From positions 34,650-98,649 of the IMG/VR virus record IMGVR_UViG_3300046820_001050: 64,000 bases of DNA, one strand, 5' to 3'. Shown here piece by piece: positions 1-64,000 of this stretch. The notes under the pieces are model-generated. The model searched no databases and had not been told where the DNA came from. It saw only the letters and a program-made list of their open reading frames with translations. The stretch comes from a virus. How positions within the stretch are numbered: position 1 is the first letter of the stretch; every line of letters begins with the position of its first letter. A program made the translations under genes and the position numbers.

Positions 1-320
1 CCTGCTGCAGCATGAGAATAGTGATGACCAAAGTTTTTTCTTGGAAGATCATCTAATTCTGTACCTTCAAACCATGGAGTACCTCCACCAAAACCACCCC
101 TAGTCTTTACTCTAAGTTTTTTAAGCAAAGGCTTTTCATAGTATGCAATTTGGTCTGGATATCCGTACTGAAGAGCATCTTTAATAAGTTCTCTGTTTGT
201 AAACCAGTCATTTTTTTGCTTACTATATCTTTCTGCATGCCCTGCAAAAAGTATCTCACCATTTTTTATTAGGGATACTGAAGCATCATGGGTGGTTTCA
301 TTTATACCAAGAATTATCAT
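1..320 (-). CDS. Carbamoyltransferase (NodU/TobZ type), N-terminal part, cut by window edge
   Basis: About 106 residues are visible and the reading frame runs off the left edge. It starts MIILGINETTHDASVSLI and later has GHHYSHAAA. This fits the N-terminal Kae1/TsaD-like domain of NodU/CmcH/TobZ O-carbamoyltransferases, in which the HHxxHA histidines bind metal. Family members move a carbamoyl group from carbamoyl phosphate to a hydroxyl of a sugar or antibiotic. The C-terminal YrdC-like half lies outside the window, so completeness cannot be judged. The ATG overlaps the stop of the upstream oxygenase gene by four bases (ATGA), which indicates translational coupling. A role in modifying a sugar made by the neighbouring genes is inference. 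Confidence 0.8.
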   Translation of the reverse strand, partial: MIILGINETTHDASVSLIKNGEILFAGHAERYSKQKNDWFTNRELIKDALQYGYPDQIAYYEKPLLKKLRVKTRGGFGGGTPWFEGTELDDLPRKNFGHHYSHAAA

Positions 321-988
321 TCTGCACCATACGACTCTCTTTTTTCATCAAATTTTATATTATGATACCAGTTTGGTAGAGCATATCTTGGTCCTTTTGT
401 AACTGGGTGAACCTCATGAACATATAGGAAGTTGGATGGAAAAAATAAAATGCTGCCAGCCTTTGGTTTTATCTTAATTCCAGAGTGCTTAAACTCTATC
501 TCTCCACCCTCATAGTCATCATTTAAATAAAGCAAAACGGAAAGCACACGACTGCTAACCCCTTGATCTTGATGTGCTGGCAGGTATCCACTTTCCTGAT
601 ACTTTAATATATGCATTTTTGATTCTCTAGATTTAATATTTTTTTCTGCAAATGGATATAGTTCAGTAGAATAGTGGCTAAGTGTTTTTTCTAGTGCTCC
701 AAAAAGTTGATCGGATATACTTTTTTGCTCTTCATAATAAGGATCTTTTAAGTCAATATTCTCAACTTGTGGTATAAACTTTTGCAAACAAAACATTAGT
801 TCATTTTTACCCTTGCCAAAAGTTCTAGGGATCCAAGGCTTAACACATGTATCTTTGTAATTTTCTGATACACACTTACTATCTAATTCTTCTATTTGCT
901 TAATTAAAAAATCTGGATTTTCTATTACATTTGTATAGTATACCAACCCTAGGTCAAGCACCTCACAGTTAAAATCTGGCATGTCCAT
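317..988 (-). CDS. 2-oxoglutarate/Fe(II) oxygenase, prolyl-4-hydroxylase-like
   Basis: 223 residues. The C-terminal half is a double-stranded beta-helix oxygenase: H139-Q-D141 (in PAHQDQG), a distal histidine at H191 or H194 (YVHEVHP), and R201 to hold 2-oxoglutarate. The strand YLNDDYEGGEIEF between them is typical of P4H-like proteins. Such enzymes hydroxylate an unactivated carbon, often proline, using O2 and 2-oxoglutarate. The substrate here is unknown. Two in-frame ATGs lie close together, at 988 and 982. The purine-rich AAGAAGGG upstream is better spaced for the second. The gene is four-base coupled to the carbamoyltransferase and follows a mini-gene and a second oxygenase. Confidence 0.8.
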   Translation of the reverse strand: MDMPDFNCEVLDLGLVYYTNVIENPDFLIKQIEELDSKCVSENYKDTCVKPWIPRTFGKGKNELMFCLQKFIPQVENIDLKDPYYEEQKSISDQLFGALEKTLSHYSTELYPFAEKNIKSRESKMHILKYQESGYLPAHQDQGVSSRVLSVLLYLNDDYEGGEIEFKHSGIKIKPKAGSILFFPSNFLYVHEVHPVTKGPRYALPNWYHNIKFDEKRESYGAE

Positions 989-1000
989 GTCCCTTCTTAA

Positions 1001-1087
1001 CTAGTAGATAAAGTTATTATCTCTAGGATTTTTTCTAATTTTTCTTTTAATAAAATAATATCTTATAGTTCTGATTATTTTTTTCAT
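1001..1087 (-). CDS. Possible 28-residue basic mini-protein
   Basis: A short frame starts MKKIIRTIRYYF and ends DNNFIY, with 11 Lys/Arg in 28 residues. A GGGAG Shine-Dalgarno sits a few bases before the ATG. It fills the only gap between two oxygenase genes. I do not recognise a family. The good ribosome binding site is the main evidence, and a chance frame is possible at this length. Confidence 0.4.
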   Translation of the reverse strand: MKKIIRTIRYYFIKRKIRKNPRDNNFIY

Positions 1088-1099
1088 AATTTTCTCCCA

Positions 1100-1663
1100 C
1101 TAGTTTAAATCTGGATCTATTGTAACATAGCCCTTTGGATGCTCTGTTTGAGTTGTATGCATATAAAGCAGTGTTGATCTGTGTCCACTTTCTATTGGAG
1201 ATATTCCATGCCTCCACAATTCCCCATCACTTGGGAAAAATACTCCATCATATTTTTTTGGTTTATAAGTAAAATTAAGTGCTGGAAAATATAAATCTCC
1301 ACCAGTAAAATTGTCATCAAGATATATTACAGTGCTATACTCTATAAATTCCTCTGGCGGTTGATCATCAACGTGTGCATCTCCCTGCATTCCTGTTTGC
1401 CAGACCGAACCAAATGACTTGAATGTCTTTATTTTTTTTGTTTCTTCTGGATGCAGTCTATGGTGAACATCAATAGATAGTAAAGAATATTTTTTTTGAA
1501 TAGCAAGAACAGTCTTGTTGTATGGATAGGCAGTTCCTCCGTACCTAGTGCTGTAGTATTCTGGGTATGGATTTTTTTCTGAAGGGCTTTTTATTTCACT
1601 CAATAAAATATCAGCATCTGCAGGACTAATAAAATTCTCAATTATAACTGGCTGCTTTATCAT
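1100..1663 (-). CDS. 2-oxoglutarate/Fe(II) oxygenase
   Basis: 187 residues. The iron ligands are clear: H97-V-D99 (GDAHVDDQP) and H152 (LWRHGISP), with R162 (GHRSTLL) as the likely 2-oxoglutarate anchor. The segment YLDDNFTGGDLYF matches the P4H-like core. It is a full-length small oxygenase of the type found in many large phages. It is not a close copy of the enzyme at 317-988, so it is probably a separate acquisition with a different substrate. It has its own extended -10 element at 1682-1690 and a Shine-Dalgarno-like GGGAGAAAG, so it may start a small transcript covering the accessory block to its left. Confidence 0.8.
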   Translation of the reverse strand: MIKQPVIIENFISPADADILLSEIKSPSEKNPYPEYYSTRYGGTAYPYNKTVLAIQKKYSLLSIDVHHRLHPEETKKIKTFKSFGSVWQTGMQGDAHVDDQPPEEFIEYSTVIYLDDNFTGGDLYFPALNFTYKPKKYDGVFFPSDGELWRHGISPIESGHRSTLLYMHTTQTEHPKGYVTIDPDLN

Positions 1664-1681
1664 TTCTTTCTCCCTAAACTA

Positions 1682-1690
1682 ATTATAGCA
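1682..1690 (-). promoter_or_regulatory. Extended -10 promoter element for the 1663 oxygenase gene
   Basis: Minus strand reads TGCTATAAT. It lies at the 3' edge of the glycosyltransferase gene, 18 bases before the ATG at 1663. No convincing -35 hexamer is present, as is usual for extended -10 promoters. Confidence 0.5.
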
Positions 1691-1696
1691 CAGACA

Positions 1697-2530
1697 TCAA
1701 TAAATACTTTTTTGCACTTCATGAAATCTTCTTTCGGACATGCCGTCTAGATTTGTTAGTGGTACATACTCAACATCATCCATAGGGTATGGAAAATATG
1801 CCAACCTGCTGAAATCATAATCAATAATTTTCATAAGTTGATCAACCCCTAAAATATCAGAACTCTTATTTTTAAAAGAGTCTATGATTTTTGAATAGTT
1901 GTGTCGCAATGCAAATGGTACAAAATCTTTTTCCAGTATACTAGGTTCTTCATCATTGACTAAACTAGTCGCAACTGATAGGATTGGAATGCTTTCATGT
2001 GCAGCAAACATAGACAAACACTCCTCAACCCCATAGTACTTAAACATTGATATATCTGGCAACCTTTTAAATAATCCAAAAGGAATAAAGAAAAACTCTT
2101 TAACTAGCCAATTGGTTAGTGTTGCTGAGCCTGTCTCTATCTTTTTATATTCTGGATAAAACTTGTAATTGTTTTTATCAAATACAATATTATGATTGCC
2201 AGATATAATTATCTCTGCTTGATTACTGTTTAACAATAATTCAGAATCCCAATTTTTTTCAAACATTTTAGCGCCATCAATATACATAAAAAAATCAAAG
2301 CCTTTTCTTTTCTTTAAGTAATTTAAATGTATAAATCTAGATATTAAACTGTCCCAGTGTATATGGTTATATTCTATGTCTAAAAATTTATCTGGCCTTG
2401 ATACATTTGTCTGATCATATACGATGATATGAACAGAGTTTTCACCACTTTGATTTTTTATAAGTTGCTCTACTGCTTGTGGTAACAACTTACTTTTGTA
2501 GCCATAAAAATAAACCAGTATACTTTTCAT
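1697..2530 (-). CDS. Putative GT-A glycosyltransferase, GT60 (GlcNAc-transferase)-like
   Basis: 277 residues from the ATG at 2530 (MKSILVYFYGY), preferred over an upstream ATG at 2575 because it follows the previous stop by one base and begins directly with a beta strand. The segment MYIDGAKMFEKNWDSELL resembles the IDSHxxFxxxWD metal/nucleotide motif of GT60 enzymes. KYYGVEECLSMFAAHESIP resembles their GEE acceptor-side motif. GT60 includes the Dictyostelium Skp1 enzyme that adds GlcNAc to hydroxyproline. The family call comes from motif reading, not a search. Oxygenase genes flank it on both sides, which suggests hydroxylation followed by glycosylation. A different GT-A family is possible. 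Confidence 0.6.
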   Translation of the reverse strand: MKSILVYFYGYKSKLLPQAVEQLIKNQSGENSVHIIVYDQTNVSRPDKFLDIEYNHIHWDSLISRFIHLNYLKKRKGFDFFMYIDGAKMFEKNWDSELLLNSNQAEIIISGNHNIVFDKNNYKFYPEYKKIETGSATLTNWLVKEFFFIPFGLFKRLPDISMFKYYGVEECLSMFAAHESIPILSVATSLVNDEEPSILEKDFVPFALRHNYSKIIDSFKNKSSDILGVDQLMKIIDYDFSRLAYFPYPMDDVEYVPLTNLDGMSERRFHEVQKSIY

Positions 2531-2531
2531 T

Positions 2532-3197
2532 TTACAACAATGGTATCCAGTGCTGCTCGATTGTTTGATCTCCACCTCTAAGTAAAGACTCTAAAGGCTG
2601 AATGTCATAGGCAACTGTAATTCTTGATCCAGACCAGTCCCAATCACCCTGTGCATGCGGATGACCCATTTCAGAAACAATCATCCTATTGTCAATATTA
2701 TGATTTGCAACTTCTTTGTTTGGATCCCCATAAAGTCTATAGTATGTTATTGATGGCTCAGCCTTTACACAATAATACCCATGAAAATTAGGAGCACCAG
2801 GTGCGCCGTGATCATGCCAGTTTAACTTTCCATTTCCTGCTTTATTTATATTGAACCAACCCTGAACGTAGTACTGTTGCTTTTCAAAATCTACACCATA
2901 ATATTCGCAGGCTTCCTTAACAGTTTTTGACAGTTCAGAATACAACTTGTATAAAGAAGGATGGTAAAGTTGAAATACATTATATTCTCTCCACTTTACA
3001 GTTGACAAACTTCCAGACTCTAGCCAGTACCCTGGATCATTTTCCATTGTTTCAACGCCACGAAGTTTTGCGTTTTCAATCAGTTTGTACTTTTCTTCTA
3101 AAAACCTAGCCAGTTCTTCTAGATCATTGTCTAGATATTTTTCAAAAAACTTATGTTCTTTGTTGTTTCTTAACATAGGCCCGTTTGAGTTTAGCAT
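2532..3197 (-). CDS. 2-oxoglutarate/Fe(II) oxygenase-like phage protein
   Basis: 221 residues. NWHDHGAP (H128, D129, H130) followed by FHGYYCVK resembles the HxH/HxD-plus-'GYYYV' core of the phage oxygenase family near PF13759. GHPHAQGDWDWSGSR supplies the distal histidine (H179 or H181) and the arginine (R192). It is more divergent than the two enzymes to its left, so the exact iron ligands are less certain. The start overlaps the preceding stop (TAATG), and the glycosyltransferase start follows its stop by one base. The three genes are therefore probably co-translated. The substrate is unknown. Confidence 0.65.
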   Translation of the reverse strand: MLNSNGPMLRNNKEHKFFEKYLDNDLEELARFLEEKYKLIENAKLRGVETMENDPGYWLESGSLSTVKWREYNVFQLYHPSLYKLYSELSKTVKEACEYYGVDFEKQQYYVQGWFNINKAGNGKLNWHDHGAPGAPNFHGYYCVKAEPSITYYRLYGDPNKEVANHNIDNRMIVSEMGHPHAQGDWDWSGSRITVAYDIQPLESLLRGGDQTIEQHWIPLL

Positions 3198-3961
3198 TAC
3201 TTATCTCCTTTATTATTTACTTGCTCTTTATTGTATTTTGCATATTCTTTTTTTCTCCATGCAAATTTTCTGTAGTGTGCAGTTATATCAGACCTTCTGT
3301 TTTCTGATCTTAACTGATGCTTTTCTATAGAATCAGATGAGTCATCAACTACCAGATTCCAAGGCTCTCTTTTGATTGGAATCATTTGAAACACTGGTGT
3401 TCCCATAGGTATTACTCCTTCAAAATCTTTTTTTATAAAGAATGGTATAAATGCAGGCAGTCCCCAAATATCTGAGTCTACTAATCCAGAAGGAACCCAA
3501 AACGGTAGATCTGGTCTGTTTATTGGCATTGTTAGCAATATAGAATATCCTTCAGGTGTTTCATAAAACCAATTCATCTTTACACCAAAATGTATTGGAT
3601 GAACATCTTTTGGAATTGCCATATCAACATTTGGTCTTTTGTCCATCAACATAAAATCTTTTTTCCAAGACAGAGAAGGCTTTCCGTGTAAATCTAGTTT
3701 TACCTCTAGATCATCTTCTAGTACATACATATACCCAAGAGACATTGCATCCTGGAATGGTAAACAAAGTTTTGTAGAAACATTTGATCCATCCCCACCT
3801 CTATCATTTACTGGGTGCAAATCTTTTAAGTCATTGCTGTTAAAATGTTTTGCTAAATCTCTATACCACTGAGGTATTTTTTTATATGACGGCTCTGGAG
3901 ATATAAAATTGTCAATGTTCCCGCTTGGAATAAAGGTTAACTCTAAATCATTGTTTTCCAT
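3197..3961 (-). CDS. Conserved phage protein of unknown function, paralogue of 60374-61087
   Basis: 254 residues. Recurring motifs are KKIPQWYRDL, LPFQDAMSLGYMYVL, WFYETPEGYSILLTMP, VDSDIW, FIPFFIKKDF and IPMGTPVFQMIPIKREPW. The same motifs in the same order occur in the protein at 60374-61087, so the two are clear paralogues about 57 kb apart. It resembles uncharacterised proteins seen in large phages (possibly the DUF6065 group, not checked). No catalytic signature is obvious. A beta-rich fold with a conserved C-terminal GTPxxQxxPxKRExW strip is likely. It overlaps the next gene by one base and the previous one by 14, so it belongs to the accessory operon. Confidence 0.6.
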   Translation of the reverse strand: MENNDLELTFIPSGNIDNFISPEPSYKKIPQWYRDLAKHFNSNDLKDLHPVNDRGGDGSNVSTKLCLPFQDAMSLGYMYVLEDDLEVKLDLHGKPSLSWKKDFMLMDKRPNVDMAIPKDVHPIHFGVKMNWFYETPEGYSILLTMPINRPDLPFWVPSGLVDSDIWGLPAFIPFFIKKDFEGVIPMGTPVFQMIPIKREPWNLVVDDSSDSIEKHQLRSENRRSDITAHYRKFAWRKKEYAKYNKEQVNNKGDK

Positions 3962-4607
3962 AATCTTCTTTTAACCTTTCTATCTCTTCATCACTTAAAA
4001 TAACAGACATGTCATACATTGGAGTATTCTTACTAATGATAGCATACTTTTCTTTTAGATGATATACACCAGTATTTTTAATTTTAAAATCAACAAATTC
4101 TGTATTTGCGTATGGGACATTGCTTTCGACTATTTTTCCCTTAAAAATTTTTTGAACTACATAAAAAGGAGTTTGCTCATCCATCACTGGATCAATAATA
4201 ATATTAGCATTCTTATTTATAAACCAGGGTACATAAAATTTATATGTTGGCTTAAAGCATTCATTACTTTCTAGATTATTTTCAGAAGGATAGAACTGTC
4301 TTTGATTGCATTTGTCTAAGGCGTATATGACATCTTTGTCTTTTTCCTCAACCCATATCTCTGCGTGAGTTCTTTGTCTAAAAGTAACCAAATTATTATC
4401 TATTTTTAATATTGTTGGCCTTGTGTATAAACTAAATGCATATCTGTTTATTGGGTGCAAAACACTTTTGATATTTTGCATGTATCCTGAGTCATACCTG
4501 GCCCAATGATCTGGCATTTTTGATTGACGGACTATTACTGAAAAAGGTAAGTTTTCAGAATTAAGCCACCATTCAGATCCTGAAATATAATTCTTGCTTT
4601 TTATCAT
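3948..4607 (-). CDS. Uncharacterised phage protein
   Basis: 219 residues, not recognised. It has many aromatic residues (SGSEWWLN, YVPWFIN) and no signal peptide or membrane segment. The pattern of short beta strands and the central VPWFINKNANIIIDP segment are vaguely like the neighbouring unknown-function family, so distant homology is possible but not shown. It starts at an ATG with AAGGG just upstream and has its own -10-like element at 4638-4643. It opens the accessory block downstream of the tRNA gene. Function is unknown. Confidence 0.5.
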   Translation of the reverse strand: MIKSKNYISGSEWWLNSENLPFSVIVRQSKMPDHWARYDSGYMQNIKSVLHPINRYAFSLYTRPTILKIDNNLVTFRQRTHAEIWVEEKDKDVIYALDKCNQRQFYPSENNLESNECFKPTYKFYVPWFINKNANIIIDPVMDEQTPFYVVQKIFKGKIVESNVPYANTEFVDFKIKNTGVYHLKEKYAIISKNTPMYDMSVILSDEEIERLKEDYGKQ

Positions 4608-4637
4608 TTTCCCTTATTCTAAAATATTAATACAATA

Positions 4638-4648
4638 ATTATACACCA
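4638..4648 (-). promoter_or_regulatory. -10 promoter element downstream of the tRNA
   Basis: Minus strand reads TGGTGTATAAT, with TATAAT at 4638-4643. It sits between the tRNA 3' end and the gene starting at 4607 and leaves a leader of about 25 bases containing AAGGG. No clear -35 hexamer. Confidence 0.45.
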
Positions 4649-4654
4649 CTCTTG

Positions 4655-4727
4655 CTGCCCCACCTGGCCTCGATCCAGGGACATCCGAATTAACAGTTCG
4701 GCACTCTACCAACTGAGTTATAGGGCA
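4655..4727 (-). tRNA. tRNA-Asn (anticodon GTT)
   Basis: A 73-base cloverleaf folds by eye. The acceptor stem is TGCCCTA/TGGGGCA, the D stem ACTC/GAGT with an AGTTGGTA loop, the anticodon stem CCGAA/TTCGG with loop CTGTTAA, and the T stem CCTGG/CCAGG with loop ATCGAGG. The anticodon GTT reads AAC and AAT. The discriminator is G and CCA is not encoded (CAA follows). It is the only tRNA found in the window and lies between the subtilase gene and the accessory block. Confidence 0.92.
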
Positions 4728-4762
4728 ATAGGGCAGTTTTAAGTCATGCCTAGGACTATTTT

Positions 4763-5662
4763 TTAATTACGAATATATGATGCAGAACCAATCAAAATCT
4801 TTGGCAGAGAAGTTAGATAATCTCCAAAAGTTTTGTCTGTATTTCTACTCACGTATGATGCTGCTGATACCACGGTTGCTACAGAACTTCCAGCAGTATC
4901 TGTTGTTGAGCCATTGTACTTGGTAATAGTTACCTTTCCAGGTGCAACCATATCAAGTCCAGGACCTGTATTTGTTGCTGTCTCTAGTTGCGTTGCAATA
5001 GAAAAAGGTCCTGAAACAGTATTAGCCAAAGCACCAACACCAATTACTCCCTCAATACATGCAGGAAATCCAACAATATCTCTTCGTCTGTCATTGCCTG
5101 TTGCAACAAATACTGGGATATTGCTCTTACCTAAAGATGCTACTGCATTAATAGCGACTGTGTTTGTTGAGCATAGTGCAAGGTTACCTGCACTGACTGA
5201 AGACTGACTAATCGATAGAGCATCAATGCTGTACTTTGCTGCGTTCTGTGATACCCAATTCATTGCTGAAACTAATGATGTTACCTGGCTAGAAAGCATA
5301 TTTTGATTTCCATTTTTGTCTGTATTTGAAATTCTTATGAATACAATTTTAATATTGGGGTTAGCAGTAAGGGCAGACTTAACCATCTGATCTCCATGAT
5401 AAATTCCATTATTAATAGATGTTGGCCATGCTACTGCTGCTGCACCTTTGCCTTCCATAAAAGTGTTGCCGTTGGGACATGCTACTGGATTTGCAATCAC
5501 ATTTTGTCCTGTAAAACAAACCTCATGAATAATTGATGGAAAGTTATTTGAGTTAATAGCAGAGTCAATGACTGCTAATACTCTTTCATCTTGTGCTTGC
5601 GCTGGCTGAATTGCTGTAAATGCAATTGTAATTGATAGTAGTGCTAGTAGTAACTTCTTCAT
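4763..5662 (-). CDS. Secreted subtilisin-like serine protease (S8 family)
   Basis: 299 residues from the ATG at 5662, which has AAGGAG seven bases upstream. A start further upstream would bury the signal peptide. Residues 1-23 form a Sec signal (MKKLLLALLS... ending AQA). The catalytic triad is visible: D33 (AVIDSAI), H89 (YHGDQMV) and S260 (AGSSVATVVSA), plus the oxyanion N190 (VATGNDRR). The GTSMA motif of classical subtilisins is GSSVA here. At about 275 mature residues it is a compact catalytic domain without a recognisable propeptide. It presumably acts outside the cytoplasm or is exported late in infection. The neighbours are holin-like genes and the HslV-like gene, so a lysis or envelope role is plausible but unproven. 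Confidence 0.85.
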   Translation of the reverse strand: MKKLLLALLSITIAFTAIQPAQAQDERVLAVIDSAINSNNFPSIIHEVCFTGQNVIANPVACPNGNTFMEGKGAAAVAWPTSINNGIYHGDQMVKSALTANPNIKIVFIRISNTDKNGNQNMLSSQVTSLVSAMNWVSQNAAKYSIDALSISQSSVSAGNLALCSTNTVAINAVASLGKSNIPVFVATGNDRRRDIVGFPACIEGVIGVGALANTVSGPFSIATQLETATNTGPGLDMVAPGKVTITKYNGSTTDTAGSSVATVVSAASYVSRNTDKTFGDYLTSLPKILIGSASYIRN

Positions 5663-5682
5663 TATTTTCTCCTTGTTATTAT

Positions 5683-5901
5683 TTATTGTTTGATTTTTAA
5701 AACTAATTGGCATGGGTCTCCGCCTTCTTCCCACTCTTGCTGTTCTTCTTTAGTCATGTAAGGATCTCCTTCATGTGTATTGCAGAATGGCTCTGTTATC
5801 CATCCCCGCTCAATTCCATTTTCAAGCCAGATCTCAAACTCATCAAAGTCTGACTCCATATTCTGAATGTCCTTTAGGATCTCTTCAAATTCTTCGTTCA
5901 T
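5683..5901 (-). CDS. Small acidic phage protein with CxTHxGxPxTxEE motif
   Basis: 72 residues, strongly acidic. The C-terminal half, with FCNTHEGDPYMTKEEQ and WEEGGDPC, matches a small-protein pattern common in actinobacteriophages whose function is unknown. The two cysteines and the histidine could bind metal, but no ribbon fold is obvious. A -10-like TATACT ends six bases before the ATG, so the transcript may start at the start codon. An AGGAG lies 13 bases upstream, which is too far to be convincing. The gene sits between the HslV-like gene and the subtilase gene. Confidence 0.7.
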   Translation of the reverse strand: MNEEFEEILKDIQNMESDFDEFEIWLENGIERGWITEPFCNTHEGDPYMTKEEQQEWEEGGDPCQLVLKIKQ

Positions 5902-5907
5902 ATACTA

Positions 5908-5913
5908 AGTATA
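5908..5913 (-). promoter_or_regulatory. -10 element placed for a leaderless start
   Basis: Minus strand TATACT, with six bases between it and the ATG at 5901. It lies just after the TAG stop of the HslV-like gene. There is no TG extension and no clear -35. Confidence 0.4.
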
Positions 5914-5916
5914 CTC

Positions 5917-6441
5917 CTAAGCGCTTATGATGTCAACTGGGCCCATGCATGACGGGTTAAATTTGATTGCTGCAGAAACTGCTTGATTAACTCTGTTCCT
6001 TGCATTTTTTTGCTTATCTGTTGCATATAAAACCCCATATGCATACTCTGATCCAGAGCCAATAGAAACATATGGCAATGAGTATTTAGATAATGACATA
6101 TCTCCAGAACTGTGCTCATAGATTTCACCACGAATACCAATAATTAAACTAAGTTCGCCCTCTTTTGATGTGTCAATCCAGAACTCGTTGTAAAACTCAC
6201 GAAGTTCTTTGATAAACTTTGTATGCATAAATTTATCTGTATCTTTAATGTTGGGTGCTGATGGTCTAAAGTTGTGTCTAATTCTGTCGCCATCCATTGA
6301 TCCAGCATAACCAATTAGATATGGACCGACTCTCCAAACCTTTGGGGATTCAAGTGAAAGAATAACTCCATCATCTGATGCTCCACGATCTCCAGCCATA
6401 TAAATCTTATCTTCATGGCGCAAAGCAACAATACAGGTCAT
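5917..6441 (-). CDS. Proteasome/HslV-like Ntn-hydrolase
   Basis: 174 residues, the size of bacterial HslV. After removal of the initiator Met, the N-terminal Thr (MTCIVAL) would be the nucleophile. D18 (MAGDRG) and K34 (SPKVWRV) fall exactly at the D17 and K33 spacing of proteasome beta subunits. GYAGSMDGD and SIGSGSEYAYGVLYA match the HslV glycine loop and the SIGSGxxYA strand. The active site looks intact, so a self-compartmentalised peptidase is expected, probably a multimer. No HslU-like ATPase is in the window, so it would need a host unfoldase or act alone. It has a strong promoter (6473-6502), and a hairpin can cover its Shine-Dalgarno in read-through RNA. Confidence 0.82.
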   Translation of the reverse strand: MTCIVALRHEDKIYMAGDRGASDDGVILSLESPKVWRVGPYLIGYAGSMDGDRIRHNFRPSAPNIKDTDKFMHTKFIKELREFYNEFWIDTSKEGELSLIIGIRGEIYEHSSGDMSLSKYSLPYVSIGSGSEYAYGVLYATDKQKNARNRVNQAVSAAIKFNPSCMGPVDIISA

Positions 6442-6446
6442 GACAA

Positions 6447-6497
6447 AGCCCTCTCCAGATAGGTGATACTTAAGTATACCATTGCCCAGAGAGGGCT
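6447..6497 (-). promoter_or_regulatory. Inverted repeat able to sequester the HslV-like gene's ribosome binding site
   Basis: The arms AGCCCTCTC (6489-6497) and GAGAGGGCT (6447-6455) are a perfect nine-base inverted repeat in the minus-strand RNA. The right arm contains the GGAGAGGG Shine-Dalgarno before the ATG at 6441. The left arm lies upstream of the predicted transcription start (about 6466), so only read-through RNA from the holin genes would carry both arms. Confidence 0.6.
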
Positions 6498-6502
6498 GTC
6501 AA
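6473..6502 (-). promoter_or_regulatory. Consensus promoter for the HslV-like gene
   Basis: TTGACA (6497-6502), an 18-base spacer, then TGG-TATACT (6473-6481). Perfect -35, near-perfect -10 and the TG extension make this one of the strongest promoter matches in the window. The leader would be about 25 bases and contains the Shine-Dalgarno. Confidence 0.75.
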
Positions 6503-6518
6503 CTACCGTCAATAATGA

Positions 6519-6803
6519 CTAATTAGCCTTTTTGTCTACCGTCTTAAACGCATCATTGATCTCTGCCAATGTGAGTTTTCCATCGTCCAAAAAAGCCCTT
6601 GCAAGCCTTTCAATAACGGTGGCTACTCCTAATAGTCCTGCAAGCATTACTGCCTGAATTGTATCAATTCCAACTACTGCTCCAGCACCAAGTACTGATA
6701 GACCAGATGCTGCGAACACTGCTACAATTCTCATTAGTACATTTGTTAATGCCTTCTGTGGGTGCTCCTTCTTAGGAGGCTCTACTACCTTTTTAGTTGC
6801 CAT
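6519..6803 (-). CDS. Holin-like small membrane protein
   Basis: 94 residues from the ATG at 6803, chosen because AAGGAGG lies upstream. An ATG at 6908 would overlap the neighbour heavily. The basic N-terminus (MATKKVVEPPKK) is followed by two hydrophobic stretches at about residues 20-42 and 44-62, then a charged tail with DDGKLTLAEIN. The sequence GAGAVVGIDTIQAVMLAGLLG strongly resembles holin-region proteins in actinobacteriophages. Size, topology and the adjacent second small membrane protein support a holin. No endolysin is recognisable next to it. Confidence 0.65.
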   Translation of the reverse strand: MATKKVVEPPKKEHPQKALTNVLMRIVAVFAASGLSVLGAGAVVGIDTIQAVMLAGLLGVATVIERLARAFLDDGKLTLAEINDAFKTVDKKAN

Positions 6804-6805
6804 AT

Positions 6806-7012
6806 TTAGTCCTCCTTTCTTAGCGGGATTGTGATAAGCCAAATTACTGTGGTTGCAAGTACTGCAATACCAACAATGTCTCTTGCTGATCCCGTCAAAG
6901 TTAGCCATGCGATGAAGAAGCCAAGGAGAGTAAAGGCCTGTGCAATCACTTCCACCCCTGCATCTTTAAGCCATGTGAAGAATCCCTTCACAACCTTTTT
7001 GATTATTTTCAT
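6806..7012 (-). CDS. Small membrane protein, second holin/antiholin candidate
   Basis: 68 residues. An amphipathic basic N-terminus (MKIIKKVVKGFFTWLK) is followed by two predicted membrane helices at about residues 20-40 and 46-63 and a short charged end (RKED). It ends two bases before the start of the other holin-like gene and begins two bases after the PA14 gene. Two tandem small membrane proteins are common in actinophage lysis cassettes. Which one is the effector cannot be decided from sequence. Confidence 0.6.
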   Translation of the reverse strand: MKIIKKVVKGFFTWLKDAGVEVIAQAFTLLGFFIAWLTLTGSARDIVGIAVLATTVIWLITIPLRKED

Positions 7013-7014
7013 TT

Positions 7015-9150
7015 TTACCTCCTCATCCCAATCATTACATTTGCAATCTGTGAAACAATGATTACTGGGATAATGACTTCCTGGGCTTTTTCTCTCTGAT
7101 CGTCTGTCATGTCCATACCCAACTCAGAGAAATTGGATAGGAGTTCTGTAACATCCACATTGAATACTGCTCCAAGTGGATCTTCAAGAAATGCTTCTGT
7201 TTGTACTTCTGTTACTGCGTCTGCTAATGTAAATGGCATTGGGGTTTCTCCTGCATCCCCTGCTCTTTCTGCGAACTCAACAAACGCTGAAGCAAGTGCT
7301 GGATTGCCCTTCATCTGCTCAGCAATCTGTGCGACTTCTGATGCCTTGATACCAAGGTCTCCAGCAATTTCTGCCTTTGCTTCTTGTGTTAAAGACTTTA
7401 GAGTTTGGCTAACTGCTGCTACCTGCTCTGCAGAAAGTTTAACTAATTTGTTATCCTTGCTTGTAAGGTTAGCAATAACTCCAGATAAATCTTCTGATGT
7501 ACCAGTTCCCTTTTCAGGAATAAGTGCAGCAAGTTCTTCATCCTTTATTTCAGGATTCTTTTCTGGCTCTGGTGTTGGTTCTGGCAATGGCTCTGGAGAA
7601 GGCTCTATAGAAGGCTCTATGGTAGGCTCTGGCTTTGGCTTAGGCTCTTCTGTAGGTGTTGGCTTTGGCTCCTCTGGCTTTGTAGGTTCAGGCTTTGGAT
7701 TCTCTGTTGGATCTGGCTTAGGGCCTGGCTGTGTTGGCTTTGGACCTGGCTCTTCTGTTCCAGTAACATTAGTTGGCTTTGGCTCTGGTTTATCTGTTGG
7801 TGGTGTAGAAGGCTTTGGCTTTTCTGGTTCAACAGTAGGCTTTGGTGAAGGCTCTGGCTTAGGTTGATTTGCTGCAGCGTTTGCTGCTGCTTGCGCTATA
7901 GCCATTTGAATTTCTCTTTGCAACTGCTTGTCATAATAATTCCAGGCATCTTGAATTGCATTATTAACATCATTAACTGCTTCATTAAAATCATTTATCG
8001 CATTATCTTTTTCAGACAAAGCATCTGCTGTATTATTTACTGCGTTGTCGTACTCAGATTCTTTGTTTATTAGTGTTTGATTCAAGGAGTTTAGTATTGC
8101 GACTTCTTGGTTGTATACATTTAACTTATCATTATATTCTGACAAGGCATTATTATAATCTTGTTGTGCTGCATTTCGTGTTGCAAGTGCTTGATTATAG
8201 GCATCTATTTCTGACTGTGTTGGTCCTGATCCAGATGAGAATGTATTAAGATTACAAGAGAATCCTACTCCCCATCCACCAGTATAATCACAACCTGCTC
8301 CAGTCCACCCTCCAGGTATTGCCCATCCAAGATGATAAGATCCTGGTCCGCCTCCGTTATACCACCATACCTCTACATTTAAAGTTTTGTTTTGACTTAC
8401 ATCATATACTGGAGAGTATGCACTCCATGTTGCCCCTTGCTCACGCCAGTTATTAACTGCAAGATTTCCATTAACAAACATTCTAAAACCATCGTCTGTG
8501 TATCCTGCAAAATATGTTGATGTCCAGTGATTCGGCACTGTTATTTGTCCAGTAAACTTAACTATAAAATTTTGATATCTATTTCCACAAACTGGAAGTT
8601 GCATTGAGTTAGAGTTCCAAGTTCCTTCGCATAGCACAGATCCTGGGGTAGCGACATTACCCTGTCTAACAAGAGTATAAACAGTGTATGCCAAACCTGG
8701 ACCTCCAGAAGACTGCATATTAGACTGTGTGGTTTGGAGATTGATGTTGGCTATATTCAGAGAATCCTGGGCATCGTTCTTATCCTTAAAGGCATTGTTT
8801 CTATTCTCAAGAGCAATTGCTACTGTGGCTGTCTGCCCATCTACATTTGACTGGGCAAGTTCTACTTCTTCTAATGCTAATTCTTCTGCTTCTACTGCAT
8901 CTTCATAGTCTTTAATTGAGGCATCTCTTACATCCAGCAGATTTTTGGCGTACATAAACTTGTTCTCTGCTATGTCAATCATGTCTATTAGACCATCTTT
9001 ATAGTCTAATTTATCTACTGCGCTATTGAGGTTTTCAATCTGCTTGGCTGCAACAGTTAGAGGGTCGTCAGAATGAGCCTCTGTAGGGGCTATTATGAGC
9101 CATCCAAAGGCTAATATTGTAGCGATTGCTATGCGTGATAATCGTTTTAT
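7015..9150 (-). CDS. Exported PA14-domain protein with coiled coils and Pro-rich stalk; apparent ATA start
   Basis: 711 residues if read from the ATA at 9148-9150. The first ATG in frame (8982) would remove the signal peptide. From ATA the protein begins MKRLSRIAIATILAFGWLII and then APTEAHS, a good Sec signal. The start follows an AAGGGGGAAGG ribosome site and an extended -10. Domains in order: coiled coil (about 35-150), PA14-like beta domain (about 150-285, with FAGYTDDGFRMFVNG and EVWWYNGGGPG), second coiled coil (about 310-430), a long stalk of Pro/Glu/Lys repeats (about 435-550), and a helical C-terminal domain ending in hydrophobic IIPVIIVSQIANVMIG. PA14 domains bind carbohydrate. It precedes the holin-like genes, so it may act on the host envelope. 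No catalytic peptidoglycan hydrolase motif is seen. Confidence 0.7.
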   Translation of the reverse strand: MKRLSRIAIATILAFGWLIIAPTEAHSDDPLTVAAKQIENLNSAVDKLDYKDGLIDMIDIAENKFMYAKNLLDVRDASIKDYEDAVEAEELALEEVELAQSNVDGQTATVAIALENRNNAFKDKNDAQDSLNIANINLQTTQSNMQSSGGPGLAYTVYTLVRQGNVATPGSVLCEGTWNSNSMQLPVCGNRYQNFIVKFTGQITVPNHWTSTYFAGYTDDGFRMFVNGNLAVNNWREQGATWSAYSPVYDVSQNKTLNVEVWWYNGGGPGSYHLGWAIPGGWTGAGCDYTGGWGVGFSCNLNTFSSGSGPTQSEIDAYNQALATRNAAQQDYNNALSEYNDKLNVYNQEVAILNSLNQTLINKESEYDNAVNNTADALSEKDNAINDFNEAVNDVNNAIQDAWNYYDKQLQREIQMAIAQAAANAAANQPKPEPSPKPTVEPEKPKPSTPPTDKPEPKPTNVTGTEEPGPKPTQPGPKPDPTENPKPEPTKPEEPKPTPTEEPKPKPEPTIEPSIEPSPEPLPEPTPEPEKNPEIKDEELAALIPEKGTGTSEDLSGVIANLTSKDNKLVKLSAEQVAAVSQTLKSLTQEAKAEIAGDLGIKASEVAQIAEQMKGNPALASAFVEFAERAGDAGETPMPFTLADAVTEVQTEAFLEDPLGAVFNVDVTELLSNFSELGMDMTDDQREKAQEVIIPVIIVSQIANVMIGMRR

Positions 9151-9188
9151 TTGCCTTCCCCCTTGCAGACGACATGTCTGATAGGATG

Positions 9189-9197
9189 ATTATACCA
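9189..9197 (-). promoter_or_regulatory. Extended -10 promoter element for the PA14/holin operon
   Basis: Minus strand TGGTATAAT, just downstream of an intrinsic terminator. The predicted start leaves a leader of about 30 bases before the ATA start at 9150. It probably drives the PA14 and holin-like genes. Confidence 0.6.
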
Positions 9198-9208
9198 TTT
9201 TATTGCAC

Positions 9209-9241
9209 AAAAAAAGGGCTACCGTAATTGGTAACCCCTTT
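9209..9241 (-). terminator. Intrinsic terminator after the secreted surface-like gene
   Basis: In minus-strand RNA a 12-base stem (AAAGGGGTTACC paired with GGTAGCCCTTTT, two G-U pairs) closes a six-base loop and runs into seven U (9209-9215). It begins 14 bases after the stop of the gene ending at 9255. Confidence 0.85.
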
Positions 9242-9254
9242 AATGTTGGACTAA

Positions 9255-10394
9255 TTACTTAACAAGAGTAACCTTAGCCTTTGGATTCTTTGCATTCCAT
9301 TGGCGAGCCAACTTGTTGAAAGCATCCTTAAGTGACTTGATTGCTGCAGCATTATCTGCTGTCAACTTAGCAACGACTGCATCATGTGCAACCTTTACAT
9401 CAGCAAGTGCCTTATCTGAAGCAACCTTTGCATCTGCTAGTGCCTTTGCTGAAGCAGCCTTCTCTGCTGCTAGAGCAGCATCTGAAGCAACCTTTGCAGC
9501 AGCAGCATCCACAGCAGCCTTTAGAACTGCAGCATCTGCTACAGCCTTAGCAGCAAGTGCTGCATCCTTAGCAGCCTTTTCTGCAGCAAGTTCTGTGATT
9601 AGATCACGAACAGCAATTTCTGCAAATGGTGCAAGTGTACGAGCAGTTAGACCTACTACGTCTGCAGAAGCAGCATCAGAAGATGTTGTTGGTGCAAATG
9701 TGATAAGTGCTCGTGAGCCAGTTGTTGGAAGAGTTGCCTTGAAGGTTGCTGTTCCAAAATCTGCAAGTGTAGCACCAGTTGTTACTGTTGCTGTGTCTAG
9801 TGTTGCTGTTGCAGCAAAGACTGTTGCAGTAATTGACTTACCAGATACCTTATTACCAAATGCATCTGTTGCAGTTACTGTAATGTCCTGCTTTGTTCCT
9901 GCTGCACCTGATGTAGGTGCTGCAACTGTTAGGTTATTAATCTTTCCAGCAGTTCCCTGTACATAGTATGTAAGGGTTGTTCCACCGTTGTTGATTACAA
10001 CTGTACCAATTGCTGTTGTCTTTGTGTAGACAAAAAATGTTGCAGTTGTTCCAGTACCTGTTGCAATTGTCAAAGATGATGATCCTGACGATGCTCCTAC
10101 TGGTGCTGCTGATGTGTTTAGTGCTGATACGATTGTTGCGTTAGTTGCTACTGCAGAAACTGATGTTCCTGCTGCTACTGTTGCTACAAAACGCAATGCA
10201 TCTGTTGCATCAATTACGTTATCTTCTGGGACTGGCAATGCAGCAGGTGTAGCAATTACACCGTTAGTGGTGTTTGCTGTACCATTTAGCGTTACTGCGA
10301 CTGTCATTACTGTAGCATTTGCAGGTGCTACTGCGACCATGCCCAAAGTCATGGCTGCAACCACGGCTAGTGCGATCTTCTTGAATGAATTCAT
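9255..10394 (-). CDS. Secreted Ig-like, Ala-rich surface protein (host-like)
   Basis: 379 residues with a clear signal peptide (MNSFKKIALAVVAAMTLGMVAVAPANA). The mature protein begins with low-complexity Thr/Val/Ala beta sequence and an invasin/Big-like repeat (about 150-250, with KQDITVTATDAFGNKVSGKSI). A long Ala-rich heptad coiled coil follows (about 265-350), and the end is AFNKLARQWNAKNPKAK. That C-terminus resembles surface proteins I associate with freshwater actinobacteria, suggesting acquisition from a host. It has AAGGAG before the ATG and its own terminator, so it is probably well expressed. It could be a virion decoration, a surface mask or an adhesin. Function is not known. Confidence 0.6.
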   Translation of the reverse strand: MNSFKKIALAVVAAMTLGMVAVAPANATVMTVAVTLNGTANTTNGVIATPAALPVPEDNVIDATDALRFVATVAAGTSVSAVATNATIVSALNTSAAPVGASSGSSSLTIATGTGTTATFFVYTKTTAIGTVVINNGGTTLTYYVQGTAGKINNLTVAAPTSGAAGTKQDITVTATDAFGNKVSGKSITATVFAATATLDTATVTTGATLADFGTATFKATLPTTGSRALITFAPTTSSDAASADVVGLTARTLAPFAEIAVRDLITELAAEKAAKDAALAAKAVADAAVLKAAVDAAAAKVASDAALAAEKAASAKALADAKVASDKALADVKVAHDAVVAKLTADNAAAIKSLKDAFNKLARQWNAKNPKAKVTLVK

Positions 10395-10410
10395 TCGTAT
10401 TTCTCCTTAT

Positions 10411-12183
10411 TTATAGTAGATTAAATCTATCCAGATAATCTTTTACATCATCTGGCATAGGTTTATATTGTATCACGTTGTCAGGTAGTTCGTCAACTCG
10501 CTTAGATCTATCTCTAAAAGTGTGAACCTCTACCTCAGTGTCTATATTTTTAGGGGTATGAGATATAGCCCCAAAAATAGCACCACACACAGCATCAGCC
10601 AAGTCCTTTGACTTTTTGCGTGGGTGGTCAACTCTATCATTTTTCATAATTTTTAACTGTGTTAGTTCATCAAATAATAAATCAATTGCTGGCATGGCAA
10701 GTCTTTCCTCGTAAACAAGCATAGCCATATCTTCGTAGTGCTTCTTAGCAACAGAAACAGTATCTGTTCTCATTCCAACCTGCTTCAACTCATTCTGAAT
10801 ATCAAAGGATTGCCAGCGGTCAAAAGAAACCATGCCAATATCAAACCCAAGTCTTCTAAGGTTCTGAATCCACTGTTTAACCTCAGATAGGTTAACTGGG
10901 CCCTCAACCTTTGGCTCCCACCATGCTACTGCATCTACTACTACTATAGGGGCCACCTGTTCATAATTGTTAATTACTTGAATGTTTACCCATTTTTCTA
11001 CATGTGCAATTGCTACGGCACACTTGTCATGCTTTTGTGCAAGGTCAGCGTGTACATAATATTTCTTAGTTGGGTCTGGTTTAAATGCTTCATCAAACCT
11101 TTTAAATGTATCTACTGGGTTTCTTAATGTCATGCAGGCTCTTACTTTATCTGCCTGCTTAAAGAATGCATCCGATGCAAATGTTGGTACACATGCAAAA
11201 CGCATCATTGCATCACCAAGGTCTGTCATGAATGCAATCATGAAATCATCTATCTTACGAGTAGGGTTTACTTCCCATGTAGGTCTCTTTAGTGCAAATA
11301 CTCCAGGATATTTGTATGATGTAATCTGATCTTCATCCCACGAAATTTCAAATGTGTTGTCTGGGCTATCTTCTGGAAGCAATGGATTAATAGTAAACTT
11401 GTGTGTTCTTTCTATTACTTCCTTTTCAGCAACAACATCATCATATCTTTCTGAAATAAAGTCACCTGGATAGCGTGGGAATGAAAGCAAAACAACCTTG
11501 CCAAGGTCTGGGAATCGAGAGTCTACTGATCCACGGAAAGCCTTGTAGATATTATCAGCAGTCTTTCCTTGTTCATTGCCTGTTCCGACCTCAGATGCAA
11601 AACCAGAAATCTCATCAAGCACTGCAAGAAGAAGGTTCAAGCCCTCATGTGATTCACGCTCTGAGTGACCAGAGTAAACAGTAATTGATTTATCAAATTC
11701 AATTGAGTCAGCCTTTGCATAATACTTTCCAGCAAACCAAGGAGATCTTTCAATCTTTGATTTAAAACCTTTAAAGAAAACATTCTTAGCCTGTTGAGCG
11801 TTAATCGCTACGTTAATCAAGTCAATAGCATCTCCAGAGGGCTTACCAAAATACTTTGCTGGGTCTTTAAGGCATAGAAGTTTATATACGATATATGAAC
11901 AGGCTACAGTTGATGTGAAGTCTTTTCCAGATCCCTTGCCAAGTTGCAGGATAATCTCGTTCTTTGTGTACTTATTATAGTACTGGGTTCCTTTTTCTTC
12001 CCCCATAATATTTATCAAATCCTCTTTGCGGTAGATCTGACTCATTGCTTCTACGATATCGTATTGAATATCAGAAAGTGGGGGCTGTCCAAGGTATGCT
12101 TCACCTTCTACAAACGTTCTTGCATCTACTGGGGTCTCATTAAAATGATCATCCTGTAGTGCCTCTAAGAACTCATTGAACAT
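10411..12183 (-). CDS. terL: Terminase large subunit
   Basis: 590 residues from the ATG at 12183. A TTG three codons upstream is also open. The N-terminal ATPase has Walker A LGKGSGKD (about residue 82) and Walker B LLLAVLDEIS (about 190). The C-terminal RNase H-like nuclease has VHADLA (about 377), VSFDRW (about 454) and KDLADAV (about 528), supplying the acidic residues. The enzyme packages DNA into the prohead through the portal and cuts the concatemer. It overlaps the small-subunit gene by 11 bases. The gene lies about 40 kb from the portal, beyond the whole tail and replication region, which is unusual. Confidence 0.93.
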   Translation of the reverse strand: MFNEFLEALQDDHFNETPVDARTFVEGEAYLGQPPLSDIQYDIVEAMSQIYRKEDLINIMGEEKGTQYYNKYTKNEIILQLGKGSGKDFTSTVACSYIVYKLLCLKDPAKYFGKPSGDAIDLINVAINAQQAKNVFFKGFKSKIERSPWFAGKYYAKADSIEFDKSITVYSGHSERESHEGLNLLLAVLDEISGFASEVGTGNEQGKTADNIYKAFRGSVDSRFPDLGKVVLLSFPRYPGDFISERYDDVVAEKEVIERTHKFTINPLLPEDSPDNTFEISWDEDQITSYKYPGVFALKRPTWEVNPTRKIDDFMIAFMTDLGDAMMRFACVPTFASDAFFKQADKVRACMTLRNPVDTFKRFDEAFKPDPTKKYYVHADLAQKHDKCAVAIAHVEKWVNIQVINNYEQVAPIVVVDAVAWWEPKVEGPVNLSEVKQWIQNLRRLGFDIGMVSFDRWQSFDIQNELKQVGMRTDTVSVAKKHYEDMAMLVYEERLAMPAIDLLFDELTQLKIMKNDRVDHPRKKSKDLADAVCGAIFGAISHTPKNIDTEVEVHTFRDRSKRVDELPDNVIQYKPMPDDVKDYLDRFNLL

Positions 12184-12709
12184 CGTGGACAACGGTAATC
12201 ACCTCATTGTTTTTTGCAAATGAAGATAGCCTACGCATAATCTCATCACGAACCTGTGGGTACTCTGAGGCAATATCTTTTAGAATAAGAACAAGGATCT
12301 CTTGACGCTTTTCAATTTCCATCATCTCTTCTGCAAGTTCTTTATTCTCAAGAAGTCCAGCCTTTTGTAGCATGTCAATACGCTTAGACTCAATGTCCAT
12401 TACAAGTTTGATGGCAGCAGTCTTTGCGCTAAGGTTATTTGTCATAGACGCTTCATCAATAACTTCGTATGTACGAGACACTAACTTGCTATAGTGTGTG
12501 TCTGCTGCTGCTAGTGCCTCTTTAGCACGAGCACGGATAGCATCGTTAGCAGATGCCATAACCTTCCACTCATTGATAAGTGTAACGACTCTTTGTCTTG
12601 GAATATCAAGTTGTTTTGAAATTACAGTTGGGTCGTTGCCCTTTAGGTATTCTTCTACTACTTGATTAACTTGGTCAAGGTGCTTAACTAAATCATCTTC
12701 AGTTGACAT
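12173..12709 (-). CDS. terS: Terminase small subunit
   Basis: 178 residues immediately upstream of, and overlapping, the large subunit. Residues about 15-50 (VEEYLKGNDPTVISKQLDI, then PRQRVVTLI) form a helix-turn-helix expected to bind the packaging site. The rest is helical, with a central coiled-coil segment typical of TerS oligomers. The C-terminal end (NNEVITVVHDV) is the likely contact with the large subunit. AGAGGG precedes the ATG. The identification rests on position and architecture, because TerS sequences diverge quickly. Confidence 0.8.
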   Translation of the reverse strand: MSTEDDLVKHLDQVNQVVEEYLKGNDPTVISKQLDIPRQRVVTLINEWKVMASANDAIRARAKEALAAADTHYSKLVSRTYEVIDEASMTNNLSAKTAAIKLVMDIESKRIDMLQKAGLLENKELAEEMMEIEKRQEILVLILKDIASEYPQVRDEIMRRLSSFAKNNEVITVVHDVQ

Positions 12710-12941
12710 ACTTGCCCTCTAGCCTATTTATTTCATCTTTTATGTAGAAGATTGCTTTCTCAAGATCCTGAATGGTTTTTGATTCATCCTTGATTCCTGC
12801 TCTCCATAAATACTTAAATGCATTTCCAATGTTGAAGTTGCGATGTCTTGTTATCTGAATACACTCTACACCAGAAGGATCTGTTGTGTAGTGAGTTGGA
12901 TGATTGACTTGATCAACAGTTATATTTAGGCTCTCACTCAT
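12699..12941 (-). CDS. DUF3310-like small phage protein
   Basis: 80 residues from the ATG at 12941, preceded by GAGGAAG. The pattern VNHPTHYT, then GVECIQITRHRNFNIGNAF and KYLWRAGIKD, is the signature of the DUF3310 family, widespread in phages and of unknown biochemical role. The family is often found near nucleotide-metabolism or packaging genes. Here it overlaps the terminase small-subunit gene by 11 bases and the tiny membrane-protein gene by eight. The upstream open frame to 13007 has no ribosome site and is not used. Confidence 0.85.
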   Translation of the reverse strand: MSESLNITVDQVNHPTHYTTDPSGVECIQITRHRNFNIGNAFKYLWRAGIKDESKTIQDLEKAIFYIKDEINRLEGKYVN

Positions 12942-13056
12942 CGTCTTCCTCCCAATCAAACTCCTGTGGCATATTCCGCAGTGTTGCAGTTGCATACGAA
13001 ATACCAACTGCTGCTACCAATGATAATACAAAAAGAATGTACTTAATCTTTTTCAT
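12934..13056 (-). CDS. 40-residue single-pass membrane protein
   Basis: The frame begins MKKIKYILFVLSLVAAVGIS and ends with a very acidic tail (FDWEEDDE). One hydrophobic helix (about residues 5-24) with a basic N-terminus predicts an inner-membrane protein with the acidic tail outside, or a weak signal peptide. AAGGAAA precedes the ATG. It has a four-base overlap (ATGA) with the HTH gene before it and eight bases with the DUF3310 gene after it, so it is embedded in a tight operon. Family unknown. Confidence 0.65.
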   Translation of the reverse strand: MKKIKYILFVLSLVAAVGISYATATLRNMPQEFDWEEDDE

Positions 13057-13208
13057 CGCTTTGATTTCCTTAATCCAAATTTAGCAAGGTAAACATAGAC
13101 AGTTTCTAATGAGCATCCACATTCCTTTGCAATATCTTCTGGTGTTTTTTTATCCATAAGATATCTCTTACGCATAAATGTTTCACTTGTATATAGTTTA
13201 GCACCCAT
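13053..13208 (-). CDS. 51-residue helix-turn-helix protein
   Basis: The protein begins MGAKLYTSETFMRKRYLMDK. Residues 20-48, with TPEDIAKECGCSLETVYVYL then AKFGLRK, form a homeodomain-like or sigma region 4-like helix-turn-helix, so it probably binds DNA. The start is uncertain. A consensus promoter at 13195-13223 has its -10 inside the first codons, so RNA from it could only use the second ATG (codon 12), giving a 40-residue form that still contains the helix-turn-helix. Read-through RNA would allow the longer form. It leads the operon that ends in the terminase genes. Confidence 0.65.
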   Translation of the reverse strand: MGAKLYTSETFMRKRYLMDKKTPEDIAKECGCSLETVYVYLAKFGLRKSKR

Positions 13209-13223
13209 GAGATTAATTGTCAA
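13195..13223 (-). promoter_or_regulatory. Consensus promoter for the HTH-terminase operon
   Basis: TTGACA (13218-13223), a 17-base spacer, then TGC-TAAACT (13195-13203). The -35 overlaps the stop of the preceding gene and the -10 overlaps the start of the HTH gene. Confidence 0.7.
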
Positions 13224-13858
13224 GCCTCCATCTCATTAATTTCATAATTGAATCTGTCAGAGTTTTCTAAGATCCATTTATCCTGATTTTCAACGTCATA
13301 TTTTCTTTCATTAATTATTCTATCAATCAAGTATTCTTTTTCAAGGGTAAATGAAGGCTCATAAATACGCACTCTATTGTTAGGTTGAATCGCAAAGTTT
13401 CCGTCATCTCTTTGTATTACGTGTCCACACTTATGATCTGCAGGGCTTTCAGAGTATCCGTCATCTAAAACATTTGTATCTGGATTGTGCCAGTCTAATG
13501 TAAATAGATATGTACCCTTGTGCATTGTCTTTGTTCTGTCAATGTAAGACATTCTAAGATTTGTTAGATTTTCAAATCTTGTTACAGCAATGTGATGACT
13601 GAAAGAATTCCATAATACCAGGTTGTGTAGGTCTGGCTCAGGTATACCTGGCTCTGTGCAAAAGGCAGAGATAGGAAGTCTCCACCAAAGACCACCATCT
13701 GGCATCATAATATGAAATAGTGGGCTTCTAGACTTTAAACTTGATACGCCAAAGACGACACACTCAAAGTATTTGTCATGACTATCTTGGTGATTTCTTA
13801 AATAATTTCCTCTTACATAGCAATGTATTGGTGGTATGTTTGCATTTAACTCTGGCAT
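13220..13858 (-). CDS. Uncharacterised conserved phage protein
   Basis: 212 residues with no signal or membrane segment. It is rich in aromatic residues and has motifs such as PPIHCYVRGNYLR, VVFGVSSLKSRSPLFHI and MPDGGLWWRLPISAFC. Similar proteins occur in large phages with no known function, by recollection rather than search. The gene starts one base inside the stop of the RuvC-like gene (shared base 13858), so they are co-translated. The beta-rich sequence and conserved tryptophans may indicate a binding protein. Confidence 0.5.
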   Translation of the reverse strand: MPELNANIPPIHCYVRGNYLRNHQDSHDKYFECVVFGVSSLKSRSPLFHIMMPDGGLWWRLPISAFCTEPGIPEPDLHNLVLWNSFSHHIAVTRFENLTNLRMSYIDRTKTMHKGTYLFTLDWHNPDTNVLDDGYSESPADHKCGHVIQRDDGNFAIQPNNRVRIYEPSFTLEKEYLIDRIINERKYDVENQDKWILENSDRFNYEINEMEA

Positions 13859-14454
13859 TATTCAGTCCCTCCTACTGCTTTATTCCAATTCTTCATTGCC
13901 CAGTGGCCAATACCACAGGCATCTGCTACATCATTATCTGTAATTGTTCTATCGTATTGCATGTTAATAAAACTAATCGTTCTTTGCTTTCGTATTTCTC
14001 TTTCGTAAGACTTGAGCCATGACTCTGACTTCCCTGGATTTTGTGACTTAATAAATAGTTTTTCATCTTTAGAAATCTTCTTGTTTCCAATAAAGTTCTG
14101 CCAAGTAATTGGTGCTACCTTGCCTATAATCTTAGTACCAGACTGTCCTGCTGCTCCAAGTATTGCACCCTGAACAAGAGCAAGATCTGCAGCAGTCTTA
14201 GGGCTATTCATAAATACTGTGTGCTCAATAACGATAGCCTCAAAGCCTTCATATATATCAAGGAAAGCCTTTACTTTTTGTCCAGCATCCATAACCTTTT
14301 CGTAGGTATTCTTGCCTTTAAAATTAATCTTGCCTACCGACTTTAATGTTTTTTCTTGAGTATTGAAAATAGCAAAGGCAAGACTATTAGTGCTTGCATC
14401 TATAGCACAAATAGTTTTTGGAGGTTTATTTCCTATTGCCTCTGCTAGTTTCAT
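13858..14454 (-). CDS. RuvC-like Holliday junction resolvase
   Basis: 198 residues with an RNase H-like fold. Acidic residues are in the expected places: D19 (CAIDASTNS), E77 (AIVIEHT) and D175/D178 (TDNDVADACGIGHWA). The final NDVADA motif matches the DAxA pattern of RuvC. Phage versions resolve branched replication and recombination intermediates before packaging, and a small crossover enzyme near the terminase and RecA fits that role. It overlaps the adjacent zinc-finger gene by four bases. The three acidic motifs make it likely to be active. Confidence 0.8.
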   Translation of the reverse strand: MKLAEAIGNKPPKTICAIDASTNSLAFAIFNTQEKTLKSVGKINFKGKNTYEKVMDAGQKVKAFLDIYEGFEAIVIEHTVFMNSPKTAADLALVQGAILGAAGQSGTKIIGKVAPITWQNFIGNKKISKDEKLFIKSQNPGKSESWLKSYEREIRKQRTISFINMQYDRTITDNDVADACGIGHWAMKNWNKAVGGTE

Positions 14455-14726
14455 TTTAAATTATCCTTTATTTCTTTTAGTGCTTTTGCTACGTCAGAAG
14501 GATTTACATTACACTTTACACAAAGACTTTCATCATTATATATTGACAAAGGTTCTTTGCATGACTTGCAAGTTCTTTCCTTCCCCTTTCTTTTTTGTCG
14601 TCTATAAATTATATACCTTGCAGCAATTTTTTCTTTAGTAGACATATCTCTACATTCAGGTGAACAATATATCTGATAAGTTATATCTGTTTTAAATTGT
14701 TTGTCACACCATTGACAATGTTTCAT
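14451..14726 (-). CDS. Small double zinc-ribbon protein
   Basis: 91 residues with two cysteine clusters. The first is CQWC...YCSPEC (residues 4-25). The second is CKSC...CVKC (about 53-72). Each could hold one zinc. The linker is basic (YRRQKRKGKER). Such proteins in phages bind nucleic acid or act as adaptors. Here it lies between the Cas4-like nuclease, overlapped by 23 bases, and the RuvC-like resolvase, overlapped by four, so a role in recombination is likely but unproven. Confidence 0.7.
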   Translation of the reverse strand: MKHCQWCDKQFKTDITYQIYCSPECRDMSTKEKIAARYIIYRRQKRKGKERTCKSCKEPLSIYNDESLCVKCNVNPSDVAKALKEIKDNLK

Positions 14727-15504
14727 CTAGTGGCTCCAAGGACTTTAGTTTAAAGTCTCCCTTACCAGCATCTGCACAAGCCTTTTTAATAGGACATGAT
14801 TTGCAAATTTTTGAATTTGAGCGATAGTTCTTTTCAGGAAGGGTTCTGTCGACCCAAGCCTTACGAACTGATCTCATCCATTCAAACGTCTGGTCTACCC
14901 ACCGACGATAATAATCATTTACTTCTACTGGAAGGATTAGCAACTCATGGTTATTTTTATTCTCATAAATAAGAACTGCCTTAGCCTTCTTCAGAATTTT
15001 CATATAAATTAACAACTGAATAAGGTGACCGCTCTTAGGCTTATTGTGTGCCTTGCGGTATTCAAACCCTTCGTTCATCATTGTTTTAATTTCACCAAGG
15101 AGTTCTTCTCCCTGCCAATTAACAATAACATCTCCATAGCCAAAGATTGGTGGATCATTATGTGTGATCTTAAATTCAGAATCTACAAGGAAGTCTGGAA
15201 CATTACCCATTGCTTCTTGAATTCTTTCGTGTGACTTTGTTCCTGCAGTCATGTTTGCTGCGCTGTATGGTGTTGCATCATCTTCAAACATTTGTCCATC
15301 AAAAGCAAGGTACCAGTATCTTGGGCACTCTCCATGCCCATAGGCAATGGTTGATGGAGCAAAGGTTTTCTTTTGTGTTTGCTTGTCTATGCGGGTTACA
15401 GTATAGCCAGACTGAATTTTTTCAGTAAGACCAGCAACATCTATTGCGTGTACTGGTGGCTTTTCCTGCTTAACCATAATCTGCTGTAATAAACTTTTTG
15501 TCAT
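14704..15504 (-). CDS. Cas4/RecB-family exonuclease with Fe-S cysteines
   Basis: 266 residues. The PD-(D/E)xK nuclease core shows H92 (GTKSHERI), D125 (FGYGDVIV), E138-I-K140 (LLGEIKT) and Q163. Four cysteines, C60 (GECPRYW) and C234, C237 and C243 (ICKSCPIKKAC), have the Cas4 4Fe-4S spacing. Phage proteins of this kind act as 5'-3' exonucleases in recombination-dependent replication. There is no CRISPR array or other cas gene here, so a CRISPR role is not supported. An extended -10 lies upstream at 15529-15537. Confidence 0.85.
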   Translation of the reverse strand: MTKSLLQQIMVKQEKPPVHAIDVAGLTEKIQSGYTVTRIDKQTQKKTFAPSTIAYGHGECPRYWYLAFDGQMFEDDATPYSAANMTAGTKSHERIQEAMGNVPDFLVDSEFKITHNDPPIFGYGDVIVNWQGEELLGEIKTMMNEGFEYRKAHNKPKSGHLIQLLIYMKILKKAKAVLIYENKNNHELLILPVEVNDYYRRWVDQTFEWMRSVRKAWVDRTLPEKNYRSNSKICKSCPIKKACADAGKGDFKLKSLEPLDETLSMV

Positions 15505-15528
15505 GTTTTACTCGTTTCTATTAGTATA

Positions 15529-15537
15529 AGTATAGCA
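15529..15537 (-). promoter_or_regulatory. Extended -10 promoter element for the Cas4-like gene
   Basis: Minus strand TGCTATACT, followed at once by a second TATACT (15523-15528). It leaves a leader of about 18 bases before the ATG at 15504. The Shine-Dalgarno is weak and no -35 is clear. Confidence 0.55.
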
Positions 15538-15539
15538 GA

Positions 15540-15845
15540 TTAACGTGTGATGTACTTGAGTGCAGACACCAAATTATTAAGCGACTCTGCTGCCGTATAA
15601 TAAAGATTCTTCTTTCCACGATCCGATTTGTCTACATTAGCCATCCATGTTGCCTTAAATGCCATCTTTGCTGCGATGGCCTGCAATCTTACAATCTCCA
15701 CGTGGGCAACATTGATTGGAATATCTGGCTTTATAATTAGTTTAGCAATCATTGTTAGTGCTATTGTTAATTCTTCGTCTTGCATATAGTCTGCAATCTC
15801 TGACAAACCATTTACCATATCAATTGTAGTATTTTCGTTTTGCAA
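15540..15845 (-). CDS. Conserved small helical phage protein
   Basis: 101 residues starting at TTG (15843-15845), with a GGAAA site just upstream. The protein is mostly helical. The segments IPINVAHVEIVRLQAIAAK and ATWMANVDKSDRGKKNLYY are strongly reminiscent of a small protein conserved in actinobacteriophage replication regions, function unknown. No ATG lies close to the ribosome site, so TTG is the best start. It has its own TATAAT element upstream and ends where the promoter of the Cas4-like gene begins. Confidence 0.65.
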   Translation of the reverse strand: MQNENTTIDMVNGLSEIADYMQDEELTIALTMIAKLIIKPDIPINVAHVEIVRLQAIAAKMAFKATWMANVDKSDRGKKNLYYTAAESLNNLVSALKYITR

Positions 15846-15876
15846 TTTTTTTCCGATCTAGTAGTTATTTTAAATT

Positions 15877-15882
15877 ATTATA
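15877..15882 (-). promoter_or_regulatory. Possible -10 element
   Basis: Minus strand TATAAT in an AT-rich gap (15846-15900) before the TTG start at 15845. No TG extension and no clear -35, so it may be chance in AT-rich DNA. Nothing else is seen in this gap. Confidence 0.35.
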
Positions 15883-15900
15883 AATTATTTACCGATATTG

Positions 15901-16569
15901 TTATTGTAAAGACTGTTCTTTTTTACTAAAGTCTTCTTTATATTTTGCAAATACTGGATCTGCATTCCATTTATCAAGTCTTTCTTTTCTTGCTTCTGGA
16001 GATCTAGCAGGAAGGTTTAATTCTTCAAAGTCTTTCTTTGTTGAAAAATGCATAGTCAAAACCTCAGTGTTGTTTCCTTCTTTAAAAAGCACTGGCTCTC
16101 TCCAATGTGCCTGACCTGCACCCCAAAAAACAAGAAGGTCTCCATACTGAAGATTAAAACTTTCATCTTCAATTACTATTGGCCAATCAATATTTGCGTC
16201 TAACTGATAGTCCATTGTTAGTTTAGAAAAATAATTATCTGAATCATAGTGCACTGGAAGTTTTGGATTTACTCCTGGACTATGCTCTTGATTATAACTA
16301 AGGTAACTATTGTGGTACATAAAAACATCTTCTCCAACTAATGTTGAAGCAAACTTTTCAAGTTTTCTACGTATGTGCTCTGGGTACATAACTTCTATTT
16401 GCATTCTTGCCATAGTTGGCAAAACAAGTGGAGAATAAAACTCACTTAAATCTTTAGCATTTTTTTGATACTTAATAATTGCAAGAAGAACTTCTATTTC
16501 TTCATCAGTAAAAAAGTTTTTAACAATGTGTGGAACTATCTTATTTTTTGGTTCATGTCCTGTATTCAT
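15901..16569 (-). CDS. 2-oxoglutarate/Fe(II) oxygenase-like protein
   Basis: 222 residues from the ATG at 16569, preferred over an upstream in-frame start at 16587 that would lie inside the -10 element. It has VPHIVKNFFTDEEIEVLL at the N-terminus, HYDSDNYF (H and D two apart) and AGQAHWREPV as the probable distal histidine, with beta-helix strands between. The 2-oxoglutarate arginine is not obvious, so activity is less certain than for the oxygenases at 317-1663. It lies alone among replication and recombination genes, far from the other oxygenases, so its substrate may differ. The promoter and ATG spacing suggest a leaderless mRNA. Confidence 0.65.
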   Translation of the reverse strand: MNTGHEPKNKIVPHIVKNFFTDEEIEVLLAIIKYQKNAKDLSEFYSPLVLPTMARMQIEVMYPEHIRRKLEKFASTLVGEDVFMYHNSYLSYNQEHSPGVNPKLPVHYDSDNYFSKLTMDYQLDANIDWPIVIEDESFNLQYGDLLVFWGAGQAHWREPVLFKEGNNTEVLTMHFSTKKDFEELNLPARSPEARKERLDKWNADPVFAKYKEDFSKKEQSLQ

Positions 16570-16575
16570 AATACT

Positions 16576-16581
16576 ATTATA
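16576..16581 (-). promoter_or_regulatory. -10 element placed for a leaderless start
   Basis: Minus strand TGGTG-TATAAT, ending six bases before the ATG at 16569. No Shine-Dalgarno lies between. It overlaps the end of the preceding nuclease-like gene. Confidence 0.5.
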
Positions 16582-16864
16582 CACCATCCTCTGAAAGTTG
16601 TTCTAAAATGCTCATCTCAATTATAGCAAGTCTTACCTTTGCATTCCCCTCGCCTATTACTACAACAATGGCTGGATCTTTTCCGTTCTTCATAGCATCT
16701 GTTGTGGCCTTAGCCCAAACCTCTTTATTCAAAGTAAAAGATTTTCCAACCTCTTTAAAGTCTACAACAAAGTTTTTCCAGGATGCATCACCCTTTTGAG
16801 TATTACGACCAGAATTCTTATGCTGCTTAGCACCTATTCTCTTGGACTCACTCTTCTCTGTCAT
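16577..16864 (-). CDS. Small PD-(D/E)xK nuclease-like phage protein
   Basis: 95 residues from the ATG at 16864, preceded by GGAAGGG. It begins MTEKSESKRIGAKQHKNSGR. A GDAS...FVVDFKEVGKSF stretch has the spacing of a Holliday-junction-resolvase-like (Hjc/archaeal type) or restriction-fold nuclease, with D and DxK as possible metal ligands. It then continues with VWAKATTDAMKNGKDPAIVV, LAIIEM and LEQL. Proteins with this pattern are frequent beside recombination genes in actinobacteriophages. The fold call is from pattern only. It overlaps the zinc-ribbon gene by 17 bases. Confidence 0.5.
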   Translation of the reverse strand: MTEKSESKRIGAKQHKNSGRNTQKGDASWKNFVVDFKEVGKSFTLNKEVWAKATTDAMKNGKDPAIVVVIGEGNAKVRLAIIEMSILEQLSEDGV

Positions 16865-17024
16865 TACCCTTCCATTTCTGCTTTCCAAACTTAACACTGC
16901 TTAGGTGTTTGCTGGGGCACATCCATGTTGCAGTCTTTGTGTCTGCATAAAGTCTTAAAGATCTTACCTCTGCCTTGCACTCGTGGCATGTAAACTTGCC
17001 AGTATATACTGTGTAACTAGCCAT
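16848..17024 (-). CDS. 58-residue zinc-ribbon-like protein
   Basis: The frame starts MASYTVYTGKFTCHECKAEV and continues to ATWMCPSKHLSSVKFGKQKW. The CxxC (C13, C16) plus C36 and H40 could make one zinc site. The ATG lies inside the RecA stop region (overlap of eight bases), and its end overlaps the nuclease-like gene. It is short but has strong coding character and close analogues in actinobacteriophages by recollection. Function is unknown, but binding of nucleic acid or of RecA-associated proteins is plausible. Confidence 0.65.
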   Translation of the reverse strand: MASYTVYTGKFTCHECKAEVRSLRLYADTKTATWMCPSKHLSSVKFGKQKWKGNDREE

Positions 17025-18027
17025 TTAGTTTTGCCTTGATTGATTCTTGCAAGTCAAGATCCTCTCTTACACGATTAACGAATGCTTCTTTACCCTGGAC
17101 CTTTGACCCATCAGGAAGTATGTACCAAGCACCTGTGCGCTCCACGATGCCGTTTAGTTCTGCTGTAGTAACCAGATCACCAATGGTATCAAGACCAATA
17201 TTGTCACCTCTAAAGTAAAAATCATACTCACCAGACTGGAACCCTGGAGAGGTTTTGGAGAACTGGAGTTCCCACTTAATAGTTCTACCAATTTTTTCTT
17301 CAATTAATTTATCTCCTACCTTGATCTTGCCCTTAATCGCTTGATTGTCTGACTCTGAAGAAAAGAGTTTAACAATACATGAGGAATAAAACTTAGTAGC
17401 CTGACCACCAGAAGGCTGCTGGCTAGTATACATAGCATTAATATTATTACGAGACTGAGAAATGAGAACAAGCAAAGTTGGCTTAACTTTATTGTTTGCA
17501 TAGTTAAGCATTTTCCATGCGTTACTAAAGTCACGGGATTCTGCTCCAATCTGTTTTGTATTTTCTAATGCTTTCATTTCATCTGTATCTTTTTCAAAAT
17601 AAATTGCTGGAAGCATTGATGTAATAGAGTCTACCACAATTAGGTCAACGCCAGCGTTCATTAATCCAACACCTACATCCACCATGTCGCTAATAGTTCT
17701 TGCTTGCGAATAGATTAGTTTTTCTGGATCTACCCCAAGAGTTCTGGCCCAGTCTTCTGAGTATGACATCTCTGAGTCAATCCACGCACACAGTTTGCCA
17801 TCTGCCTGTGCAAGAGCAATCATCTGAAGGCACATAGAAGACTTTGCAGAAGACTTAGAGCCCCAGATCAGTACCTGCCTTCCATAAGGAAGACCACCAC
17901 CAAGAGCACGGTTTAATCCAAAACTAGGAGTAGGTTGGTATTCATAGTTAACACCAACCCCACTACCCAATCTCTTTCTTAACTTAGGGTCTAACTGTGC
18001 TAATGCTTCTTCGATACTAACTGACAT
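17017..18027 (-). CDS. recA: RecA-like recombinase
   Basis: 336 residues from the ATG at 18027, with GGAGG seven bases upstream. A second ATG two codons before is too close to that site. The RecA core is clear: P-loop IWGSKSSAKSS (residues 54-64), Walker B DLIVVDSIT and the GGQATKFYSS segment, close to the DNA-binding loop. The P-loop is unusual, because the second conserved glycine is Ala61 (G56-S-K-S-S-A61-K62-S63). The enzyme would promote strand exchange in recombination-dependent replication together with the Cas4-like nuclease and RuvC-like resolvase. It overlaps the polymerase gene by 11 bases. Confidence 0.85.
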   Translation of the reverse strand: MSVSIEEALAQLDPKLRKRLGSGVGVNYEYQPTPSFGLNRALGGGLPYGRQVLIWGSKSSAKSSMCLQMIALAQADGKLCAWIDSEMSYSEDWARTLGVDPEKLIYSQARTISDMVDVGVGLMNAGVDLIVVDSITSMLPAIYFEKDTDEMKALENTKQIGAESRDFSNAWKMLNYANNKVKPTLLVLISQSRNNINAMYTSQQPSGGQATKFYSSCIVKLFSSESDNQAIKGKIKVGDKLIEEKIGRTIKWELQFSKTSPGFQSGEYDFYFRGDNIGLDTIGDLVTTAELNGIVERTGAWYILPDGSKVQGKEAFVNRVREDLDLQESIKAKLNG

Positions 18028-21000
18028 GTACATCCTCCAATGTTACTGTTCCGTCTTTAGTCTTGCCAAAATCAAACTTATAAGATTTGCCTTCTTCAAT
18101 ATGCATATACGCTTTTGCAAAAGATGTAGGAAATACTGTAATAGAATGTAGGTCTCTACTTGTATCTGCAAGTGTAAGTGATGCCATTTTCTTTCCAGTC
18201 TTTGTAATTCTTGGTTTAAAAGAAACTACAAACATTTCATCATCTTTATATGGAAGTTGCTTATAACTTAAGAACTTCACAAGAGCATGGGATGATTCTT
18301 TTATCTCATCTGAAGGTATGAAAGAAACAATCCTGTTATCATTACACAGAACCAGATAAGAGCGACCTGTCTCAATAGTTGTATTTTCATCATCAAATAT
18401 ACCGACACTGCCAGTTTTGTCCAAAATTTCAACTCGTGACCATCCTGTTCCTCGTTTAATAGATTTTACCATACCCATAAAAATGTATGATCCTTTTTCT
18501 TCAAAGTCTACAATATCTTGAATAAATGCATAGTAGTGAGAGGGAATAGTAATATTAAACTCTGGAAGGTTTAAGTATTCATACAGGTTCTCTTTAATCT
18601 CCTGGTCATTTCTAGGATTGTCATTAAATGTTGCTGCACCAATGACCCTTAGTGCTTGTAGTGCACGACTGTTTACTCCGTTTCCTTTTGTAAAGGTAAA
18701 CTCTTCAAGTTCTTTATATGAACTAAATGGTCGTGCTGATATATATCTTTCACCAATTTTGTCAGATATAAACTTGATAGCGCTGAGTCCAAACCGAATA
18801 CCTTTACCCTCAATCTTAAAATCAATATCCGAATCATTAATGTGAGGCAACTTAATGCTAATGCCCATTCTCTTTGCTTCAATAAGATATTCAGTTCTTG
18901 CATCTTTATCCTTTTCGTTCTTTAGCACTGAGTACATAAACTCAAGTGGGTAATAATACTTTAGCCATGCTGTCCAATAGGATAGCGTTGAGTATGCTAC
19001 TGCGTGAGATTTGTTAAATGAATACCCTGCGTGAGCCTCAAAGTCATGCCATAGATCACGAGCAGCATTAGGAGCAATAAACTTAGATGCTCCCTCTACG
19101 AACTTCTCTTTAAACTGATCAAATTCTTTAGCATCCTTTTTCTTTCCAATGATCTTTCTAACTTTATCTGCTTCCGACATGGACATACCGCCAAGGTGTA
19201 CGCATGCTTGCATAACCTGTTCCTGGTAAAGAATACAGCCATAAGTGTCCTCCGTAAATTGTTTTAGTACTTGGTGTGTATAAGATATGTTTTGACGACC
19301 ATGTTTACGATCAACATAGTCCTTTCCGATAGTGTTCATTGCACCTGGACGGACAAGAGCATTAGATGCTGCAAGTTCATTTAAATTCTTTACACCCATC
19401 TTAACAAGAAGGTTTGTATATGGTGCTGCTTCACACTGGAATACGCCCTTAGTGTATCCATCTGAAAGCATCTGATAAACATTTGCATCATCCATCTTGA
19501 TTTTAAGAAGGTCAATCTTCTTGCCGTCTCTTTCTTTAATAATATCAATTGTGTTCTTGAGAACAGACAATGTTTTCAGTCCCAAAGCATCAATCTTGAT
19601 TAGACCAATTCTTTCAGCCTCTTCCATGTCAACACCAACTACTGGAATTCTTTCGTCAGATCCAGTAGACGATCTTGTTTCAAGTGGTGCATATCTAAAG
19701 ATTGGTTCCTTTGCAGTCACAACACCTGCTGCGTGGATACCTGTACCACGGATACGACCACGAAGTTGTTCTCCGTAAATCTCTACCTCTGGATACTTCT
19801 CACGAAACTCTCTTGTTGATTTAGATGTGCAGAAATCATCCCATGTATCTACGGTTTTTAACACCTTATTTACATCTGATAGAGGAATATTTAATACTCG
19901 TGCAACATCTCTAACAATTCCCTTGCCTGTAAACTCAAGAAAGGTAGCGATAGATGCAACATGTCTATACTGTCTAACAAGATAGTCTTTTACTTCTTCA
20001 CGACGAGTATCCTGAATGTCTGTGTCAATATCTGGAAAGTCATTACGCTCTGGATTAATAAAGCGAAAGAACAAAAGGTTGTGCTCAATAGGATCAATGT
20101 CTGTAATCTTTAGTGCATAACAAACAAGAGAGCCAGCAGATGATCCACGACCAGGACCAACCATGATCTCTTCTTTCTTAGCCCAGTTGATCATGTTACT
20201 CACAACAAGGAAGTATGGAGCAAACTTCTTATCTTTAATGATCTTTAACTCTTCTTCAAGTCTATCAAGATACTCTTGATTTTCTGACAAACCTCGCTCT
20301 GCCAAACCTTCCAATGCAGCCTTTGCAAGTTCCTTGTCAGGACTCTTATACTGTACTGGTAAAAGGTTTAATCCTTCTTGAATGCCATAGTCTCCTACTG
20401 TCTCTGCTAATAGGAGTGTGTTTGAATATATGTCAGGTCGATCAATACCCTGCGCTTCCATGGCTGCTTTAATCTCTTCATATGAGAGCAGGTGTATGTC
20501 AAACTTGTTAAATGTAATCTGACGGTCTTCGCCATAAAGGTAGTCAAGGCGTTCCATCATGCTGCCCTTTTTCTTTGACTTTTCATATGTTGCATCTTTT
20601 ACGAACTTGCCGTGTGTGTTCATGAGCAACTTAAACTCTTGAACTTCTTTTTGTGATGGATCAACATGGTGGCAGTCTGGTGTAACAATAACTTTAATAC
20701 CAAACTCGTCTGCTAGTTCTATCAGATACTTATTAATGTGTGCTTCATTATGAGGCATAACTTCAACGTAGTAGTCATCTCCAAAGCGTTCCTTGAACCA
20801 AGTTAAATACTTCTTGGCAAGAGCAAACTCTTCTTCTTCTAATGCTTTTACAAGTACGCTACTTGGGCAAGCAGAGGATACGATAATCCCCTCTTTATAC
20901 TTTTCTAGTATAGTAAAATCAAATCGTGGCTTCTTAAAGAAACCATCTGTCCAGGATAGTTCACTAATCTTGTTAAGGTTTTCTAAACCAATTTGATTCT

Positions 21001-21292
21001 TGGCTAGAAGGATAATGTGATTATAGACAAGATCTTGCTGACCTTCTCTTTCAGACTTATCTCGTGTGTCAGATATGTCTGCACACATGTATCCTTCTAG
21101 ACCTAGAATTGGCTTAATGCCCTTTGCTTTTGCAATACGGTGCAGTTCCCTATGCCCAGATAAAGTACCGTGGTCAGTGATGGCAATTGCTGGCATCCCT
21201 AACTCAACTGCACGGTCAACGTATTCTTCTGGAGTAGCAATCCCATCAAATAAACTAAAATGGGTATGGACATGTAAGCCGACGTAGTTCAT
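18017..21292 (-). CDS. dnaE: DNA polymerase III alpha subunit (DnaE-type, family C)
   Basis: 1091 residues from the ATG at 21292 (MNYVGLHVHTHFSLFDG), which follows the previous stop by one base. The PHP domain is at the N-terminus, with H7-V-H9 and TDHG. The palm carries the catalytic D423 and D425 (FPDIDTDIQD) and D568 (IKIDALGLK), at spacing close to E. coli DnaE. The region after about residue 850 contains the HhH/OB-fold part, with LADTSRDLHSITVFP. The protein is essentially full length. The phage therefore supplies its own replicative polymerase, helicase, primase and SSB. No sliding clamp was found in the window. Confidence 0.93.
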   Translation of the reverse strand: MNYVGLHVHTHFSLFDGIATPEEYVDRAVELGMPAIAITDHGTLSGHRELHRIAKAKGIKPILGLEGYMCADISDTRDKSEREGQQDLVYNHIILLAKNQIGLENLNKISELSWTDGFFKKPRFDFTILEKYKEGIIVSSACPSSVLVKALEEEEFALAKKYLTWFKERFGDDYYVEVMPHNEAHINKYLIELADEFGIKVIVTPDCHHVDPSQKEVQEFKLLMNTHGKFVKDATYEKSKKKGSMMERLDYLYGEDRQITFNKFDIHLLSYEEIKAAMEAQGIDRPDIYSNTLLLAETVGDYGIQEGLNLLPVQYKSPDKELAKAALEGLAERGLSENQEYLDRLEEELKIIKDKKFAPYFLVVSNMINWAKKEEIMVGPGRGSSAGSLVCYALKITDIDPIEHNLLFFRFINPERNDFPDIDTDIQDTRREEVKDYLVRQYRHVASIATFLEFTGKGIVRDVARVLNIPLSDVNKVLKTVDTWDDFCTSKSTREFREKYPEVEIYGEQLRGRIRGTGIHAAGVVTAKEPIFRYAPLETRSSTGSDERIPVVGVDMEEAERIGLIKIDALGLKTLSVLKNTIDIIKERDGKKIDLLKIKMDDANVYQMLSDGYTKGVFQCEAAPYTNLLVKMGVKNLNELAASNALVRPGAMNTIGKDYVDRKHGRQNISYTHQVLKQFTEDTYGCILYQEQVMQACVHLGGMSMSEADKVRKIIGKKKDAKEFDQFKEKFVEGASKFIAPNAARDLWHDFEAHAGYSFNKSHAVAYSTLSYWTAWLKYYYPLEFMYSVLKNEKDKDARTEYLIEAKRMGISIKLPHINDSDIDFKIEGKGIRFGLSAIKFISDKIGERYISARPFSSYKELEEFTFTKGNGVNSRALQALRVIGAATFNDNPRNDQEIKENLYEYLNLPEFNITIPSHYYAFIQDIVDFEEKGSYIFMGMVKSIKRGTGWSRVEILDKTGSVGIFDDENTTIETGRSYLVLCNDNRIVSFIPSDEIKESSHALVKFLSYKQLPYKDDEMFVVSFKPRITKTGKKMASLTLADTSRDLHSITVFPTSFAKAYMHIEEGKSYKFDFGKTKDGTVTLEDVHVS

Positions 21293-21293
21293 A

Positions 21294-21947
21294 TTACCAA
21301 TCAGCGTTAGTTGCTGAAGTGGCAGATGGGCCATCAAAGCCCAAGTAGAACGCTTCTTGTTCTGCGTAAGGAACCTTGCGTAGTGCAGACTCTAGTGGGT
21401 AAGGCTTAATCTCTCCCCAGTTGAATGGCTCCTTGTCTGGTGCAGATGGAATCAATGTGTAATTGGTTTCAGTTCCCTGTCCGTTACGCTTTAACTTCCA
21501 CTGTACATTTGAGATGCTTCCTGTTTCAAGAGCATACTCACGAATTGTGTTGAATGATGATTGCTTACTGATACCCATTGACCAGATTGCAACATATGGT
21601 GCTTCGATGCCGTCGTCTACAAGAACGTTGCAGTAGAAACGAAGACGTGCTCTCCAGCCAGCCTTTGGATCCTTGCGGTGCATCTCTTCAGCCCAGTCAC
21701 GACCTTCTGTATCCATTGTATCTACAGCCTTACGCTTGTAGTCCTTTGGGTTTGTATGTTCTGATACAACAATTGCTAGTCCACGCTCTGCGTTATAGTT
21801 TGCTGAATCTTCATCGAGTTCTTCTAAGAACCTAATCTTTACTGATTGTCCATCGGCAAGTTTTAACCACTTAACCTTTGGGCCATCTCCACCCTTTGGG
21901 CCATCTAGTACTGGACCCATTTCCTTTATTCCTCTTAGTATTGCCAT
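21294..21947 (-). CDS. ssb: Single-stranded DNA-binding protein
   Basis: 217 residues. The N-terminal segment KVKWLKLADGQSVKIRFLEEL and the aromatic/basic strand pattern resemble phage SSBs related to T4 gp32 or T7 gp2.5. The C-terminus is not strongly acidic but ends FDGPSATSATNADW. Position between the primase and polymerase genes, an AAAGGAG ribosome site and a strong promoter (21975-22004) fit a highly expressed replication protein. No classical E. coli-type OB signature is visible, so the call is partly by context. Confidence 0.7.
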   Translation of the reverse strand: MAILRGIKEMGPVLDGPKGGDGPKVKWLKLADGQSVKIRFLEELDEDSANYNAERGLAIVVSEHTNPKDYKRKAVDTMDTEGRDWAEEMHRKDPKAGWRARLRFYCNVLVDDGIEAPYVAIWSMGISKQSSFNTIREYALETGSISNVQWKLKRNGQGTETNYTLIPSAPDKEPFNWGEIKPYPLESALRKVPYAEQEAFYLGFDGPSATSATNADW

Positions 21948-21972
21948 GTGTTTTCTCCTTTGTGTTGTTATG

Positions 21973-22917
21973 TTAGTTTAGCATAGACTGTATTGATTTG
22001 TCAAACTGGAAGTCCAGTTCTTGAATTGACTTATCGTCCATGTCGCCTATATCTTTGTATTGTTTATTTAGTTGTATTACAGATACACGAGAACCAAGTT
22101 TTTCAACTATCTTAGTTTTCATATTTCCACCTGCTTCATCGTTGTCTGCAATAACAATTATATCATTAAAGTACTTCTGAAGCAATTCTATTTGTATATT
22201 TGATACATTGGACCCAAGTGTTGCTACTGCAGCGAAACCACACTGGTCAAGCCTGATAGCATCAAATGATGACTCTACAACGTATACCTTGCCATAACTT
22301 TTTACTCTATGCAAATTAAACAGTGTTTTTGATTTTGGTAAGCCTGGAGTATTCTTAAATTCTTTTCCTTCAATTGATCTTCCAACAAATCCAATTGGCA
22401 AACCTTCTGGGCTATGAACTGGAACTGTAACCATGTCTTGCTTGTCTGAGTATCCCAAAGAAAACTTTGATGCAGAAGTCTTTGTTATTTTTCTATAATT
22501 AAAATAATCTTTTGCTCTATCAGATGAAAGAAGATTATTGTGCAAGCGCTTAAGAACTAATTCATCAAACATTGCAAACTCAGGCTTCTGATAAAGAGCC
22601 TTATCGATATCTGTTTCAATGCTTGTTTCTGTTTCTTTACTTTTGATAAATCTTGCAGCCTCAAAGTAGGTCCTGTTAGACATATGCATAACAAATTCAA
22701 TAAATCCAGTTACGTGATGACATGCAAAACAAAAAAATGTTCCGTTATTCTTATCTATTTCTCCTGCTGGGGTTCTGTTGTTATTGTGATATGGACAAAA
22801 AATAATATAGTCTGAGTCGACCTCAGACTCAATAGTTACACCTGTTCCTGTGAGAACTCTTTTGATTTGCTCTTTTGTGTATACACTACTTTGCTTCCGT
22901 CTATTCCTGCTATCCAT
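21973..22917 (-). CDS. DnaG-like primase
   Basis: 314 residues. The zinc-binding CHC2 domain shows C41, H44, C63 and C66 (FCPYHNN ... FFCFACHH). The TOPRIM domain follows: E215 (VVESSFDAI), then D258-x-D260 (VIADNDEAGG). It is shorter than bacterial DnaG because the C-terminal helicase-binding domain is reduced or absent. The start is uncertain. The ATG at 22917 overlaps the upstream gene by 82 bases, and a GTG at 22884 is an alternative. It would make primers for the helicase-primase-polymerase set encoded around it. Confidence 0.88.
   Translation of the reverse strand: MDSRNRRKQSSVYTKEQIKRVLTGTGVTIESEVDSDYIIFCPYHNNNRTPAGEIDKNNGTFFCFACHHVTGFIEFVMHMSNRTYFEAARFIKSKETETSIETDIDKALYQKPEFAMFDELVLKRLHNNLLSSDRAKDYFNYRKITKTSASKFSLGYSDKQDMVTVPVHSPEGLPIGFVGRSIEGKEFKNTPGLPKSKTLFNLHRVKSYGKVYVVESSFDAIRLDQCGFAAVATLGSNVSNIQIELLQKYFNDIIVIADNDEAGGNMKTKIVEKLGSRVSVIQLNKQYKDIGDMDDKSIQELDFQFDKSIQSMLN
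21975..22004 (-). promoter_or_regulatory. Consensus promoter for the SSB-polymerase-RecA operon
   Basis: TTGACA (21999-22004), an 18-base spacer, then TGC-TAAACT (21975-21983). It lies in the 3' end of the primase gene and leaves a leader of about 20-27 bases with AAAGGAG. Confidence 0.75.
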
Positions 22918-23162
22918 TCGCTTTGTTTTCTCCCCGTATATGTTCCGTGTACTGTTAATTCAAATTCAAAATATTTTTTCTTATGGTTATAGTCTAATGT
23001 AAAATCTGGGTCTATATCAAGTCTTGGCACATATCCAGACAGGCGCATCTCAGACTCAAGTAGTCTGATATATTCCTGCTTAAGCCTGCCAAGTGCTGAT
23101 TCATCATGAATGACTCCACTCAAGTTGAACTTCTTGATAGGCTTGTGGTGATAGTTTGCCAT
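22836..23162 (-). CDS. Conserved small phage replication-region protein
   Basis: 108 residues, not assigned to a family. It starts MANYHHKPIKKFNLSGVI and has a helical part (about 20-42) followed by beta strands (DFTLDYNHKKKYFEFELTVHG). The position between helicase and primase genes and a basic C-terminus suggest DNA binding or an accessory role. The TATAAT at 23170-23175 ends seven bases before the ATG and no Shine-Dalgarno lies between, so it looks leaderless. It overlaps the primase frame. Confidence 0.6.
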   Translation of the reverse strand: MANYHHKPIKKFNLSGVIHDESALGRLKQEYIRLLESEMRLSGYVPRLDIDPDFTLDYNHKKKYFEFELTVHGTYTGRKQSEWIAGIDGSKVVYTQKSKSKEFSQEQV

Positions 23163-23169
23163 GTAACAT

Positions 23170-23175
23170 ATTATA
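23170..23175 (-). promoter_or_regulatory. -10 element placed for a leaderless start
   Basis: Minus strand TAGG-TATAAT, seven bases before the ATG at 23162. No Shine-Dalgarno lies between it and the start codon. It overlaps the region where the helicase gene ends at 23177. Confidence 0.5.
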
Positions 23176-23176
23176 C

Positions 23177-24397
23177 CTACTTATCTTCATAGTCTTTATA
23201 TCTGTAGTATCCCTTGTCAAAATCGACCTGCACAAGGAAATCTCCCATAAATCCATTACGGTTCTTTCTAAATGCACACTCAATGATGTCGCTATTAGAG
23301 GCTCTTCCCAAAGCAATAACCCAGTCAGCATCATAGGCAATTTGTCTTGACCAAGCAGTCTGTCCAAGTGTTGGTACTCCGCTTAGGTCATTAACATCAT
23401 CTGGTGTAGCAGATGAGATAGCAATAATAGGAACTTCTTCACCAATAGCCATAAGTTTAAGTTCTCGTGAAAGGTTCTTCATTCTTACCGTTTCATTATC
23501 TGACTTCTGATTAGGAGCCATCAACTGTAGGTAGTCTACAATTACAAAGTCTGGCTTATACTGATCAATCTTTCCACGAAGGACAGATGGGTTGATTTCT
23601 CCACCTTGATCATTTGAGATGATGTGAAACTCTGGCTTGCCCTTTAGATGTCTTTCATGCCATGCCTTAAGTGTGTCTAACTCAACATCTCCGTTAGATA
23701 GTTTTCTATGTGACCAAAGACCTTCTCCCATAATTGTGAATACACGATTACGAACTTCTGTTTCAGACATCTCAAGCGAGATTACGAGTGGTGTCTTTCC
23801 CTGCTTCCAAGCCTGTACAGCGAAGTATAGAGCCATCCATGACTTTCCTATACCTGGATATGCTAAGAAAACTCCTAACTGCCCTGGCATAATTCCAGAT
23901 GGAAGATAGTTATCAAACCCTGGAAGATTAGTTTTAATGCCAACATGTCCTGCTGCTTGCTGAATCTTTAAGTTTTCAAAGTATGCAATTGCAGATTCAA
24001 GGTCTGTAACATCGATGTCTCGGATTGCAGAAGTGTTTTTCTTTAACTCTGATGTTTGTGTAATTAAATCATTTAATGCAACATTGCCCTGATTATTCTG
24101 AACATTGGTTGCTGCTGATCTTAGAATATCTTTAAGGCTATCATTTAGATATTCTCCCTGTAACTCTTCAAGGTGATGCTTTGTTGCACCGACATTATCT
24201 ATTGGAGAAAAATCTCTAAACTTTTCTGTTACAAGTTCTGCAGGAGGAAGAGACTTATTATTTTCAAAGTAAAGCCTAATGAAGTTCCAGATATCTCCGT
24301 GTGTTCTAAGAAGGTTATCTACATTTGCCTGTAAAAGAACATGGATCTGCTTATCCTGAAGAACTGCAGTAATTAGTTTGGACTCTGTATTATTCAC
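23177..24397 (-). CDS. DnaB-like replicative helicase
   Basis: 406 residues, starting at GTG (24395-24397). The N-terminal domain is short and helical. The RecA-like core has Walker A AYPGIGKSW (179-187), the conserved LVISLEMSETEV strand, Walker B FVIVDYLQLM and SRELKLMAIGEEVPIIAISS. The C-terminal GFMGDFLVQVDF matches the end of DnaB-type helicases. It would unwind the fork as a hexamer and pair with the encoded primase. It overlaps the preceding small gene by eight bases. Confidence 0.9.
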   Translation of the reverse strand: MNNTESKLITAVLQDKQIHVLLQANVDNLLRTHGDIWNFIRLYFENNKSLPPAELVTEKFRDFSPIDNVGATKHHLEELQGEYLNDSLKDILRSAATNVQNNQGNVALNDLITQTSELKKNTSAIRDIDVTDLESAIAYFENLKIQQAAGHVGIKTNLPGFDNYLPSGIMPGQLGVFLAYPGIGKSWMALYFAVQAWKQGKTPLVISLEMSETEVRNRVFTIMGEGLWSHRKLSNGDVELDTLKAWHERHLKGKPEFHIISNDQGGEINPSVLRGKIDQYKPDFVIVDYLQLMAPNQKSDNETVRMKNLSRELKLMAIGEEVPIIAISSATPDDVNDLSGVPTLGQTAWSRQIAYDADWVIALGRASNSDIIECAFRKNRNGFMGDFLVQVDFDKGYYRYKDYEDK

Positions 24398-24698
24398 TTA
24401 GCCACTCCTTAGCCATTCTTCTACGCTCTGCTCTCTCTTCGTCGTCTCTTTTTTTATCTTTTTGTGCCTGCAATATTTTTTCTGCGTTGTATGCAAAGTA
24501 GTTCCATGATGGATTCTCTGAAACCTTAAAGTAATACTCAAGTATATCGTAACAGCCAGATAGTCCGTATGACTCTACAAGGCCATCAGAGGCCCACTGC
24601 TCTACGTTTAGATTCAGAGATGGCTTTGATTCGTACCTTGCGGTATGATACTTACTGTATCTTGAAAGCAAAGCCATACGGTCTTTGCGTTCAGCCAT
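24390..24698 (-). CDS. Small protein upstream of the helicase (possible loader or accessory)
   Basis: 102 residues, highly charged. It begins MAERKDRMALLSRYSKYHTA, has a tryptophan-containing middle (VEQWASDGLVESYG), and ends in a basic/acidic helix (KKRDDEERAERRRMAKEW). No nucleotide-binding motif is present, so it is not a DnaC-type ATPase. Translational coupling with the helicase gene (eight-base overlap) is the only hint that it works with the helicase, as small loaders of other phages do. Function unknown. Confidence 0.5.
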   Translation of the reverse strand: MAERKDRMALLSRYSKYHTARYESKPSLNLNVEQWASDGLVESYGLSGCYDILEYYFKVSENPSWNYFAYNAEKILQAQKDKKRDDEERAERRRMAKEWLSE

Positions 24699-24904
24699 TA
24701 CTCGTTGATTTCAGACTTTGCTTCGTTAATCTTTTCAGTTAACTTGTCTTCAACAAACTTATAGACTCGCTCAAATGCTTGGTCTGGGCTTTCACCATTC
24801 CGTCTTGAGTCAACAACTCCAAGGTCAAGTCTTAGTGATTGAAAATTGCCAAGGTTAAGTGTATATCCTAATGTAACAGATATCTTTGTGTCTTCGTTTT
24901 CCAT
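24698..24904 (-). CDS. Conserved small phage protein
   Basis: 68 residues from the ATG at 24904 (MENEDTKISVTLGYTLNLG), preceded by GAAAGG and lying 13 bases after the previous stop. Longer starts at 24955 and 24985 would overlap the MerR-like gene. The N-terminal half is a beta hairpin (LGNFQSLRLDLGVVDSRR) and the C-terminal half a charged helix. The SVTLGYTLNLGNFQS pattern recurs in actinobacteriophage proteins of unknown role, by recollection. It shares one base with the next gene. Confidence 0.55.
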   Translation of the reverse strand: MENEDTKISVTLGYTLNLGNFQSLRLDLGVVDSRRNGESPDQAFERVYKFVEDKLTEKINEAKSEINE

Positions 24905-24917
24905 TTCATACCTTTCG

Positions 24918-25460
24918 TTAAATAGATTCAGACCAGATTGGAATGAATCGACCATCTTCAGTTCTCGTATATGTAAGTATACCATCGCCCATTCTTCGTG
25001 TCAACTCTTGTTTGCTGGGCGTAATATCATTTGTAATTAAATTATCTTTTCTTGGTCTACCAATATGGTACGTAGCAAGTATATCACGAATCTCTCTTAC
25101 TTGCGATTCTGAGTAATATGATCTTACTTGGAAGCCTCTTGCTCCACCTTTTTGAGATCCCATTGGGAAAGGAATAACTCCTCGTCTCATTAGTGATGGC
25201 ATATATTTTTTATGACGATTAACTAAATCAGCAGTCTCTCTAACCGTGTATGCTCTTTCACGTTTCTTTTTAAAATCAGAAATTAAACAACTTTCAATTT
25301 GATCTTTAGTGATATTATAAACAGACATAATTCCATTAGACTTATTGAGATGATGTATTCTTACTAAGTCTCCATTTAAGAACCAAACCTTTTTATTCCC
25401 TGGAATTACAGGGAGGACATTGTAGCCTTCGCTCTCAATACTTCCCTTTTTAACAGCCAT
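24918..25460 (-). CDS. MerR-like helix-turn-helix DNA-binding protein
   Basis: 180 residues. The middle contains RAYTVRETADLVNRHKKYMP, a MerR/excisionase-like winged helix, followed by a basic loop and AYYSES-like QVRSYYSESQVREIRDIL. The C-terminal block, with HIGRPRKDNLITNDITPSKQ, LTRRMGDGILTYTRTEDGRF and IPIW, is very similar to a protein common in actinobacteriophages and annotated there as MerR-like, by recollection. It probably regulates transcription or replication. The gene sits between tail genes and the replication block, a position suited to a switch protein, but no target site is identified. Confidence 0.75.
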   Translation of the reverse strand: MAVKKGSIESEGYNVLPVIPGNKKVWFLNGDLVRIHHLNKSNGIMSVYNITKDQIESCLISDFKKKRERAYTVRETADLVNRHKKYMPSLMRRGVIPFPMGSQKGGARGFQVRSYYSESQVREIRDILATYHIGRPRKDNLITNDITPSKQELTRRMGDGILTYTRTEDGRFIPIWSESI

Positions 25461-25597
25461 GACCCCTCCGTAGAACTTTCTGGTGGGTTATAAAAGTTTC
25501 GTGATCCACAAGACATGCAGTATGTTTCAAGGTGGCCGACTGTGCTGTATTGTCTATCAAGAAACATTCTCCCTTTGCATTTTATACACGTTAGCAT
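25406..25597 (-). CDS. Small zinc-ribbon protein
   Basis: 63 residues with two CxxC knuckles: C4-x-x-C7 (LTCIKCKGRMFLDRQYS) and C27-x-x-C30 (TYCMSCGSRNF), a single four-cysteine ribbon. The C-terminal half is helical and basic. Such proteins often sit before MerR-like genes in actinobacteriophages. It overlaps the MerR-like gene by 55 bases in another frame and abuts the tail gene before it by one base. Function unknown. Confidence 0.7.
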   Translation of the reverse strand: MLTCIKCKGRMFLDRQYSTVGHLETYCMSCGSRNFYNPPESSTEGSWLLKREVLRAKATMSSL

Positions 25598-26040
25598 TAG
25601 TTTGGTACGCCAATGATAATAAGATTAACATCAACAGACACATCTCCAGAGGTGTTAAATCTAACGACCCCTTCAAGACCTGAAGTTGTTACGCTCTTAA
25701 GAACAACCGTTACATTTTTACCAGCAACTGTGTTTCCAGTATTAATTGGTGTGGCTGTTGCAATTGGGGAGTACTTAAACTCTCCTGGGAAAGAATATGT
25801 AAAGGATTTTTCCTCACCTGCTGTTATAGTCCCGCTATTAACAACACGAACATATCCACCAATTACTCTTGCCTCTGTTGCTTTAATGTTTTGCTTACCA
25901 GCGTTAGGAGTGTCTATAGAAGTATACTTATAGGTTGATGGAGATATTGCTGTTGACAATTCATTGACTGCCTGGGCCAACTGAGAAATATAAGTAACAT
26001 CTAAAGGTTGTCCTCTTTCGGGTAAAGGTATTTTTGCCAT
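25597..26040 (-). CDS. Small structural/tail-tip protein candidate
   Basis: 147 residues. A helical N-terminus (GQPLDVTYISQLAQAVNELS) is followed by Thr/Val-rich beta sequence (KSFTYSFPGEFKYSPIATATP). This is typical of phage tail accessory or receptor-binding proteins and of short head-fibre-like domains. No enzyme motif is seen. It is the last gene of the tail block. A TGGTATAAT element lies 9 bases before its ATG and no Shine-Dalgarno is seen, so it may be expressed separately from the tail genes. Confidence 0.5.
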   Translation of the reverse strand: MAKIPLPERGQPLDVTYISQLAQAVNELSTAISPSTYKYTSIDTPNAGKQNIKATEARVIGGYVRVVNSGTITAGEEKSFTYSFPGEFKYSPIATATPINTGNTVAGKNVTVVLKSVTTSGLEGVVRFNTSGDVSVDVNLIIIGVPN

Positions 26041-26049
26041 GGTTATATA

Positions 26050-26058
26050 ATTATACCA
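26050..26058 (-). promoter_or_regulatory. Extended -10 element, near-leaderless start
   Basis: Minus strand TGGTATAAT, 9 bases before the ATG at 26040. The predicted leader is 0-3 bases and no Shine-Dalgarno is present. Confidence 0.55.
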
Positions 26059-26490
26059 CTAAACCGCTATTGGCGATGAGGTAAATAATGCAGCCCCAGA
26101 GAAATATTGCTTAGGATATGTTGGAAGTTGCACAGCAACACGCAGAGTTGAGACTGAATCTGCAATCAAGGTTGAAAACTGGGTTGATGATGAACTTGAT
26201 ATGTATGCCCAATCAGCACTATCTAATTTAAAATAAATATCATATTGCTTAATTGCTGAGCCTGTAGGCTGCTTCCAAACCATATTTACTACATTTGCAG
26301 TTACCGTTACAGAACATTCTAATTGCTCTGGAGATGGATTTGATACATAATAATATGGCGACCAATGAGAGGATCTGTTCTTGTCTTCTGAGATTATTCT
26401 ATATCTTACAGAGTGCTTCTGTGTGGTTCCATTAAATGCTGGAAGATCTTCCTTTTTGATAACTACCTTTTTTATTTGTGAGTCTGCCAC
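26059..26490 (-). CDS. Fibronectin III-like minor tail protein
   Basis: 143 residues, starting at GTG (26488-26490). After a short basic N-terminus it contains one FN3-like beta sandwich: YRIISEDKNRSSHWSP, NMVWKQPTGSAIKQYDIYF and the final strand TLRVAVQLPTYPKQ. Such domains decorate tail tips. It is co-translated with the preceding tail gene (one-base overlap). Its exact position on the tail cannot be inferred. Confidence 0.6.
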   Translation of the reverse strand: MADSQIKKVVIKKEDLPAFNGTTQKHSVRYRIISEDKNRSSHWSPYYYVSNPSPEQLECSVTVTANVVNMVWKQPTGSAIKQYDIYFKLDSADWAYISSSSSTQFSTLIADSVSTLRVAVQLPTYPKQYFSGAALFTSSPIAV

Positions 26491-27608
26491 TATAGAACAT
26501 CCATCCCAAACCTAAACTCAATATGATTAGTTGTATTAGCAGTCTTAGTAATCGTCTCTGCATTTTTATTTTTAATGACTGAGTATCCTGTTAAACCATA
26601 GACTGGGTTTGAAGATGTAGTATTTTCTAATCGCAACGCATCTAAGCATACGTAGTAATCATTTGATACTGCGCCATTCTTAATTACTGCAACATAAAAC
26701 TTTACAACATCAACTACGCTCCAAGTAAAACCATTGCTCTTGTATAAATCTTGGAATGACTTCTGTGAAACAAAATATCTGTTAGTTGCAAAATCTATAC
26801 CAGCATCAGACTCTTTAACTACTGTCTCAAACCTTGCCCATTCTCCAGTTCCATGAACATCAGACTCTGCAAACTCTATCATTATTCTAACCTCATCTGG
26901 CTGAACATTTGATTCTCCGTCTTTGTTGACTACAGAAAATGCAAGTCTGAGATCATCTGTTGGTGCATTCTTATTAAAGTCAAGTGCTGCGCCAGTAAGG
27001 TGTATATGCTTTGAGGCAGGTGGAACAACTAAATGGCCACCAGATACAGAAAGATTTGTCATATCTCCTCTTATAACCATAATGTTATTTAAGAATCTGC
27101 ATCTTTCATACCTGTTCACACGTTCTTGGTTTGTAAAAATCTTGTTGTTTGCATTTGTTTGAAACACTTGATCCGTAATATTGATAATGTTGTCGTCTGA
27201 ATCTAACGGTGTATAGTATACGGGAATCGCTGTTGCTGTTGTTGTTCCATGGTATTCCCAGTTTTCATTTGAAGTAAATGAATAAATGTTCTTGCTATCA
27301 TATGCTCCTGCTGTTGGATTTGATCCCGCAGACCAAACACCAACCTCTGTAATCTCATATCTTTCTGCCGTAGGAAGTTCTGCAGTAAAGACTATCTTTG
27401 ACTGTCCGCCCTCTGTAACATAGCCACGAGATGTAATTGGCACACGAAACATTTCAAAATCTAATGCTTGTTTGCCTGAGTAGTCTCCAAGAGTTGCGTC
27501 TGTGTTTAGTGGCTTTGCTCCACAGCCTATGGCAATATATGAAGCATATGCAGGTGCTTGACCTACAAGATACTTTGCCAGAATGTTCTTACCTGTATTA
27601 GTTATCAT
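26490..27608 (-). CDS. Minor tail / tail-tip protein
   Basis: 372 residues. The N-terminus MITNTGKNILAKYLVGQAPA and the following YIAIGCG...Y..PLDFEMFRVPI region resemble phage proteins that attach to the distal tail. The rest is beta-rich (VVPPASKHIHLTGAALDFNK, RFETVVKESDAG) and looks like a carbohydrate-binding-type sandwich at about residues 170-330. No enzymatic motif. It lies between minor tail genes, three bases after the previous stop. Confidence 0.55.
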   Translation of the reverse strand: MITNTGKNILAKYLVGQAPAYASYIAIGCGAKPLNTDATLGDYSGKQALDFEMFRVPITSRGYVTEGGQSKIVFTAELPTAERYEITEVGVWSAGSNPTAGAYDSKNIYSFTSNENWEYHGTTTATAIPVYYTPLDSDDNIINITDQVFQTNANNKIFTNQERVNRYERCRFLNNIMVIRGDMTNLSVSGGHLVVPPASKHIHLTGAALDFNKNAPTDDLRLAFSVVNKDGESNVQPDEVRIMIEFAESDVHGTGEWARFETVVKESDAGIDFATNRYFVSQKSFQDLYKSNGFTWSVVDVVKFYVAVIKNGAVSNDYYVCLDALRLENTTSSNPVYGLTGYSVIKNKNAETITKTANTTNHIEFRFGMDVL

Positions 27609-27611
27609 TTT

Positions 27612-28106
27612 TTATACCGCCCCATATATTGTACCATTAAGTATCTCACCGTTGTTTACTATTTGAACCTCTATTTGCTCATCTGAATCAAGGTTAGTTA
27701 CATTGATTACCAAGTCACCTGTTGCTTGATCTATATAGACTATCTGTCCAGCAGGTCCTGAGCCTACTGATGGTATCTTGTTCTCAAGTCTAATTGGAAA
27801 GTTCTTAAAATAAGTATCTGCTGTGTTCTCAAGTTTAATTATATTGTTAGGGTTGTATTCTAAGTAAAGGCTTTGCAGGTTTTTAATTGGGCTATACAAA
27901 ACATCCTGTCCATTAATGATGTCATTTCTTGATATGTTAATTAATTCTTGGCCTCCTATATTTTCAAATATAAGATCTGACATAATATCAATTTCAAGTG
28001 GTGGGTTGCTAAGAGCAATCAAGGAAGGAGTTGCAACCTTAACCGCTGGATTAACTACTGGCTTTGCCTGGGACGCTGGTTGATTTGCTACTGAATCAGT
28101 TGCCAT
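27612..28106 (-). CDS. Small tail protein
   Basis: 164 residues. An Ala/Pro/Val-rich N-terminal linker (QPASQAKPVVNPAVKVATP) leads to a leucine-rich segment (SDLIFENIGGQELINISRND) and a C-terminal beta region with PIRLENKIPSVGSGPAGQ and VYIDQATGDLVINVTNL. This fits a small minor tail or chaperone-like component between the large tail-tip protein and the next tail gene. Not otherwise recognised. Confidence 0.5.
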   Translation of the reverse strand: MATDSVANQPASQAKPVVNPAVKVATPSLIALSNPPLEIDIMSDLIFENIGGQELINISRNDIINGQDVLYSPIKNLQSLYLEYNPNNIIKLENTADTYFKNFPIRLENKIPSVGSGPAGQIVYIDQATGDLVINVTNLDSDEQIEVQIVNNGEILNGTIYGAV

Positions 28107-31100
28107 TAAACTACCTCACTTAAAAATAATGTCATTTCTGGACCATCTTTTTCTTTAGAATATTCTATATTATATACCACAAACCTTGCGTCTTTAGATC
28201 CGATCTTATCTATTTGATTTTCAACGTAGTCAACAGATACAATGTCTCCAAGTTGAATCATTGGGTTTGCAAAAACCTTAACGCCTATAGACTTTCTTGG
28301 CTTCATTATTTTTTTAATTACCCAAGCCAAAAGGTTTTCTGCGTCATCGTGTGACTGAATATATGGAGCCTCTAATGAAAAATCCTTTTTGCCATAAGTC
28401 ATGCGACTTAATTTTATGTCCTCATAATCTTTTGCAATTTTATTAGGATATGATACTAGCGAATTACCAACAAACTGTGGGTCTGCTAAATTGCTATTCT
28501 TTGAAAAGTATTCGTCAACAGTAAGATCGTTGTTTGATTGCTGAGTAAATGTAATGCCTTGAATTCTTAGATAGTTTCCGCTTGTCTCATCAAGGCTGAG
28601 TGCTGTGTCTGTAGAATTAAATATTAAAAATTCTGCTCCATATGCCCCTGCTCTAAATCCTGAAATAGCATAACCCTTTAATCTATTAAATGTTGGAGAT
28701 AACTTTGCATACAAAGCAGGATATGCCTTGTCATATTTAAAATTAAATGATGCTGCTTCTCTCATTATTGTTCCAAACTCTTCAAAGTACATGCTAAACT
28801 TTGGAGGCTCAGCAGAACTAATACCAGTAAGATAGGTTGATTGAACTGCACCTGACATGGCGTATTTCATAAATGAATCGTTTGCATTTATTTCAGAATC
28901 TCCAAATGCTGAACTAATCGGTGCATCAATTTGAAACGCTGTATTTTGTGAATAGTTGTTTGCCAATGCATAGATATTTTCAAACATAACTCTTGAAGAT
29001 CCACGAACAAACAATGACATATTGTTATATATTGGAAGCGGGTCAGTGTCATCTATTGTAGCGATTAGGTTATTGTTTAGATACAGAAAGAACCTTCTGC
29101 GTGAGCCTATCTCTTGATACTCAACTGCTAAGTCATATACTGTTGGGTTTTCTTCTGCAGCCATTCTGTACTGTCCCGTGAATTTTCCATCGTCTACAAT
29201 TATGTTTGTAAGTCCTTCATACAGTTTTACTGGCACTGCAGATGTAGTTGCTGTTCCAGTAGTAGCAGCCTTTAGTTTATAGAATATAACATTATGAACA
29301 TTGTCTTGCTCAGAATTATTAAGGTTGTTTGCTCCCAGCGCAATGATTTCAAAATAGTATCCGTTGTTTGTTTCTGGGTTTATCATAACACCAAGACCAC
29401 CTGAGCCACCAACAATGCTTATGTTCTTGTCTGGAGTAGTTCCTGGAACAGTGTAGTAAGTAGATCCACCTACTGGTGTCTGACCACGATTAATATCATT
29501 TTCAATTTTACCAACAATTCTCATTCTAGTTCCAAAGTGCTTATACTTATTTGCTAATGGCTTATACACATATGATATAAAATCAATTGGTGACTCTGTT
29601 GTTGTAAACCCTGGACCATTCATAATCAAAGCAGAAGACTGGACTGTTCCAGTTTGTGTTGAAAGCATTGCATTAATACTTGTCTCTGCAATATACTTTG
29701 ATGAAAGAAAGTTTTTAATAATACCGTTTCTTGTTGTTTTCTGTGCAAGAGTGTTGCTTAGGCCTGCTGCAAAAACCCTTGTGTCTGGCAATGTTTGATC
29801 TGATTTAAATAAATACTTTGACTCCATTGTGCATCCACGAACATTTGCGTTATCTGACCAGTATGGATTTAGACCAGCAGTATGCAATGTTACTGGAGTT
29901 CCAAACTGTCCTCTTCCATGCTTTGCAACAGGACCATTTTTTAATTTTATAATTCCAGAAACTTCTTCATAGTTTGGCTCAGCGTATATTCTTACTAAGC
30001 CCGTTGGATAAATCTTTCCGTTAAAAGGAAGAGATGAAAAGTACTTATCATATTCCTGAACATTGTTAATCCAAACATCTCCATTACCAGAAATATTATA
30101 TTGAACAGCATCATACTTTATAATCTCTCCATTAGAATAAAAGTATCCATTGTATCTTGTTATCCAGTAAACGCCCTCTCCTAAATCCATAACATTATTA
30201 ACAACTACGTTATTAGAAACATTTGGAACTGTGGCAGAAAGATTAGAATTTAATGGTATTGCGCTTAGCATGTATGTAGACTGGTTTCCAATCTCTCCAT
30301 TAGTAGACTTGGTATTTTCTGTACCTGCAACTTCCCATAAAAGAACTGGTTTATAAATCCAAGTCTTTTCATTATCAATTAGGTTTGCCTGCTTTATGCT
30401 TCCAATAGATCTTTGAATATGTCTTGTTGTATAAACAATCTTTCCATCATTGTAAACATCGTTGTCCTCAGATGTTACCTCTAAAATATTTGCAAGTTTT
30501 GTTTTTGTTCTTTCGTTTTTAACTACTCCAGAATCTTGTGAATCAGAAGATCCGTAAAGAACTATGTCTGTTGGTCTTTGCGCTAATGATGGCATTATAT
30601 AGTTTTTACTCATCATTACAAAATTATTGTACTCGTCAAAAAACATGGCTGTTTGTGTTGAGATTGCTATATCTTCTAATATCTCAGCAACAGTCTTTTC
30701 TGGTGGTATAAAGAAATATGGAATAATTGTTTCTGATTCTCCGTCTACCCTTTTAAATACATAGTTTGAAAATCCTATAGAGTCTAAAAGAAGTGAAACG
30801 GCTGCGCTAACAGATGTGTTTGTTGAAAGAATTTCTGGGGCAGTTTGAGATTCAAAGTAGAAATATAAATCTCTTAGTTCAATAGATACCTGCTTTGAAT
30901 CATTTGATGTTTTTGGAAATCCATCTGAGTACATGGTTTTGATTGGAACGTAGTAGTCAACGCCTGCAACATCCACAATTATCTCGTAAAGTTTTACCTG
31001 TATATTTTTTGATACATACTTTCCAATAATACTGTTTGTGTTGTTTGCATTAAAGGCATCGTCAAAATCAAAGAGTTCAAGTTTACCAGTAGATGCAAGT

Positions 31101-32386
31101 AGTTGTCCAACAGGAAGTCCACTTGCACCAAGGTCTGATGCGCTTTTGTTAACTGAAAAACTCAATACCCTATCTGAAATATCTGCTGATAGTCTAGAAG
31201 ACATTTCAATTAAATCAAATGTTGAGTCAAACTTATTCATGCTTTCAACCACGATTCTAATTCCAGAAATATATTCAAACTCTTTATATTTTTTAGCAGT
31301 ACCAGAGTTGTAGTATTTTGGAGATGTTAAATCAGTTACAAAGTTTGTTAGACTGTCTACAGAACTTTCTTCAAGTTTCCAACCATATGTTGGAGTAAAA
31401 GTTTTCCATTCAGAATCGTACCAGATATAATACGTACCAAGTTCCCCATCATTTTGTATTACTAAAAATGAATGTCCTTCTTCTGCAGTATCTGGTCTAA
31501 GAGTTACAGAAGGTAGTTCTCCTTTAAAAATAAATATATCTGAATATAACTTAGGAACTATGAGGCCATAGGAAAGTTCAACATATCCGTCAGACTTGAT
31601 GATGTCTGTTCCATCTTTTCTTTTATCTTTGTCTGTAAACGATACAGCATCTACCCAGTTGTTATTCTTTAAAACCTGAATCTTCCATCTATCTGGAGTT
31701 GTTTTATTTGTATCACCAAAGTATGGATCTAAAAATGTATCTGCTGAGTTTGAAAATGTTCCATAATCAAGTTCTCCAACATTAGTTTGCATCTTTACAA
31801 TAACTCTATTTGCTGGCACTTGCTGCTTGTACACAACAAATGGGGCAGTGTCTTCTATTCTGTGTCTTCCATTTATAGTCTTATTTGCAACACCATACTC
31901 AATTTTATTTTCAGTTCTAAAAGATGTCCAGTATTTAAATGGGTCATTCTTGTCTGGCATATAGTATCTTGGTCTTTTTGCCATATTAATATTTGGGTTG
32001 TGCAAGTATCTACCGTTTAAATATGTTGCTTTATTAATTCCAGATCTTGGTCTTTGAGGTTTTAAACAATCTTCCAAAGAGTAAAGCATCTTTAACTTTT
32101 CTTTATAAGCAGTAAGAGTCGTTGGCTCTCCATTATCATCAAAGCCACCATCAATTTTTACATCTGCATCTGTTGCTCCAGTGTAATAGTTTCCAGCATC
32201 TGCTTGATCAAAGGTGTTTGGAATTCCTCTATATGGAGAATCTTGGCTGGTTGGTCTATATCTATAGTTTCCAACAGTAGAGATGTTTGATGGTATGTTC
32301 ATGTTCCATTCAACTACAACTGCAGATTGTGTTTTTACAGAAGAACTTGTCTCTAAATGATTTTGTAATTCTTTACCCTGAAACAT
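28106..32386 (-). CDS. Large minor tail protein / tail-tip hub
   Basis: 1426 residues from the ATG at 32386, which overlaps the previous stop (TAATG). Extending to 32419 has no support. The middle (about 430-640) contains a gp27/Tal-like hub region, with SFSVNKSASDLG, VDVAGVDYYVPIKT and a segment ending FVMMSKNYIMP. A concanavalin-like stretch follows (about 920-1130, with YYFEIIALGANN and RRFFLYLNNNLIATI). The C-terminus, with KVFANPMIQLGDIVSVDY then DARFVVYNIEYS, is typical of phage tail-hub proteins. Following the tape measure and a Dit-like protein, it probably forms the tail-tip hub and may carry receptor-binding modules. Confidence 0.7.
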   Translation of the reverse strand: MFQGKELQNHLETSSSVKTQSAVVVEWNMNIPSNISTVGNYRYRPTSQDSPYRGIPNTFDQADAGNYYTGATDADVKIDGGFDDNGEPTTLTAYKEKLKMLYSLEDCLKPQRPRSGINKATYLNGRYLHNPNINMAKRPRYYMPDKNDPFKYWTSFRTENKIEYGVANKTINGRHRIEDTAPFVVYKQQVPANRVIVKMQTNVGELDYGTFSNSADTFLDPYFGDTNKTTPDRWKIQVLKNNNWVDAVSFTDKDKRKDGTDIIKSDGYVELSYGLIVPKLYSDIFIFKGELPSVTLRPDTAEEGHSFLVIQNDGELGTYYIWYDSEWKTFTPTYGWKLEESSVDSLTNFVTDLTSPKYYNSGTAKKYKEFEYISGIRIVVESMNKFDSTFDLIEMSSRLSADISDRVLSFSVNKSASDLGASGLPVGQLLASTGKLELFDFDDAFNANNTNSIIGKYVSKNIQVKLYEIIVDVAGVDYYVPIKTMYSDGFPKTSNDSKQVSIELRDLYFYFESQTAPEILSTNTSVSAAVSLLLDSIGFSNYVFKRVDGESETIIPYFFIPPEKTVAEILEDIAISTQTAMFFDEYNNFVMMSKNYIMPSLAQRPTDIVLYGSSDSQDSGVVKNERTKTKLANILEVTSEDNDVYNDGKIVYTTRHIQRSIGSIKQANLIDNEKTWIYKPVLLWEVAGTENTKSTNGEIGNQSTYMLSAIPLNSNLSATVPNVSNNVVVNNVMDLGEGVYWITRYNGYFYSNGEIIKYDAVQYNISGNGDVWINNVQEYDKYFSSLPFNGKIYPTGLVRIYAEPNYEEVSGIIKLKNGPVAKHGRGQFGTPVTLHTAGLNPYWSDNANVRGCTMESKYLFKSDQTLPDTRVFAAGLSNTLAQKTTRNGIIKNFLSSKYIAETSINAMLSTQTGTVQSSALIMNGPGFTTTESPIDFISYVYKPLANKYKHFGTRMRIVGKIENDINRGQTPVGGSTYYTVPGTTPDKNISIVGGSGGLGVMINPETNNGYYFEIIALGANNLNNSEQDNVHNVIFYKLKAATTGTATTSAVPVKLYEGLTNIIVDDGKFTGQYRMAAEENPTVYDLAVEYQEIGSRRRFFLYLNNNLIATIDDTDPLPIYNNMSLFVRGSSRVMFENIYALANNYSQNTAFQIDAPISSAFGDSEINANDSFMKYAMSGAVQSTYLTGISSAEPPKFSMYFEEFGTIMREAASFNFKYDKAYPALYAKLSPTFNRLKGYAISGFRAGAYGAEFLIFNSTDTALSLDETSGNYLRIQGITFTQQSNNDLTVDEYFSKNSNLADPQFVGNSLVSYPNKIAKDYEDIKLSRMTYGKKDFSLEAPYIQSHDDAENLLAWVIKKIMKPRKSIGVKVFANPMIQLGDIVSVDYVENQIDKIGSKDARFVVYNIEYSKEKDGPEMTLFLSEVV

Positions 32387-33042
32387 TACGCCTCTTCCAG
32401 TGTTAGGGCGACATTCCAAAAGTCAAAGTTAAGACCGCTTCTTTTTACAACAGAATACTTAAAGTCTGAGAAAAATACTTCTACAATCTCATTATACTTA
32501 TTTATATTATTAAACCTGTTGTCTGCTTCAGTTAAATCTGTATCTTCAAAGTTTGTGTACTTATCATAAGCCAAGTAAACCCAAAAAGATCCTTTATGGT
32601 TTTCATACCAGTCAAGCAGTTCTACTCCGCCTGCTCCACCATCTGTAGTAAATTCTAATGGCTTTGGTCTTGATGGTGATGATTCCATGTCTGCATTTCC
32701 ACTGGTATTAAAGTCTGCCTTGGTGTCATATGCTCTTGATGGCAGCATATCCCAAGAAACAGATATGTTTAATTTATCTGCAATGTGGTATGACCTCATA
32801 CGTCCATTGATCATTCTTTCACGTTTTTCAATTCTAACGGGAGTAAAGTCTATCTCTGATCTATTATCATCAGAGAGTATTAGAAAGTCTCTAGTATTGG
32901 CTGCAGAGCCTGCATATGCCCCTACCTCGTACCCGTCTGGGACGTAAAAACCATTAACCTTTGTTCCAGGGTTGTCTGCAAATAGCATTGCTTGTGGTCT
33001 TGAATATTTTTTTCTTCCAGACATATATGTATTAGTTGCCAT
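32386..33042 (-). CDS. Minor tail protein, distal-tail-like
   Basis: 218 residues, starting at an ATG preceded by GGGGGAA. The sequence has beta-rich segments (FLILSDDNRSEIDFTPVRIE, LNISVSWDMLPSRAYD, LEFTTDGGAGGVELLDWYEN) and ends in FWNVALTLEEA. Its place directly after the tape measure and before the large hub protein is that of a distal tail protein in siphophages. Sequence alone does not prove the Dit fold. Confidence 0.6.
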   Translation of the reverse strand: MATNTYMSGRKKYSRPQAMLFADNPGTKVNGFYVPDGYEVGAYAGSAANTRDFLILSDDNRSEIDFTPVRIEKRERMINGRMRSYHIADKLNISVSWDMLPSRAYDTKADFNTSGNADMESSPSRPKPLEFTTDGGAGGVELLDWYENHKGSFWVYLAYDKYTNFEDTDLTEADNRFNNINKYNEIVEVFFSDFKYSVVKRSGLNFDFWNVALTLEEA

Positions 33043-36000
33043 TATAATCTATTCCCCCTGAGTTTTTGTGAATCAATACCCTTTATTTGTGTCATTACAA
33101 CTCTTGCAATTTCATCTGGGTTTGCATCTGATTTTACATTAACACTAATACTATAATTATACACTGAGTCTCCTGCTGATTGGCCACTATTTATTGCTCT
33201 CATTGTGTCTGCACCATGAGACTGAACAGCATATCTACTCATTACAAATTCTCCTGGTGTTAGCATTGCAGGGACTGTGTCTGTTCCAGAAGCATATCCA
33301 CCTTCTGCAAAGTATTTTGGAACTAGTCCGCCCTTAGAAAACATTTGAAGTCCATAAAAACCATTTCCGCTTCCACCCATTGATGCTCCAGAACCAACTA
33401 ATGGCCTTAAACTCTTGTCTACATCCATTGGATTGCTAATGCTCTTTTTAGGCTGTTCTGCTAGTTGATGGAAATAGTCTGAGAAGTTTGCTACCTTGCC
33501 GTTAAATGGAAGACCTGGGATCTCTGTTCCTCCCCATGGATCTTTTCCAGCATCATTAAATATTGGCTTACCTTTAGTATCAAATCCTAATGGTGACTGC
33601 TGATGAAGTCTTTCTAGTTCTCCCCAATACCTTGATGTTGGACTTCCAGTTGGCTTATTGTCTGAATCATATGCAGATTTTGGCTTAGGTGGAAAATATT
33701 CGTCTGCTCTAGCCTCTGATGTCTTGAACAAAGAAAGACCAGTAATTGCAGCAGCAAGTGCTGATGCTTTAGCGATCAGAGACTTGTTGGTTCCAATTTT
33801 TTGAGTGTTATTTAGATTTGGCTCAACGATTTTAGGGATATCTGTTCGTGGAACAAAAACTGTTTTTCCATCTTTTACAACTGCTTTAAGGTCTGGACCA
33901 TCTTTAAACTTTAATCGCATTCCAGGAATATTTCCAACACCCCAATTGGTGTATGCATCTCCATGTCTATATCCAATATATCCATCTCTCATAAGTGATT
34001 GCATAAATGGGTCAGTTGTATCAGCATTTATATTTCCCATATCTCTTGGCTGAGTCCCTGTTGTTTTAATATAATTCTCTTTATATTTTGCCATTTTTGG
34101 TGGATCTATAAATCCTTTACTTGTTAAAACTTTAAACATTGCTTTTGGTGTCAAATCTATACCGTACTGATTATCTCCAAAAGTATTAAAGAATTGTTTA
34201 GAAGTTGCTGGACTAGTTGCACTATACAGGCCTGGCCCATATGCGTTCATTGGTGTTTTTGCTCCATCAAATTTTGATGCTAAGAATCTTTCTAAAGGAG
34301 ATGGAAGATCCTCTATAAGTTTTCCATGTCGATGAATGCCTCTTTTCATTTGAATTAATGCACCAAGTCCGCCAGGAATTGAATCTAATATTGCTTGAGT
34401 CTTGTAGTGCTTTACTAATTCATCTGCATTGTCTCCACCAACATCAGCAATCTGACGAGAAAGAGACATATTTCTTCCAAAGTTTGTTTTTTCGTATTTG
34501 CCTATTAAGAAGTTTGTTGCAGAATCTTTAACTTTATTAAATCTTGAAGTAATTGGGCTTGTAATATCAGAAGCAATATTTTTAAATGCGTTACCATATG
34601 AAGCAGTTTTCTTTCCATTTTCTCCTGAAACCATAGACCTTTGAAGATATGAACGCTCATCTAAAGGAGTGTCTATAAGTCTTTTAGGGTTAAGTGCTTT
34701 TCCTAAATCAGCAACAGTTGGTGCTACCTTTGCTGCCACAAGGCTTCCAAGTTTTGTGCTTAAAAATGAATTATTTATTGTTGGTTCTTTTTCTCCTAGC
34801 CTCCAAGCCTGACTTATTTTAGGGCTAAGATTTTCAAAAAATCTTCTAGGAGAATATACAGCATTTGCTATTTTGTTACGGATTGGGTTCATCCCTTGTA
34901 TTTTCATTCCAAGTCTTGTGTCCCAAGGTTGTTTTGGCATTACCCAATTATCTGAATCCCAACTTCCCCAATCATCCATATTTGATTCTTTTGAAGATAC
35001 TGTATTAGTATTAGTGGTTAGTTTTTCTTCTACCAAACTTGTATTTGGTTTTGTTGTTGTTACAGCATTTGCCTTATTTAGTATTTTATTAAATATATCG
35101 ATACCATTTTTTCCAAGGGATTCTTTTATGGTTTTAGGAATAATGCTACCTAACTTGTTAATTGCTGGCTTTACTGCTTTTAAACCTGGAACTGGTGCAA
35201 CTGCTAAAGCAGCATTTAAATTATCTTTTAGGCTAGACTTTGTTTCTGCACCCATTGCTTTAGCAGCAAACATTTGAGGAATACCGCCATACTTTGCAAT
35301 GTCCAAAGCAGTTTTTGCTATTGATGGAAGTGAAAAGAAGTTAGCAGTTTTTTCCCATATCTTCTTATCAAATAATGATGTTGCTCTTTCATCTTGGGTA
35401 TTGGTGCTTCTAGAGCCCATTGATGACATCCCTAGACCATGTGGTGCACCTACGGTTCCACCAGTTGAGAATCTTTGAACATTTATATCATTTAAGAAGT
35501 CTTGGCCATATTGATCAACTGCAGACTTTCTAACTACAAACTCTCCTGGAGTTAACATTGCAGGTACAGTATCTGTACCCTTTGGTATGAAGCCACCATC
35601 TGCTTGATATAGCATTCCGTACTTTCCTGTTAGACCTCCTCCAGGTTTTGCATTTGGATCAACTTCTGGAAGTGTTGCATCGTATGCCGACTGGATTGCA
35701 GCAAGAGCAATTCCTGCATTTCTAACTCTATACATGTTTCCACTTGCAACGGCTGATTCGTATGCTGCAATTGCTGCATCAAGTGCTTGTACTGTGTTAT
35801 CAAACTTTTCTGCTTCACTTATTGTTGCTTGTGTCTCTTGAGGTGCTACATAGGCTTCTGCGCCTACTCCTCCAATTTGATTCATTGCATTTTGAACTGC
35901 GCCAGGAATTCCATTTGCATATTGAGCCATCTTTGCAAGAATATCTGCCCATGTCATGTTTAATGTCTCTGCTGCTGAAAGTAGTGCTGCTAAGTCTGCT

Positions 36001-39000
36001 GATTGAGCAAGGGCTCGCTTTGTTGCTGCATCCATATCAAGCATTGCATTGATTCTATCCCACTCGTCCCTGGTTTTTCCAAGAACTCTTAGTCCTTCAA
36101 TTTGCTTGTCGATACTATCCTGCAATAATTTATTTGTATAGTTAAGAGCATCAATTCTTTCTTGAAGTGGTTCAATAGAATTTTCTTCAATATTCCAAAT
36201 TTTATCTTCAAGATCTCTAATCTTACGTAATGCGGCTTCACGCAGTTCTTCTTTTTTGTATATTTCATCTTGCTTATCCTGAATCTGCTTTAATATTTCA
36301 AGTCTACGTGGATCAGTTTCCATACGATAAATTGCTTGTGCATTTTGGAATTGTTTTTCACTTATCTGATCCTGAGTCAATCCGCTTTGTGGCCCTACAA
36401 GACTACCAAGTGCATTTTTTCTTGCCTGCTCCAATGCATCTGATTGACCTGATGCAAACTGTGAGGCGCTTGTTGCTCTCATATCTTGTGCTGCTTGGGC
36501 TGCTGCTGAAATATCACCTTGAGTCAAGGCATCAGCAAGACCAAGTTGTTGCTTCTGCTGATCAAGAATATTTTGATTTATTTCTTGAACCTTTGAAAGC
36601 GCTTCTGCTTGCTCGTCGTATCTCTTGTTAACTTCATCTGCTGCATGATTTATAATTTCAAGATCATTTGAAAGCATTGTATTTTCATCTTGAATCTTCT
36701 TTATTGCACGGTCACCAAAGAAAGGATTCATTTCTAGATCACGGTTTAGGTCATTAATCTCTTCGTTTAAATCTTCTATTGGTCTTGTGTATGATTCTTC
36801 AATTACTCTTTGACCATCTTCAATTTCATCATTTAGTTCTGCAATTCTTCTTTGGAATGGAGCAATCTGTCCTTCAAGATCTCTGATTTGTCTTTGATTG
36901 CCCTTTAGTTGCATTGCCTCTGGGCCTGTACGAATAAGTGCTTCCTGTGCTGCAAAGAGTTCGTCTACAACTTCTCTTCCCTTATCGCTGGCTTCTTTAA
37001 GTGCTCCCTTGTTAAGCAAAATCTGAATATCAATAATTTTTCTTGCTTCAATGTTATTTAGAGTCTCTGCAATTTCTTTAGCCTCTAACTTTCCATCCTT
37101 CAAATCTTCTACTAAGAATTTTGCTAACTCTGGGTCTCCAAGAACTGCATCAATCTGATCTGTGCTATACCCAAGTTCCTTCATCTTAGAAACTAGTTCT
37201 GGCATTTTTGCATAAAGACCAAACTCCTCGTTTGCCTTTATTGCTTTATTTAAAACTGCTTGGCGCTCAAGTTCTGTATTTGCTGTCTTTATATTATTAA
37301 TATATGTTTGCCATGCTGGTGATGATGTATCTATTGCTCCCGCTGCAATTGCTGCTGCTTGACCTGTGTCTGCAACAACCTCTAATGCTTTTGCTGCAGA
37401 TAGTCCGCTACCAACAAGAATAGCATATGCCTTAGTTTGATTCTCTATATCCTTTATTATTGTTGCATTAGCAATGTCAAAGTTACCAAGGTCTTTTGCT
37501 TTGATTGCTTTGTCTGTTGCTTCGCCAAGTGGACCAAGACCAGATATTGAATCCTTTGATCTTGGCTTTCCTTTTTCAAAGGTAAACATAGCCTTATCTT
37601 TTGGTAGTGCTGCAACCTTTGCAAAATCTTCTGCAGACATAGATGCAACAGCATCTCTTAGTTCTTGACCAACACCAAGTTTTAGAAGCCTATGTTGTAT
37701 ACCATCAAATAAAGTAAAAGCATTCTTCTTTGTTTTATTATCTTTTAATAATTCTAGTAATGATTTTACTGGTGTGAGGGCATTAAATGCATTGTCTCTT
37801 ACATTCTTTAAAGCCATTGCCAATGGTGCTAAGAATGCTAGTGGATCATTTCCTGCTCCGCTGCCACCACCTGAATCTGCATTGCCTGAAGAGTTAACAA
37901 CAACCTCTCCATTTTCACCAATATAAGTTTTTGTGCTTGCAGCAACTCGGTCAACAAGTGTTTCATCTGCATTTTTTGCATTATACATAAGCGATGTTAA
38001 GTGGCCTGTAGCAGTTGTATCTCCGCCTGTAGCCTTTTGTGCATACTTGCTATAAAATGCCAACCTGGATGCTTCATCAGCAAACACTGTTTCCATTATA
38101 GTTTTAAATTTAGAGACTGCTTCTTTTTGTGCAAAGTCTGGAAGTTTATCAAAGTCTTTCCATTTGCTAAATAATACTTCAAGGTTGCTTTCTGTCATAC
38201 CCTTCATACCCTTGCCCTTGCCATTAACAAAGTAATCAAGGATAATAGCCTTATCTATTTTCTTTGGCATTCCATCAATTGTTTTTAAATCTTGAGAAAG
38301 TTTGACAAGCATATCATAACCAATTGGTTTGCCATCAGAATCTTTCATGCTAAGGAATGCTTCCATATTAATTTCATGACCGTCTAATACTCTTAGAACT
38401 GCCAGGGTTTCACCTATTTCATTAAATGTTTTTTTATCACTATTAATAATTTTTGTAGAAATCGTGGCTGCAGCATCGCCATCTTTAAACGCTGAAAAGT
38501 ATTCTAAAATTTCTATAGTTGGTCCAGCACCCTGTCTTTGCATTCCAACCTTTAGTGTTTGACTAAGTTCTGGTAATTTTCCTTCAAACATAAGTAAGAA
38601 GGTGTCCATTTGGTCTGGATTTAAAACCTTGTTTGCTAGAAGAAGCGACATGTCAACTTCAAAATCTTGAGCAGCCATTTGGGTCTTAAATCCTCCCTTT
38701 GTTGCATTTCCGTCACCTAATTTCAAGGTCTTGTCGCTTAACTTAGCCAATTTTTCAAGGGTTGTTCCTACTGATGTTTCAAATCCTGTACCTTTATAGG
38801 TATCTTTAACTTTAGATTTTAGGGAAGAAAAGTAGGCGGTTTCTTTTTTGTTTGATTTAAAACTATCTACATTCTGAATATTGTCTTTAAATCTTTTCTT
38901 TTCTCTGTCCATTTGAACAACGACTGCATTATTTGCAACCACCATATCGTCTGCCATTTTTTCTTCTAATCCAGCAATCTTTTCTTTTATTTTTAAAAGT

Positions 39001-42000
39001 TTTTCTGCATTTGAAGTGGACTCTAACTCTTTTTCTAATAACTGAATTTGTTTTCTATATTGAAACTCTGTTGCATCAGCCTGTGCTTTTGCAACAGAAA
39101 TATTGTTTACAGAAAGTGCTGCAAGTTGTGCAGCCTCTGTTCTACCACCATCCATACTCATTGGTGAGTAGTTTTTATTCATTGCATCGATAACTCTATC
39201 AGATCTCTTGTTTGTCTCCTGAACAATTTGCATTCTAACCTTTAGAGGATTATTTGCTAGATCTTCTCCGTTTACACCAATAACTTCTCTTAAGTTTCCA
39301 ACAATATCAGCAGTGTACTTTCTGCTGCCTAGTTGTACTCCTATTTGATCAGCAATGTCTGCTGCTTGTGCTGCATCTAAAACTCCATCTGAAACATATG
39401 TTGATAATTGTAAAGCAAAATCTTTTGCTGCTGCCTGTGAACCAGATTTGGACATTTCTTTTACAAAGCCATCCACCATTTTCTTTCCAATTTCTGACCT
39501 TAAGAATGTATCTCCAAAGCCAGTTCCTGCTCGTTCAACATCGTTGTATGAACCAAATGATCCCTTCTTTCTTACTTCGTCCATTGCACGAGAAGCGCCA
39601 ACCTTGTCTGTTATCTTTCCTATCTCGTCCATCTTATTAGTTGTTGCTGATATTGAATCTACATACTGGGCTTGCTTTTTAGCAGAATTTTCAAAATGCT
39701 TATTTAATAAAAACAGTCCTGCACCTGCTGCTACTATTGCAGTTGTAACCCAGCCAGTTGGCCCCATACCCGCAAGCATTGGAGCCATACCTGCAACTGT
39801 TGAAGCGCCCAGCATTGCCATACCGCCCGATGTATTGCCAGACATCATCATTGCAGATCCAGCCATGCCAAGCCCCATAGCCAATCCGCCTGATGCTACT
39901 CCAACTTTTTGTGCACGATAGTCTCTTTTTTCTTTAATCTTATTTTTTCGTGCTTGTGCATCTTGTTTTTGTGACTGCTTAAGATTGTTTAGTTTTCTTC
40001 TTTCATCTTCGTCTAATGCTTCTTGATAATACCTTGCCTGATTATAGTTAAGATTTGAAAGATGTTGCTGCTTTCTAAATCTGGCTCTTGCTTCATTAGT
40101 CTGTCTTCTGCGGTCTGCATCATCTAACTTTTGATTTCTTACTTGTTGGGTTACGGATTCTGATTTACCCTTAGCAAGTTTTGCTTCATCCTTTGCAACC
40201 TTTCTTAATACTTTATCAATTTCATCTTGGCTATATCCCTTTGCACGAAGATCTGCTGCTACTCTACCCTGGCGAACTGTAGGGTTTGGCATTGGTCTGT
40301 CTGCTTGAGAATCAAATCTTGGATCACCCGTAGCCATTCCAGGCATAGAGAATCCAGGTACAGATGCAAAACCTCTACGGAAATTTGCAAACTGTCTTCT
40401 AGTTACAACTGTTTGGTTTGGTGTTAATGATGTTCCTCTGCTATCTTTACGACTTCCGCTGCTTGGAACTGCTCCAGCCTTTGCTGCAGTAGTATTAGAA
40501 TCTGTTAATTTTTCTGTTCTTATTACTCTTTTGGTTTTTGGATCAATTGTCATCTTGGTCTCACTACCGTCAGGGTTTACTAAGACTGGCAATGTTTTAT
40601 CTGATCCACTCTTAAGGTTGAACTCTGGTTGAGGAGAACTATAGTACTTTGTGCCAAATCTATCATCGAGAACAGCCAAGACTCCCTTAGCAGTTTTTGC
40701 TGGTCCTAGTTTTGGGAACCTCTTTGGCTTTCTTCCTGCTTTTGCTTCACTGTCTTTGTATTGCTGCGCTAGAACATCAAGTTCTGCTGCTTTTTGGACT
40801 AACCTTGCTTCTCTTTCATTTGTTGGATGACCACCCTTTGACATGAACTCAGCAGCCTCAGTATAAATTCCAATCTGATTTTTTGGAATAAACGGGTGTC
40901 CATTTTTTGCACTCCAGTCTAAAATCTTGCCGTGTCTAACTGAAGCGTTCATAAACTTATTTAATATACCTAAATCAAACATAGCAGAGCCTGTTAACCA
41001 TTTAGCAGGGCCCTTACCAGGTTTTCCAGTTTTACTTATATGGGATAGTTCAGTTCTTAGTGCAGTATCAATTTCTTTTGGTTTGTATCCCAAAGCAACA
41101 AGTTTTTCTCTTACTGGCTTTAATGGATCATTTTTTCCTGCAATTTTATTTTGTTCTGTAAAGGCCTTTTCTTCAGCATCTAAAACTTGATACAACTCAG
41201 AATCTCTAGGAACGTTTCCTCTCCAAGATCCACTTTCTTTTCCTACAGGGCTAACTGCATTTCTTAATCTAGAGGCAGCATTAATTTTTTTATCGCTTAC
41301 AAATTCTCCATCTTTTTGTCTTACACCCATCTGATAAAAAACTTTTTGCATTACTTCTTCATATGTTCTTCCATAAACTCTTCCAGCATCTAAAGTTTTT
41401 TTGTCGTGATAAAGTCCATCTTTGTAAATAAGTTCCTCGTCAACAAACTTAAGCATATTGCTTTGGCTCAGATAATCTTCTAAGGTCTGTGGACCAATTA
41501 CTGCTGGTGTCCTTGCATTCATTTTTTGTTTTGCAATTGCATCTAGTACTCTTCTTTGTTGCTCTTCAGGTAGTTGCTTAAAATCTCTAGCAGCCTGAGC
41601 AGCAAGACCTTTTCTTAGTGTTGATATCTGTCTTTGTGATTCTGGAATATTTTTAAACTTTTCAAAATCTCCAAGTGCAAGTTTTTTAACACCTTCTGAT
41701 GCACGAGCATGAACTGGATGAAGTTCATCCCAGTGTACTTTTGCTCCAGCCTTAAGTCTTTCAAGCATGTTGTTGTAAACAACTTGCTCTTCTGGATTTA
41801 AATCCCCACTCCAAGACTTAATAAGTCTTTCTAGTTTTGGAATAGAACTATTAATCTCTCCTTTAATTGCATCATCATATTGTTTTGGTGTCATGCTTGC
41901 TGCAACACCTGATGTTTCTTGTGCAAAGAACTTCTTTGCGCCTCCCTTTACACCAAGCAAGTTAACAACTGCTTGCTCCTCCATGCTTGGCATTGCTTTT

Positions 42001-44915
42001 GAGAAATCTCTAAAACCAGATGCTCTATCAAACACTCCAGCCGTTCCAACATCTGCTAACACATTTCCAGACAAATTTGGTTGCTGTAAATCTTTGTCTC
42101 CTCTTAATGTTGAAGCAACTAACTGCTTAACCATATCAGACTTGCTAAACTTGCCATCCATTGCTGCTATTCTTGGATCATACGGTGATTCAATTACTAT
42201 AAACTTTCTTTGACCTGATGGATCTGTTGGGTCAATCATTGTTCTAATACTTTGTTTTGGTGCAACTAGACCATGAACCTGTCTTGCAATTTCAGTAGCA
42301 CGAACTTCTGCTAACGCAGTCTTTTCATCTATTGTTGGTTTTACTACAACAATCTTTCCATTAGGCTTTCTGTATATACCGCCAACTCCTTGAACAGGGA
42401 AACTTCTTCCAGAAAATGGCTGAAGCAGTGTCCCAAAGTTTGATGGAGGCAAAGTTCCAAATCTTCCGACACTTACTTGATCACTAATTTTTTCTACTAT
42501 CTGCCTTGACTGAGATGTTTTATCGCTTGACTTTGGCATTCCAACAAATACTGGACCAGTTGGAACTTCTGGATGAGGCTCGTTATATCCTTGTCTTGCA
42601 TCATCTCTTCTTCTATACTTTGCTTGCTGTGCTTTTCTAACTGCTGCTGGTCCATCAGATAGTGGTATTCCTCTACCTGGTCCACCAGGAAGTCTTCCAG
42701 CCATAAAACCTGGAACCTTATCCTGGAACATGGCACTAATAAGTCCTCTATATTTGTTTGTTGTATCTGTAGGAATAACTGCTTCTCCTGGAGAAAGCAT
42801 TGCTGGAACAACATCTCCTGCACCCTTTGGACCTGGAACACTCAGGATTCCCTCTGCATACTTTTTAACTGGTGGCAACTTGCTTACTGCACGTCGTGCA
42901 CCTGGTACTCCACCTGCAAACAATGAAGGATTCTGTGCAGCCATAGTTCTCATTTGTGTGCTAAGAGCATGATAGGATGCAGCAAGATTATTTACGGAAA
43001 CCTTTTCAACATTAAATACTTCGATCAATCTTGTATGTGTTTGGTGTAACTGTTGAGAGGCAGCAGCAGATTCTATCTGCTCTTGAGTCATGTAGTTAAA
43101 TCCTGCACCCATTACAGATGTCTGTCCATTTAACTTTGCTATTCCTCCACGCAGCATTGCAAAGAATTTAATAACATTTGCTACGCCGTTTGCAAGTAAA
43201 CCAAATGTCATAAGAAGTACTGGTCCAAGACCTGCAACAACTCCAACTATGACAGCAACTACCTTTTTAGTTTGATCGCTTAATCCATTAAACTTTTCAA
43301 ATATGTTACCAAAAAACTTAACAACTGGAGTTAGTGCTTCAAGAAACGCTTTACCTAATGGCATGATCTCTTGCTTGAACTGTTCTATTGCTGCCTGAAA
43401 CTTAACCCCTACTGAGTCTTCAATCTTCTTCATTTCTCGCTCAGACAAGACTGCTAATTCTTCTATAGTAGATCCTGCTAAGTCAAGTGCTCTTGATGCC
43501 TGAGTTCCATCTTTTGCAACATTTTGGAACAAGGTAGAAAGACGAGCAAACTGGAACTTTCCAAACATTTGCTCAATTGCTCTTGCACGATTAAGTGGAT
43601 CGAGTGTATCAAGTGCTTGAGCAAATCCAATAACTGTTGCCTTGATATCTCCCTGGTTTGCTTCTACAATTCCTTTAACATTGATACCAAGATCTGCAAG
43701 GAATCCTGCTGCCTTCTTGGATGGGTTAATTAGGGATGCTAGACCAGACTTTAATGCGTTAGCACCTTCAGATGCGTTGATTCCACCTTCTTTCATTGCA
43801 GTCATAAAGAATGCAAGGTCTTCAACGTTTCCGCCAAGTTGTTTAATTACTGGTGCTGCTTTTGGAATAGCGATTGTTAAATCTTCAATTGAAAGAACGG
43901 TCTGGTTTTCTACTGCGTTAAGGAAGTCAATCTTTTTTGCAAGTTCTTCGCTAGACAAACCAAAAGCATTTTGTAAAGACATAGTTGTTTCAAGTGCTTG
44001 CTGTTGTTCTACTTGTCCAAGCACTGCTAGTTTAGTTGCAGTTTCAACCTGAGTATTTAATGCTGCTCCTGCAAAACCTGCTGCTGCTGCTGTTCCAGCC
44101 ATCTCCATTGTTTTTGTAACAGAGACTCCGTACTTTGTATATTCAGTTGCTAACTTTCTAATGTTTTCAACTGCAGCATTTACTTCTGCATCATTTGTAA
44201 CTGCTGTTCCATACACACGCTTAAACTTAACAATCTCTGTTTCAAGTTCTCTAAATGCTTTTGCAGCAGATGCACCAAATAAAGCAAGTGGCATTGTAAG
44301 ACCAACCATCAACTGGCGACCTGCCCACTGAGTATTCTTACCGAAGTTCAGGAGTTGTGTTGATCCCTGCTTTAGTAATTGATTTAAGAACTGCTGTCTT
44401 TGTGCAGCATACTGAATTCTTGCTCCAAGTTCAGTAAATCTTCCACTAGCCATCTGAAGATTTTTTGGCATAATGCGAATAGCATCCATAAAGCCAGCAT
44501 TGGCTTTGTTCATCTGGATGTATTGTGCTTGTAAAGCCTTTACTCTGTCTCGTCTTGCACGGTTGATAATTTCTCGCTCTTGTGCAAAAGCCCTGCCCAT
44601 AACACGAGTGTTGGCAGTTGCTGCTGCCATTGTGTATCTGTAGTATTCACGAAGCGAAAGTTTATTTTTTTCTAAAGCAGATGTAAATGCTAGTGTACTT
44701 CCTGCAACCTTAACTTGGCTTGCAGAGAACTTTCCTGTTGCTCCAAGAGACTGAAGCAGTTGTGCGTTTAAACCTTTTTGTGCATTTGCAGCAGCCAGGT
44801 TGCCCTCAGCAAGTGATTGATGAAACTTACTGAGGCCTGCCTGAAGTTGTCGAAGTTGTGCAAGGGCGGCAGCCGTATTAAAATTAATATTTATATTAGA
44901 GTTTACATCTGCCAA
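33042..44915 (-). CDS. Giant tail tape measure protein with embedded kinase-like and ART-like segments
   Basis: 3957 residues, starting at TTG (44913-44915) with GGGGGTG upstream. Residues about 160-560 are a TP901-type tape measure domain (YTKYGVSVTKTMEMAGTAAA, FMTAMKEGGINASEGANAL). Membrane-like stretches occur at about 560-600 and 1670-1745, long coiled coils at about 2630-2900. The motif GTDTVPAMLxPGEFV recurs near 705, 3115 and 3880. Residues about 840-1100 look kinase-like (K859 in VVVKP, E870/E875 downstream, LRGDKD). Residues about 3525-3665 look ADP-ribosyltransferase-like (H3530-G, Y3559 in YGPGLYSATSP, GVG loop). If mainly helical it predicts a tail near 0.5-0.6 micrometre, less if the embedded domains are globular. 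Confidence 0.9.
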   Translation of the reverse strand: MADVNSNININFNTAAALAQLRQLQAGLSKFHQSLAEGNLAAANAQKGLNAQLLQSLGATGKFSASQVKVAGSTLAFTSALEKNKLSLREYYRYTMAAATANTRVMGRAFAQEREIINRARRDRVKALQAQYIQMNKANAGFMDAIRIMPKNLQMASGRFTELGARIQYAAQRQQFLNQLLKQGSTQLLNFGKNTQWAGRQLMVGLTMPLALFGASAAKAFRELETEIVKFKRVYGTAVTNDAEVNAAVENIRKLATEYTKYGVSVTKTMEMAGTAAAAGFAGAALNTQVETATKLAVLGQVEQQQALETTMSLQNAFGLSSEELAKKIDFLNAVENQTVLSIEDLTIAIPKAAPVIKQLGGNVEDLAFFMTAMKEGGINASEGANALKSGLASLINPSKKAAGFLADLGINVKGIVEANQGDIKATVIGFAQALDTLDPLNRARAIEQMFGKFQFARLSTLFQNVAKDGTQASRALDLAGSTIEELAVLSEREMKKIEDSVGVKFQAAIEQFKQEIMPLGKAFLEALTPVVKFFGNIFEKFNGLSDQTKKVVAVIVGVVAGLGPVLLMTFGLLANGVANVIKFFAMLRGGIAKLNGQTSVMGAGFNYMTQEQIESAAASQQLHQTHTRLIEVFNVEKVSVNNLAASYHALSTQMRTMAAQNPSLFAGGVPGARRAVSKLPPVKKYAEGILSVPGPKGAGDVVPAMLSPGEAVIPTDTTNKYRGLISAMFQDKVPGFMAGRLPGGPGRGIPLSDGPAAVRKAQQAKYRRRDDARQGYNEPHPEVPTGPVFVGMPKSSDKTSQSRQIVEKISDQVSVGRFGTLPPSNFGTLLQPFSGRSFPVQGVGGIYRKPNGKIVVVKPTIDEKTALAEVRATEIARQVHGLVAPKQSIRTMIDPTDPSGQRKFIVIESPYDPRIAAMDGKFSKSDMVKQLVASTLRGDKDLQQPNLSGNVLADVGTAGVFDRASGFRDFSKAMPSMEEQAVVNLLGVKGGAKKFFAQETSGVAASMTPKQYDDAIKGEINSSIPKLERLIKSWSGDLNPEEQVVYNNMLERLKAGAKVHWDELHPVHARASEGVKKLALGDFEKFKNIPESQRQISTLRKGLAAQAARDFKQLPEEQQRRVLDAIAKQKMNARTPAVIGPQTLEDYLSQSNMLKFVDEELIYKDGLYHDKKTLDAGRVYGRTYEEVMQKVFYQMGVRQKDGEFVSDKKINAASRLRNAVSPVGKESGSWRGNVPRDSELYQVLDAEEKAFTEQNKIAGKNDPLKPVREKLVALGYKPKEIDTALRTELSHISKTGKPGKGPAKWLTGSAMFDLGILNKFMNASVRHGKILDWSAKNGHPFIPKNQIGIYTEAAEFMSKGGHPTNEREARLVQKAAELDVLAQQYKDSEAKAGRKPKRFPKLGPAKTAKGVLAVLDDRFGTKYYSSPQPEFNLKSGSDKTLPVLVNPDGSETKMTIDPKTKRVIRTEKLTDSNTTAAKAGAVPSSGSRKDSRGTSLTPNQTVVTRRQFANFRRGFASVPGFSMPGMATGDPRFDSQADRPMPNPTVRQGRVAADLRAKGYSQDEIDKVLRKVAKDEAKLAKGKSESVTQQVRNQKLDDADRRRQTNEARARFRKQQHLSNLNYNQARYYQEALDEDERRKLNNLKQSQKQDAQARKNKIKEKRDYRAQKVGVASGGLAMGLGMAGSAMMMSGNTSGGMAMLGASTVAGMAPMLAGMGPTGWVTTAIVAAGAGLFLLNKHFENSAKKQAQYVDSISATTNKMDEIGKITDKVGASRAMDEVRKKGSFGSYNDVERAGTGFGDTFLRSEIGKKMVDGFVKEMSKSGSQAAAKDFALQLSTYVSDGVLDAAQAADIADQIGVQLGSRKYTADIVGNLREVIGVNGEDLANNPLKVRMQIVQETNKRSDRVIDAMNKNYSPMSMDGGRTEAAQLAALSVNNISVAKAQADATEFQYRKQIQLLEKELESTSNAEKLLKIKEKIAGLEEKMADDMVVANNAVVVQMDREKKRFKDNIQNVDSFKSNKKETAYFSSLKSKVKDTYKGTGFETSVGTTLEKLAKLSDKTLKLGDGNATKGGFKTQMAAQDFEVDMSLLLANKVLNPDQMDTFLLMFEGKLPELSQTLKVGMQRQGAGPTIEILEYFSAFKDGDAAATISTKIINSDKKTFNEIGETLAVLRVLDGHEINMEAFLSMKDSDGKPIGYDMLVKLSQDLKTIDGMPKKIDKAIILDYFVNGKGKGMKGMTESNLEVLFSKWKDFDKLPDFAQKEAVSKFKTIMETVFADEASRLAFYSKYAQKATGGDTTATGHLTSLMYNAKNADETLVDRVAASTKTYIGENGEVVVNSSGNADSGGGSGAGNDPLAFLAPLAMALKNVRDNAFNALTPVKSLLELLKDNKTKKNAFTLFDGIQHRLLKLGVGQELRDAVASMSAEDFAKVAALPKDKAMFTFEKGKPRSKDSISGLGPLGEATDKAIKAKDLGNFDIANATIIKDIENQTKAYAILVGSGLSAAKALEVVADTGQAAAIAAGAIDTSSPAWQTYINNIKTANTELERQAVLNKAIKANEEFGLYAKMPELVSKMKELGYSTDQIDAVLGDPELAKFLVEDLKDGKLEAKEIAETLNNIEARKIIDIQILLNKGALKEASDKGREVVDELFAAQEALIRTGPEAMQLKGNQRQIRDLEGQIAPFQRRIAELNDEIEDGQRVIEESYTRPIEDLNEEINDLNRDLEMNPFFGDRAIKKIQDENTMLSNDLEIINHAADEVNKRYDEQAEALSKVQEINQNILDQQKQQLGLADALTQGDISAAAQAAQDMRATSASQFASGQSDALEQARKNALGSLVGPQSGLTQDQISEKQFQNAQAIYRMETDPRRLEILKQIQDKQDEIYKKEELREAALRKIRDLEDKIWNIEENSIEPLQERIDALNYTNKLLQDSIDKQIEGLRVLGKTRDEWDRINAMLDMDAATKRALAQSADLAALLSAAETLNMTWADILAKMAQYANGIPGAVQNAMNQIGGVGAEAYVAPQETQATISEAEKFDNTVQALDAAIAAYESAVASGNMYRVRNAGIALAAIQSAYDATLPEVDPNAKPGGGLTGKYGMLYQADGGFIPKGTDTVPAMLTPGEFVVRKSAVDQYGQDFLNDINVQRFSTGGTVGAPHGLGMSSMGSRSTNTQDERATSLFDKKIWEKTANFFSLPSIAKTALDIAKYGGIPQMFAAKAMGAETKSSLKDNLNAALAVAPVPGLKAVKPAINKLGSIIPKTIKESLGKNGIDIFNKILNKANAVTTTKPNTSLVEEKLTTNTNTVSSKESNMDDWGSWDSDNWVMPKQPWDTRLGMKIQGMNPIRNKIANAVYSPRRFFENLSPKISQAWRLGEKEPTINNSFLSTKLGSLVAAKVAPTVADLGKALNPKRLIDTPLDERSYLQRSMVSGENGKKTASYGNAFKNIASDITSPITSRFNKVKDSATNFLIGKYEKTNFGRNMSLSRQIADVGGDNADELVKHYKTQAILDSIPGGLGALIQMKRGIHRHGKLIEDLPSPLERFLASKFDGAKTPMNAYGPGLYSATSPATSKQFFNTFGDNQYGIDLTPKAMFKVLTSKGFIDPPKMAKYKENYIKTTGTQPRDMGNINADTTDPFMQSLMRDGYIGYRHGDAYTNWGVGNIPGMRLKFKDGPDLKAVVKDGKTVFVPRTDIPKIVEPNLNNTQKIGTNKSLIAKASALAAAITGLSLFKTSEARADEYFPPKPKSAYDSDNKPTGSPTSRYWGELERLHQQSPLGFDTKGKPIFNDAGKDPWGGTEIPGLPFNGKVANFSDYFHQLAEQPKKSISNPMDVDKSLRPLVGSGASMGGSGNGFYGLQMFSKGGLVPKYFAEGGYASGTDTVPAMLTPGEFVMSRYAVQSHGADTMRAINSGQSAGDSVYNYSISVNVKSDANPDEIARVVMTQIKGIDSQKLRGNRL

Positions 44916-44934
44916 TTCTCATGCACCCCCTTAT

Positions 44935-45261
44935 TTATTTGTTTAGCGAATTAAGCAATGCTCCTGCATCGGAGTTTTGAAGTCCTGATGCTACATCGAT
45001 AATTTGATAAACAGTTGGAAGGTCTAGAAGATCCTCTAGCGCTTCTCTGTCTTCTGCCAATTCTGGCTTGAATTGCTTTAGTGCGATTTGTGCACAATCA
45101 ATAAGGATATCCATTGACTTATCATTATCATCTGATGACTCTGCTAATAGAGAAAACTTAGCCATGAATGGTCTAAGCAATGATAACTTAAGTGGTCTTG
45201 CTACAATCTCTGTACCGTCGATTAGTGTGATACTTTTGCTGTTTAAAGGCTTGTCAGCCAT
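44935..45261 (-). CDS. Short tail assembly chaperone (gpG-like)
   Basis: 108 residues. ITLIDGTEIVARPLKLSLL, a Cys-containing helix (DCAQIALKQFKPE) and LEDLLDLPTVYQIIDVASGL align with the first half of the longer neighbouring gene, so the two are paralogues. Position directly before the tape measure gene is that of gpG-type chaperones that coat the tape measure during tail assembly. It has AAGGAGG and its own extended -10 element, so it can be made in excess. No slippery frameshift site is evident at its 3' end. Confidence 0.8.
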   Translation of the reverse strand: MADKPLNSKSITLIDGTEIVARPLKLSLLRPFMAKFSLLAESSDDNDKSMDILIDCAQIALKQFKPELAEDREALEDLLDLPTVYQIIDVASGLQNSDAGALLNSLNK

Positions 45262-45289
45262 AGTGTTCCTCCTTGTAGGTTAACAATTA

Positions 45290-45298
45290 ATTATACCA
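45290..45298 (-). promoter_or_regulatory. Extended -10 promoter element for the short chaperone and tape measure genes
   Basis: Minus strand TGGTATAAT overlapping the end of the long chaperone gene. It leaves a leader of about 22 bases containing AAGGAGG before the ATG at 45261. No clear -35. Confidence 0.6.
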
Positions 45299-45995
45299 TG
45301 CTGGAGGGTGTAGATTCGTCTAATTTTTCGTAGGTTAATCCCATGCCAATTCCAAAACCAGCCTTTTGTGCATTATATCCCTGAAGTGCAACAATATCTT
45401 TAGAATCAGATGCTTGTCCACCACTGAATACTCTGGCTTTCATTTCTTCCCAGGCATTTTGTTTTCCACTGGCTTCGTCTAAGTTAACACCTTGCATAGC
45501 AGCAAGAAACTTCTTTTGAGAATAATCAAGATCTCTCTTAGTCTTAAGTGTTGCCATTATCTCTGGCATTGACATAGATGATTCTAACTCATCGTAGTCT
45601 TTCCAAATCCCCAGCAAAAATACCTCTGCTTCTATCTCTGCTAAATCTAAGTCATCCCAAGTAGAGCCACTTTCAGTTGCTTGCTCTTTTACTGGCTCTT
45701 CTGATTTTTCGTTTATTTTTATTCCTGCTGAATAATCTAATAGTTTATATATTGTTGGCATGTCAATATTATCCTCAAGTTGCTCTTGAGTCTTTATGCT
45801 TGGATAATATTGTCTCATTGTTATTGTTGCACATCTACATAAAGAGTCAATTGCCTCTGTATCATTTCTTGCTTCTTTAACACTTTCAAACTCACTTAAA
45901 AATAACTTTAAGTATTTTATCTTTAATGGCGTTATATACAACTCTGTTCCATCAAAGAGTTCGATGGTGGAGGTTTTGTATATTTCTGTAGGCAT
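45291..45995 (-). CDS. Long tail assembly chaperone (in-frame gpG-gpT type fusion)
   Basis: 234 residues from the ATG at 45995 (MPTEIYKTSTIELFDG). Residues 1-95 match the short chaperone paralogue (IELFDGTELY, CATITMRQYYP, LEDNIDMPTIYKLLDYSAG). The C-terminal part, with GIWKDYDELESSMSMPEIMA, FLAAMQGVNLDEA, NAWEEMKARVFSGG and LQGYNAQKAGFGIGMGL, is the gpT-type domain that other actinobacteriophages usually reach by a -1 frameshift. Here it is one continuous frame. The ATG lies six bases after a TGGTATACT element with no Shine-Dalgarno, so its mRNA is probably leaderless. A strong terminator separates it from the major tail gene. Confidence 0.82.
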   Translation of the reverse strand: MPTEIYKTSTIELFDGTELYITPLKIKYLKLFLSEFESVKEARNDTEAIDSLCRCATITMRQYYPSIKTQEQLEDNIDMPTIYKLLDYSAGIKINEKSEEPVKEQATESGSTWDDLDLAEIEAEVFLLGIWKDYDELESSMSMPEIMATLKTKRDLDYSQKKFLAAMQGVNLDEASGKQNAWEEMKARVFSGGQASDSKDIVALQGYNAQKAGFGIGMGLTYEKLDESTPSSMV

Positions 45996-46001
45996 TGTAT
46001 A

Positions 46002-46010
46002 AGTATACCA
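46002..46010 (-). promoter_or_regulatory. Extended -10 element, leaderless start
   Basis: Minus strand TGGTATACT, then six bases, then ATG (45995). It lies directly after the terminator of the major tail gene, so transcription stops and restarts here. Confidence 0.65.
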
Positions 46011-46043
46011 AACAGAAAGGCCCAACCCCGAAGGATTGAGCCT
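46010..46043 (-). terminator. Intrinsic terminator after the major tail protein gene
   Basis: Minus-strand RNA forms an 11-base stem (AGGCTCAATCC with GGGTTGGGCCT, two G-U pairs) capped by a TTCG tetraloop and followed by TTTCTGTTT. It starts 19 bases after the stop at 46062. Confidence 0.9.
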
Positions 46044-46061
46044 CTCGTATATTAAGTTATA

Positions 46062-46685
46062 TTATGCTGCTGGGATAGTGCGGTCTACGATCTTACCGTA
46101 TGATGCATTATCATTTGGAAGAAGACGGAATGATACTTCGAACATTGTCGCTTCGTCTCTCTTTGCAGATACTGTTACGCTCTCGATTGAGAGTGCACGG
46201 TATGCTACGTAAACTCTTTCGAGTTCGTCTCCAATTGCACAATCTCCAGTTCCTGGACCAACTGCAACCAAACCACGTTCGACTGGGCATTCGCCGATGT
46301 CTCCTGCTGAAAGATTAAGTGTTGGGTTTCCTGATACTGTTGCTAGATCTGCATCCTTGCCTGCTAGTGCAAACAATAGGTTCTCTAGTGTTGATTCTGC
46401 GAATGTAGTATTTAGGTTTACCTGCATGCCTTGCTTGAACAACTTAGCAACGTCAAGTACCTGGTCTACTGCTACTTCACCGAAATCTGGCTGGAATTGA
46501 ATTTCCAAACCATTCATTGTGTAACCAACATTGCGGAAGTCTGCATCATTAGAAAGTGTCTCTCTGTATGATGTTCCTGCCACATATGCTGGAAGTGCGT
46601 TATCTGTTAGTACGCCATCTTCATGTGTGAAGAGGGCTGCTGCTCCAACAATAATATTGTTGCTGCTACCACGTGTATATGCCAT
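46062..46685 (-). CDS. Major tail protein
   Basis: 207 residues, preceded by AGAGGTG. Beta-rich sequence with a conserved-looking core (DFRNVGYTMNGLEIQFQPDFG, AKLFKQGMQVNLNTTFAEST) and a C-terminus rich in strands (VYVAYRALSIESVTVSAKRD, MFEVSFRLLPND), as expected of the siphophage tube protein. Position between tail-completion genes and chaperone genes, plus its own promoter and a strong terminator, fit a protein made in many copies per virion. Confidence 0.8.
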   Translation of the reverse strand: MAYTRGSSNNIIVGAAALFTHEDGVLTDNALPAYVAGTSYRETLSNDADFRNVGYTMNGLEIQFQPDFGEVAVDQVLDVAKLFKQGMQVNLNTTFAESTLENLLFALAGKDADLATVSGNPTLNLSAGDIGECPVERGLVAVGPGTGDCAIGDELERVYVAYRALSIESVTVSAKRDEATMFEVSFRLLPNDNASYGKIVDRTIPAA

Positions 46686-46739
46686 TTATTTCACCTCTTT
46701 ATTTTCTTATGGATTAAAGGGGCTTGTTTCCTCATATTA

Positions 46740-46748
46740 AGTATAACA
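46740..46748 (-). promoter_or_regulatory. Extended -10 promoter element for the major tail protein
   Basis: Minus strand TGTTATACT. A TTGTAA at 46764-46769 lies 18 bases upstream and could serve as a partial -35. It leaves a leader of about 47 bases before the ATG at 46685. The rest of the gap 46686-46739 holds only the ribosome site AGAGGTG. Confidence 0.55.
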
Positions 46749-46755
46749 TGCCTTT

Positions 46756-47316
46756 TTATGGGTTTACAATTGAGTTTTCTTGGTGGTACTCGAAGTCTAT
46801 AATTATCTTGTTTCCGCCATATGTTCTGGCTGTTCCGAAATCTATTATATCTCTGACTTCTTCTAATTGATATACCCTAAACTTATGGAAAAAGAATTTA
46901 CAATCCATTCCATCTATTGGTCCTTTGGCCTTGGCCCATTTGTTAATCTCTTCTGCGGTCTCATCTTCACGATCCATTAGTCTTAGTACTGCCTCCTGTA
47001 CCCTAACCATTTGCTCAGTAACTTCTGACTCTGTTGCATAAAAATAGTATAACAACTGCTCTTGCTTTATGTGTGGGAAAGGTGATCGACGCATTCGCAC
47101 TAATCTATCCCAGGTGGCCATAATTCCTTTATATGGATATATGTTGTTTTCTACTGTTATCCAAGATTCTGTTAATTCGTCAATAGATGCTGGTCTTGAT
47201 GGGAAAAAAGGAACACCTATACCAACATCAAGTGTTTCATCTGCTGCCATCTTTTCTTGTAAATATTTGTTGATCCAGAGTGTTGGTGTATTAAAAGTTG
47301 AACTTGATTCTGCCAT
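46756..47316 (-). CDS. Tail terminator / tail completion protein candidate
   Basis: 186 residues. It contains NTPTLWINKYLQEK, a central beta region (GVPFFPSRPASIDELTESWI, PYKGIMATWDRLVRMRRSPF) and a helix-rich C-terminus. In the gene order portal - capsid - connectors - this - major tail protein it occupies the slot of the tail terminator (gpU-like) protein. The identification is mainly by position. It is coupled to the gene before it by one base. Confidence 0.6.
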   Translation of the reverse strand: MAESSSTFNTPTLWINKYLQEKMAADETLDVGIGVPFFPSRPASIDELTESWITVENNIYPYKGIMATWDRLVRMRRSPFPHIKQEQLLYYFYATESEVTEQMVRVQEAVLRLMDREDETAEEINKWAKAKGPIDGMDCKFFFHKFRVYQLEEVRDIIDFGTARTYGGNKIIIDFEYHQENSIVNP

Positions 47317-47993
47317 TATGCAATCCTCCCTGCATTAGCCACCCATTGGTATCCAGTCTTTAATCCTAAAGACCTACCGCCTCTTTTTGCTGCTGATAAA
47401 TTTTTCTTATAAAACTCTGGATACTTAAAGTACTGAAGAAGCCCACTTGCGTTTAAGAATGATTGTCTAAAGTATACACCAAAAAAGTTATTAAGAACAT
47501 TTTCAAACTGTCCCTGTGTTTGTCCACCAGGATTGTCAACAACAACATCTCTTGAAGTATAAACCTCTTCGCCATTAATTTCAAAACGTAGAGCGTTTGC
47601 TCTTACAGGCTTAATAGTGACCGCAACACCTTCTTCCATAATCTTTGCTTTATTATAGAAAGGAACATTTGAGCCATTTTTAATTGAAGTTGACTGCTTT
47701 AAAGACGATGTAAATGTTATGCCAATCTTGCTAATTTTGTAATCTAAATCAAATAGTCTTGCTTCTGGACTTCCAACTTTTTCCCACTCATAGATGTGGT
47801 GAAGTAATTCTGGAGACATTCTTGCATTTACGTCAATGAACTGTGACGCTAGTTCTGTTATCTTTGGTGCTAATGCCATATAGAATTCAGACTTACCATT
47901 CTGTATACCCTCGACAAATCCAGTCGAGTATTTCATTATGTTATTAATTTCTTTTTCAAATTGCCTATTATCAAATACCACTTTTAACATCAT
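47316..47993 (-). CDS. HK97 gp10-like head-tail connector
   Basis: 225 residues. The N-terminal FDNRQFEKEINNIMKYSTGF and helical ASQFIDVNARMSPELLHHIYEW, then a beta region, resemble the HK97 gp10 / neck type proteins that join head to tail. The C-terminus is basic and aromatic (KYPEFYKKNLSAAKRGGRSL). It overlaps the preceding connector gene by four bases. The exact subclass is uncertain. Confidence 0.6.
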   Translation of the reverse strand: MMLKVVFDNRQFEKEINNIMKYSTGFVEGIQNGKSEFYMALAPKITELASQFIDVNARMSPELLHHIYEWEKVGSPEARLFDLDYKISKIGITFTSSLKQSTSIKNGSNVPFYNKAKIMEEGVAVTIKPVRANALRFEINGEEVYTSRDVVVDNPGGQTQGQFENVLNNFFGVYFRQSFLNASGLLQYFKYPEFYKKNLSAAKRGGRSLGLKTGYQWVANAGRIA

Positions 47994-48436
47994 ACATCTA
48001 CCGCCTGATTTTCGGACCTGCGAATTACCAGGTTGTAGTATTCGATTCCACCAAAAGGTCCTACAAAAGGCTCCTGTGTAGCAATCTCAAATATAGTTGA
48101 CTTGCCTGATCTTGGACCAGATGTTTCCATATAAATTTCGTTGCAGTTCTTGTCACGAATGTTAGTTAAAATAATGTTTGTTATAGAATGAGGGGCATCT
48201 AAACTTGATATTCTTAGGTCTGTCTTTGCTCTTCCAATTAAACTTGATCTTTGGGTAATATTTACATTGGGTCTTACTTCTTCGTTTCCTGCAGAACCTA
48301 CTGCATTAAAATTAGCAGCAATAGTCTTATCTAAAACCCAAGTCTTTTTAACATTGCCATAGGTTCCTTGCTCAACAATTGGATAGTAAATATCCGCTTG
48401 CAATGGAAATATAAAATCTGGCTCTTCGCATATCAT
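47990..48436 (-). CDS. Head closure / head-tail connector protein
   Basis: 148 residues, beta-rich. It begins MICEEPDFIFPLQADIYYP and has RSSLIGRAKTDLRISS and SGKSTIFEIATQEPFVGPFG segments. Size and position between the adaptor and the gp10-like protein suit the stopper (head closure) protein that seals the portal after packaging. The identification is based on order and size. One-base overlap with the gene before, four with the gene after. Confidence 0.6.
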   Translation of the reverse strand: MICEEPDFIFPLQADIYYPIVEQGTYGNVKKTWVLDKTIAANFNAVGSAGNEEVRPNVNITQRSSLIGRAKTDLRISSLDAPHSITNIILTNIRDKNCNEIYMETSGPRSGKSTIFEIATQEPFVGPFGGIEYYNLVIRRSENQAVDV

Positions 48437-49344
48437 TAAATCATCCCTGGTTTAAGAATAGTATTTGCATACTTATCTAATATCTTATCTACTAGCATAT
48501 TTCCAGTTCCATTAAGAACTGACTTATCAAATTGAATCCTAAACTGATCTGTATTGTATGCAGTCACATATCTCTTATAATAATCCAACTTTCCACATTT
48601 TATATCTTCCATTAATGTTTTTGTTGCATACTCTACGTCAGATGGAATTGTTTTATACCCGCAGTCAAGAACAAATGTATAGTCATATCCCGCTGGAAAA
48701 GAGGCAAACTGAAACCCAAAGTATCCAAGGTCTCCTCTTCCTATTGGAAGGTTTGGAACAGCCTGCTCAGATCTGTTATATACACCAGAAATAACTCTTT
48801 GAATTGCAGAATTATCTAATGTAATCAAATATTCATACTCATTTAGTTCTGGAGTATCGACATCATAAACTAAAACATTGTTTTCATAAACTTTTAAAAC
48901 CTTGCTTGTGTCGTACCATAATGGGAAATAATCAGATCCCTGACCAACTGCCTGAACAATCTTTTTGTAATTGTAAAATCCATTTGGAATAATTGTGTCA
49001 ATAATTGATCTTGATACAAGTTCAAGCATTCTGTATTCTGCAATTTCTGATGCTGTAGTGCCAAGTTTATTTGCATTTACATATGGACGAATAACATCTA
49101 AATTGCTTTCATAAAGAATATGCTCACGCTCTGCATCATAAAAACGAATAAGAAACTTTCTATCAAACTGTATTTTTTCTAATTGTAATACGTATTCAAC
49201 TATGCCATCGGCATCTGACTGTACTTCTGTTTCTATTACTGAGTGATCCACCAAATCCTCAACATATTGAATATATGTGTAGTTTGGTATGGGTAATTCC
49301 CATACTGTCACAATAGGATAAGGTGGAACTCTCATAACCTCCAT
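48436..49344 (-). CDS. Head-tail adaptor with extra N-terminal domain
   Basis: 302 residues, longer than typical gp6-like adaptors (about 110-180). The first 90 residues form a beta-rich domain (IVEYVLQLEKIQFDRKFLIR). The C-terminal part is helical and adaptor-like (LVSRSIIDTIIPNGFYNYKK, VEYATKTLMEDIKCGKLDY). It follows the capsid genes directly and starts the neck block. The extended N-terminus could contact capsid or decoration proteins. The call is by position and helical pattern. Confidence 0.6.
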   Translation of the reverse strand: MEVMRVPPYPIVTVWELPIPNYTYIQYVEDLVDHSVIETEVQSDADGIVEYVLQLEKIQFDRKFLIRFYDAEREHILYESNLDVIRPYVNANKLGTTASEIAEYRMLELVSRSIIDTIIPNGFYNYKKIVQAVGQGSDYFPLWYDTSKVLKVYENNVLVYDVDTPELNEYEYLITLDNSAIQRVISGVYNRSEQAVPNLPIGRGDLGYFGFQFASFPAGYDYTFVLDCGYKTIPSDVEYATKTLMEDIKCGKLDYYKRYVTAYNTDQFRIQFDKSVLNGTGNMLVDKILDKYANTILKPGMI

Positions 49345-49347
49345 TGC

Positions 49348-49857
49348 TTACTTACCGAATTCCTTAGCAACTTCTTCTGGTGTTGCTACACGAACATGTG
49401 AACGAGTAAGCCACTTTTCAGCAGCATCCTTTTCAACAATGTTGTAGCCACGATAAACCTTGCCTACCTCTGACCATGTAACATTTTTTGTTGAGTAAAT
49501 TGCTACCTTTTCTACAACTGAGGCTTCTGCCTTCTTCTTTGCTGGTCTTGGTTGACGAACTGCTGTCGTTGCTCCAATTGCACCATCTCCTACTGTGCCA
49601 AGTGCTGGAACTTCCTCTATATGTGATTCATATGAAGGCGTTGTGATTGCAGTTACTGGCTCTTCAACAACTGGTGCTGGAGCCTCTACTTCAGGTTCTG
49701 CTGGAGTTTCTGTCACAGGTGCTTCTTCAACAACTGGTGCCTCGTGGACCACAGGTGCTTCTTCAACAACTGGTGCCTCGTGGACCACAGGTGCTTCTTC
49801 AACAACTGGTGATTCAACTACTGCTTCTTCTGGTGCAGGATTATTTAAATTTTCCAT
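49348..49857 (-). CDS. Capsid-adjacent protein with Pro/Glu/Val repeats and conserved C-terminal domain
   Basis: 169 residues, with AGGAGGAAAAC before the ATG. The N-terminal half is a low-complexity stalk of VVEEAPVVHEAP units (two perfect copies and a part, from 36-base DNA repeats), then linker EAPAPVVEEP. The C-terminal domain, VEKVAIYSTKNVTWSEVGK then VYRGYNIVEKDAAEKW and LTRSHVRVATPEEVA, matches a protein found after the capsid gene in actinobacteriophages, by recollection. It could be a head fibre or decoration protein. The Pro/Val-rich stalk is also a candidate target for the phage's hydroxylases. Confidence 0.6.
   Translation of the reverse strand: MENLNNPAPEEAVVESPVVEEAPVVHEAPVVEEAPVVHEAPVVEEAPVTETPAEPEVEAPAPVVEEPVTAITTPSYESHIEEVPALGTVGDGAIGATTAVRQPRPAKKKAEASVVEKVAIYSTKNVTWSEVGKVYRGYNIVEKDAAEKWLTRSHVRVATPEEVAKEFGK
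49721..49810 (-). repeat. 36-base tandem repeats in the capsid-adjacent gene
   Basis: Two perfect copies (49721-49756, 49757-49792) and an 18-base partial copy (49793-49810). Each 36-base unit encodes 12 residues, VVHEAPVVEEAP or a circular permutation. Confidence 0.9.
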
Positions 49858-49875
49858 GTTTTCCTCCTAAATAGT

Positions 49876-49884
49876 ATTATATCA
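49876..49884 (-). promoter_or_regulatory. Extended -10 promoter element
   Basis: Minus strand TGATATAAT, upstream of the ribosome site AGGAGG of the gene starting at 49857. A second TATAAT is at 49884-49889. It follows the terminator of the capsid gene. Confidence 0.5.
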
Positions 49885-49889
49885 TTATA

Positions 49890-49927
49890 AGTAATAAGGG
49901 GAGCAGGAGAACTAACTCCTACTCCCC
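49890..49927 (-). terminator. Intrinsic terminator after the major capsid gene
   Basis: Minus-strand RNA: 12-base stem GGGGAGTAGGAG / CTCCTGCTCCCC (one U-G pair), six-base loop TTAGTT, then a U-rich but broken tail (TTATTACTT). It begins 22 bases after the stop at 49949. Confidence 0.8.
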
Positions 49928-49948
49928 CTAAAATGTACTGTTTACAGA

Positions 49949-51094
49949 TTATGCATCTGATGCAGCGTCAGCGAATGCGATTGCATCCTGCTCTTCCCAC
50001 TGAATACCGAAGCGAACAAAGACTGTGTATTCTACAGTATCCTTCTTTGGCTTGTATTCGCGGTTTACAGTGATGTCACGCTGGAATCCCCATACACGGT
50101 TCTGTGGGAATGTCAAGTCAACATATCCTGCAGGGTAGTATGGAACTTCCTGTACGTCAATTCCGAGAACACGTGTTGTACGTGCTCCACCGAATGTCTG
50201 TGCTCCACCATCAAGGTATGCCTGACGGTTTGTTGGAGTACCACCAGCACGTGATGCAAATGCTTCAGCAACTGCGTCTGCTAGTGTACCGTTATTCTTG
50301 ACGATACCCTGGAATGCGTCTGTACCAGCATAGAACTTCAAGTTAGACTTGATAGCACGATACTTACGTGGCATTGCTAGGATAATGTTCTGCATTACAT
50401 CTGTTGTCCAGGCGTTATTAGCGACTGTTACAACTGACTCATGAGCATCTCCGTCTGTCTTAACACGGTTTACGAAACCTTCCATAATTGAAAGGAAGTT
50501 TCCTGTTGCGCCATCGCCATTGATTGCAAGGTCTTCGATATCGTTACCGAAAGCATTTGTCATCAAACGGACAATGTGATCTTCTAGTGCTGCACCTTCG
50601 ATATTATCTTCTAGTGCTTCTGCAGATACTTCCCAGTCAAGACGAATCTTCTTTGTAGTCAATTCAACCTTTGAGAATGTTGCACCTGCGTTTGTGTAAT
50701 CGCCAACTGCTTGCGCTGCTGCACGAATGACACGCTCTCCGACGTTTACCTTTTCGAGTTCCATTGTGTTGGCTCTCATTGTAACGCGACGGCCATCTTG
50801 GGCGAGAATGGTTGCATCCCACACGTAGTCAATAAAACGACGTGCCTGCTCTGGGCGTAGGATACCTGATCCAGCCTCACCTGAAGGGTTAACTGCATTT
50901 GGTCCAGATGTAACGCCTGATAGTGCTGTTGGGATATTTCCTAACACGCCACCATCGGTGTAATTACCTGGTACGTTTGAACCTGCTTCAGATCCAGATG
51001 CGAATGCACCTTGTCCCTGATACAGTCCTGGTGCTGTTCCACCAAGATTACCTGATGTTCCAGGCTGGTTCTTTTCTATATTTTGTTCCGACAT
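49949..51094 (-). CDS. Major capsid protein (HK97 fold)
   Basis: 381 residues, with AGGAGGTGAC before the ATG. A disordered Gly/Ser-rich N-terminus (about 1-75) precedes the HK97 region: RRFIDYVWDATILAQDGRRV, then LDWEVSAEALEDNIEG in the spine-helix/E-loop area, and a C-terminal P-domain with GIDVQEVPYYPAGYVDLTFP and a strand-rich end (VEYTVFVRFGIQWEE). The position after the protease/scaffold gene and an own terminator support it. The long N-terminal low-complexity arm is unusual and may be removed or exposed. Confidence 0.88.
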   Translation of the reverse strand: MSEQNIEKNQPGTSGNLGGTAPGLYQGQGAFASGSEAGSNVPGNYTDGGVLGNIPTALSGVTSGPNAVNPSGEAGSGILRPEQARRFIDYVWDATILAQDGRRVTMRANTMELEKVNVGERVIRAAAQAVGDYTNAGATFSKVELTTKKIRLDWEVSAEALEDNIEGAALEDHIVRLMTNAFGNDIEDLAINGDGATGNFLSIMEGFVNRVKTDGDAHESVVTVANNAWTTDVMQNIILAMPRKYRAIKSNLKFYAGTDAFQGIVKNNGTLADAVAEAFASRAGGTPTNRQAYLDGGAQTFGGARTTRVLGIDVQEVPYYPAGYVDLTFPQNRVWGFQRDITVNREYKPKKDTVEYTVFVRFGIQWEEQDAIAFADAASDA

Positions 51095-51129
51095 ATTGTC
51101 ACCTCCTGTGATTTTTACTTATTTGTTTT

Positions 51130-51693
51130 TTAATTGAATAAGTCGGCTGTTTTGAGGAAACTACCGCCCCATAGGGATTTTTCAACCGTTTCAGGTTGAT
51201 TCTGTACTATCTCGCCGAGATCGCCAGACTTTCGGAAAGCAGTGTCTTGCTCTACAAGTTCCACACGCTTACCAAATTCATTGAATGTATTTGTTGCTGC
51301 TGCAATATCTTTTGCAACTGCTTCAAATGATTGTTTTGCTGTTTCAACATCTACCTTTGAAGACTTAAGCATTTCTACTTCTGCCTGCAAAGACTTTACT
51401 GTTGAAACTAGATCGCTAAAGGCTGATTCTAGAGTATTTTTGATTTCTTCAACTGATTCAACAATTGTTTCATCTGATTTAGATACCTCTGTAACTTCTT
51501 CAACTACATCAACTGCAGGAGCCTCTTCAGGCTTTGCAACTTCTTCTACTGCTACGACTTCATCAGCCTTAACAACATCTTCTGTAGGTGCATCTACTAC
51601 GGCATCAACCTCTGGAGCGACCTCTGACTTTTCTACTTCTACTGCTGCTTCTGTTTCAATAACTTCTGCAACTGCTTCTGTGTTTTCTGTCAT
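51130..51693 (-). CDS. Nested scaffold protein from internal in-frame start
   Basis: 187 residues sharing frame and stop with the protease gene. The internal ATG (51691-51693, MTENTEAVAEV) is preceded by AAGGAGG at good distance, the strongest Shine-Dalgarno in the region, while the full-length start has none. The product is acidic (VVKADEVVAVEE, EVAKPEEAPA) with a long coiled coil. This mirrors lambda C/Nu3, where the protease and scaffold share a 3' end. Separate production is inferred. Confidence 0.65.
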   Translation of the reverse strand: MTENTEAVAEVIETEAAVEVEKSEVAPEVDAVVDAPTEDVVKADEVVAVEEVAKPEEAPAVDVVEEVTEVSKSDETIVESVEEIKNTLESAFSDLVSTVKSLQAEVEMLKSSKVDVETAKQSFEAVAKDIAAATNTFNEFGKRVELVEQDTAFRKSGDLGEIVQNQPETVEKSLWGGSFLKTADLFN

Positions 51694-52446
51694 AGGTTGT
51701 ACCTCCTTGTTAATCTTAGAAGTATTAATGCCTTTAGCACTATCAACTAAGAATTTTATCATTGTTGTTTTTTCACTATCCGTTTTTTCAACGAACCCTA
51801 TGTTTTCCATTTGCTCACCAGTAATTGGGCTAAGTTCTGATTCATTTTCAGATGCTATAACTATTCCATTTTCCTTGTCGTAAAAAACATTTTCTAGCAC
51901 TGTTTCGTCTGCCTTGATAACATCTACGCCATCAACCTTTTCAACAGATACTATATTTGCAAATTGATTTGCTGGGGAATCTACAAGACTCAACTCAACC
52001 AAATCATATTCCTTAATAACTCTAATTGTTTTGTCTGCCTTCTCATCATAGGCATCGTCCCACTTGTTCATTCGTCCACCAATAGAAAAACCAGTCAAAG
52101 TTCCATCAAGAACTTTCTCCCATGTATCCTGTGCACCCTTTGAAACATATGCAGATACAAATACGCCCTTATAAAACTTCTTTGTTTCTGGATCAAAATA
52201 CTTATCTTCTTTAAAGTCTACCATCTTGCCTACTGCTACTGGCTGATGCATTTCTCTAATGTTCCCACGGAATTTTGCAAAGGCTGCCATTGATGCTTCT
52301 GCGGTTACGATGTCATCCTGCTTATCAATATTGTCAAGGGATGCAAAACCAGATACAATTCTGCGTTCTTTATCTACCTTGGTTAAAGGCATAGATAGGC
52401 GAATATTATCACCATCTGAATTCCAATGCGCTTTTGATATAATCAT
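51130..52446 (-). CDS. Capsid maturation protease (S78-like) with C-terminal scaffold
   Basis: 438 residues. The N-terminal half is a prohead protease: core strands RRIVSGFASLDNIDKQDDIV, H67 (REMHQPV), S121 (TGFSIGGR) and VELSLVDSPANQFA. The C-terminal half (from about residue 250) is acidic and coiled-coil-rich, typical of scaffold. An in-frame internal start at 51693 can make that part alone. No Shine-Dalgarno is seen before the ATG at 52446, and TATAAT elements lie 4 and 9 bases upstream, so the mRNA looks leaderless. The enzyme would cleave scaffold and capsid arms during maturation. Confidence 0.85.
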   Translation of the reverse strand: MIISKAHWNSDGDNIRLSMPLTKVDKERRIVSGFASLDNIDKQDDIVTAEASMAAFAKFRGNIREMHQPVAVGKMVDFKEDKYFDPETKKFYKGVFVSAYVSKGAQDTWEKVLDGTLTGFSIGGRMNKWDDAYDEKADKTIRVIKEYDLVELSLVDSPANQFANIVSVEKVDGVDVIKADETVLENVFYDKENGIVIASENESELSPITGEQMENIGFVEKTDSEKTTMIKFLVDSAKGINTSKINKEVQPMTENTEAVAEVIETEAAVEVEKSEVAPEVDAVVDAPTEDVVKADEVVAVEEVAKPEEAPAVDVVEEVTEVSKSDETIVESVEEIKNTLESAFSDLVSTVKSLQAEVEMLKSSKVDVETAKQSFEAVAKDIAAATNTFNEFGKRVELVEQDTAFRKSGDLGEIVQNQPETVEKSLWGGSFLKTADLFN

Positions 52447-52450
52447 GGTT

Positions 52451-52461
52451 ATTATATTATA
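52451..52461 (-). promoter_or_regulatory. -10 elements with near-leaderless protease start
   Basis: Two overlapping TATAAT (52451-52456 and 52456-52461) on the minus strand, 4 and 9 bases before the ATG at 52446. No Shine-Dalgarno lies between. Confidence 0.45.
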
Positions 52462-52484
52462 TACCCTTTTTTGCTAAAGTATCA

Positions 52485-54092
52485 CTATTCGGACATTTCG
52501 GTCAGATCATCAACCTTACGGCCTTCGCCTTTGGGATTTCTTCCACTTACTGTGGCTTGTCCATCAGACTGGTTGTTTGTTCTTTCAGTGTCCCTTGCTC
52601 TGTTAGCATTATCGTTTGCTGTCTGTTCTGGCTTTGGATCAAACGGCTCGTTGCCACCCTCGATTTGAGGAAGTCCAAGAAGTTCTCGACCTTCGTTTGG
52701 TAGCATAACCTGTGTCTTAACAAGTCTTTCGATAATCTGTGATTGAGCAATTTCATCTGTAAGTGTAAGTTCATTGAACTTAAACTCAAGAATATCTGTC
52801 TTTTCTTTTACGATCTTGTTGATCATTTTTTCAAGATTTCTTTGTGCTGGTCTTGCAACCTGCTCTTTAAATGTTCTATCCTGTGCAAGTGCTGCAGCAA
52901 TAGCAGAAGAGTCTCCTCCGCCAATTTTTGACAAAGGCACCTGGTGAGCAACAAGAATATCATCTCTATTTTGCTTACGATATTCCTTAAAGGATGCTTC
53001 CTGAACACCATTTTCAACTGGGTCCATTTTAAACTCTACCTTGTTTGTGTCAGAGTCTCCTGGAAGAGGAATGTAAAGTGTTCTATGGTTTTGTCCCTTA
53101 AGTCCAGTCTGTAAAAATCTAAACATCTTGTCTTCTGCTTCTGGAGATAACTTTGCACCTTTAAGAGTTACAACATATCTTGGCGTTGCCTTATTCTGGA
53201 AATAATCAATGTTATATTGTGACGCAAGTTGATCACCATGAAGAGATCCAATTGCTGACATTATATCTGGGACACCATAAAAAGTATTTAGTGGTGAGTA
53301 TTCTTTAAAATGAATAATCTCATTTGGTCTTGTGTCTGCTCCTACTGGGTTTGGATTTGTTGCTCCGAAATTACGGAAGTATACAACCTTGTTTCCAATA
53401 ACCTGAACAAACCCATCACGAAGACGACGCACACGCATTGTAGTTGATGGGATGTGCCCTACATAACCAATATCTCCACGAACTGTTCTACCTATTTCAA
53501 GATATGCATTTCCTGTTGACTGTAGGTCAGTAAATACCTTTTCCATAGTTGTAGTAAATGAGTCTTCATCGTTTAAAGATTCTAGCCAATCAGTTAACTC
53601 AATCTTTGCTCTTTCAATTCTTTTCCTTGCATTTTCTGCTGTCTTTGGTTCTGATGCCTCTAACTTAAGCATTGTTCTCTTAGAGACCTTAAACTCATAT
53701 CCAAGTCCAACAATGTTTTCTACCTTTGCATCAATTGCAGCATGGTTTGCAAATGAAGTGTCGTAAAAACTTGCTAGTTCGTACAAGTTCCATGGTGGCG
53801 TAATTACATCAAATAAGCCGTATGCATTTCTGTATACAGTTCCTGAATTAATTTCTTTTGATCTTGCACCATCAATACCGACGCTCTCTGCTCTCGAACT
53901 ATCGATGTATCCCTGTGTTGCTTCAGTTTTTACAATACGAGATGTTCTTCTTTTAAAGTTGTTGTCTAAGCCTTGCAAATCTTTAATTACATCCCATGTT
54001 TGATTAAAAGGGTCTTGCTTTGTAAAAGTATCATCTGCTGGTAGTGGAGAATCTGTTTTTGCTCTAATAAAGAATTCTTTTTCTTCACTCAT
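52485..54092 (-). CDS. Portal protein
   Basis: 535 residues. Portal features include a helix-rich core (NLYELASFYDTSFANHAAID), the stem region and a crown-like C-terminus. Recognisable pieces are TPPWNLYELASFYDT, YGVPDIMSAIGSLHG, YFQNKATPRYVVTLKGAK, VAHQVPLSKIGGGDSS and the helical LSPEAEDKMFRFL, which fit the PBSX/HK97-like portal families. The dodecamer forms the DNA entry vertex that the terminase docks on. The start overlaps the preceding gene (ATGA). Confidence 0.88.
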   Translation of the reverse strand: MSEEKEFFIRAKTDSPLPADDTFTKQDPFNQTWDVIKDLQGLDNNFKRRTSRIVKTEATQGYIDSSRAESVGIDGARSKEINSGTVYRNAYGLFDVITPPWNLYELASFYDTSFANHAAIDAKVENIVGLGYEFKVSKRTMLKLEASEPKTAENARKRIERAKIELTDWLESLNDEDSFTTTMEKVFTDLQSTGNAYLEIGRTVRGDIGYVGHIPSTTMRVRRLRDGFVQVIGNKVVYFRNFGATNPNPVGADTRPNEIIHFKEYSPLNTFYGVPDIMSAIGSLHGDQLASQYNIDYFQNKATPRYVVTLKGAKLSPEAEDKMFRFLQTGLKGQNHRTLYIPLPGDSDTNKVEFKMDPVENGVQEASFKEYRKQNRDDILVAHQVPLSKIGGGDSSAIAAALAQDRTFKEQVARPAQRNLEKMINKIVKEKTDILEFKFNELTLTDEIAQSQIIERLVKTQVMLPNEGRELLGLPQIEGGNEPFDPKPEQTANDNANRARDTERTNNQSDGQATVSGRNPKGEGRKVDDLTEMSE

Positions 54093-54496
54093 TAGTCATC
54101 ACTTCCATACTTAGCAATAGTATCCTTTGCTGCTTGAACAGCACCAAGGTCGTTCATAGAAGGAATCAATCCTTCTGCTAGTCTTTGCTTTTGCTCAGAG
54201 TATTCTTCTTCTGAGATTCTTGTTAATCCTGGTACGAAGATGCATTCACCATCTCCTTCATCCCCGTAATATTTTGCAGCATCCTTTAGTTTAGAAATCT
54301 GAAGGATATCACCTTTCATTGACTCAATATTTAAAACAGAACCATTTCCATCTGTAAACCACTTGCCATTGGCCTTTTTGTATACATATAGACCCCAATC
54401 ATAATGCTTTTCAATAATTTTTGCACGGGACTCTCCCACTTGCCCCTTCATTTTGGGCAGTTGCTTCTTCTTTTTGCGTGGATCTTCCATATTCAT
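54092..54496 (-). CDS. Conserved small protein before the portal
   Basis: 134 residues. A basic N-terminus (EDPRKKKKQLPKMKGQ) precedes a small beta domain (HYDWGLYVYKKANGKWFTDG, LNIESMKGDI) and a helical end. It lies immediately before the portal gene and overlaps it. The same slot in some actinobacteriophages holds an uncharacterised protein with YDWGLYVYKKANGKWFTD-like sequence, by recollection. A role in head assembly is possible. The ATG is seven bases after a TGGTATACT element and has no Shine-Dalgarno, so it looks leaderless. An ATG two codons later is an alternative start. Confidence 0.6.
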   Translation of the reverse strand: MNMEDPRKKKKQLPKMKGQVGESRAKIIEKHYDWGLYVYKKANGKWFTDGNGSVLNIESMKGDILQISKLKDAAKYYGDEGDGECIFVPGLTRISEEEYSEQKQRLAEGLIPSMNDLGAVQAAKDTIAKYGSDD

Positions 54497-54503
54497 ATAC
54501 TCA

Positions 54504-54512
54504 AGTATACCA
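54504..54512 (-). promoter_or_regulatory. Extended -10 element, leaderless start
   Basis: Minus strand TGGTATACT, then seven bases, then ATG (54496). This probably starts transcription of the head genes: small protein, portal, and perhaps protease and capsid. Confidence 0.6.
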
Positions 54513-54514
54513 TA

Positions 54515-57500
54515 TTAGACAGCATCAACAGTAGTTTGTTGCAAAGTTATACCTTTATAGACATTATATTCATATCCGTTTACCGTAAACACCTTTTCGG
54601 TATCAATAATAATCTTGTTAGTTCCAGTATAACTCTTGTAAACTGTCTCTGGATTTACGCCATAATAACTACTTGAGGCCAAAACTAATACCCCGTCCCA
54701 AATAAAGGCTGAAGACTTCCAATAATCCCATTCAAGAGTAAGTGGGCTTGCATACTTCACAGCAAACCATGGGCGAATCTCTACCTGCTGGACCTCCTGA
54801 AGGTTTGTAGACTGGTAGTATGAAATAGTATTAAACGTAATAGGTCCATTAAGATTTATTGATCCAACTCTATTTTTAAAGTCTAAAATATTTGGAAAAG
54901 ATATTCCCAAGAATCCCCACTCTTTTACTGTAATAACTGGCTCTTTTACAAGTTTGCCATTCCAATAAAAAGATATTCCATCTTCTAATCTTCCAGTTTT
55001 TGCATTAATTGCATAGATCTTTGCTCTTTCTCCACTTGGGTGAATTGCAACCATATAAAACTTTATGTGAGTATTCCTTGATTGTATCTCAAATATTTCT
55101 GTTGATCCATATGGAAATGCATCTTGGTCATATCTTATGGCTGTTTGTAAGGCTATAACTTTGTAGTTTTCTGCCATTGTTTTATTTATTGGAATAGAAA
55201 GACCACGGTTAATTAGTGGGTCATAAACACCCTTTAACTCTATCCCAGTATATCTTGTTAGATATAGGTATGGAGAACTACCCTTATAAATCGTAAAAGG
55301 ATTTCTTTCTTTATAATCATAATAGAAACCAGATTTTTTATATGGATATATCTCATTGCCAAACCTTGTTCCAATAGGGTTTGGAGATGTTGCGTTAAAT
55401 GCTTGAGATGCGTACTCAAGGTTTCTAACCTTAATTCTATTTTTCAATATTCCCTTGACATTAAAATCTAAGTGTGTGACTATTGCAAGGTCCAGAGTTC
55501 TTGCATTTGATGGTGGGTAAATAATCATGTTATTAACTACTTCATATTTTGTGTTAATCCAGTTTTCTCCTGGGACAACAAAAGAATCGTTTGATGGTTT
55601 TTCACTATTAACAAAATTTGACTCTGGCAGATTTGTTCCATTTTCAATATATTGAAAAGTAATATATGATTTTACCAAAGCATTTGACGTATCATACTTA
55701 TAATTTTTGTAGGCTCTATTTTTTAAATCATCATAATTTAAATATCCAGTAAATAACTGATTATCTAATGATGAGTATGTTCTCTGAGTTGGCACATTGT
55801 ATTGGTCATACAATTGTTCATATGTCCAAGAACCAGTTTGCTCTTCTTCAACAAAGACTGATGGGGCTGGGTAATTTATATTAAACTGAATTAGGTCTAA
55901 ATCATATACATCTTTGCCTTTTTCATCTTTAATGTATTGGGCAAAATATGTAAGAGGAATGTAGTCTTCCCAATAACCTTGAATGTCAATGTCTAAAGTG
56001 TAGTTGTCAAAATATGAAGATGGTGATAAAGTATAACTTGCTGTATGTCCTTGGAAACTTTCTACTGGATAAGAATTTACACTGCCTGAGTCAACAATTT
56101 CGTCCCACTCTGCAGGATTTGTTCCAAAATAATTATCTGTTGAGTTGTATTCTACATCAATTGTGTCTGCATATAAATCAAAAACATTTTCATCGCCTAC
56201 AGGGATTCCTTTTTCATTAAACAGGTACTCAATTTTTTTGTGATTTCTTGCCGTACAAAAACCAACCTTATAAATTTTTCCAGAGAATGTTTCTGTAAGA
56301 TTTGATTTTCCACCTATATAGAACTTAAGGGTGTTTACATTTCCAAAGAATGATGCAACATTTCCTCCAAAGTATTTAGAAACTTTATCTATATCTATTC
56401 CTACAGAAAACATCTCATTTACAGTAATTCCAGCAAGCGTATTTTCGTTAGACCATGAAAATTTTGCAAGTGTTATTGGCTCAGTTGATCCAGACTTTAA
56501 GATATAAACTACATCGTTACTAAGCGTAGATATTTCAAAGTAATCTGAAGAGTTCTGAGACTCTATTCTGAAAAGTATTTGCTTGGTTGTAGGCTCTTGT
56601 AAAAACTTAAACGATCCATAAAAGGATCTAATCTTTTGATTTAAAAAATTTAAATTATCAAAATACATGTAACCGTTTTGTGCTGGGTTAAAAGAAAAAA
56701 ACTTTTCAGTTTCATTTTGCATTGTTCCTAATTGAGAATATAAACTATGAATATCAGAAGATGCTAGTACTATTTCTGGCAAAGAGTATTCTGGTGTACA
56801 AAGCATGTTATTTTCTACGGCAAGGTTATCAATTACTGCCTGACTCCACTTTCCAATATTTGGATAAGAGTAATTGTTTGTATAATCTGCAAATGGATAA
56901 TCTATATAAACTGATGATCCACTATATGCTTGATTAATTCCCTCTGGAAATTCAACTCCTTGTCCATATATAAATCTTTTCTTTGCTAATACTAGTGGTA
57001 CTTGATAAGTATAAATTGCAACGCAGTCAAGTTCTACTGGAGACACATCTTCGTATGCATAAAACCCAATCCAGTCTTGATCTTTTCCAAGTGAATTAAG
57101 TTTTGATGGTAGTTGTAATTCTGAAGTTATATAGTTAAGAGATATAACTTCTTCGCCATTTATAAGCATAGATGCATAGTTTTCTGAAATACGAACATGC
57201 ATTAACATTGGCCTTGTCCATTCACCAACATAATAAGAACCAGAAATATTTCCAATCTTTAAAGTAAGGAATGGCCCATCAACATAAATACCATCATCAG
57301 AACCTATTGGACCAATAATTCTTTTAATAGTAGACGAGTCAGAGTTGATTCTAAGCCAAGCCTCTAACGTGTACTCTTTGTATTGACCACCTTCAGATAA
57401 AAACCCTAGCCCTGGAATGATTAAAGAGGGGTCTCCGTTGTTTGGCAAAAGTTTTGTAAGATTTGATGCCCCGTATACAATTGGAATTCCAGTGTTCTTT

Positions 57501-58225
57501 GCCATAAGGCTGTTGTCTTTGACTAAGTAATATCCTTTGTTGTCTTGTAGACCATAAGCGTTTGCCTCAATTCCAAAATATGGACTTAATGCTATGTCTG
57601 ATGGTATTGATATTTTTTGAACACCTAAAGATGATGAATTAAATTCTTCACACCACTGACCAGCGGTGATTCCATTAACAAGAAATTGATAATCATCTAC
57701 AGTTGATGCTCCGCCAATATAGTTGATCTTTAATACAATTCTAAATTCTGTATTATCTTCTGGGATGTCAAATGTCTCAGAGATAAAAAACCATTTATCT
57801 TTAACAGATGTTGTGTATGACTTAAGTCTTTGAATTGTACTTCCAGATGTTGTGTCATAGTACTCATAGCCAATTTCAAAACTAGAAGCATAGGCGCTTA
57901 TTGAATTAAAAAATGCACCAATTGAGAATGTGGACAGGTTGTCATTTAGAGATGAAAAGTTAACTATATTGTTGCTTATGCAAACAATTTGTCCAAAGTC
58001 ATTTTCTGTAAGAGTTCCTGTAATTTTTACTGTTTGACTACCAATAAAAGGCTCGTCAGTCGTAATGTGGTTCACTGCCGTTCCATTGCTTATTGTCCAA
58101 GAAGTTACATTTCTGTCAGCCTCATCAACTAAACTAATGTAATCTGCAACGTCATCTAATGCCCAAAGAGCGATGGGATGTTCTGCATATATTTTTTCTG
58201 CATAGAGGTTGGATGAACTAGACAT
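54515..58225 (-). CDS. Large LamG/concanavalin-like structural protein
   Basis: 1236 residues. The N-terminus contains AEHPIALWALDDVADYISL, the signature start of LamG-type carbohydrate-binding domains. Further sandwich-like blocks follow at about 270-400 (EYTLEAWLRINSDSSTIKR, GIYVDGPFLTLKIGNISGSY) and about 500-650 (YMYFDNLNFLNQKIRSF). The C-terminal third is beta-rich and unassigned. This fits a receptor- or glycan-binding virion protein. It lies between ribonucleotide reductase and the head genes rather than in the tail block, and has its own TGGTAAAAT element 9 bases before its ATG, so it may be transcribed separately. Confidence 0.65.
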   Translation of the reverse strand: MSSSSNLYAEKIYAEHPIALWALDDVADYISLVDEADRNVTSWTISNGTAVNHITTDEPFIGSQTVKITGTLTENDFGQIVCISNNIVNFSSLNDNLSTFSIGAFFNSISAYASSFEIGYEYYDTTSGSTIQRLKSYTTSVKDKWFFISETFDIPEDNTEFRIVLKINYIGGASTVDDYQFLVNGITAGQWCEEFNSSSLGVQKISIPSDIALSPYFGIEANAYGLQDNKGYYLVKDNSLMAKNTGIPIVYGASNLTKLLPNNGDPSLIIPGLGFLSEGGQYKEYTLEAWLRINSDSSTIKRIIGPIGSDDGIYVDGPFLTLKIGNISGSYYVGEWTRPMLMHVRISENYASMLINGEEVISLNYITSELQLPSKLNSLGKDQDWIGFYAYEDVSPVELDCVAIYTYQVPLVLAKKRFIYGQGVEFPEGINQAYSGSSVYIDYPFADYTNNYSYPNIGKWSQAVIDNLAVENNMLCTPEYSLPEIVLASSDIHSLYSQLGTMQNETEKFFSFNPAQNGYMYFDNLNFLNQKIRSFYGSFKFLQEPTTKQILFRIESQNSSDYFEISTLSNDVVYILKSGSTEPITLAKFSWSNENTLAGITVNEMFSVGIDIDKVSKYFGGNVASFFGNVNTLKFYIGGKSNLTETFSGKIYKVGFCTARNHKKIEYLFNEKGIPVGDENVFDLYADTIDVEYNSTDNYFGTNPAEWDEIVDSGSVNSYPVESFQGHTASYTLSPSSYFDNYTLDIDIQGYWEDYIPLTYFAQYIKDEKGKDVYDLDLIQFNINYPAPSVFVEEEQTGSWTYEQLYDQYNVPTQRTYSSLDNQLFTGYLNYDDLKNRAYKNYKYDTSNALVKSYITFQYIENGTNLPESNFVNSEKPSNDSFVVPGENWINTKYEVVNNMIIYPPSNARTLDLAIVTHLDFNVKGILKNRIKVRNLEYASQAFNATSPNPIGTRFGNEIYPYKKSGFYYDYKERNPFTIYKGSSPYLYLTRYTGIELKGVYDPLINRGLSIPINKTMAENYKVIALQTAIRYDQDAFPYGSTEIFEIQSRNTHIKFYMVAIHPSGERAKIYAINAKTGRLEDGISFYWNGKLVKEPVITVKEWGFLGISFPNILDFKNRVGSINLNGPITFNTISYYQSTNLQEVQQVEIRPWFAVKYASPLTLEWDYWKSSAFIWDGVLVLASSSYYGVNPETVYKSYTGTNKIIIDTEKVFTVNGYEYNVYKGITLQQTTVDAV

Positions 58226-58234
58226 TATAAGTCT

Positions 58235-58243
58235 ATTTTACCA
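58235..58243 (-). promoter_or_regulatory. Extended -10 element, near-leaderless start
   Basis: Minus strand TGG-TAAAAT, 9 bases before the ATG at 58225. No Shine-Dalgarno lies between. No -35 is clear. Confidence 0.45.
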
Positions 58244-58250
58244 CAGAAGG

Positions 58251-60284
58251 CTACTTGTTTATTTTAATTTCACAATAGTCTGTAGTGCAGTACATCTCTC
58301 CCTGAGCCTCAAGGTTTTCTGCTCCATCATAGATAGCAGAAAAATCAATGTGCTTCAATTTGCCGATATATGACTCGTATTGCTCTTCAGTAATCTGGGT
58401 GTATGGCTGTTGTGGATATGTGTGATTTCCCATTGGCAGGAATGAAACTGCCTTTAATTGTCCCTCGTACATATGCAGTGCTGGAACAACATGCTTTGAC
58501 TCTGTTTCCTTATCAAATGAAAGCGTTACAGAAACTCCATTATCAGACCAGTACTTCTGAGCAGTTGCAGCAAGTGCAATCTTTTCAAATAACGTAACAT
58601 CCTTTTCAGATCGTGGATGACCTGACTTGATTGGGAAGTATACAACTGATGTGTTTGCTGATACAACGTCGTCTTCTATTGTGTACCCCGCTGCTTTGAA
58701 CAAGTGCATCATTGGATCTGTGTTTCCAAATCGAACTGCACGAAGGAAGAAGTTTCCTCCAGGTCCCCAGTGAACTCCAGGAGTTGCACCAGAAAGAATT
58801 GAAACTGATCCTGATGGCTTAACTGTTGTTACACGAATTGACTCACGAACACATAGCCACTCTGAATACTGGTGGTCATAGTGACGAATCTTATTGTATC
58901 CTTCATCCATCCATTCACGAACAACTGGCAAACCCTTCTGATCTGCAAATGATGCAATACCAGTGAGTGATGTACCAATACGACGATTGCGTTGCATGAT
59001 ACCGTTTGTTTGTGGCCAGTGTGTTGGAACAAGCGTTACAGTCTTTCCATAAAGGTATGCAAACTTCAGGGTACGCAGGAAGTCTTCCTTAGATTCATGA
59101 CGATTTAAGTGCACTTCTACAAGTGTACACAGTTCGTATGATTCTAATGGCTGCTCCGCACATGGGTTGAATCCCATCACACGATAATCCTTACCGTCTG
59201 GCGCATCCTTTAGTCGTCCATAATTACGAGCAACATCAAGCCAGATAAAACCTGGTTCTCCGTTTTCCGTAATTAAATCTACATAGTCTTCATAATTTGT
59301 TCCTACTTCTGCTGAAATAGAATTGTTAGACATCCAAGCCCAACCTGGAGTCTCTGGATCAAATGAGTTACGCTCTGGGAACATCTCTGAGTTCTTTAGA
59401 TTCATAAATGTTTCATCCCCTGCATTACCCAAAGCAAGAGTTGCTGATCGTCTTACGTTTCCTGATACCACACAGGTACCAATAAGATTTACAAGGTCTA
59501 CGATAGCACGAGAGTCTAGGGTTTCTCCGCCTCTGGAGCCGATTACACGGTCTATCTGGTCGTGCAACTTGATAAGAGGTGCAGGTCCTGATGCAACGCC
59601 TCCAAAGCCCTTGATAGGGGCTCCTAGGGGTCTGATCAAATCGTAGTTAAACTTCTGAATACTCTGGTTTGCTCTTAAGTAAGAGTTGATGAGAAGGCGT
59701 ACTGATTCTACCCAGCCTTCACGAGTGTCTGGAATTTCGAACACCTGTTCTGGCTCTGTTGGGGTATAGATTGAGAAATTCTTATCCTGTCCCACTGTGT
59801 CAAACCCTACACCAATGCCAAGCATCAATGCATCCATAACCCAAGCAAATAATGCTCCTGGATCATTCTTATCAAGGTCCTTGGTTGAAACCATGGCACA
59901 GTTTTGTAGTGCTGCTGAGTTCTTTTTCTCCATAGTCATAGGAGTTCCAAATGCCCACATGCCACGACCTGGTGGTGTCCACTTTAATTCAAACATTCTT
60001 TGGAATGCTTCTTGTGCTGACTTCTGAGCCTTATAGTCATTCCATGGCAAACGGTTTTCTTTAGCATGATTCTTCTGAACTGAATACATACCCTCGATTA
60101 CACGGCGACAAACTTCATTCCATCTTTCTTTAGTTCCATCTTCCTTCATACGAGAATATGTACGAATAAAAGTAATTTCTCCAAGTGAATTTTCTGCTGC
60201 ATCCTTGAATCCAAATGGGCTTTCTACATTTTTGTACTTTTCTACAAAATCTTCTGGAAGTTTAAAACTAAAAAAATCTGACAT
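58251..60284 (-). CDS. nrdJ: Class II (adenosylcobalamin-dependent) ribonucleotide reductase
   Basis: 677 residues, monomeric RTPR-like. The catalytic set is visible: C129 (LQNCAMVST) and C386 (YELCTLVEV) as the redox pair, C375 and E377 (FNPCAEQPL) for radical chemistry. The C-terminal C666 and C671 (MYCTTDYCEIK) shuttle electrons. The 11-residue spacing of C375 to C386 matches Lactobacillus RTPR (C408/C419). The enzyme converts ribonucleotides to deoxyribonucleotides using coenzyme B12, so the phage depends on host or environmental cobalamin. AAAGGACG precedes the ATG and a TGCTATACT element lies upstream. Confidence 0.92.
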   Translation of the reverse strand: MSDFFSFKLPEDFVEKYKNVESPFGFKDAAENSLGEITFIRTYSRMKEDGTKERWNEVCRRVIEGMYSVQKNHAKENRLPWNDYKAQKSAQEAFQRMFELKWTPPGRGMWAFGTPMTMEKKNSAALQNCAMVSTKDLDKNDPGALFAWVMDALMLGIGVGFDTVGQDKNFSIYTPTEPEQVFEIPDTREGWVESVRLLINSYLRANQSIQKFNYDLIRPLGAPIKGFGGVASGPAPLIKLHDQIDRVIGSRGGETLDSRAIVDLVNLIGTCVVSGNVRRSATLALGNAGDETFMNLKNSEMFPERNSFDPETPGWAWMSNNSISAEVGTNYEDYVDLITENGEPGFIWLDVARNYGRLKDAPDGKDYRVMGFNPCAEQPLESYELCTLVEVHLNRHESKEDFLRTLKFAYLYGKTVTLVPTHWPQTNGIMQRNRRIGTSLTGIASFADQKGLPVVREWMDEGYNKIRHYDHQYSEWLCVRESIRVTTVKPSGSVSILSGATPGVHWGPGGNFFLRAVRFGNTDPMMHLFKAAGYTIEDDVVSANTSVVYFPIKSGHPRSEKDVTLFEKIALAATAQKYWSDNGVSVTLSFDKETESKHVVPALHMYEGQLKAVSFLPMGNHTYPQQPYTQITEEQYESYIGKLKHIDFSAIYDGAENLEAQGEMYCTTDYCEIKINK

Positions 60285-60317
60285 GTGTTTCGTCCTTTCT
60301 AAAACGGAATAGTGTTA

Positions 60318-60326
60318 AGTATAGCA
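60318..60326 (-). promoter_or_regulatory. Extended -10 promoter element for ribonucleotide reductase
   Basis: Minus strand TGCTATACT. It leaves a leader of about 27 bases with AAAGGACG before the ATG at 60284. No consensus -35. Confidence 0.55.
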
Positions 60327-60350
60327 GAGTTTTTAAAAAAGCAAAACTCT
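60326..60350. repeat. AT-rich inverted repeat upstream of ribonucleotide reductase
   Basis: Arms AGAGTTTT (60326-60333) and AAAACTCT (60343-60350) are complementary over eight bases. It covers the -35 area of the reductase promoter and lies between two genes. It could be an operator or a weak terminator. The minus-strand RNA lacks a proper U-tract after the stem. Confidence 0.4.
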
Positions 60351-60373
60351 CTATCTTTTGTAAAAGGTTAGTT

Positions 60374-61087
60374 TTACTTGTATGTTTTCTTTTGCCAAAA
60401 CTTAAGCCTATATCCATGCTGAAAACTAGACCTAACTTTTATTCTTTGCTCTTCTATTTTCTTTAAATCAAAACTTTTGTCTACTTCCATTTCCCATTCT
60501 TCTCTCTTAAAAGGAAAAATTTGAGACATTGGAGTTCCTTGCTTTATGGTTCCCTTAAAATTTTTCTTTACCAAGAAAGAAAGATGACCATCAGTAAAAT
60601 AAGTATCTGTATCGACTACTGCGTCAATTGCTTTTAGTGGTGATACATTTTGGTGCATAGGACTTGTAAATAAAGTGCTATATCCTTCTTCAGTTTGAAC
60701 CATCCATGTTGGATGTATTCTTAATATTTTATCACAATAAATTTCTCTATCAATTGGAAGATGTGAAACTTGCTCTATTCCGTGTTCGCTTATTAGTGCT
60801 GCCTGATATTTATTCATATGTGCAGGTAATTGAAGTTTAAAATCTCCGTCAGTTGTATCTATATATATATCTACTGGAACTTTTAAAATATAACCCATTG
60901 ACATGGCATCAAAGAATGCTTGACATTTTTTTACAGTGAGTTTTAGTTGTCCTTTTTCAGGTGTGTCTTCTCCTACAACTCCTGGCTGTTCTTTGTACCA
61001 TGCAGGAATATTTTTTGTTCCTGGCTCTGGCAGTGGTGCTACATTTGCTAAAGGAGGATACATCTGTAAAAATTTAATGATATTCAT
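60374..61087 (-). CDS. Conserved phage protein of unknown function, paralogue of 3197-3961
   Basis: 237 residues. It shares ordered motifs with the protein at 3197-3961: NIPAWYKEQP, FFDAMSMGYILKVP, WMVQTEEGYSTLFTSPMH, VDTDTYF, FLVKKNFKGTI and GTPMSQIFPFKREEWEM. It carries DIYIDTTDG in the first half, where the paralogue has a different sequence. AAAGAAAGG precedes the ATG. It sits between tail-fibre genes and ribonucleotide reductase. It could be a nucleotide or ligand-binding protein, but nothing in the sequence identifies the ligand. Confidence 0.6.
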   Translation of the reverse strand: MNIIKFLQMYPPLANVAPLPEPGTKNIPAWYKEQPGVVGEDTPEKGQLKLTVKKCQAFFDAMSMGYILKVPVDIYIDTTDGDFKLQLPAHMNKYQAALISEHGIEQVSHLPIDREIYCDKILRIHPTWMVQTEEGYSTLFTSPMHQNVSPLKAIDAVVDTDTYFTDGHLSFLVKKNFKGTIKQGTPMSQIFPFKREEWEMEVDKSFDLKKIEEQRIKVRSSFQHGYRLKFWQKKTYK

Positions 61088-61108
61088 ATAAGCCTTTCTT
61101 TAGTTATA

Positions 61109-61117
61109 ATTGTATCA
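61109..61117 (-). promoter_or_regulatory. Possible extended -10 element
   Basis: Minus strand TGATACAAT, 21 bases before the ATG at 61087, adjacent to the palindrome at 61119-61151. It is a weak match to the family consensus. Confidence 0.4.
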
Positions 61118-61118
61118 C

Positions 61119-61151
61119 ACTAAAATATTTATTATTTTTTAATATTTTAGT
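61119..61151. repeat. AT-rich perfect inverted repeat
   Basis: Arms ACTAAAATATT (61119-61129) and AATATTTTAGT (61141-61151), 11 of 11 complementary, with an 11-base loop. It follows the stop of the Hint-like gene (61170), but no U-tract follows on the minus strand. It touches the promoter of the gene at 61087, so it may be an operator as well as a structure. Confidence 0.6.
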
Positions 61152-61169
61152 ATATCTAGAATTTAATTA

Positions 61170-62723
61170 TTAGAAATTAGTTTCTATTTGATAACCATCA
61201 TAAACTAGGAAGCGGTCTGTATAAAACATATCATAAGGCTCACAGTTAATTGAAATAACTTCGTGAGGAGTGTATGATATTATCAACTCAGTGATAGGAA
61301 CCCAAGAATTCGTGTCTGCAGACCATAGTTCGTCTGTCTCCAAAAGATCTTCAGAGGCAATCATGCTAGAAACATTATCTCTTTTTGCAAGCATATAGTG
61401 AGTTCCTGAGTAATATTCGCCATTTATTCCAACAGAAACCTGTGCTGTTGATGTTCCTATTGCAACGATTGTTGTCTCTTTGTCAGGAATAGCAACAACA
61501 TTTGTTGGAGTTTCTGTCCATGACTGAACATCTTGAACTGTAAAGTTTGATCCTAGTCCAGGGATTTCTGTAGAAACAAGAACATCTCCGACCTTAAGAT
61601 TTTTTGCTTGAGTAAGCCCATCTACAGTCAAAACTAATGTGTCTATGTTTACAGAGAAGTCAAAACTTCCTCCTGGAGAAAATCCGAATGCAGGAACAAA
61701 TCCAAATGCTCCGAATGCACCGAATGCTCCGAATGCACCGAATGGTGCAAAACCAAATGCTCCGAATGCACCGAATGCTCCGAATGCACCGAATGGTGCA
61801 AAACCAAATGCTCCGAATGCTCCGAATGCTCCGAATGGTGCGAATGAGAACACTGTTGTAACATTTCCTGATGCACCTGATGTTCCAGAACTTCCGTTTG
61901 CATTGTCTGCACGAACTGTGTATGTCTGTGAACTTCCCTGTTCTTGAGATACGTTTACAGATGTTGACCCTGTATTTCCAGACTTACCGTCAGATGCTGC
62001 CCAGAAATAATTGGTGATAGCCTTACCGCCATTATTTGGTGCTGACCATGAGACAGAGTCAGTTCCTGCTGATGGTGATGATGCGGAAGGTGCACCTGGA
62101 GTTGCAGGTACTGTAGTTGCAGTAATAGCATTTGAAGCAGCAGATGTTGCTGAGTTTCCATTAGCATTAGTTGCTACTACTGTAAAAGTATAAGATGTTC
62201 CTGATTGAAGTCCTTGTACTGTAATTGGAAAACCATCAGTTCCAGTATAGCCACCAGAAGATGCTGTAGCAGTATAAACACTTACTGCTTTACCACCTGT
62301 AGCCCCTGCAGTATAACTAACTGTTGCTGCGCCGTTATTAAATGACCTACCTGTTCCAACATCTGTAGCAGTTACGCCAACTGGTGTTTGAGGAACAGTA
62401 GTAACTGTTACAGAATTAGATCCAGCAGATGTTGGGCCAACTCCTGAAGCGTTTGTTCCTGTTACTGTAAATGTTGGAGTTGCTCCTGAAGAAATTCCAG
62501 TTACAACAATTGGAGATGATGATCCTGTTGCTGATTGTCCAGTGCTTGCTGTTACAGTAAATGATGTTGCAGCGTTTGGACCTGTAGGAGTAAATGTCAC
62601 TGATACAGCACCATTGTTAAATGGTCTTGCTGTTCCAACATCTGTTGCTGTACCTATTGTTGGTGCGTATGGAGTTAGGAAGTCATTTGCTCCCTGACTC
62701 ATTCTACCTGCTTGCTTTGACAT
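61170..62723 (-). CDS. FN3-repeat tail protein with (GAF)n linker and Hint-like C-terminal domain
   Basis: 517 residues, with AGGGAGA before the ATG. Three FN3-like repeats occupy about residues 20-290 (SFTVTASTGQSATGSSSP, SYTFTVVATNANGNSAT, TDSVSWSAPNNGGKAITNYF). A repeat of GAF/GFAPFG units follows (about 290-345). The last 160 residues look like a Hint domain: DTLVLTVDGLTQAKNLKVGD then VLVSTE matches intein/hedgehog block A, and SGTHYMLAKR matches block B with its TxxH. The C-terminal His-Asn and a nucleophile are missing, so splicing is unlikely. Context suggests a virion fibre or adhesin. The Hint-like part may do autocleavage or anchoring. Confidence 0.7.
   Translation of the reverse strand: MSKQAGRMSQGANDFLTPYAPTIGTATDVGTARPFNNGAVSVTFTPTGPNAATSFTVTASTGQSATGSSSPIVVTGISSGATPTFTVTGTNASGVGPTSAGSNSVTVTTVPQTPVGVTATDVGTGRSFNNGAATVSYTAGATGGKAVSVYTATASSGGYTGTDGFPITVQGLQSGTSYTFTVVATNANGNSATSAASNAITATTVPATPGAPSASSPSAGTDSVSWSAPNNGGKAITNYFWAASDGKSGNTGSTSVNVSQEQGSSQTYTVRADNANGSSGTSGASGNVTTVFSFAPFGAFGAFGAFGFAPFGAFGAFGAFGAFGFAPFGAFGAFGAFGAFGFVPAFGFSPGGSFDFSVNIDTLVLTVDGLTQAKNLKVGDVLVSTEIPGLGSNFTVQDVQSWTETPTNVVAIPDKETTIVAIGTSTAQVSVGINGEYYSGTHYMLAKRDNVSSMIASEDLLETDELWSADTNSWVPITELIISYTPHEVISINCEPYDMFYTDRFLVYDGYQIETNF
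61702..61848 (-). repeat. 51-base tandem repeats encoding GAF motifs
   Basis: Copies at 61702-61752 and 61753-61803 are identical. A third, degenerate and shorter copy runs from 61804 to about 61848. Each is built from nine-base units of the CCGAATGCW type (plus strand) and encodes a 17-residue GFAPF(GAF)n unit. Confidence 0.9.
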
Positions 62724-62753
62724 ATTTAATCTCCCTTGTTTCTTTAATTTTTA

Positions 62754-64000
62754 TTATGCTGACAAGTCTCCGAAGACTAACCATCCTGCTGAAGTCTTCA
62801 TTGCTGTTACTACTGAGTTAGTTGTTCTAAAGTTACGTCCTGGTGTTCCAACAACTCCGTTTGTTGCTTCAAAACGTGCTCCAGTTCCTGACTCTTGATA
62901 GAAATCAATTGACTGTCCAGTTGAGTATCCTGATGCTGGAAGAGTAATTACTACTGCTCCAGTTAGTGGGATCAACTGATCTGCCCGACCTGTTGCAAGT
63001 GAGTGTGCACCTGCTGCGATTGCAGTTGGAATTGTTGTAATTGAAGGAACTCCAGCCTTTGTCTGTGTACCGTCTGAGAAGACGATTCCAGATGATGCTG
63101 TTACAGCACCTGAGAATGTTGGTGCATCTGCAACTGCAATTGTTGAACCAGACTTTGTAATGTTTGTACCAGCAGTTACTGCTTCAGAAGCGTTGAACTG
63201 TGCGTAGTTAACATTTGTAGTTCCGATTGTAATTGTTCCAGTTGTGCTCAAGATGTATCCCTTAGAGCCATTTGTTGATCCAGATGTTACGAATACGAAG
63301 TCACCTGTCGCCAATTCTCCTGAAGGATTGTTATCTGCATCTACTGCACGAGTTACAACCCACTTTGCTGATGCTCCACCTACGTTAGTAATTGTGTAAA
63401 TACCGTTTTGTGTTGCGTCTGTTTGTGCACGAAGAAGGATTCTGTTACCAACAGAAACTGATGCTCCGTCAATTGTTCCGATTGCGCCATTGGCAGATGC
63501 TGTAAGTGTTGCACCTACACCGTTTGTACCATTGTCGTAAACTCCAGCAAGATTTCCTGTTGATGCTGCAACTACTGGCTGATGGAAGTTAATTCCTGCT
63601 GCAAGTCCATCAACGTACTGCTTTGTTGCTGCATGAAGATCTGATGTTGGGGCACCTGATAGTGTAAGTGCTCCTGTAAGTGTTCCGCCAGCAAGATTTA
63701 ACTTAGCATTAAGTGCTGTTTGTGTAGCAGTTGAAACTGGCTTGTCTGCATCTGCTGTGTTGCTAACATTTGCAAGGCCAACCATTGACTTTGTGATACC
63801 TGAAACTGTTCCAGTAAATGTTGGATTTGCGAGAGGTGCCTTAAGGTCAAGTGCTGTTTGTGTTGCTGTAGAGACTGGCTTGTTGGCGTCAGATGTATTG
63901 TCTACATTTGCAAGACCAACTGAAGACTTTGTTAGTGCTGATACTGCAGTTGTTACTGCTCCGTCAGCATATGTCTTTGTAGCAAGTGCTGCTGTGTCTG
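62754..64000 (-). CDS. Tail fibre repeat protein, 5' end beyond the window
   Basis: The frame is open through the right edge, so the start is not visible. The segment from an internal Met at 63785 to the stop is 343 residues. Repeats VGLANVDNTSDANKPVSTAT and VGLANVSNTADADKPVSTAT occur twice, separated by TFTGTVSGITKS. They match the fibre-shaft repeats of many phage tail fibres. Next come SGAPTSDLHAATKQYVDG, typical of tail-fibre collar/needle regions, and a C-terminal beta-rich head (ANGAIGTIDGASVSVGNRIL, PLTGAVVITLPASGYSTG). It is probably a receptor-binding or fibre protein and is the first gene of this strand in the window. Confidence 0.8.
   Translation of the reverse strand, partial: DTAALATKTYADGAVTTAVSALTKSSVGLANVDNTSDANKPVSTATQTALDLKAPLANPTFTGTVSGITKSMVGLANVSNTADADKPVSTATQTALNAKLNLAGGTLTGALTLSGAPTSDLHAATKQYVDGLAAGINFHQPVVAASTGNLAGVYDNGTNGVGATLTASANGAIGTIDGASVSVGNRILLRAQTDATQNGIYTITNVGGASAKWVVTRAVDADNNPSGELATGDFVFVTSGSTNGSKGYILSTTGTITIGTTNVNYAQFNASEAVTAGTNITKSGSTIAVADAPTFSGAVTASSGIVFSDGTQTKAGVPSITTIPTAIAAGAHSLATGRADQLIPLTGAVVITLPASGYSTGQSIDFYQESGTGARFEATNGVVGTPGRNFRTTNSVVTAMKTSAGWLVFGDLSA

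Follow-up and report, generated by a model that had tools for sequence, protein, structure and literature searches.

The window, meaning the whole stretch of 64,000 nucleotides analysed here, carries a conserved run of genes for oxygenases, a GT60-like glycosyltransferase (GT) and a NodU-type carbamoyltransferase, together with a DUF6065-like protein (U3197) and a companion, U3948 (Table 1). We tentatively take this block to be a mobile cassette by which the phage post-translationally modifies its own tail or adhesin proteins, and give this reading somewhat less than an even chance. In other phages, DUF6065 and the oxygenase-like OxyC are linked to such proteins. What a preliminary description had observed here mostly holds and is partly confirmed, and its interpretation is partly supported.

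Table 1. Genes of the block and of the tail-type region in the window
Feature	Position	Strand	Evidence
NodU/Nol-type O-carbamoyltransferase, first 106 codons	3..320	-	PF02543, PF16861; phrog_1601 3.5e-105
OxyA, P4H-type 2OG-Fe(II) oxygenase	317..988	-	PF13640 1.7e-18; H139xD141, distal His (191 or 194), R201 (assigned by eye)
OxyB, PF13640 oxygenase	1100..1663	-	PF13640 3.2e-6; H97xD99, H152, R162 (assigned by eye)
GT-A glycosyltransferase, GT60-like	1697..2530	-	PF11397 via relatives; low-confidence GT-A model
OxyC, divergent 2OG-Fe(II)-oxygenase-like, HxH...H...R	2532..3197	-	hhalign to PF13759-type oxygenases
U3197, DUF6065-like, dUTPase fold	3197..3961	-	structure model; phrog_7084
U3948, uncharacterised block companion	3948..4607	-	recurs with block
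LamG/ConA-like protein (context)	54515..58225	-	PF13385 4.4e-4, 20.9 bits, below cut-off 27.6
B12-type ribonucleotide reductase, adjoins second DUF6065	58251..60284	-	PF17975 2e-31
Second DUF6065-like protein	60374..61087	-	PF19541 E 0.0019, 18.2 bits, below cut-off 26.6
Tail-type protein: FnIII domains, F/G/A/P-rich repeat, Hint-like C-terminus	61170..62723	-	fn3 2e-8

The block genes are real, all on the minus strand, and separated by gaps of -4 to +111 nt; their coordinates bear out the earlier claim that hydroxylases, a GT and a carbamoyltransferase share one stretch. The block extends past the window edge and upstream (3197-4607), where both genes are members. Dozens of contigs show this gene order again, far beyond chance, with GTs down to ~19-20% identity. 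In the GT-seeded scans, U3948, U3197, OxyC, OxyB and NodU were all kept in 15 of 15 fully flanked loci. OxyC lies immediately upstream of 60 of the 63 distinct GTs, and an oxygenase-type gene immediately downstream of 57 (OxyB itself in 49). Hence, the oxygenases and the GT, whose co-occurrence in related phages had been left as a check, are closely linked. In the window clade, the block occupies a variable cargo site.

OxyA and OxyB belong to the P4H-type PF13640 family, as the preliminary description had proposed: both score above the 27-bit cut-off (67.8 and 28.4 bits) and carry HxD...H...R, and the best PDB match of OxyA was a procollagen-proline dioxygenase/prolyl 4-hydroxylase (3.3e-6). 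The third oxygenase is, as had been noted, more divergent. Its motif is H128-D-H130...H181...R192, with H128, H130, H181 and R192 conserved, so that HxH stands where 2OG oxygenases generally have HxD/E as their metal motif. As OxyC has no HxD, the claim of three intact HxD...H...R sets is correct for two only. The HxH is also present in the aligned set of PF13759-type oxygenases, where H101 and H103 are invariant. No oxygenase Pfam match was found for the window OxyC in the Pfam profile search, PF13759 included, and one of 21 rows of the OxyC-family alignment, which includes one cyanophage protein, matches PF13759 (3.4e-5). The OxyC family aligned with PF13759-type oxygenases in one pairwise hhalign comparison (prob 95.1, E 3e-8). 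By profile-profile similarity only, OxyC is thus a divergent 2OG-Fe(II)-oxygenase-like protein.

The YIDGAKMF and YGVEE segments, from which GT60 had originally been proposed, are present in the window GT. In the wider GT family, the Asp of YIDGAKMF is replaced by other residues, and YGVEE is kept loosely. Out of 25 members of this GT family, 14 match PF11397, the GT60 Pfam family, at E<=1 (best 3.5e-8). When ten members were re-scanned, two scored above the 21-bit cut-off (L108 29.6, L100 29.2), four scored below it and four had no match. The window GT had no PF11397 match in the profile search, and none was found in the search of record G000 at E 10. GT60 carries a DxH motif in place of DxD, according to the available parts of PMC7185993; DxH is absent here, the window having D-G-A and orthologues N-G-A, S-D-D, S-S-S or N-P-N. 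The sequence comparisons thus support a relation to the GT60 family through the relatives of the GT, while the window copy itself neither matches nor carries DxH. The AF2 model (pLDDT 59.6, pTM 0.65) is of low confidence and has a predicted GT-A fold. A GT60 enzyme would be expected to have such a fold, close to GT27 and chondroitin-type GT2. Among the VIA rows, K4CP (rmsd 3.1) and GalNAc-T2 (rmsd 3.3) each reached Z 14.1 over 189 aligned residues, tied with cellulose synthase and LH3. A match to a nucleic acid glucosyltransferase had been named as an outcome against the assignment, and no nucleic-acid GT match turned up.

The Skp1 pathway of protists consists of PhyA/P4H1 followed by Gnt1 of GT60 (PMC6939170, available parts). 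The block resembles it in its P4H-family hydroxylase and GT60-related transferase. It differs in that the phage GT is without DxH and matches PF11397 only through relatives, in that there is no Skp1, and in its extra oxygenases, carbamoyltransferase and DUF6065. The preliminary description had proposed prolyl hydroxylation, GlcNAc on hydroxyproline and a possible carbamoyl cap, with the Pro-rich stalk at 7015-8982 or the one at 49348-49857 as substrate; we give this pathway very little credence. The P4H and GT60-like families do lie side by side, and many block-bearing loci have a Pro-rich protein upstream. However, the lack of DxH weakens the pathway, as does the presence of Thr as well as HyPro transferases among characterised GT60 enzymes (available parts of PMC6939170 and PMC9472816), and it left the dUTPase-fold protein of the block unused. 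The stalk at 7015-8982 was rejected as tied to the block: 13 of the 14 stalk loci covering at least 8 kb beyond the terminase carry none of U3948, U3197, OxyC, GT and OxyB, and OxyC was found nowhere in record G010 (70 kb, stalk present). Near relatives thus keep a Pro-rich stalk without the block, with 25-47.5% Pro in a 40-residue stretch in 12 of these 13. The three stalks with block genes have 37.5-45%. Some of the 13 block-less loci carry other oxygenases there.

The best candidate partner, or substrate, in the window phage is the FnIII/F-rich-repeat protein, a putative tail part. It matches the tail-type query A10 at 1.6e-102; its Hint-like C-terminus was seen by eye, and the profile search gave no Hint match. 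Directly downstream lies the second DUF6065-like protein, which has 53% identity to U3197 of L108, so that the window phage pairs a tail-type protein with DUF6065 at 60374-62723.

A tail-seeded scan of the best 80 of 136 relatives gave 77 loci in 43 clusters at 85% identity; its query A10 was itself built from cassette-bearing phages. Among these best 80 of 136, DUF6065 and/or OxyC followed the tail-type protein in 36 of the 37 clusters with at least 2.5 kb downstream, in first (19), third (15), fourth (1) or sixth position (1). A GT, OxyA or OxyB was additionally present in 14 of these 36 (best 80 of 136), and in the tail-seeded clade the tail gene has the entire block behind it. The tail repeats of the 14 clusters are nearly pure (FGFTP)n, with a TP content per residue of 0.135, whereas the remaining groups have 0.086, 0.068 and 0.057 (p 2.6e-5 by Mann-Whitney test, clusters treated without kinship correction). 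All 7 records that carry OxyC also have a tail-type protein, in G005 as a weak FnIII match without the repeat; of the 4 records without OxyC, 1 has such a protein. The OxyC-seeded scan showed it in 9 of 42 loci and the DUF6065-seeded scan in 0 of 48, so that scans seeded with block genes fail to reproduce the link. Nine of the DUF6065-seeded loci (L067-L075) lack both OxyC and the GT. In the window clade, block and tail gene are ~57 kb apart. The repeats of G000, G001 and G003 are of FGA type, poor in Pro or free of it and lacking any TP run despite the GT, and some other linked repeats are nearly without Pro (L256; L113, HGFYHGF).

A prolyl hydroxylase of Pseudomonas hydroxylates EF-Tu, and the phage might likewise hydroxylate and glycosylate a host protein for takeover or protection of the cell. 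The P4H/PHD-like oxygenase family and the variable cargo site would fit this, but a virion substrate accounts better for the link to tail genes, and we consider a host-protein target improbable.

In its structure model (pLDDT 83.6, pTM 0.79), U3197 has a dUTPase fold. Foldseek named a dUTPase or dCTP deaminase in 49 of the 50 rows listed, one row only having E<0.001, and dUTPases filled all 50 VIA rows listed (Z 9.3-10.6, at best with rmsd 4.0 over 130 aligned residues). U3197 had no Pfam match, PF00692 (dUTPase) and PF19541 (DUF6065) included. dUTPases carry five motifs; by eye, a motif 3-like (I/V)DSD and a motif 4-like GTPxxQxIP were recognised in U3197, and motifs 1 and 5 were not. For U3948, no similarity to U3197 was found (hhalign prob 0.9 against the DUF6065 profile), nor a phage match at E 0.1.

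The modelled fold would also suit nucleotide or DNA modification, where DUF6065 would handle a (modified) nucleotide, the oxygenases and the GT decorate bases and NodU carbamoylate. Phage DNA hypermodification clusters are known, the DUF6065 copy of S-CREM1 is annotated 'triphosphate nucleotidohydrolase', and a ribonucleotide reductase or thymidylate synthase lies near DUF6065 in the window phage, HF2, HRTV-7 and S-RIM4. We regard this as quite unlikely. In records that may be incomplete, a C5-cytosine methylase and the thymidylate synthase/hydroxymethylase family were each found in 0 of 11, and a classical dUTPase (PF00692) in 0 of 12. The oxygenases are P4H-like, and OxyA scored 22 bits with the TET/JBP model (cut-off 34.9). 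Characterised GT60 enzymes act on polypeptides (PMC6939170, PMC9472816, available parts). Moreover, nine clusters among the best 80 of 136 tail-seeded relatives have OxyC-tail pairs without DUF6065 nearby.

The window holds only the start of the NodU-type gene, which is cut by its edge; in full, the gene encodes 477 aa and spans G000:33536-34969 (= L009:13536-14969). Both Pfam carbamoyltransferase domains match (1.3e-52 and 1.3e-35), and the scores of the N- and C-terminal domains (123.9 and 178.2 bits) uphold its assignment to NodU/CmcH. In the GT scan, all 17 of 17 contigs have it with the block. None of the 77 loci of the tail-seeded scan (best 80 of 136 relatives), from a clade in which block and tail gene are neighbours, carries it. 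Small molecules or sugars are the usual acceptors of NodU-type carbamoyltransferases, and proteins with SGNH-like motifs (by eye) adjoin NodU. By eye, some DUF6065 genes (L067, L074) lie beside glycosyltransferase- and epimerase-like genes. These neighbours would fit a set that modifies a host surface glycan or a sugar precursor, e.g. excluding other phages. We think this unlikely, as OxyC and DUF6065 are linked to tail-type genes in unrelated phage groups and, in the sources available, characterised members of the P4H and GT60 families act on proteins.

If the block is a cassette for tail proteins, OxyA, OxyB and the more distant OxyC would hydroxylate side chains of a repeat-rich virion tail protein. 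The GT60-like transferase would then add a sugar to the hydroxylated residue, most likely hydroxyproline or Thr next to Pro. The NodU-type enzyme, absent from the tail-adjacent clade loci seen, may carbamoylate the sugar or a hydroxyl. DUF6065 and U3948 would have accessory roles, perhaps in docking, as a chaperone or in the handling of nucleotides.

Cultured cyanophages show a similar arrangement, which speaks for the tail-protein reading: Gly-rich or 'tail fiber' proteins, halogenase(s) including VirX1, DUF6065 and oxygenases. DUF6065 and oxygenases lie in one run in syn9, Syn10 (VirX1), S-RIM44, S-CREM1, Sf-FR1 and P-TIM40. In S-CREM1, syn9, S-RIM44 and Sf-FR1, Gly-rich or 'tail fiber' proteins precede the run; the genes that follow DUF6065 in Syn10 and P-TIM40 carry hypothetical annotations, those of Syn10 as similar to those of syn9. 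An OxyC-like protein was seen in S-CREM1, syn9 and Syn10. The cyanophages differ in that halogenases (tryptophan halogenase) replace the GT and the carbamoyltransferase, and in their tail repeat.

It is possible, though on balance doubtful, that DUF6065/OxyC-marked cassettes finish low-complexity tail parts in many aquatic tailed viruses. Hydroxylation would be the common step, joined by glycosylation (in the window clade also carbamoylation) or, in cyanophages, halogenation, and VirX1 would thus act on a tail protein. This cassette family was not described as such in the literature searched. The available parts of PMC9964418, PMC3037559 and PMC2984593 give metabolic, DNA-repair, protein-modification and lipid roles, and possible antibiotic making, for cyanophage 2OG oxygenases and halogenases, and do not name tail proteins as a target. 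The natural substrate of VirX1 is not given in the parts of the literature examined. A tail-protein target, if true, would explain the oxygenase/halogenase arrays beside tail genes, give VirX1 a testable natural substrate and make enzymatic adhesin decoration and its host-range effect an experimental question; the cultured cyanophages Syn10 and syn9 make the idea testable now.

Phage GTs also act on virion proteins in the virion glycosylation of actinobacteriophages, for which we know of no oxygenase partner. Hydroxylation followed by glycosylation of a repeat-rich protein is shared with Mimivirus L230 and human LH3, both collagen lysyl hydroxylase-glycosyltransferases. These differ in their GT and oxygenase families, in being fused in one protein and in acting on collagen Lys. 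Human LH3 also came up as a fold match to the phage GT model.

The window covers positions 34650-98649 of G000, an IMG/VR phage record of 98,649 bases. The genes of the block lie on one strand (see the table), and neighbours are spaced by -14 to +111 nt (overlap to gap). Among all loci collected, the oxygenase-like gene OxyC was directly upstream of 60 of the 63 non-identical glycosyltransferases (GT); a contig edge, another GT and an unassigned gene took its place in the other three. Directly downstream of the 63 were OxyB (49), OxyC (6), OxyE (1), OxyA (1), an unassigned gene (3), GT (1) or a contig edge (2). These counts are based on ORFs of at least 100 aa from a simple script, and OxyN, OxyD, OxyE and a 274-aa protein were assigned as oxygenases by eye. 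The GT-seeded scans gave 17 contigs, and U3948, U3197, OxyC, OxyB and the NodU-type carbamoyltransferase were present in 15 of 15 with enough flank. The co-occurrence of oxygenases, GT and carbamoyltransferase, which the preliminary description had proposed as a check, was found in related phages. OxyA was nearby in just three of the 17 contigs. In a sister group, the 274-aa oxygenase-like protein (no Pfam match) lies between OxyB and OxyA.

Features of the block, its surroundings and the tail-type region (window coordinates unless prefixed with the virus record G000)
Feature	Coordinates	Strand	Remarks
U3948	3948-4607	minus	first in transcript order
U3197 (DUF6065-like)	3197-3961	minus	second
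OxyC	2532-3197	minus	third
GT	1697-2530	minus	fourth
OxyB	1100-1663	minus	fifth; PF13640
OxyA	317-988	minus	sixth; PF13640
NodU-type carbamoyltransferase	G000:33536-34969	minus	last; runs out of the window
Subtilase-like protein	4763-5734		PF00082; conserved cargo-site neighbour
Pro-rich stalk	7015-8982		candidate substrate of the preliminary description
Ala-rich protein	9255-10394		conserved cargo-site neighbour
U3197 paralogue (DUF6065)	60374-61087		follows the tail-type gene; then ribonucleotide reductase and LamG-like protein
Tail-type protein	61170-62723

The block is conserved and mobile among phages. It seems to have been inserted at a cargo site that has the subtilase-like gene on one side and the subsequent genes on the other. 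The subtilase-like and Ala-rich genes occur in most loci of a terminase-seeded scan, with the block or without it. Five loci (L081, L082, L095, L097 and L098) are without U3948, U3197, GT and OxyB and keep OxyC and NodU, which sit between the subtilase-like gene and the next genes. The window phage and Streptomyces phages, e.g. Yaboi and Karimac, share ~55% identity in their terminases. An APS-kinase-like protein of 253 aa with a weak nucleotidyltransferase match is encoded at L009:8791-9552, and genes of the same size recur 3' of the block in many related phages (identified by size, and by eye for L067 and L108).

Three oxygenases with HxD...H...R had been described in the block. This was correct for OxyA and OxyB, which match PF13640 and have the HxD, the distal His and the Arg, and not for OxyC, which has an HxH (H128, H130), H181 and R192 and gave no oxygenase Pfam match. 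The top solved relatives of OxyA are, by name, procollagen-proline dioxygenase or prolyl 4-hydroxylase (E 3.3e-6), followed by PKHD hydroxylases, prolyl 3-hydroxylase, LH3 and EGLN1. In profile-profile comparison, OxyC matched cyanophage PF13759-type oxygenases (probability 95.1, E 3e-8; one pairwise comparison) and an OxyC-like cyanophage protein (probability 88.3). The OxyC alignment itself includes one cyanophage protein, and its profile gave two rows at chance level against solved structures. The carbamoyltransferase matches both Pfam domains of the NodU type, as had been assigned.

Three related SGNH-like proteins (L009:11670-12587, L009:12639-13532 and L008:17274-18287; motifs by eye), of which two adjoin NodU, gave no Pfam match at E 0.1; one relative has solely a weak, unrelated match. 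Their relatives recur close to NodU in other phages. The whole record G000 contains seven PF13640 domains, three of them in tandem at G000:23453-24863. Outside the window, G000:13105-14547 (also L008:13105-14547) encodes a 480-aa protein, an apparent fusion of a luciferase-type monooxygenase-like segment (PF00296 match below the cut-off) and a PF13640 oxygenase.

The window GT itself matched no Pfam or PHROG family and no sequence in 50,697 phage records by tblastn (E 1), and its family profile found nothing among solved structures at E 10. An AlphaFold2 model from 13 close sequences was weak and GT-A-like (pLDDT 59.6, pTM 0.65). Its structural neighbours, with tied scores, are many GT-A enzymes, including mimivirus R699, heparosan synthase 2, LH3, GalNAc-T2 and chondroitin polymerase; GT60 chains are missing from these lists, which is uninformative unless the PDB contains one. 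Scans seeded with U3197 and OxyC brought in GT relatives down to 19% identity. Of 25 family members scanned singly, 14 matched PF11397, the Pfam family of GT60, at E ≤1 (best 3.5e-8). When ten members were re-scanned with the cut-off of 21 bits, two passed (L108 with 29.6 and L100 with 29.2), four were weaker and four had no match. These matches among relatives support the GT60 kinship proposed in the preliminary description. The metal motif of GT60 is given as DxH (PMC7185993). The window GT has D-G-A instead, and in orthologues the Asp is replaced by other residues. As the DxH motif is missing, we classify the enzyme as GT60-like and not as GT60. The targets reported for characterised GT60 enzymes are hydroxyproline of Skp1 (PMC6939170) and Thr of mucins (PMC9472816). 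Most codon differences between GT genes are at third positions (e.g. 66/38/129 with respect to L010), which is consistent with purifying selection; no dN/dS is given because the changes are saturated.

U3197 had no Pfam match, and its profile found nothing among solved structures at E 1 and nothing useful in NCBIfam. Its AlphaFold2 model, built from 34 diverse sequences, reached pLDDT 83.6 and pTM 0.79. Foldseek listed dUTPase or dCTP deaminase in 49 of 50 rows, with the first row alone below E 0.001 (9.3e-4), and VIA listed dUTPases in 50 of 50 rows (Z 9.3-10.6, best rmsd 4.0 over 130 residues). On this model, U3197 is predicted to be a dUTPase-fold protein, in which motif 3-like and motif 4-like segments are the only dUTPase motifs recognised. 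The paralogue beside the tail-type gene has a weak DUF6065 match (18.2 bits with respect to a cut-off of 26.6), and homologues occur in haloviruses and cyanophages. U3948, whose similar C-terminus suggested another DUF6065 paralogue, was rejected by hhalign (probability 0.9). A rival explanation is that DUF6065 has a nucleotide role and the block hypermodifies DNA. In the window phage and in HF2, HRTV-7 and S-RIM4, DUF6065 indeed has a gene for ribonucleotide reductase or thymidylate synthase close by, but no member of the C5 methylase or thymidylate synthase families was found in 11 records and no classical dUTPase in 12. We keep DNA hypermodification as a rival despite these negative family searches because the records may be fragments.

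The preliminary description had named the Pro-rich stalk as a candidate substrate. Among the best 80 loci of a terminase-seeded control, 21 had at least 6 kb downstream. A stalk match was present in 18 of the 21 and absent from L180, L181 and L195; in L180 and L181, a different large Pro-rich protein is encoded. Block genes were found in five of the 21 (L138, L141, L142, L180 and L181). Of the 14 stalk loci with at least 8 kb downstream, 13 had none of U3948, U3197, OxyC, GT and OxyB there; other oxygenase genes were present in some of these. In 12 of the 13, the stalk still had a 40-residue stretch at 25-47.5% Pro; where a stalk and block genes occur together (three loci), the figure is 37.5-45%. 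Since the stalk occurs, and is mostly Pro-rich, where the block is missing, it is unsupported as the substrate and was discarded.

A different partner emerged from a second clade (L099, L101, L108 and L109), in which the cassette follows directly, or after a few genes, a tail-type gene. The encoded protein combines FnIII domains with a repeat, for example FGFTPFGFTPFGFTP, and its end is Hint-like (by eye). The window copy has an fn3 match but no Hint match in Pfam, and tblastn (E 1e-3) found no match in 50,697 phage records. In bacterial genomes, alignment A12 found no relative. Genes of similar size and in the same order as in this window region occur in L245, L246 and L252. In the tail-seeded scan, the best 80 of 136 relatives gave 77 loci and 43 clusters at 85% identity. 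We excluded six clusters with less than 2.5 kb downstream, as well as 17 of the 94 tail ORFs, each the leading member of a tandem. DUF6065 and/or OxyC was found 3' of the tail gene in 36 of the 37 clusters from these best 80. The first such gene was gene 1 (n=19), gene 3 (n=15), gene 4 (n=1) or gene 6 (n=1) behind the tail gene. The remaining cluster (L273, on a short contig and the leading member of a tandem pair) was scored as a miss. By content, 14 clusters had GT, OxyA or OxyB, nine OxyC only, nine DUF6065 only, four both and one none. The repeat in GT-bearing clusters is almost purely FGFTP, with 0.135 TP per residue versus 0.086, 0.068 and 0.057 in the others (p 2.6e-5, a statistic that ignores kinship). 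Among 11 virus records, the tail profile matched seven of seven with OxyC (in G005 a weak FnIII and no repeat) and one of four without. In L204, L205, L207, L224 and L226, a second FGFTP-repeat protein (914-919 aa) is encoded upstream of the first; therefore, some phages have two repeat proteins.

The link between block and tail gene is one-sided. A tail gene was present in none of 48 DUF6065-seeded loci and in nine of 42 OxyC-seeded loci, and nine DUF6065 loci (L067-L075) had neither OxyC nor GT. As the tail query was drawn from cassette-bearing phages, the set of its closest relatives is biased. In the clade of the window, ~57 kb separate the block from the tail gene. The tail repeat there is FGAFGAFGFAP (G000) or FGA-type (G001, G003) and has no TP runs, yet GT is present in these phages. 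Some linked repeats are nearly Pro-free. A protein of the FnIII/Hint-like type at L113:4682-5728 has a His/Gly/Phe/Tyr-rich repeat (HGFYHGFGHY) with hardly any Pro, and two DUF6065 genes and OxyC follow. None of the 77 loci from the tail-seeded scan (best 80 of 136 relatives) contained NodU, which places the carbamoyl step outside the common core.

The evidence best fits a mobile cassette whose enzymes modify repeat-rich tail proteins. We hold this reading tentatively, at somewhat less than an even chance, and the partner would be both tail protein and substrate. The linkage, families and folds of the cassette were obtained by computation, and we infer the residue, the sugar, the order of steps and the role of DUF6065; any exact chemistry is much less probable than the general reading. 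Hydroxylation would be the common step of the cassettes, with glycosylation added in phages like the window phage and carbamoylation perhaps added in its clade. The idea of tail modification was not found in titles and abstract openings, with few subscription journals among them, on tail-fibre hydroxylation, phage prolyl hydroxylase with glycosyltransferase, and cyanophage prolyl 4-hydroxylase.

In cultured T4-like cyanophages, DUF6065 is at the start of an oxygenase array, and an OxyC-like protein lies within the arrays of S-CREM1, syn9 and Syn10. In S-CREM1, syn9 and S-RIM44, Gly-rich proteins come first and tryptophan halogenase(s) second, ahead of DUF6065 and oxygenases; the Gly-rich proteins match PF21722 (one protein scanned per phage). 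In Sf-FR1, the place of the Gly-rich genes is taken by genes with a tail fiber protein annotation. The syn9-type DUF6065 adjoins a halogenase annotation or VirX1 in 13 of 15 phage records. The remaining two are S-RIM4, without halogenase, and one RefSeq copy of P-TIM40, outside the neighbour check. In Syn10, VirX1 is directly upstream of DUF6065 and matches PDB 6qgm, named VirX1, over residues 1-530. In the halovirus HRTV-7, a Gly-rich protein (by eye; L027:8161-9150) is encoded near the DUF6065 homologue, beyond a strand switch.
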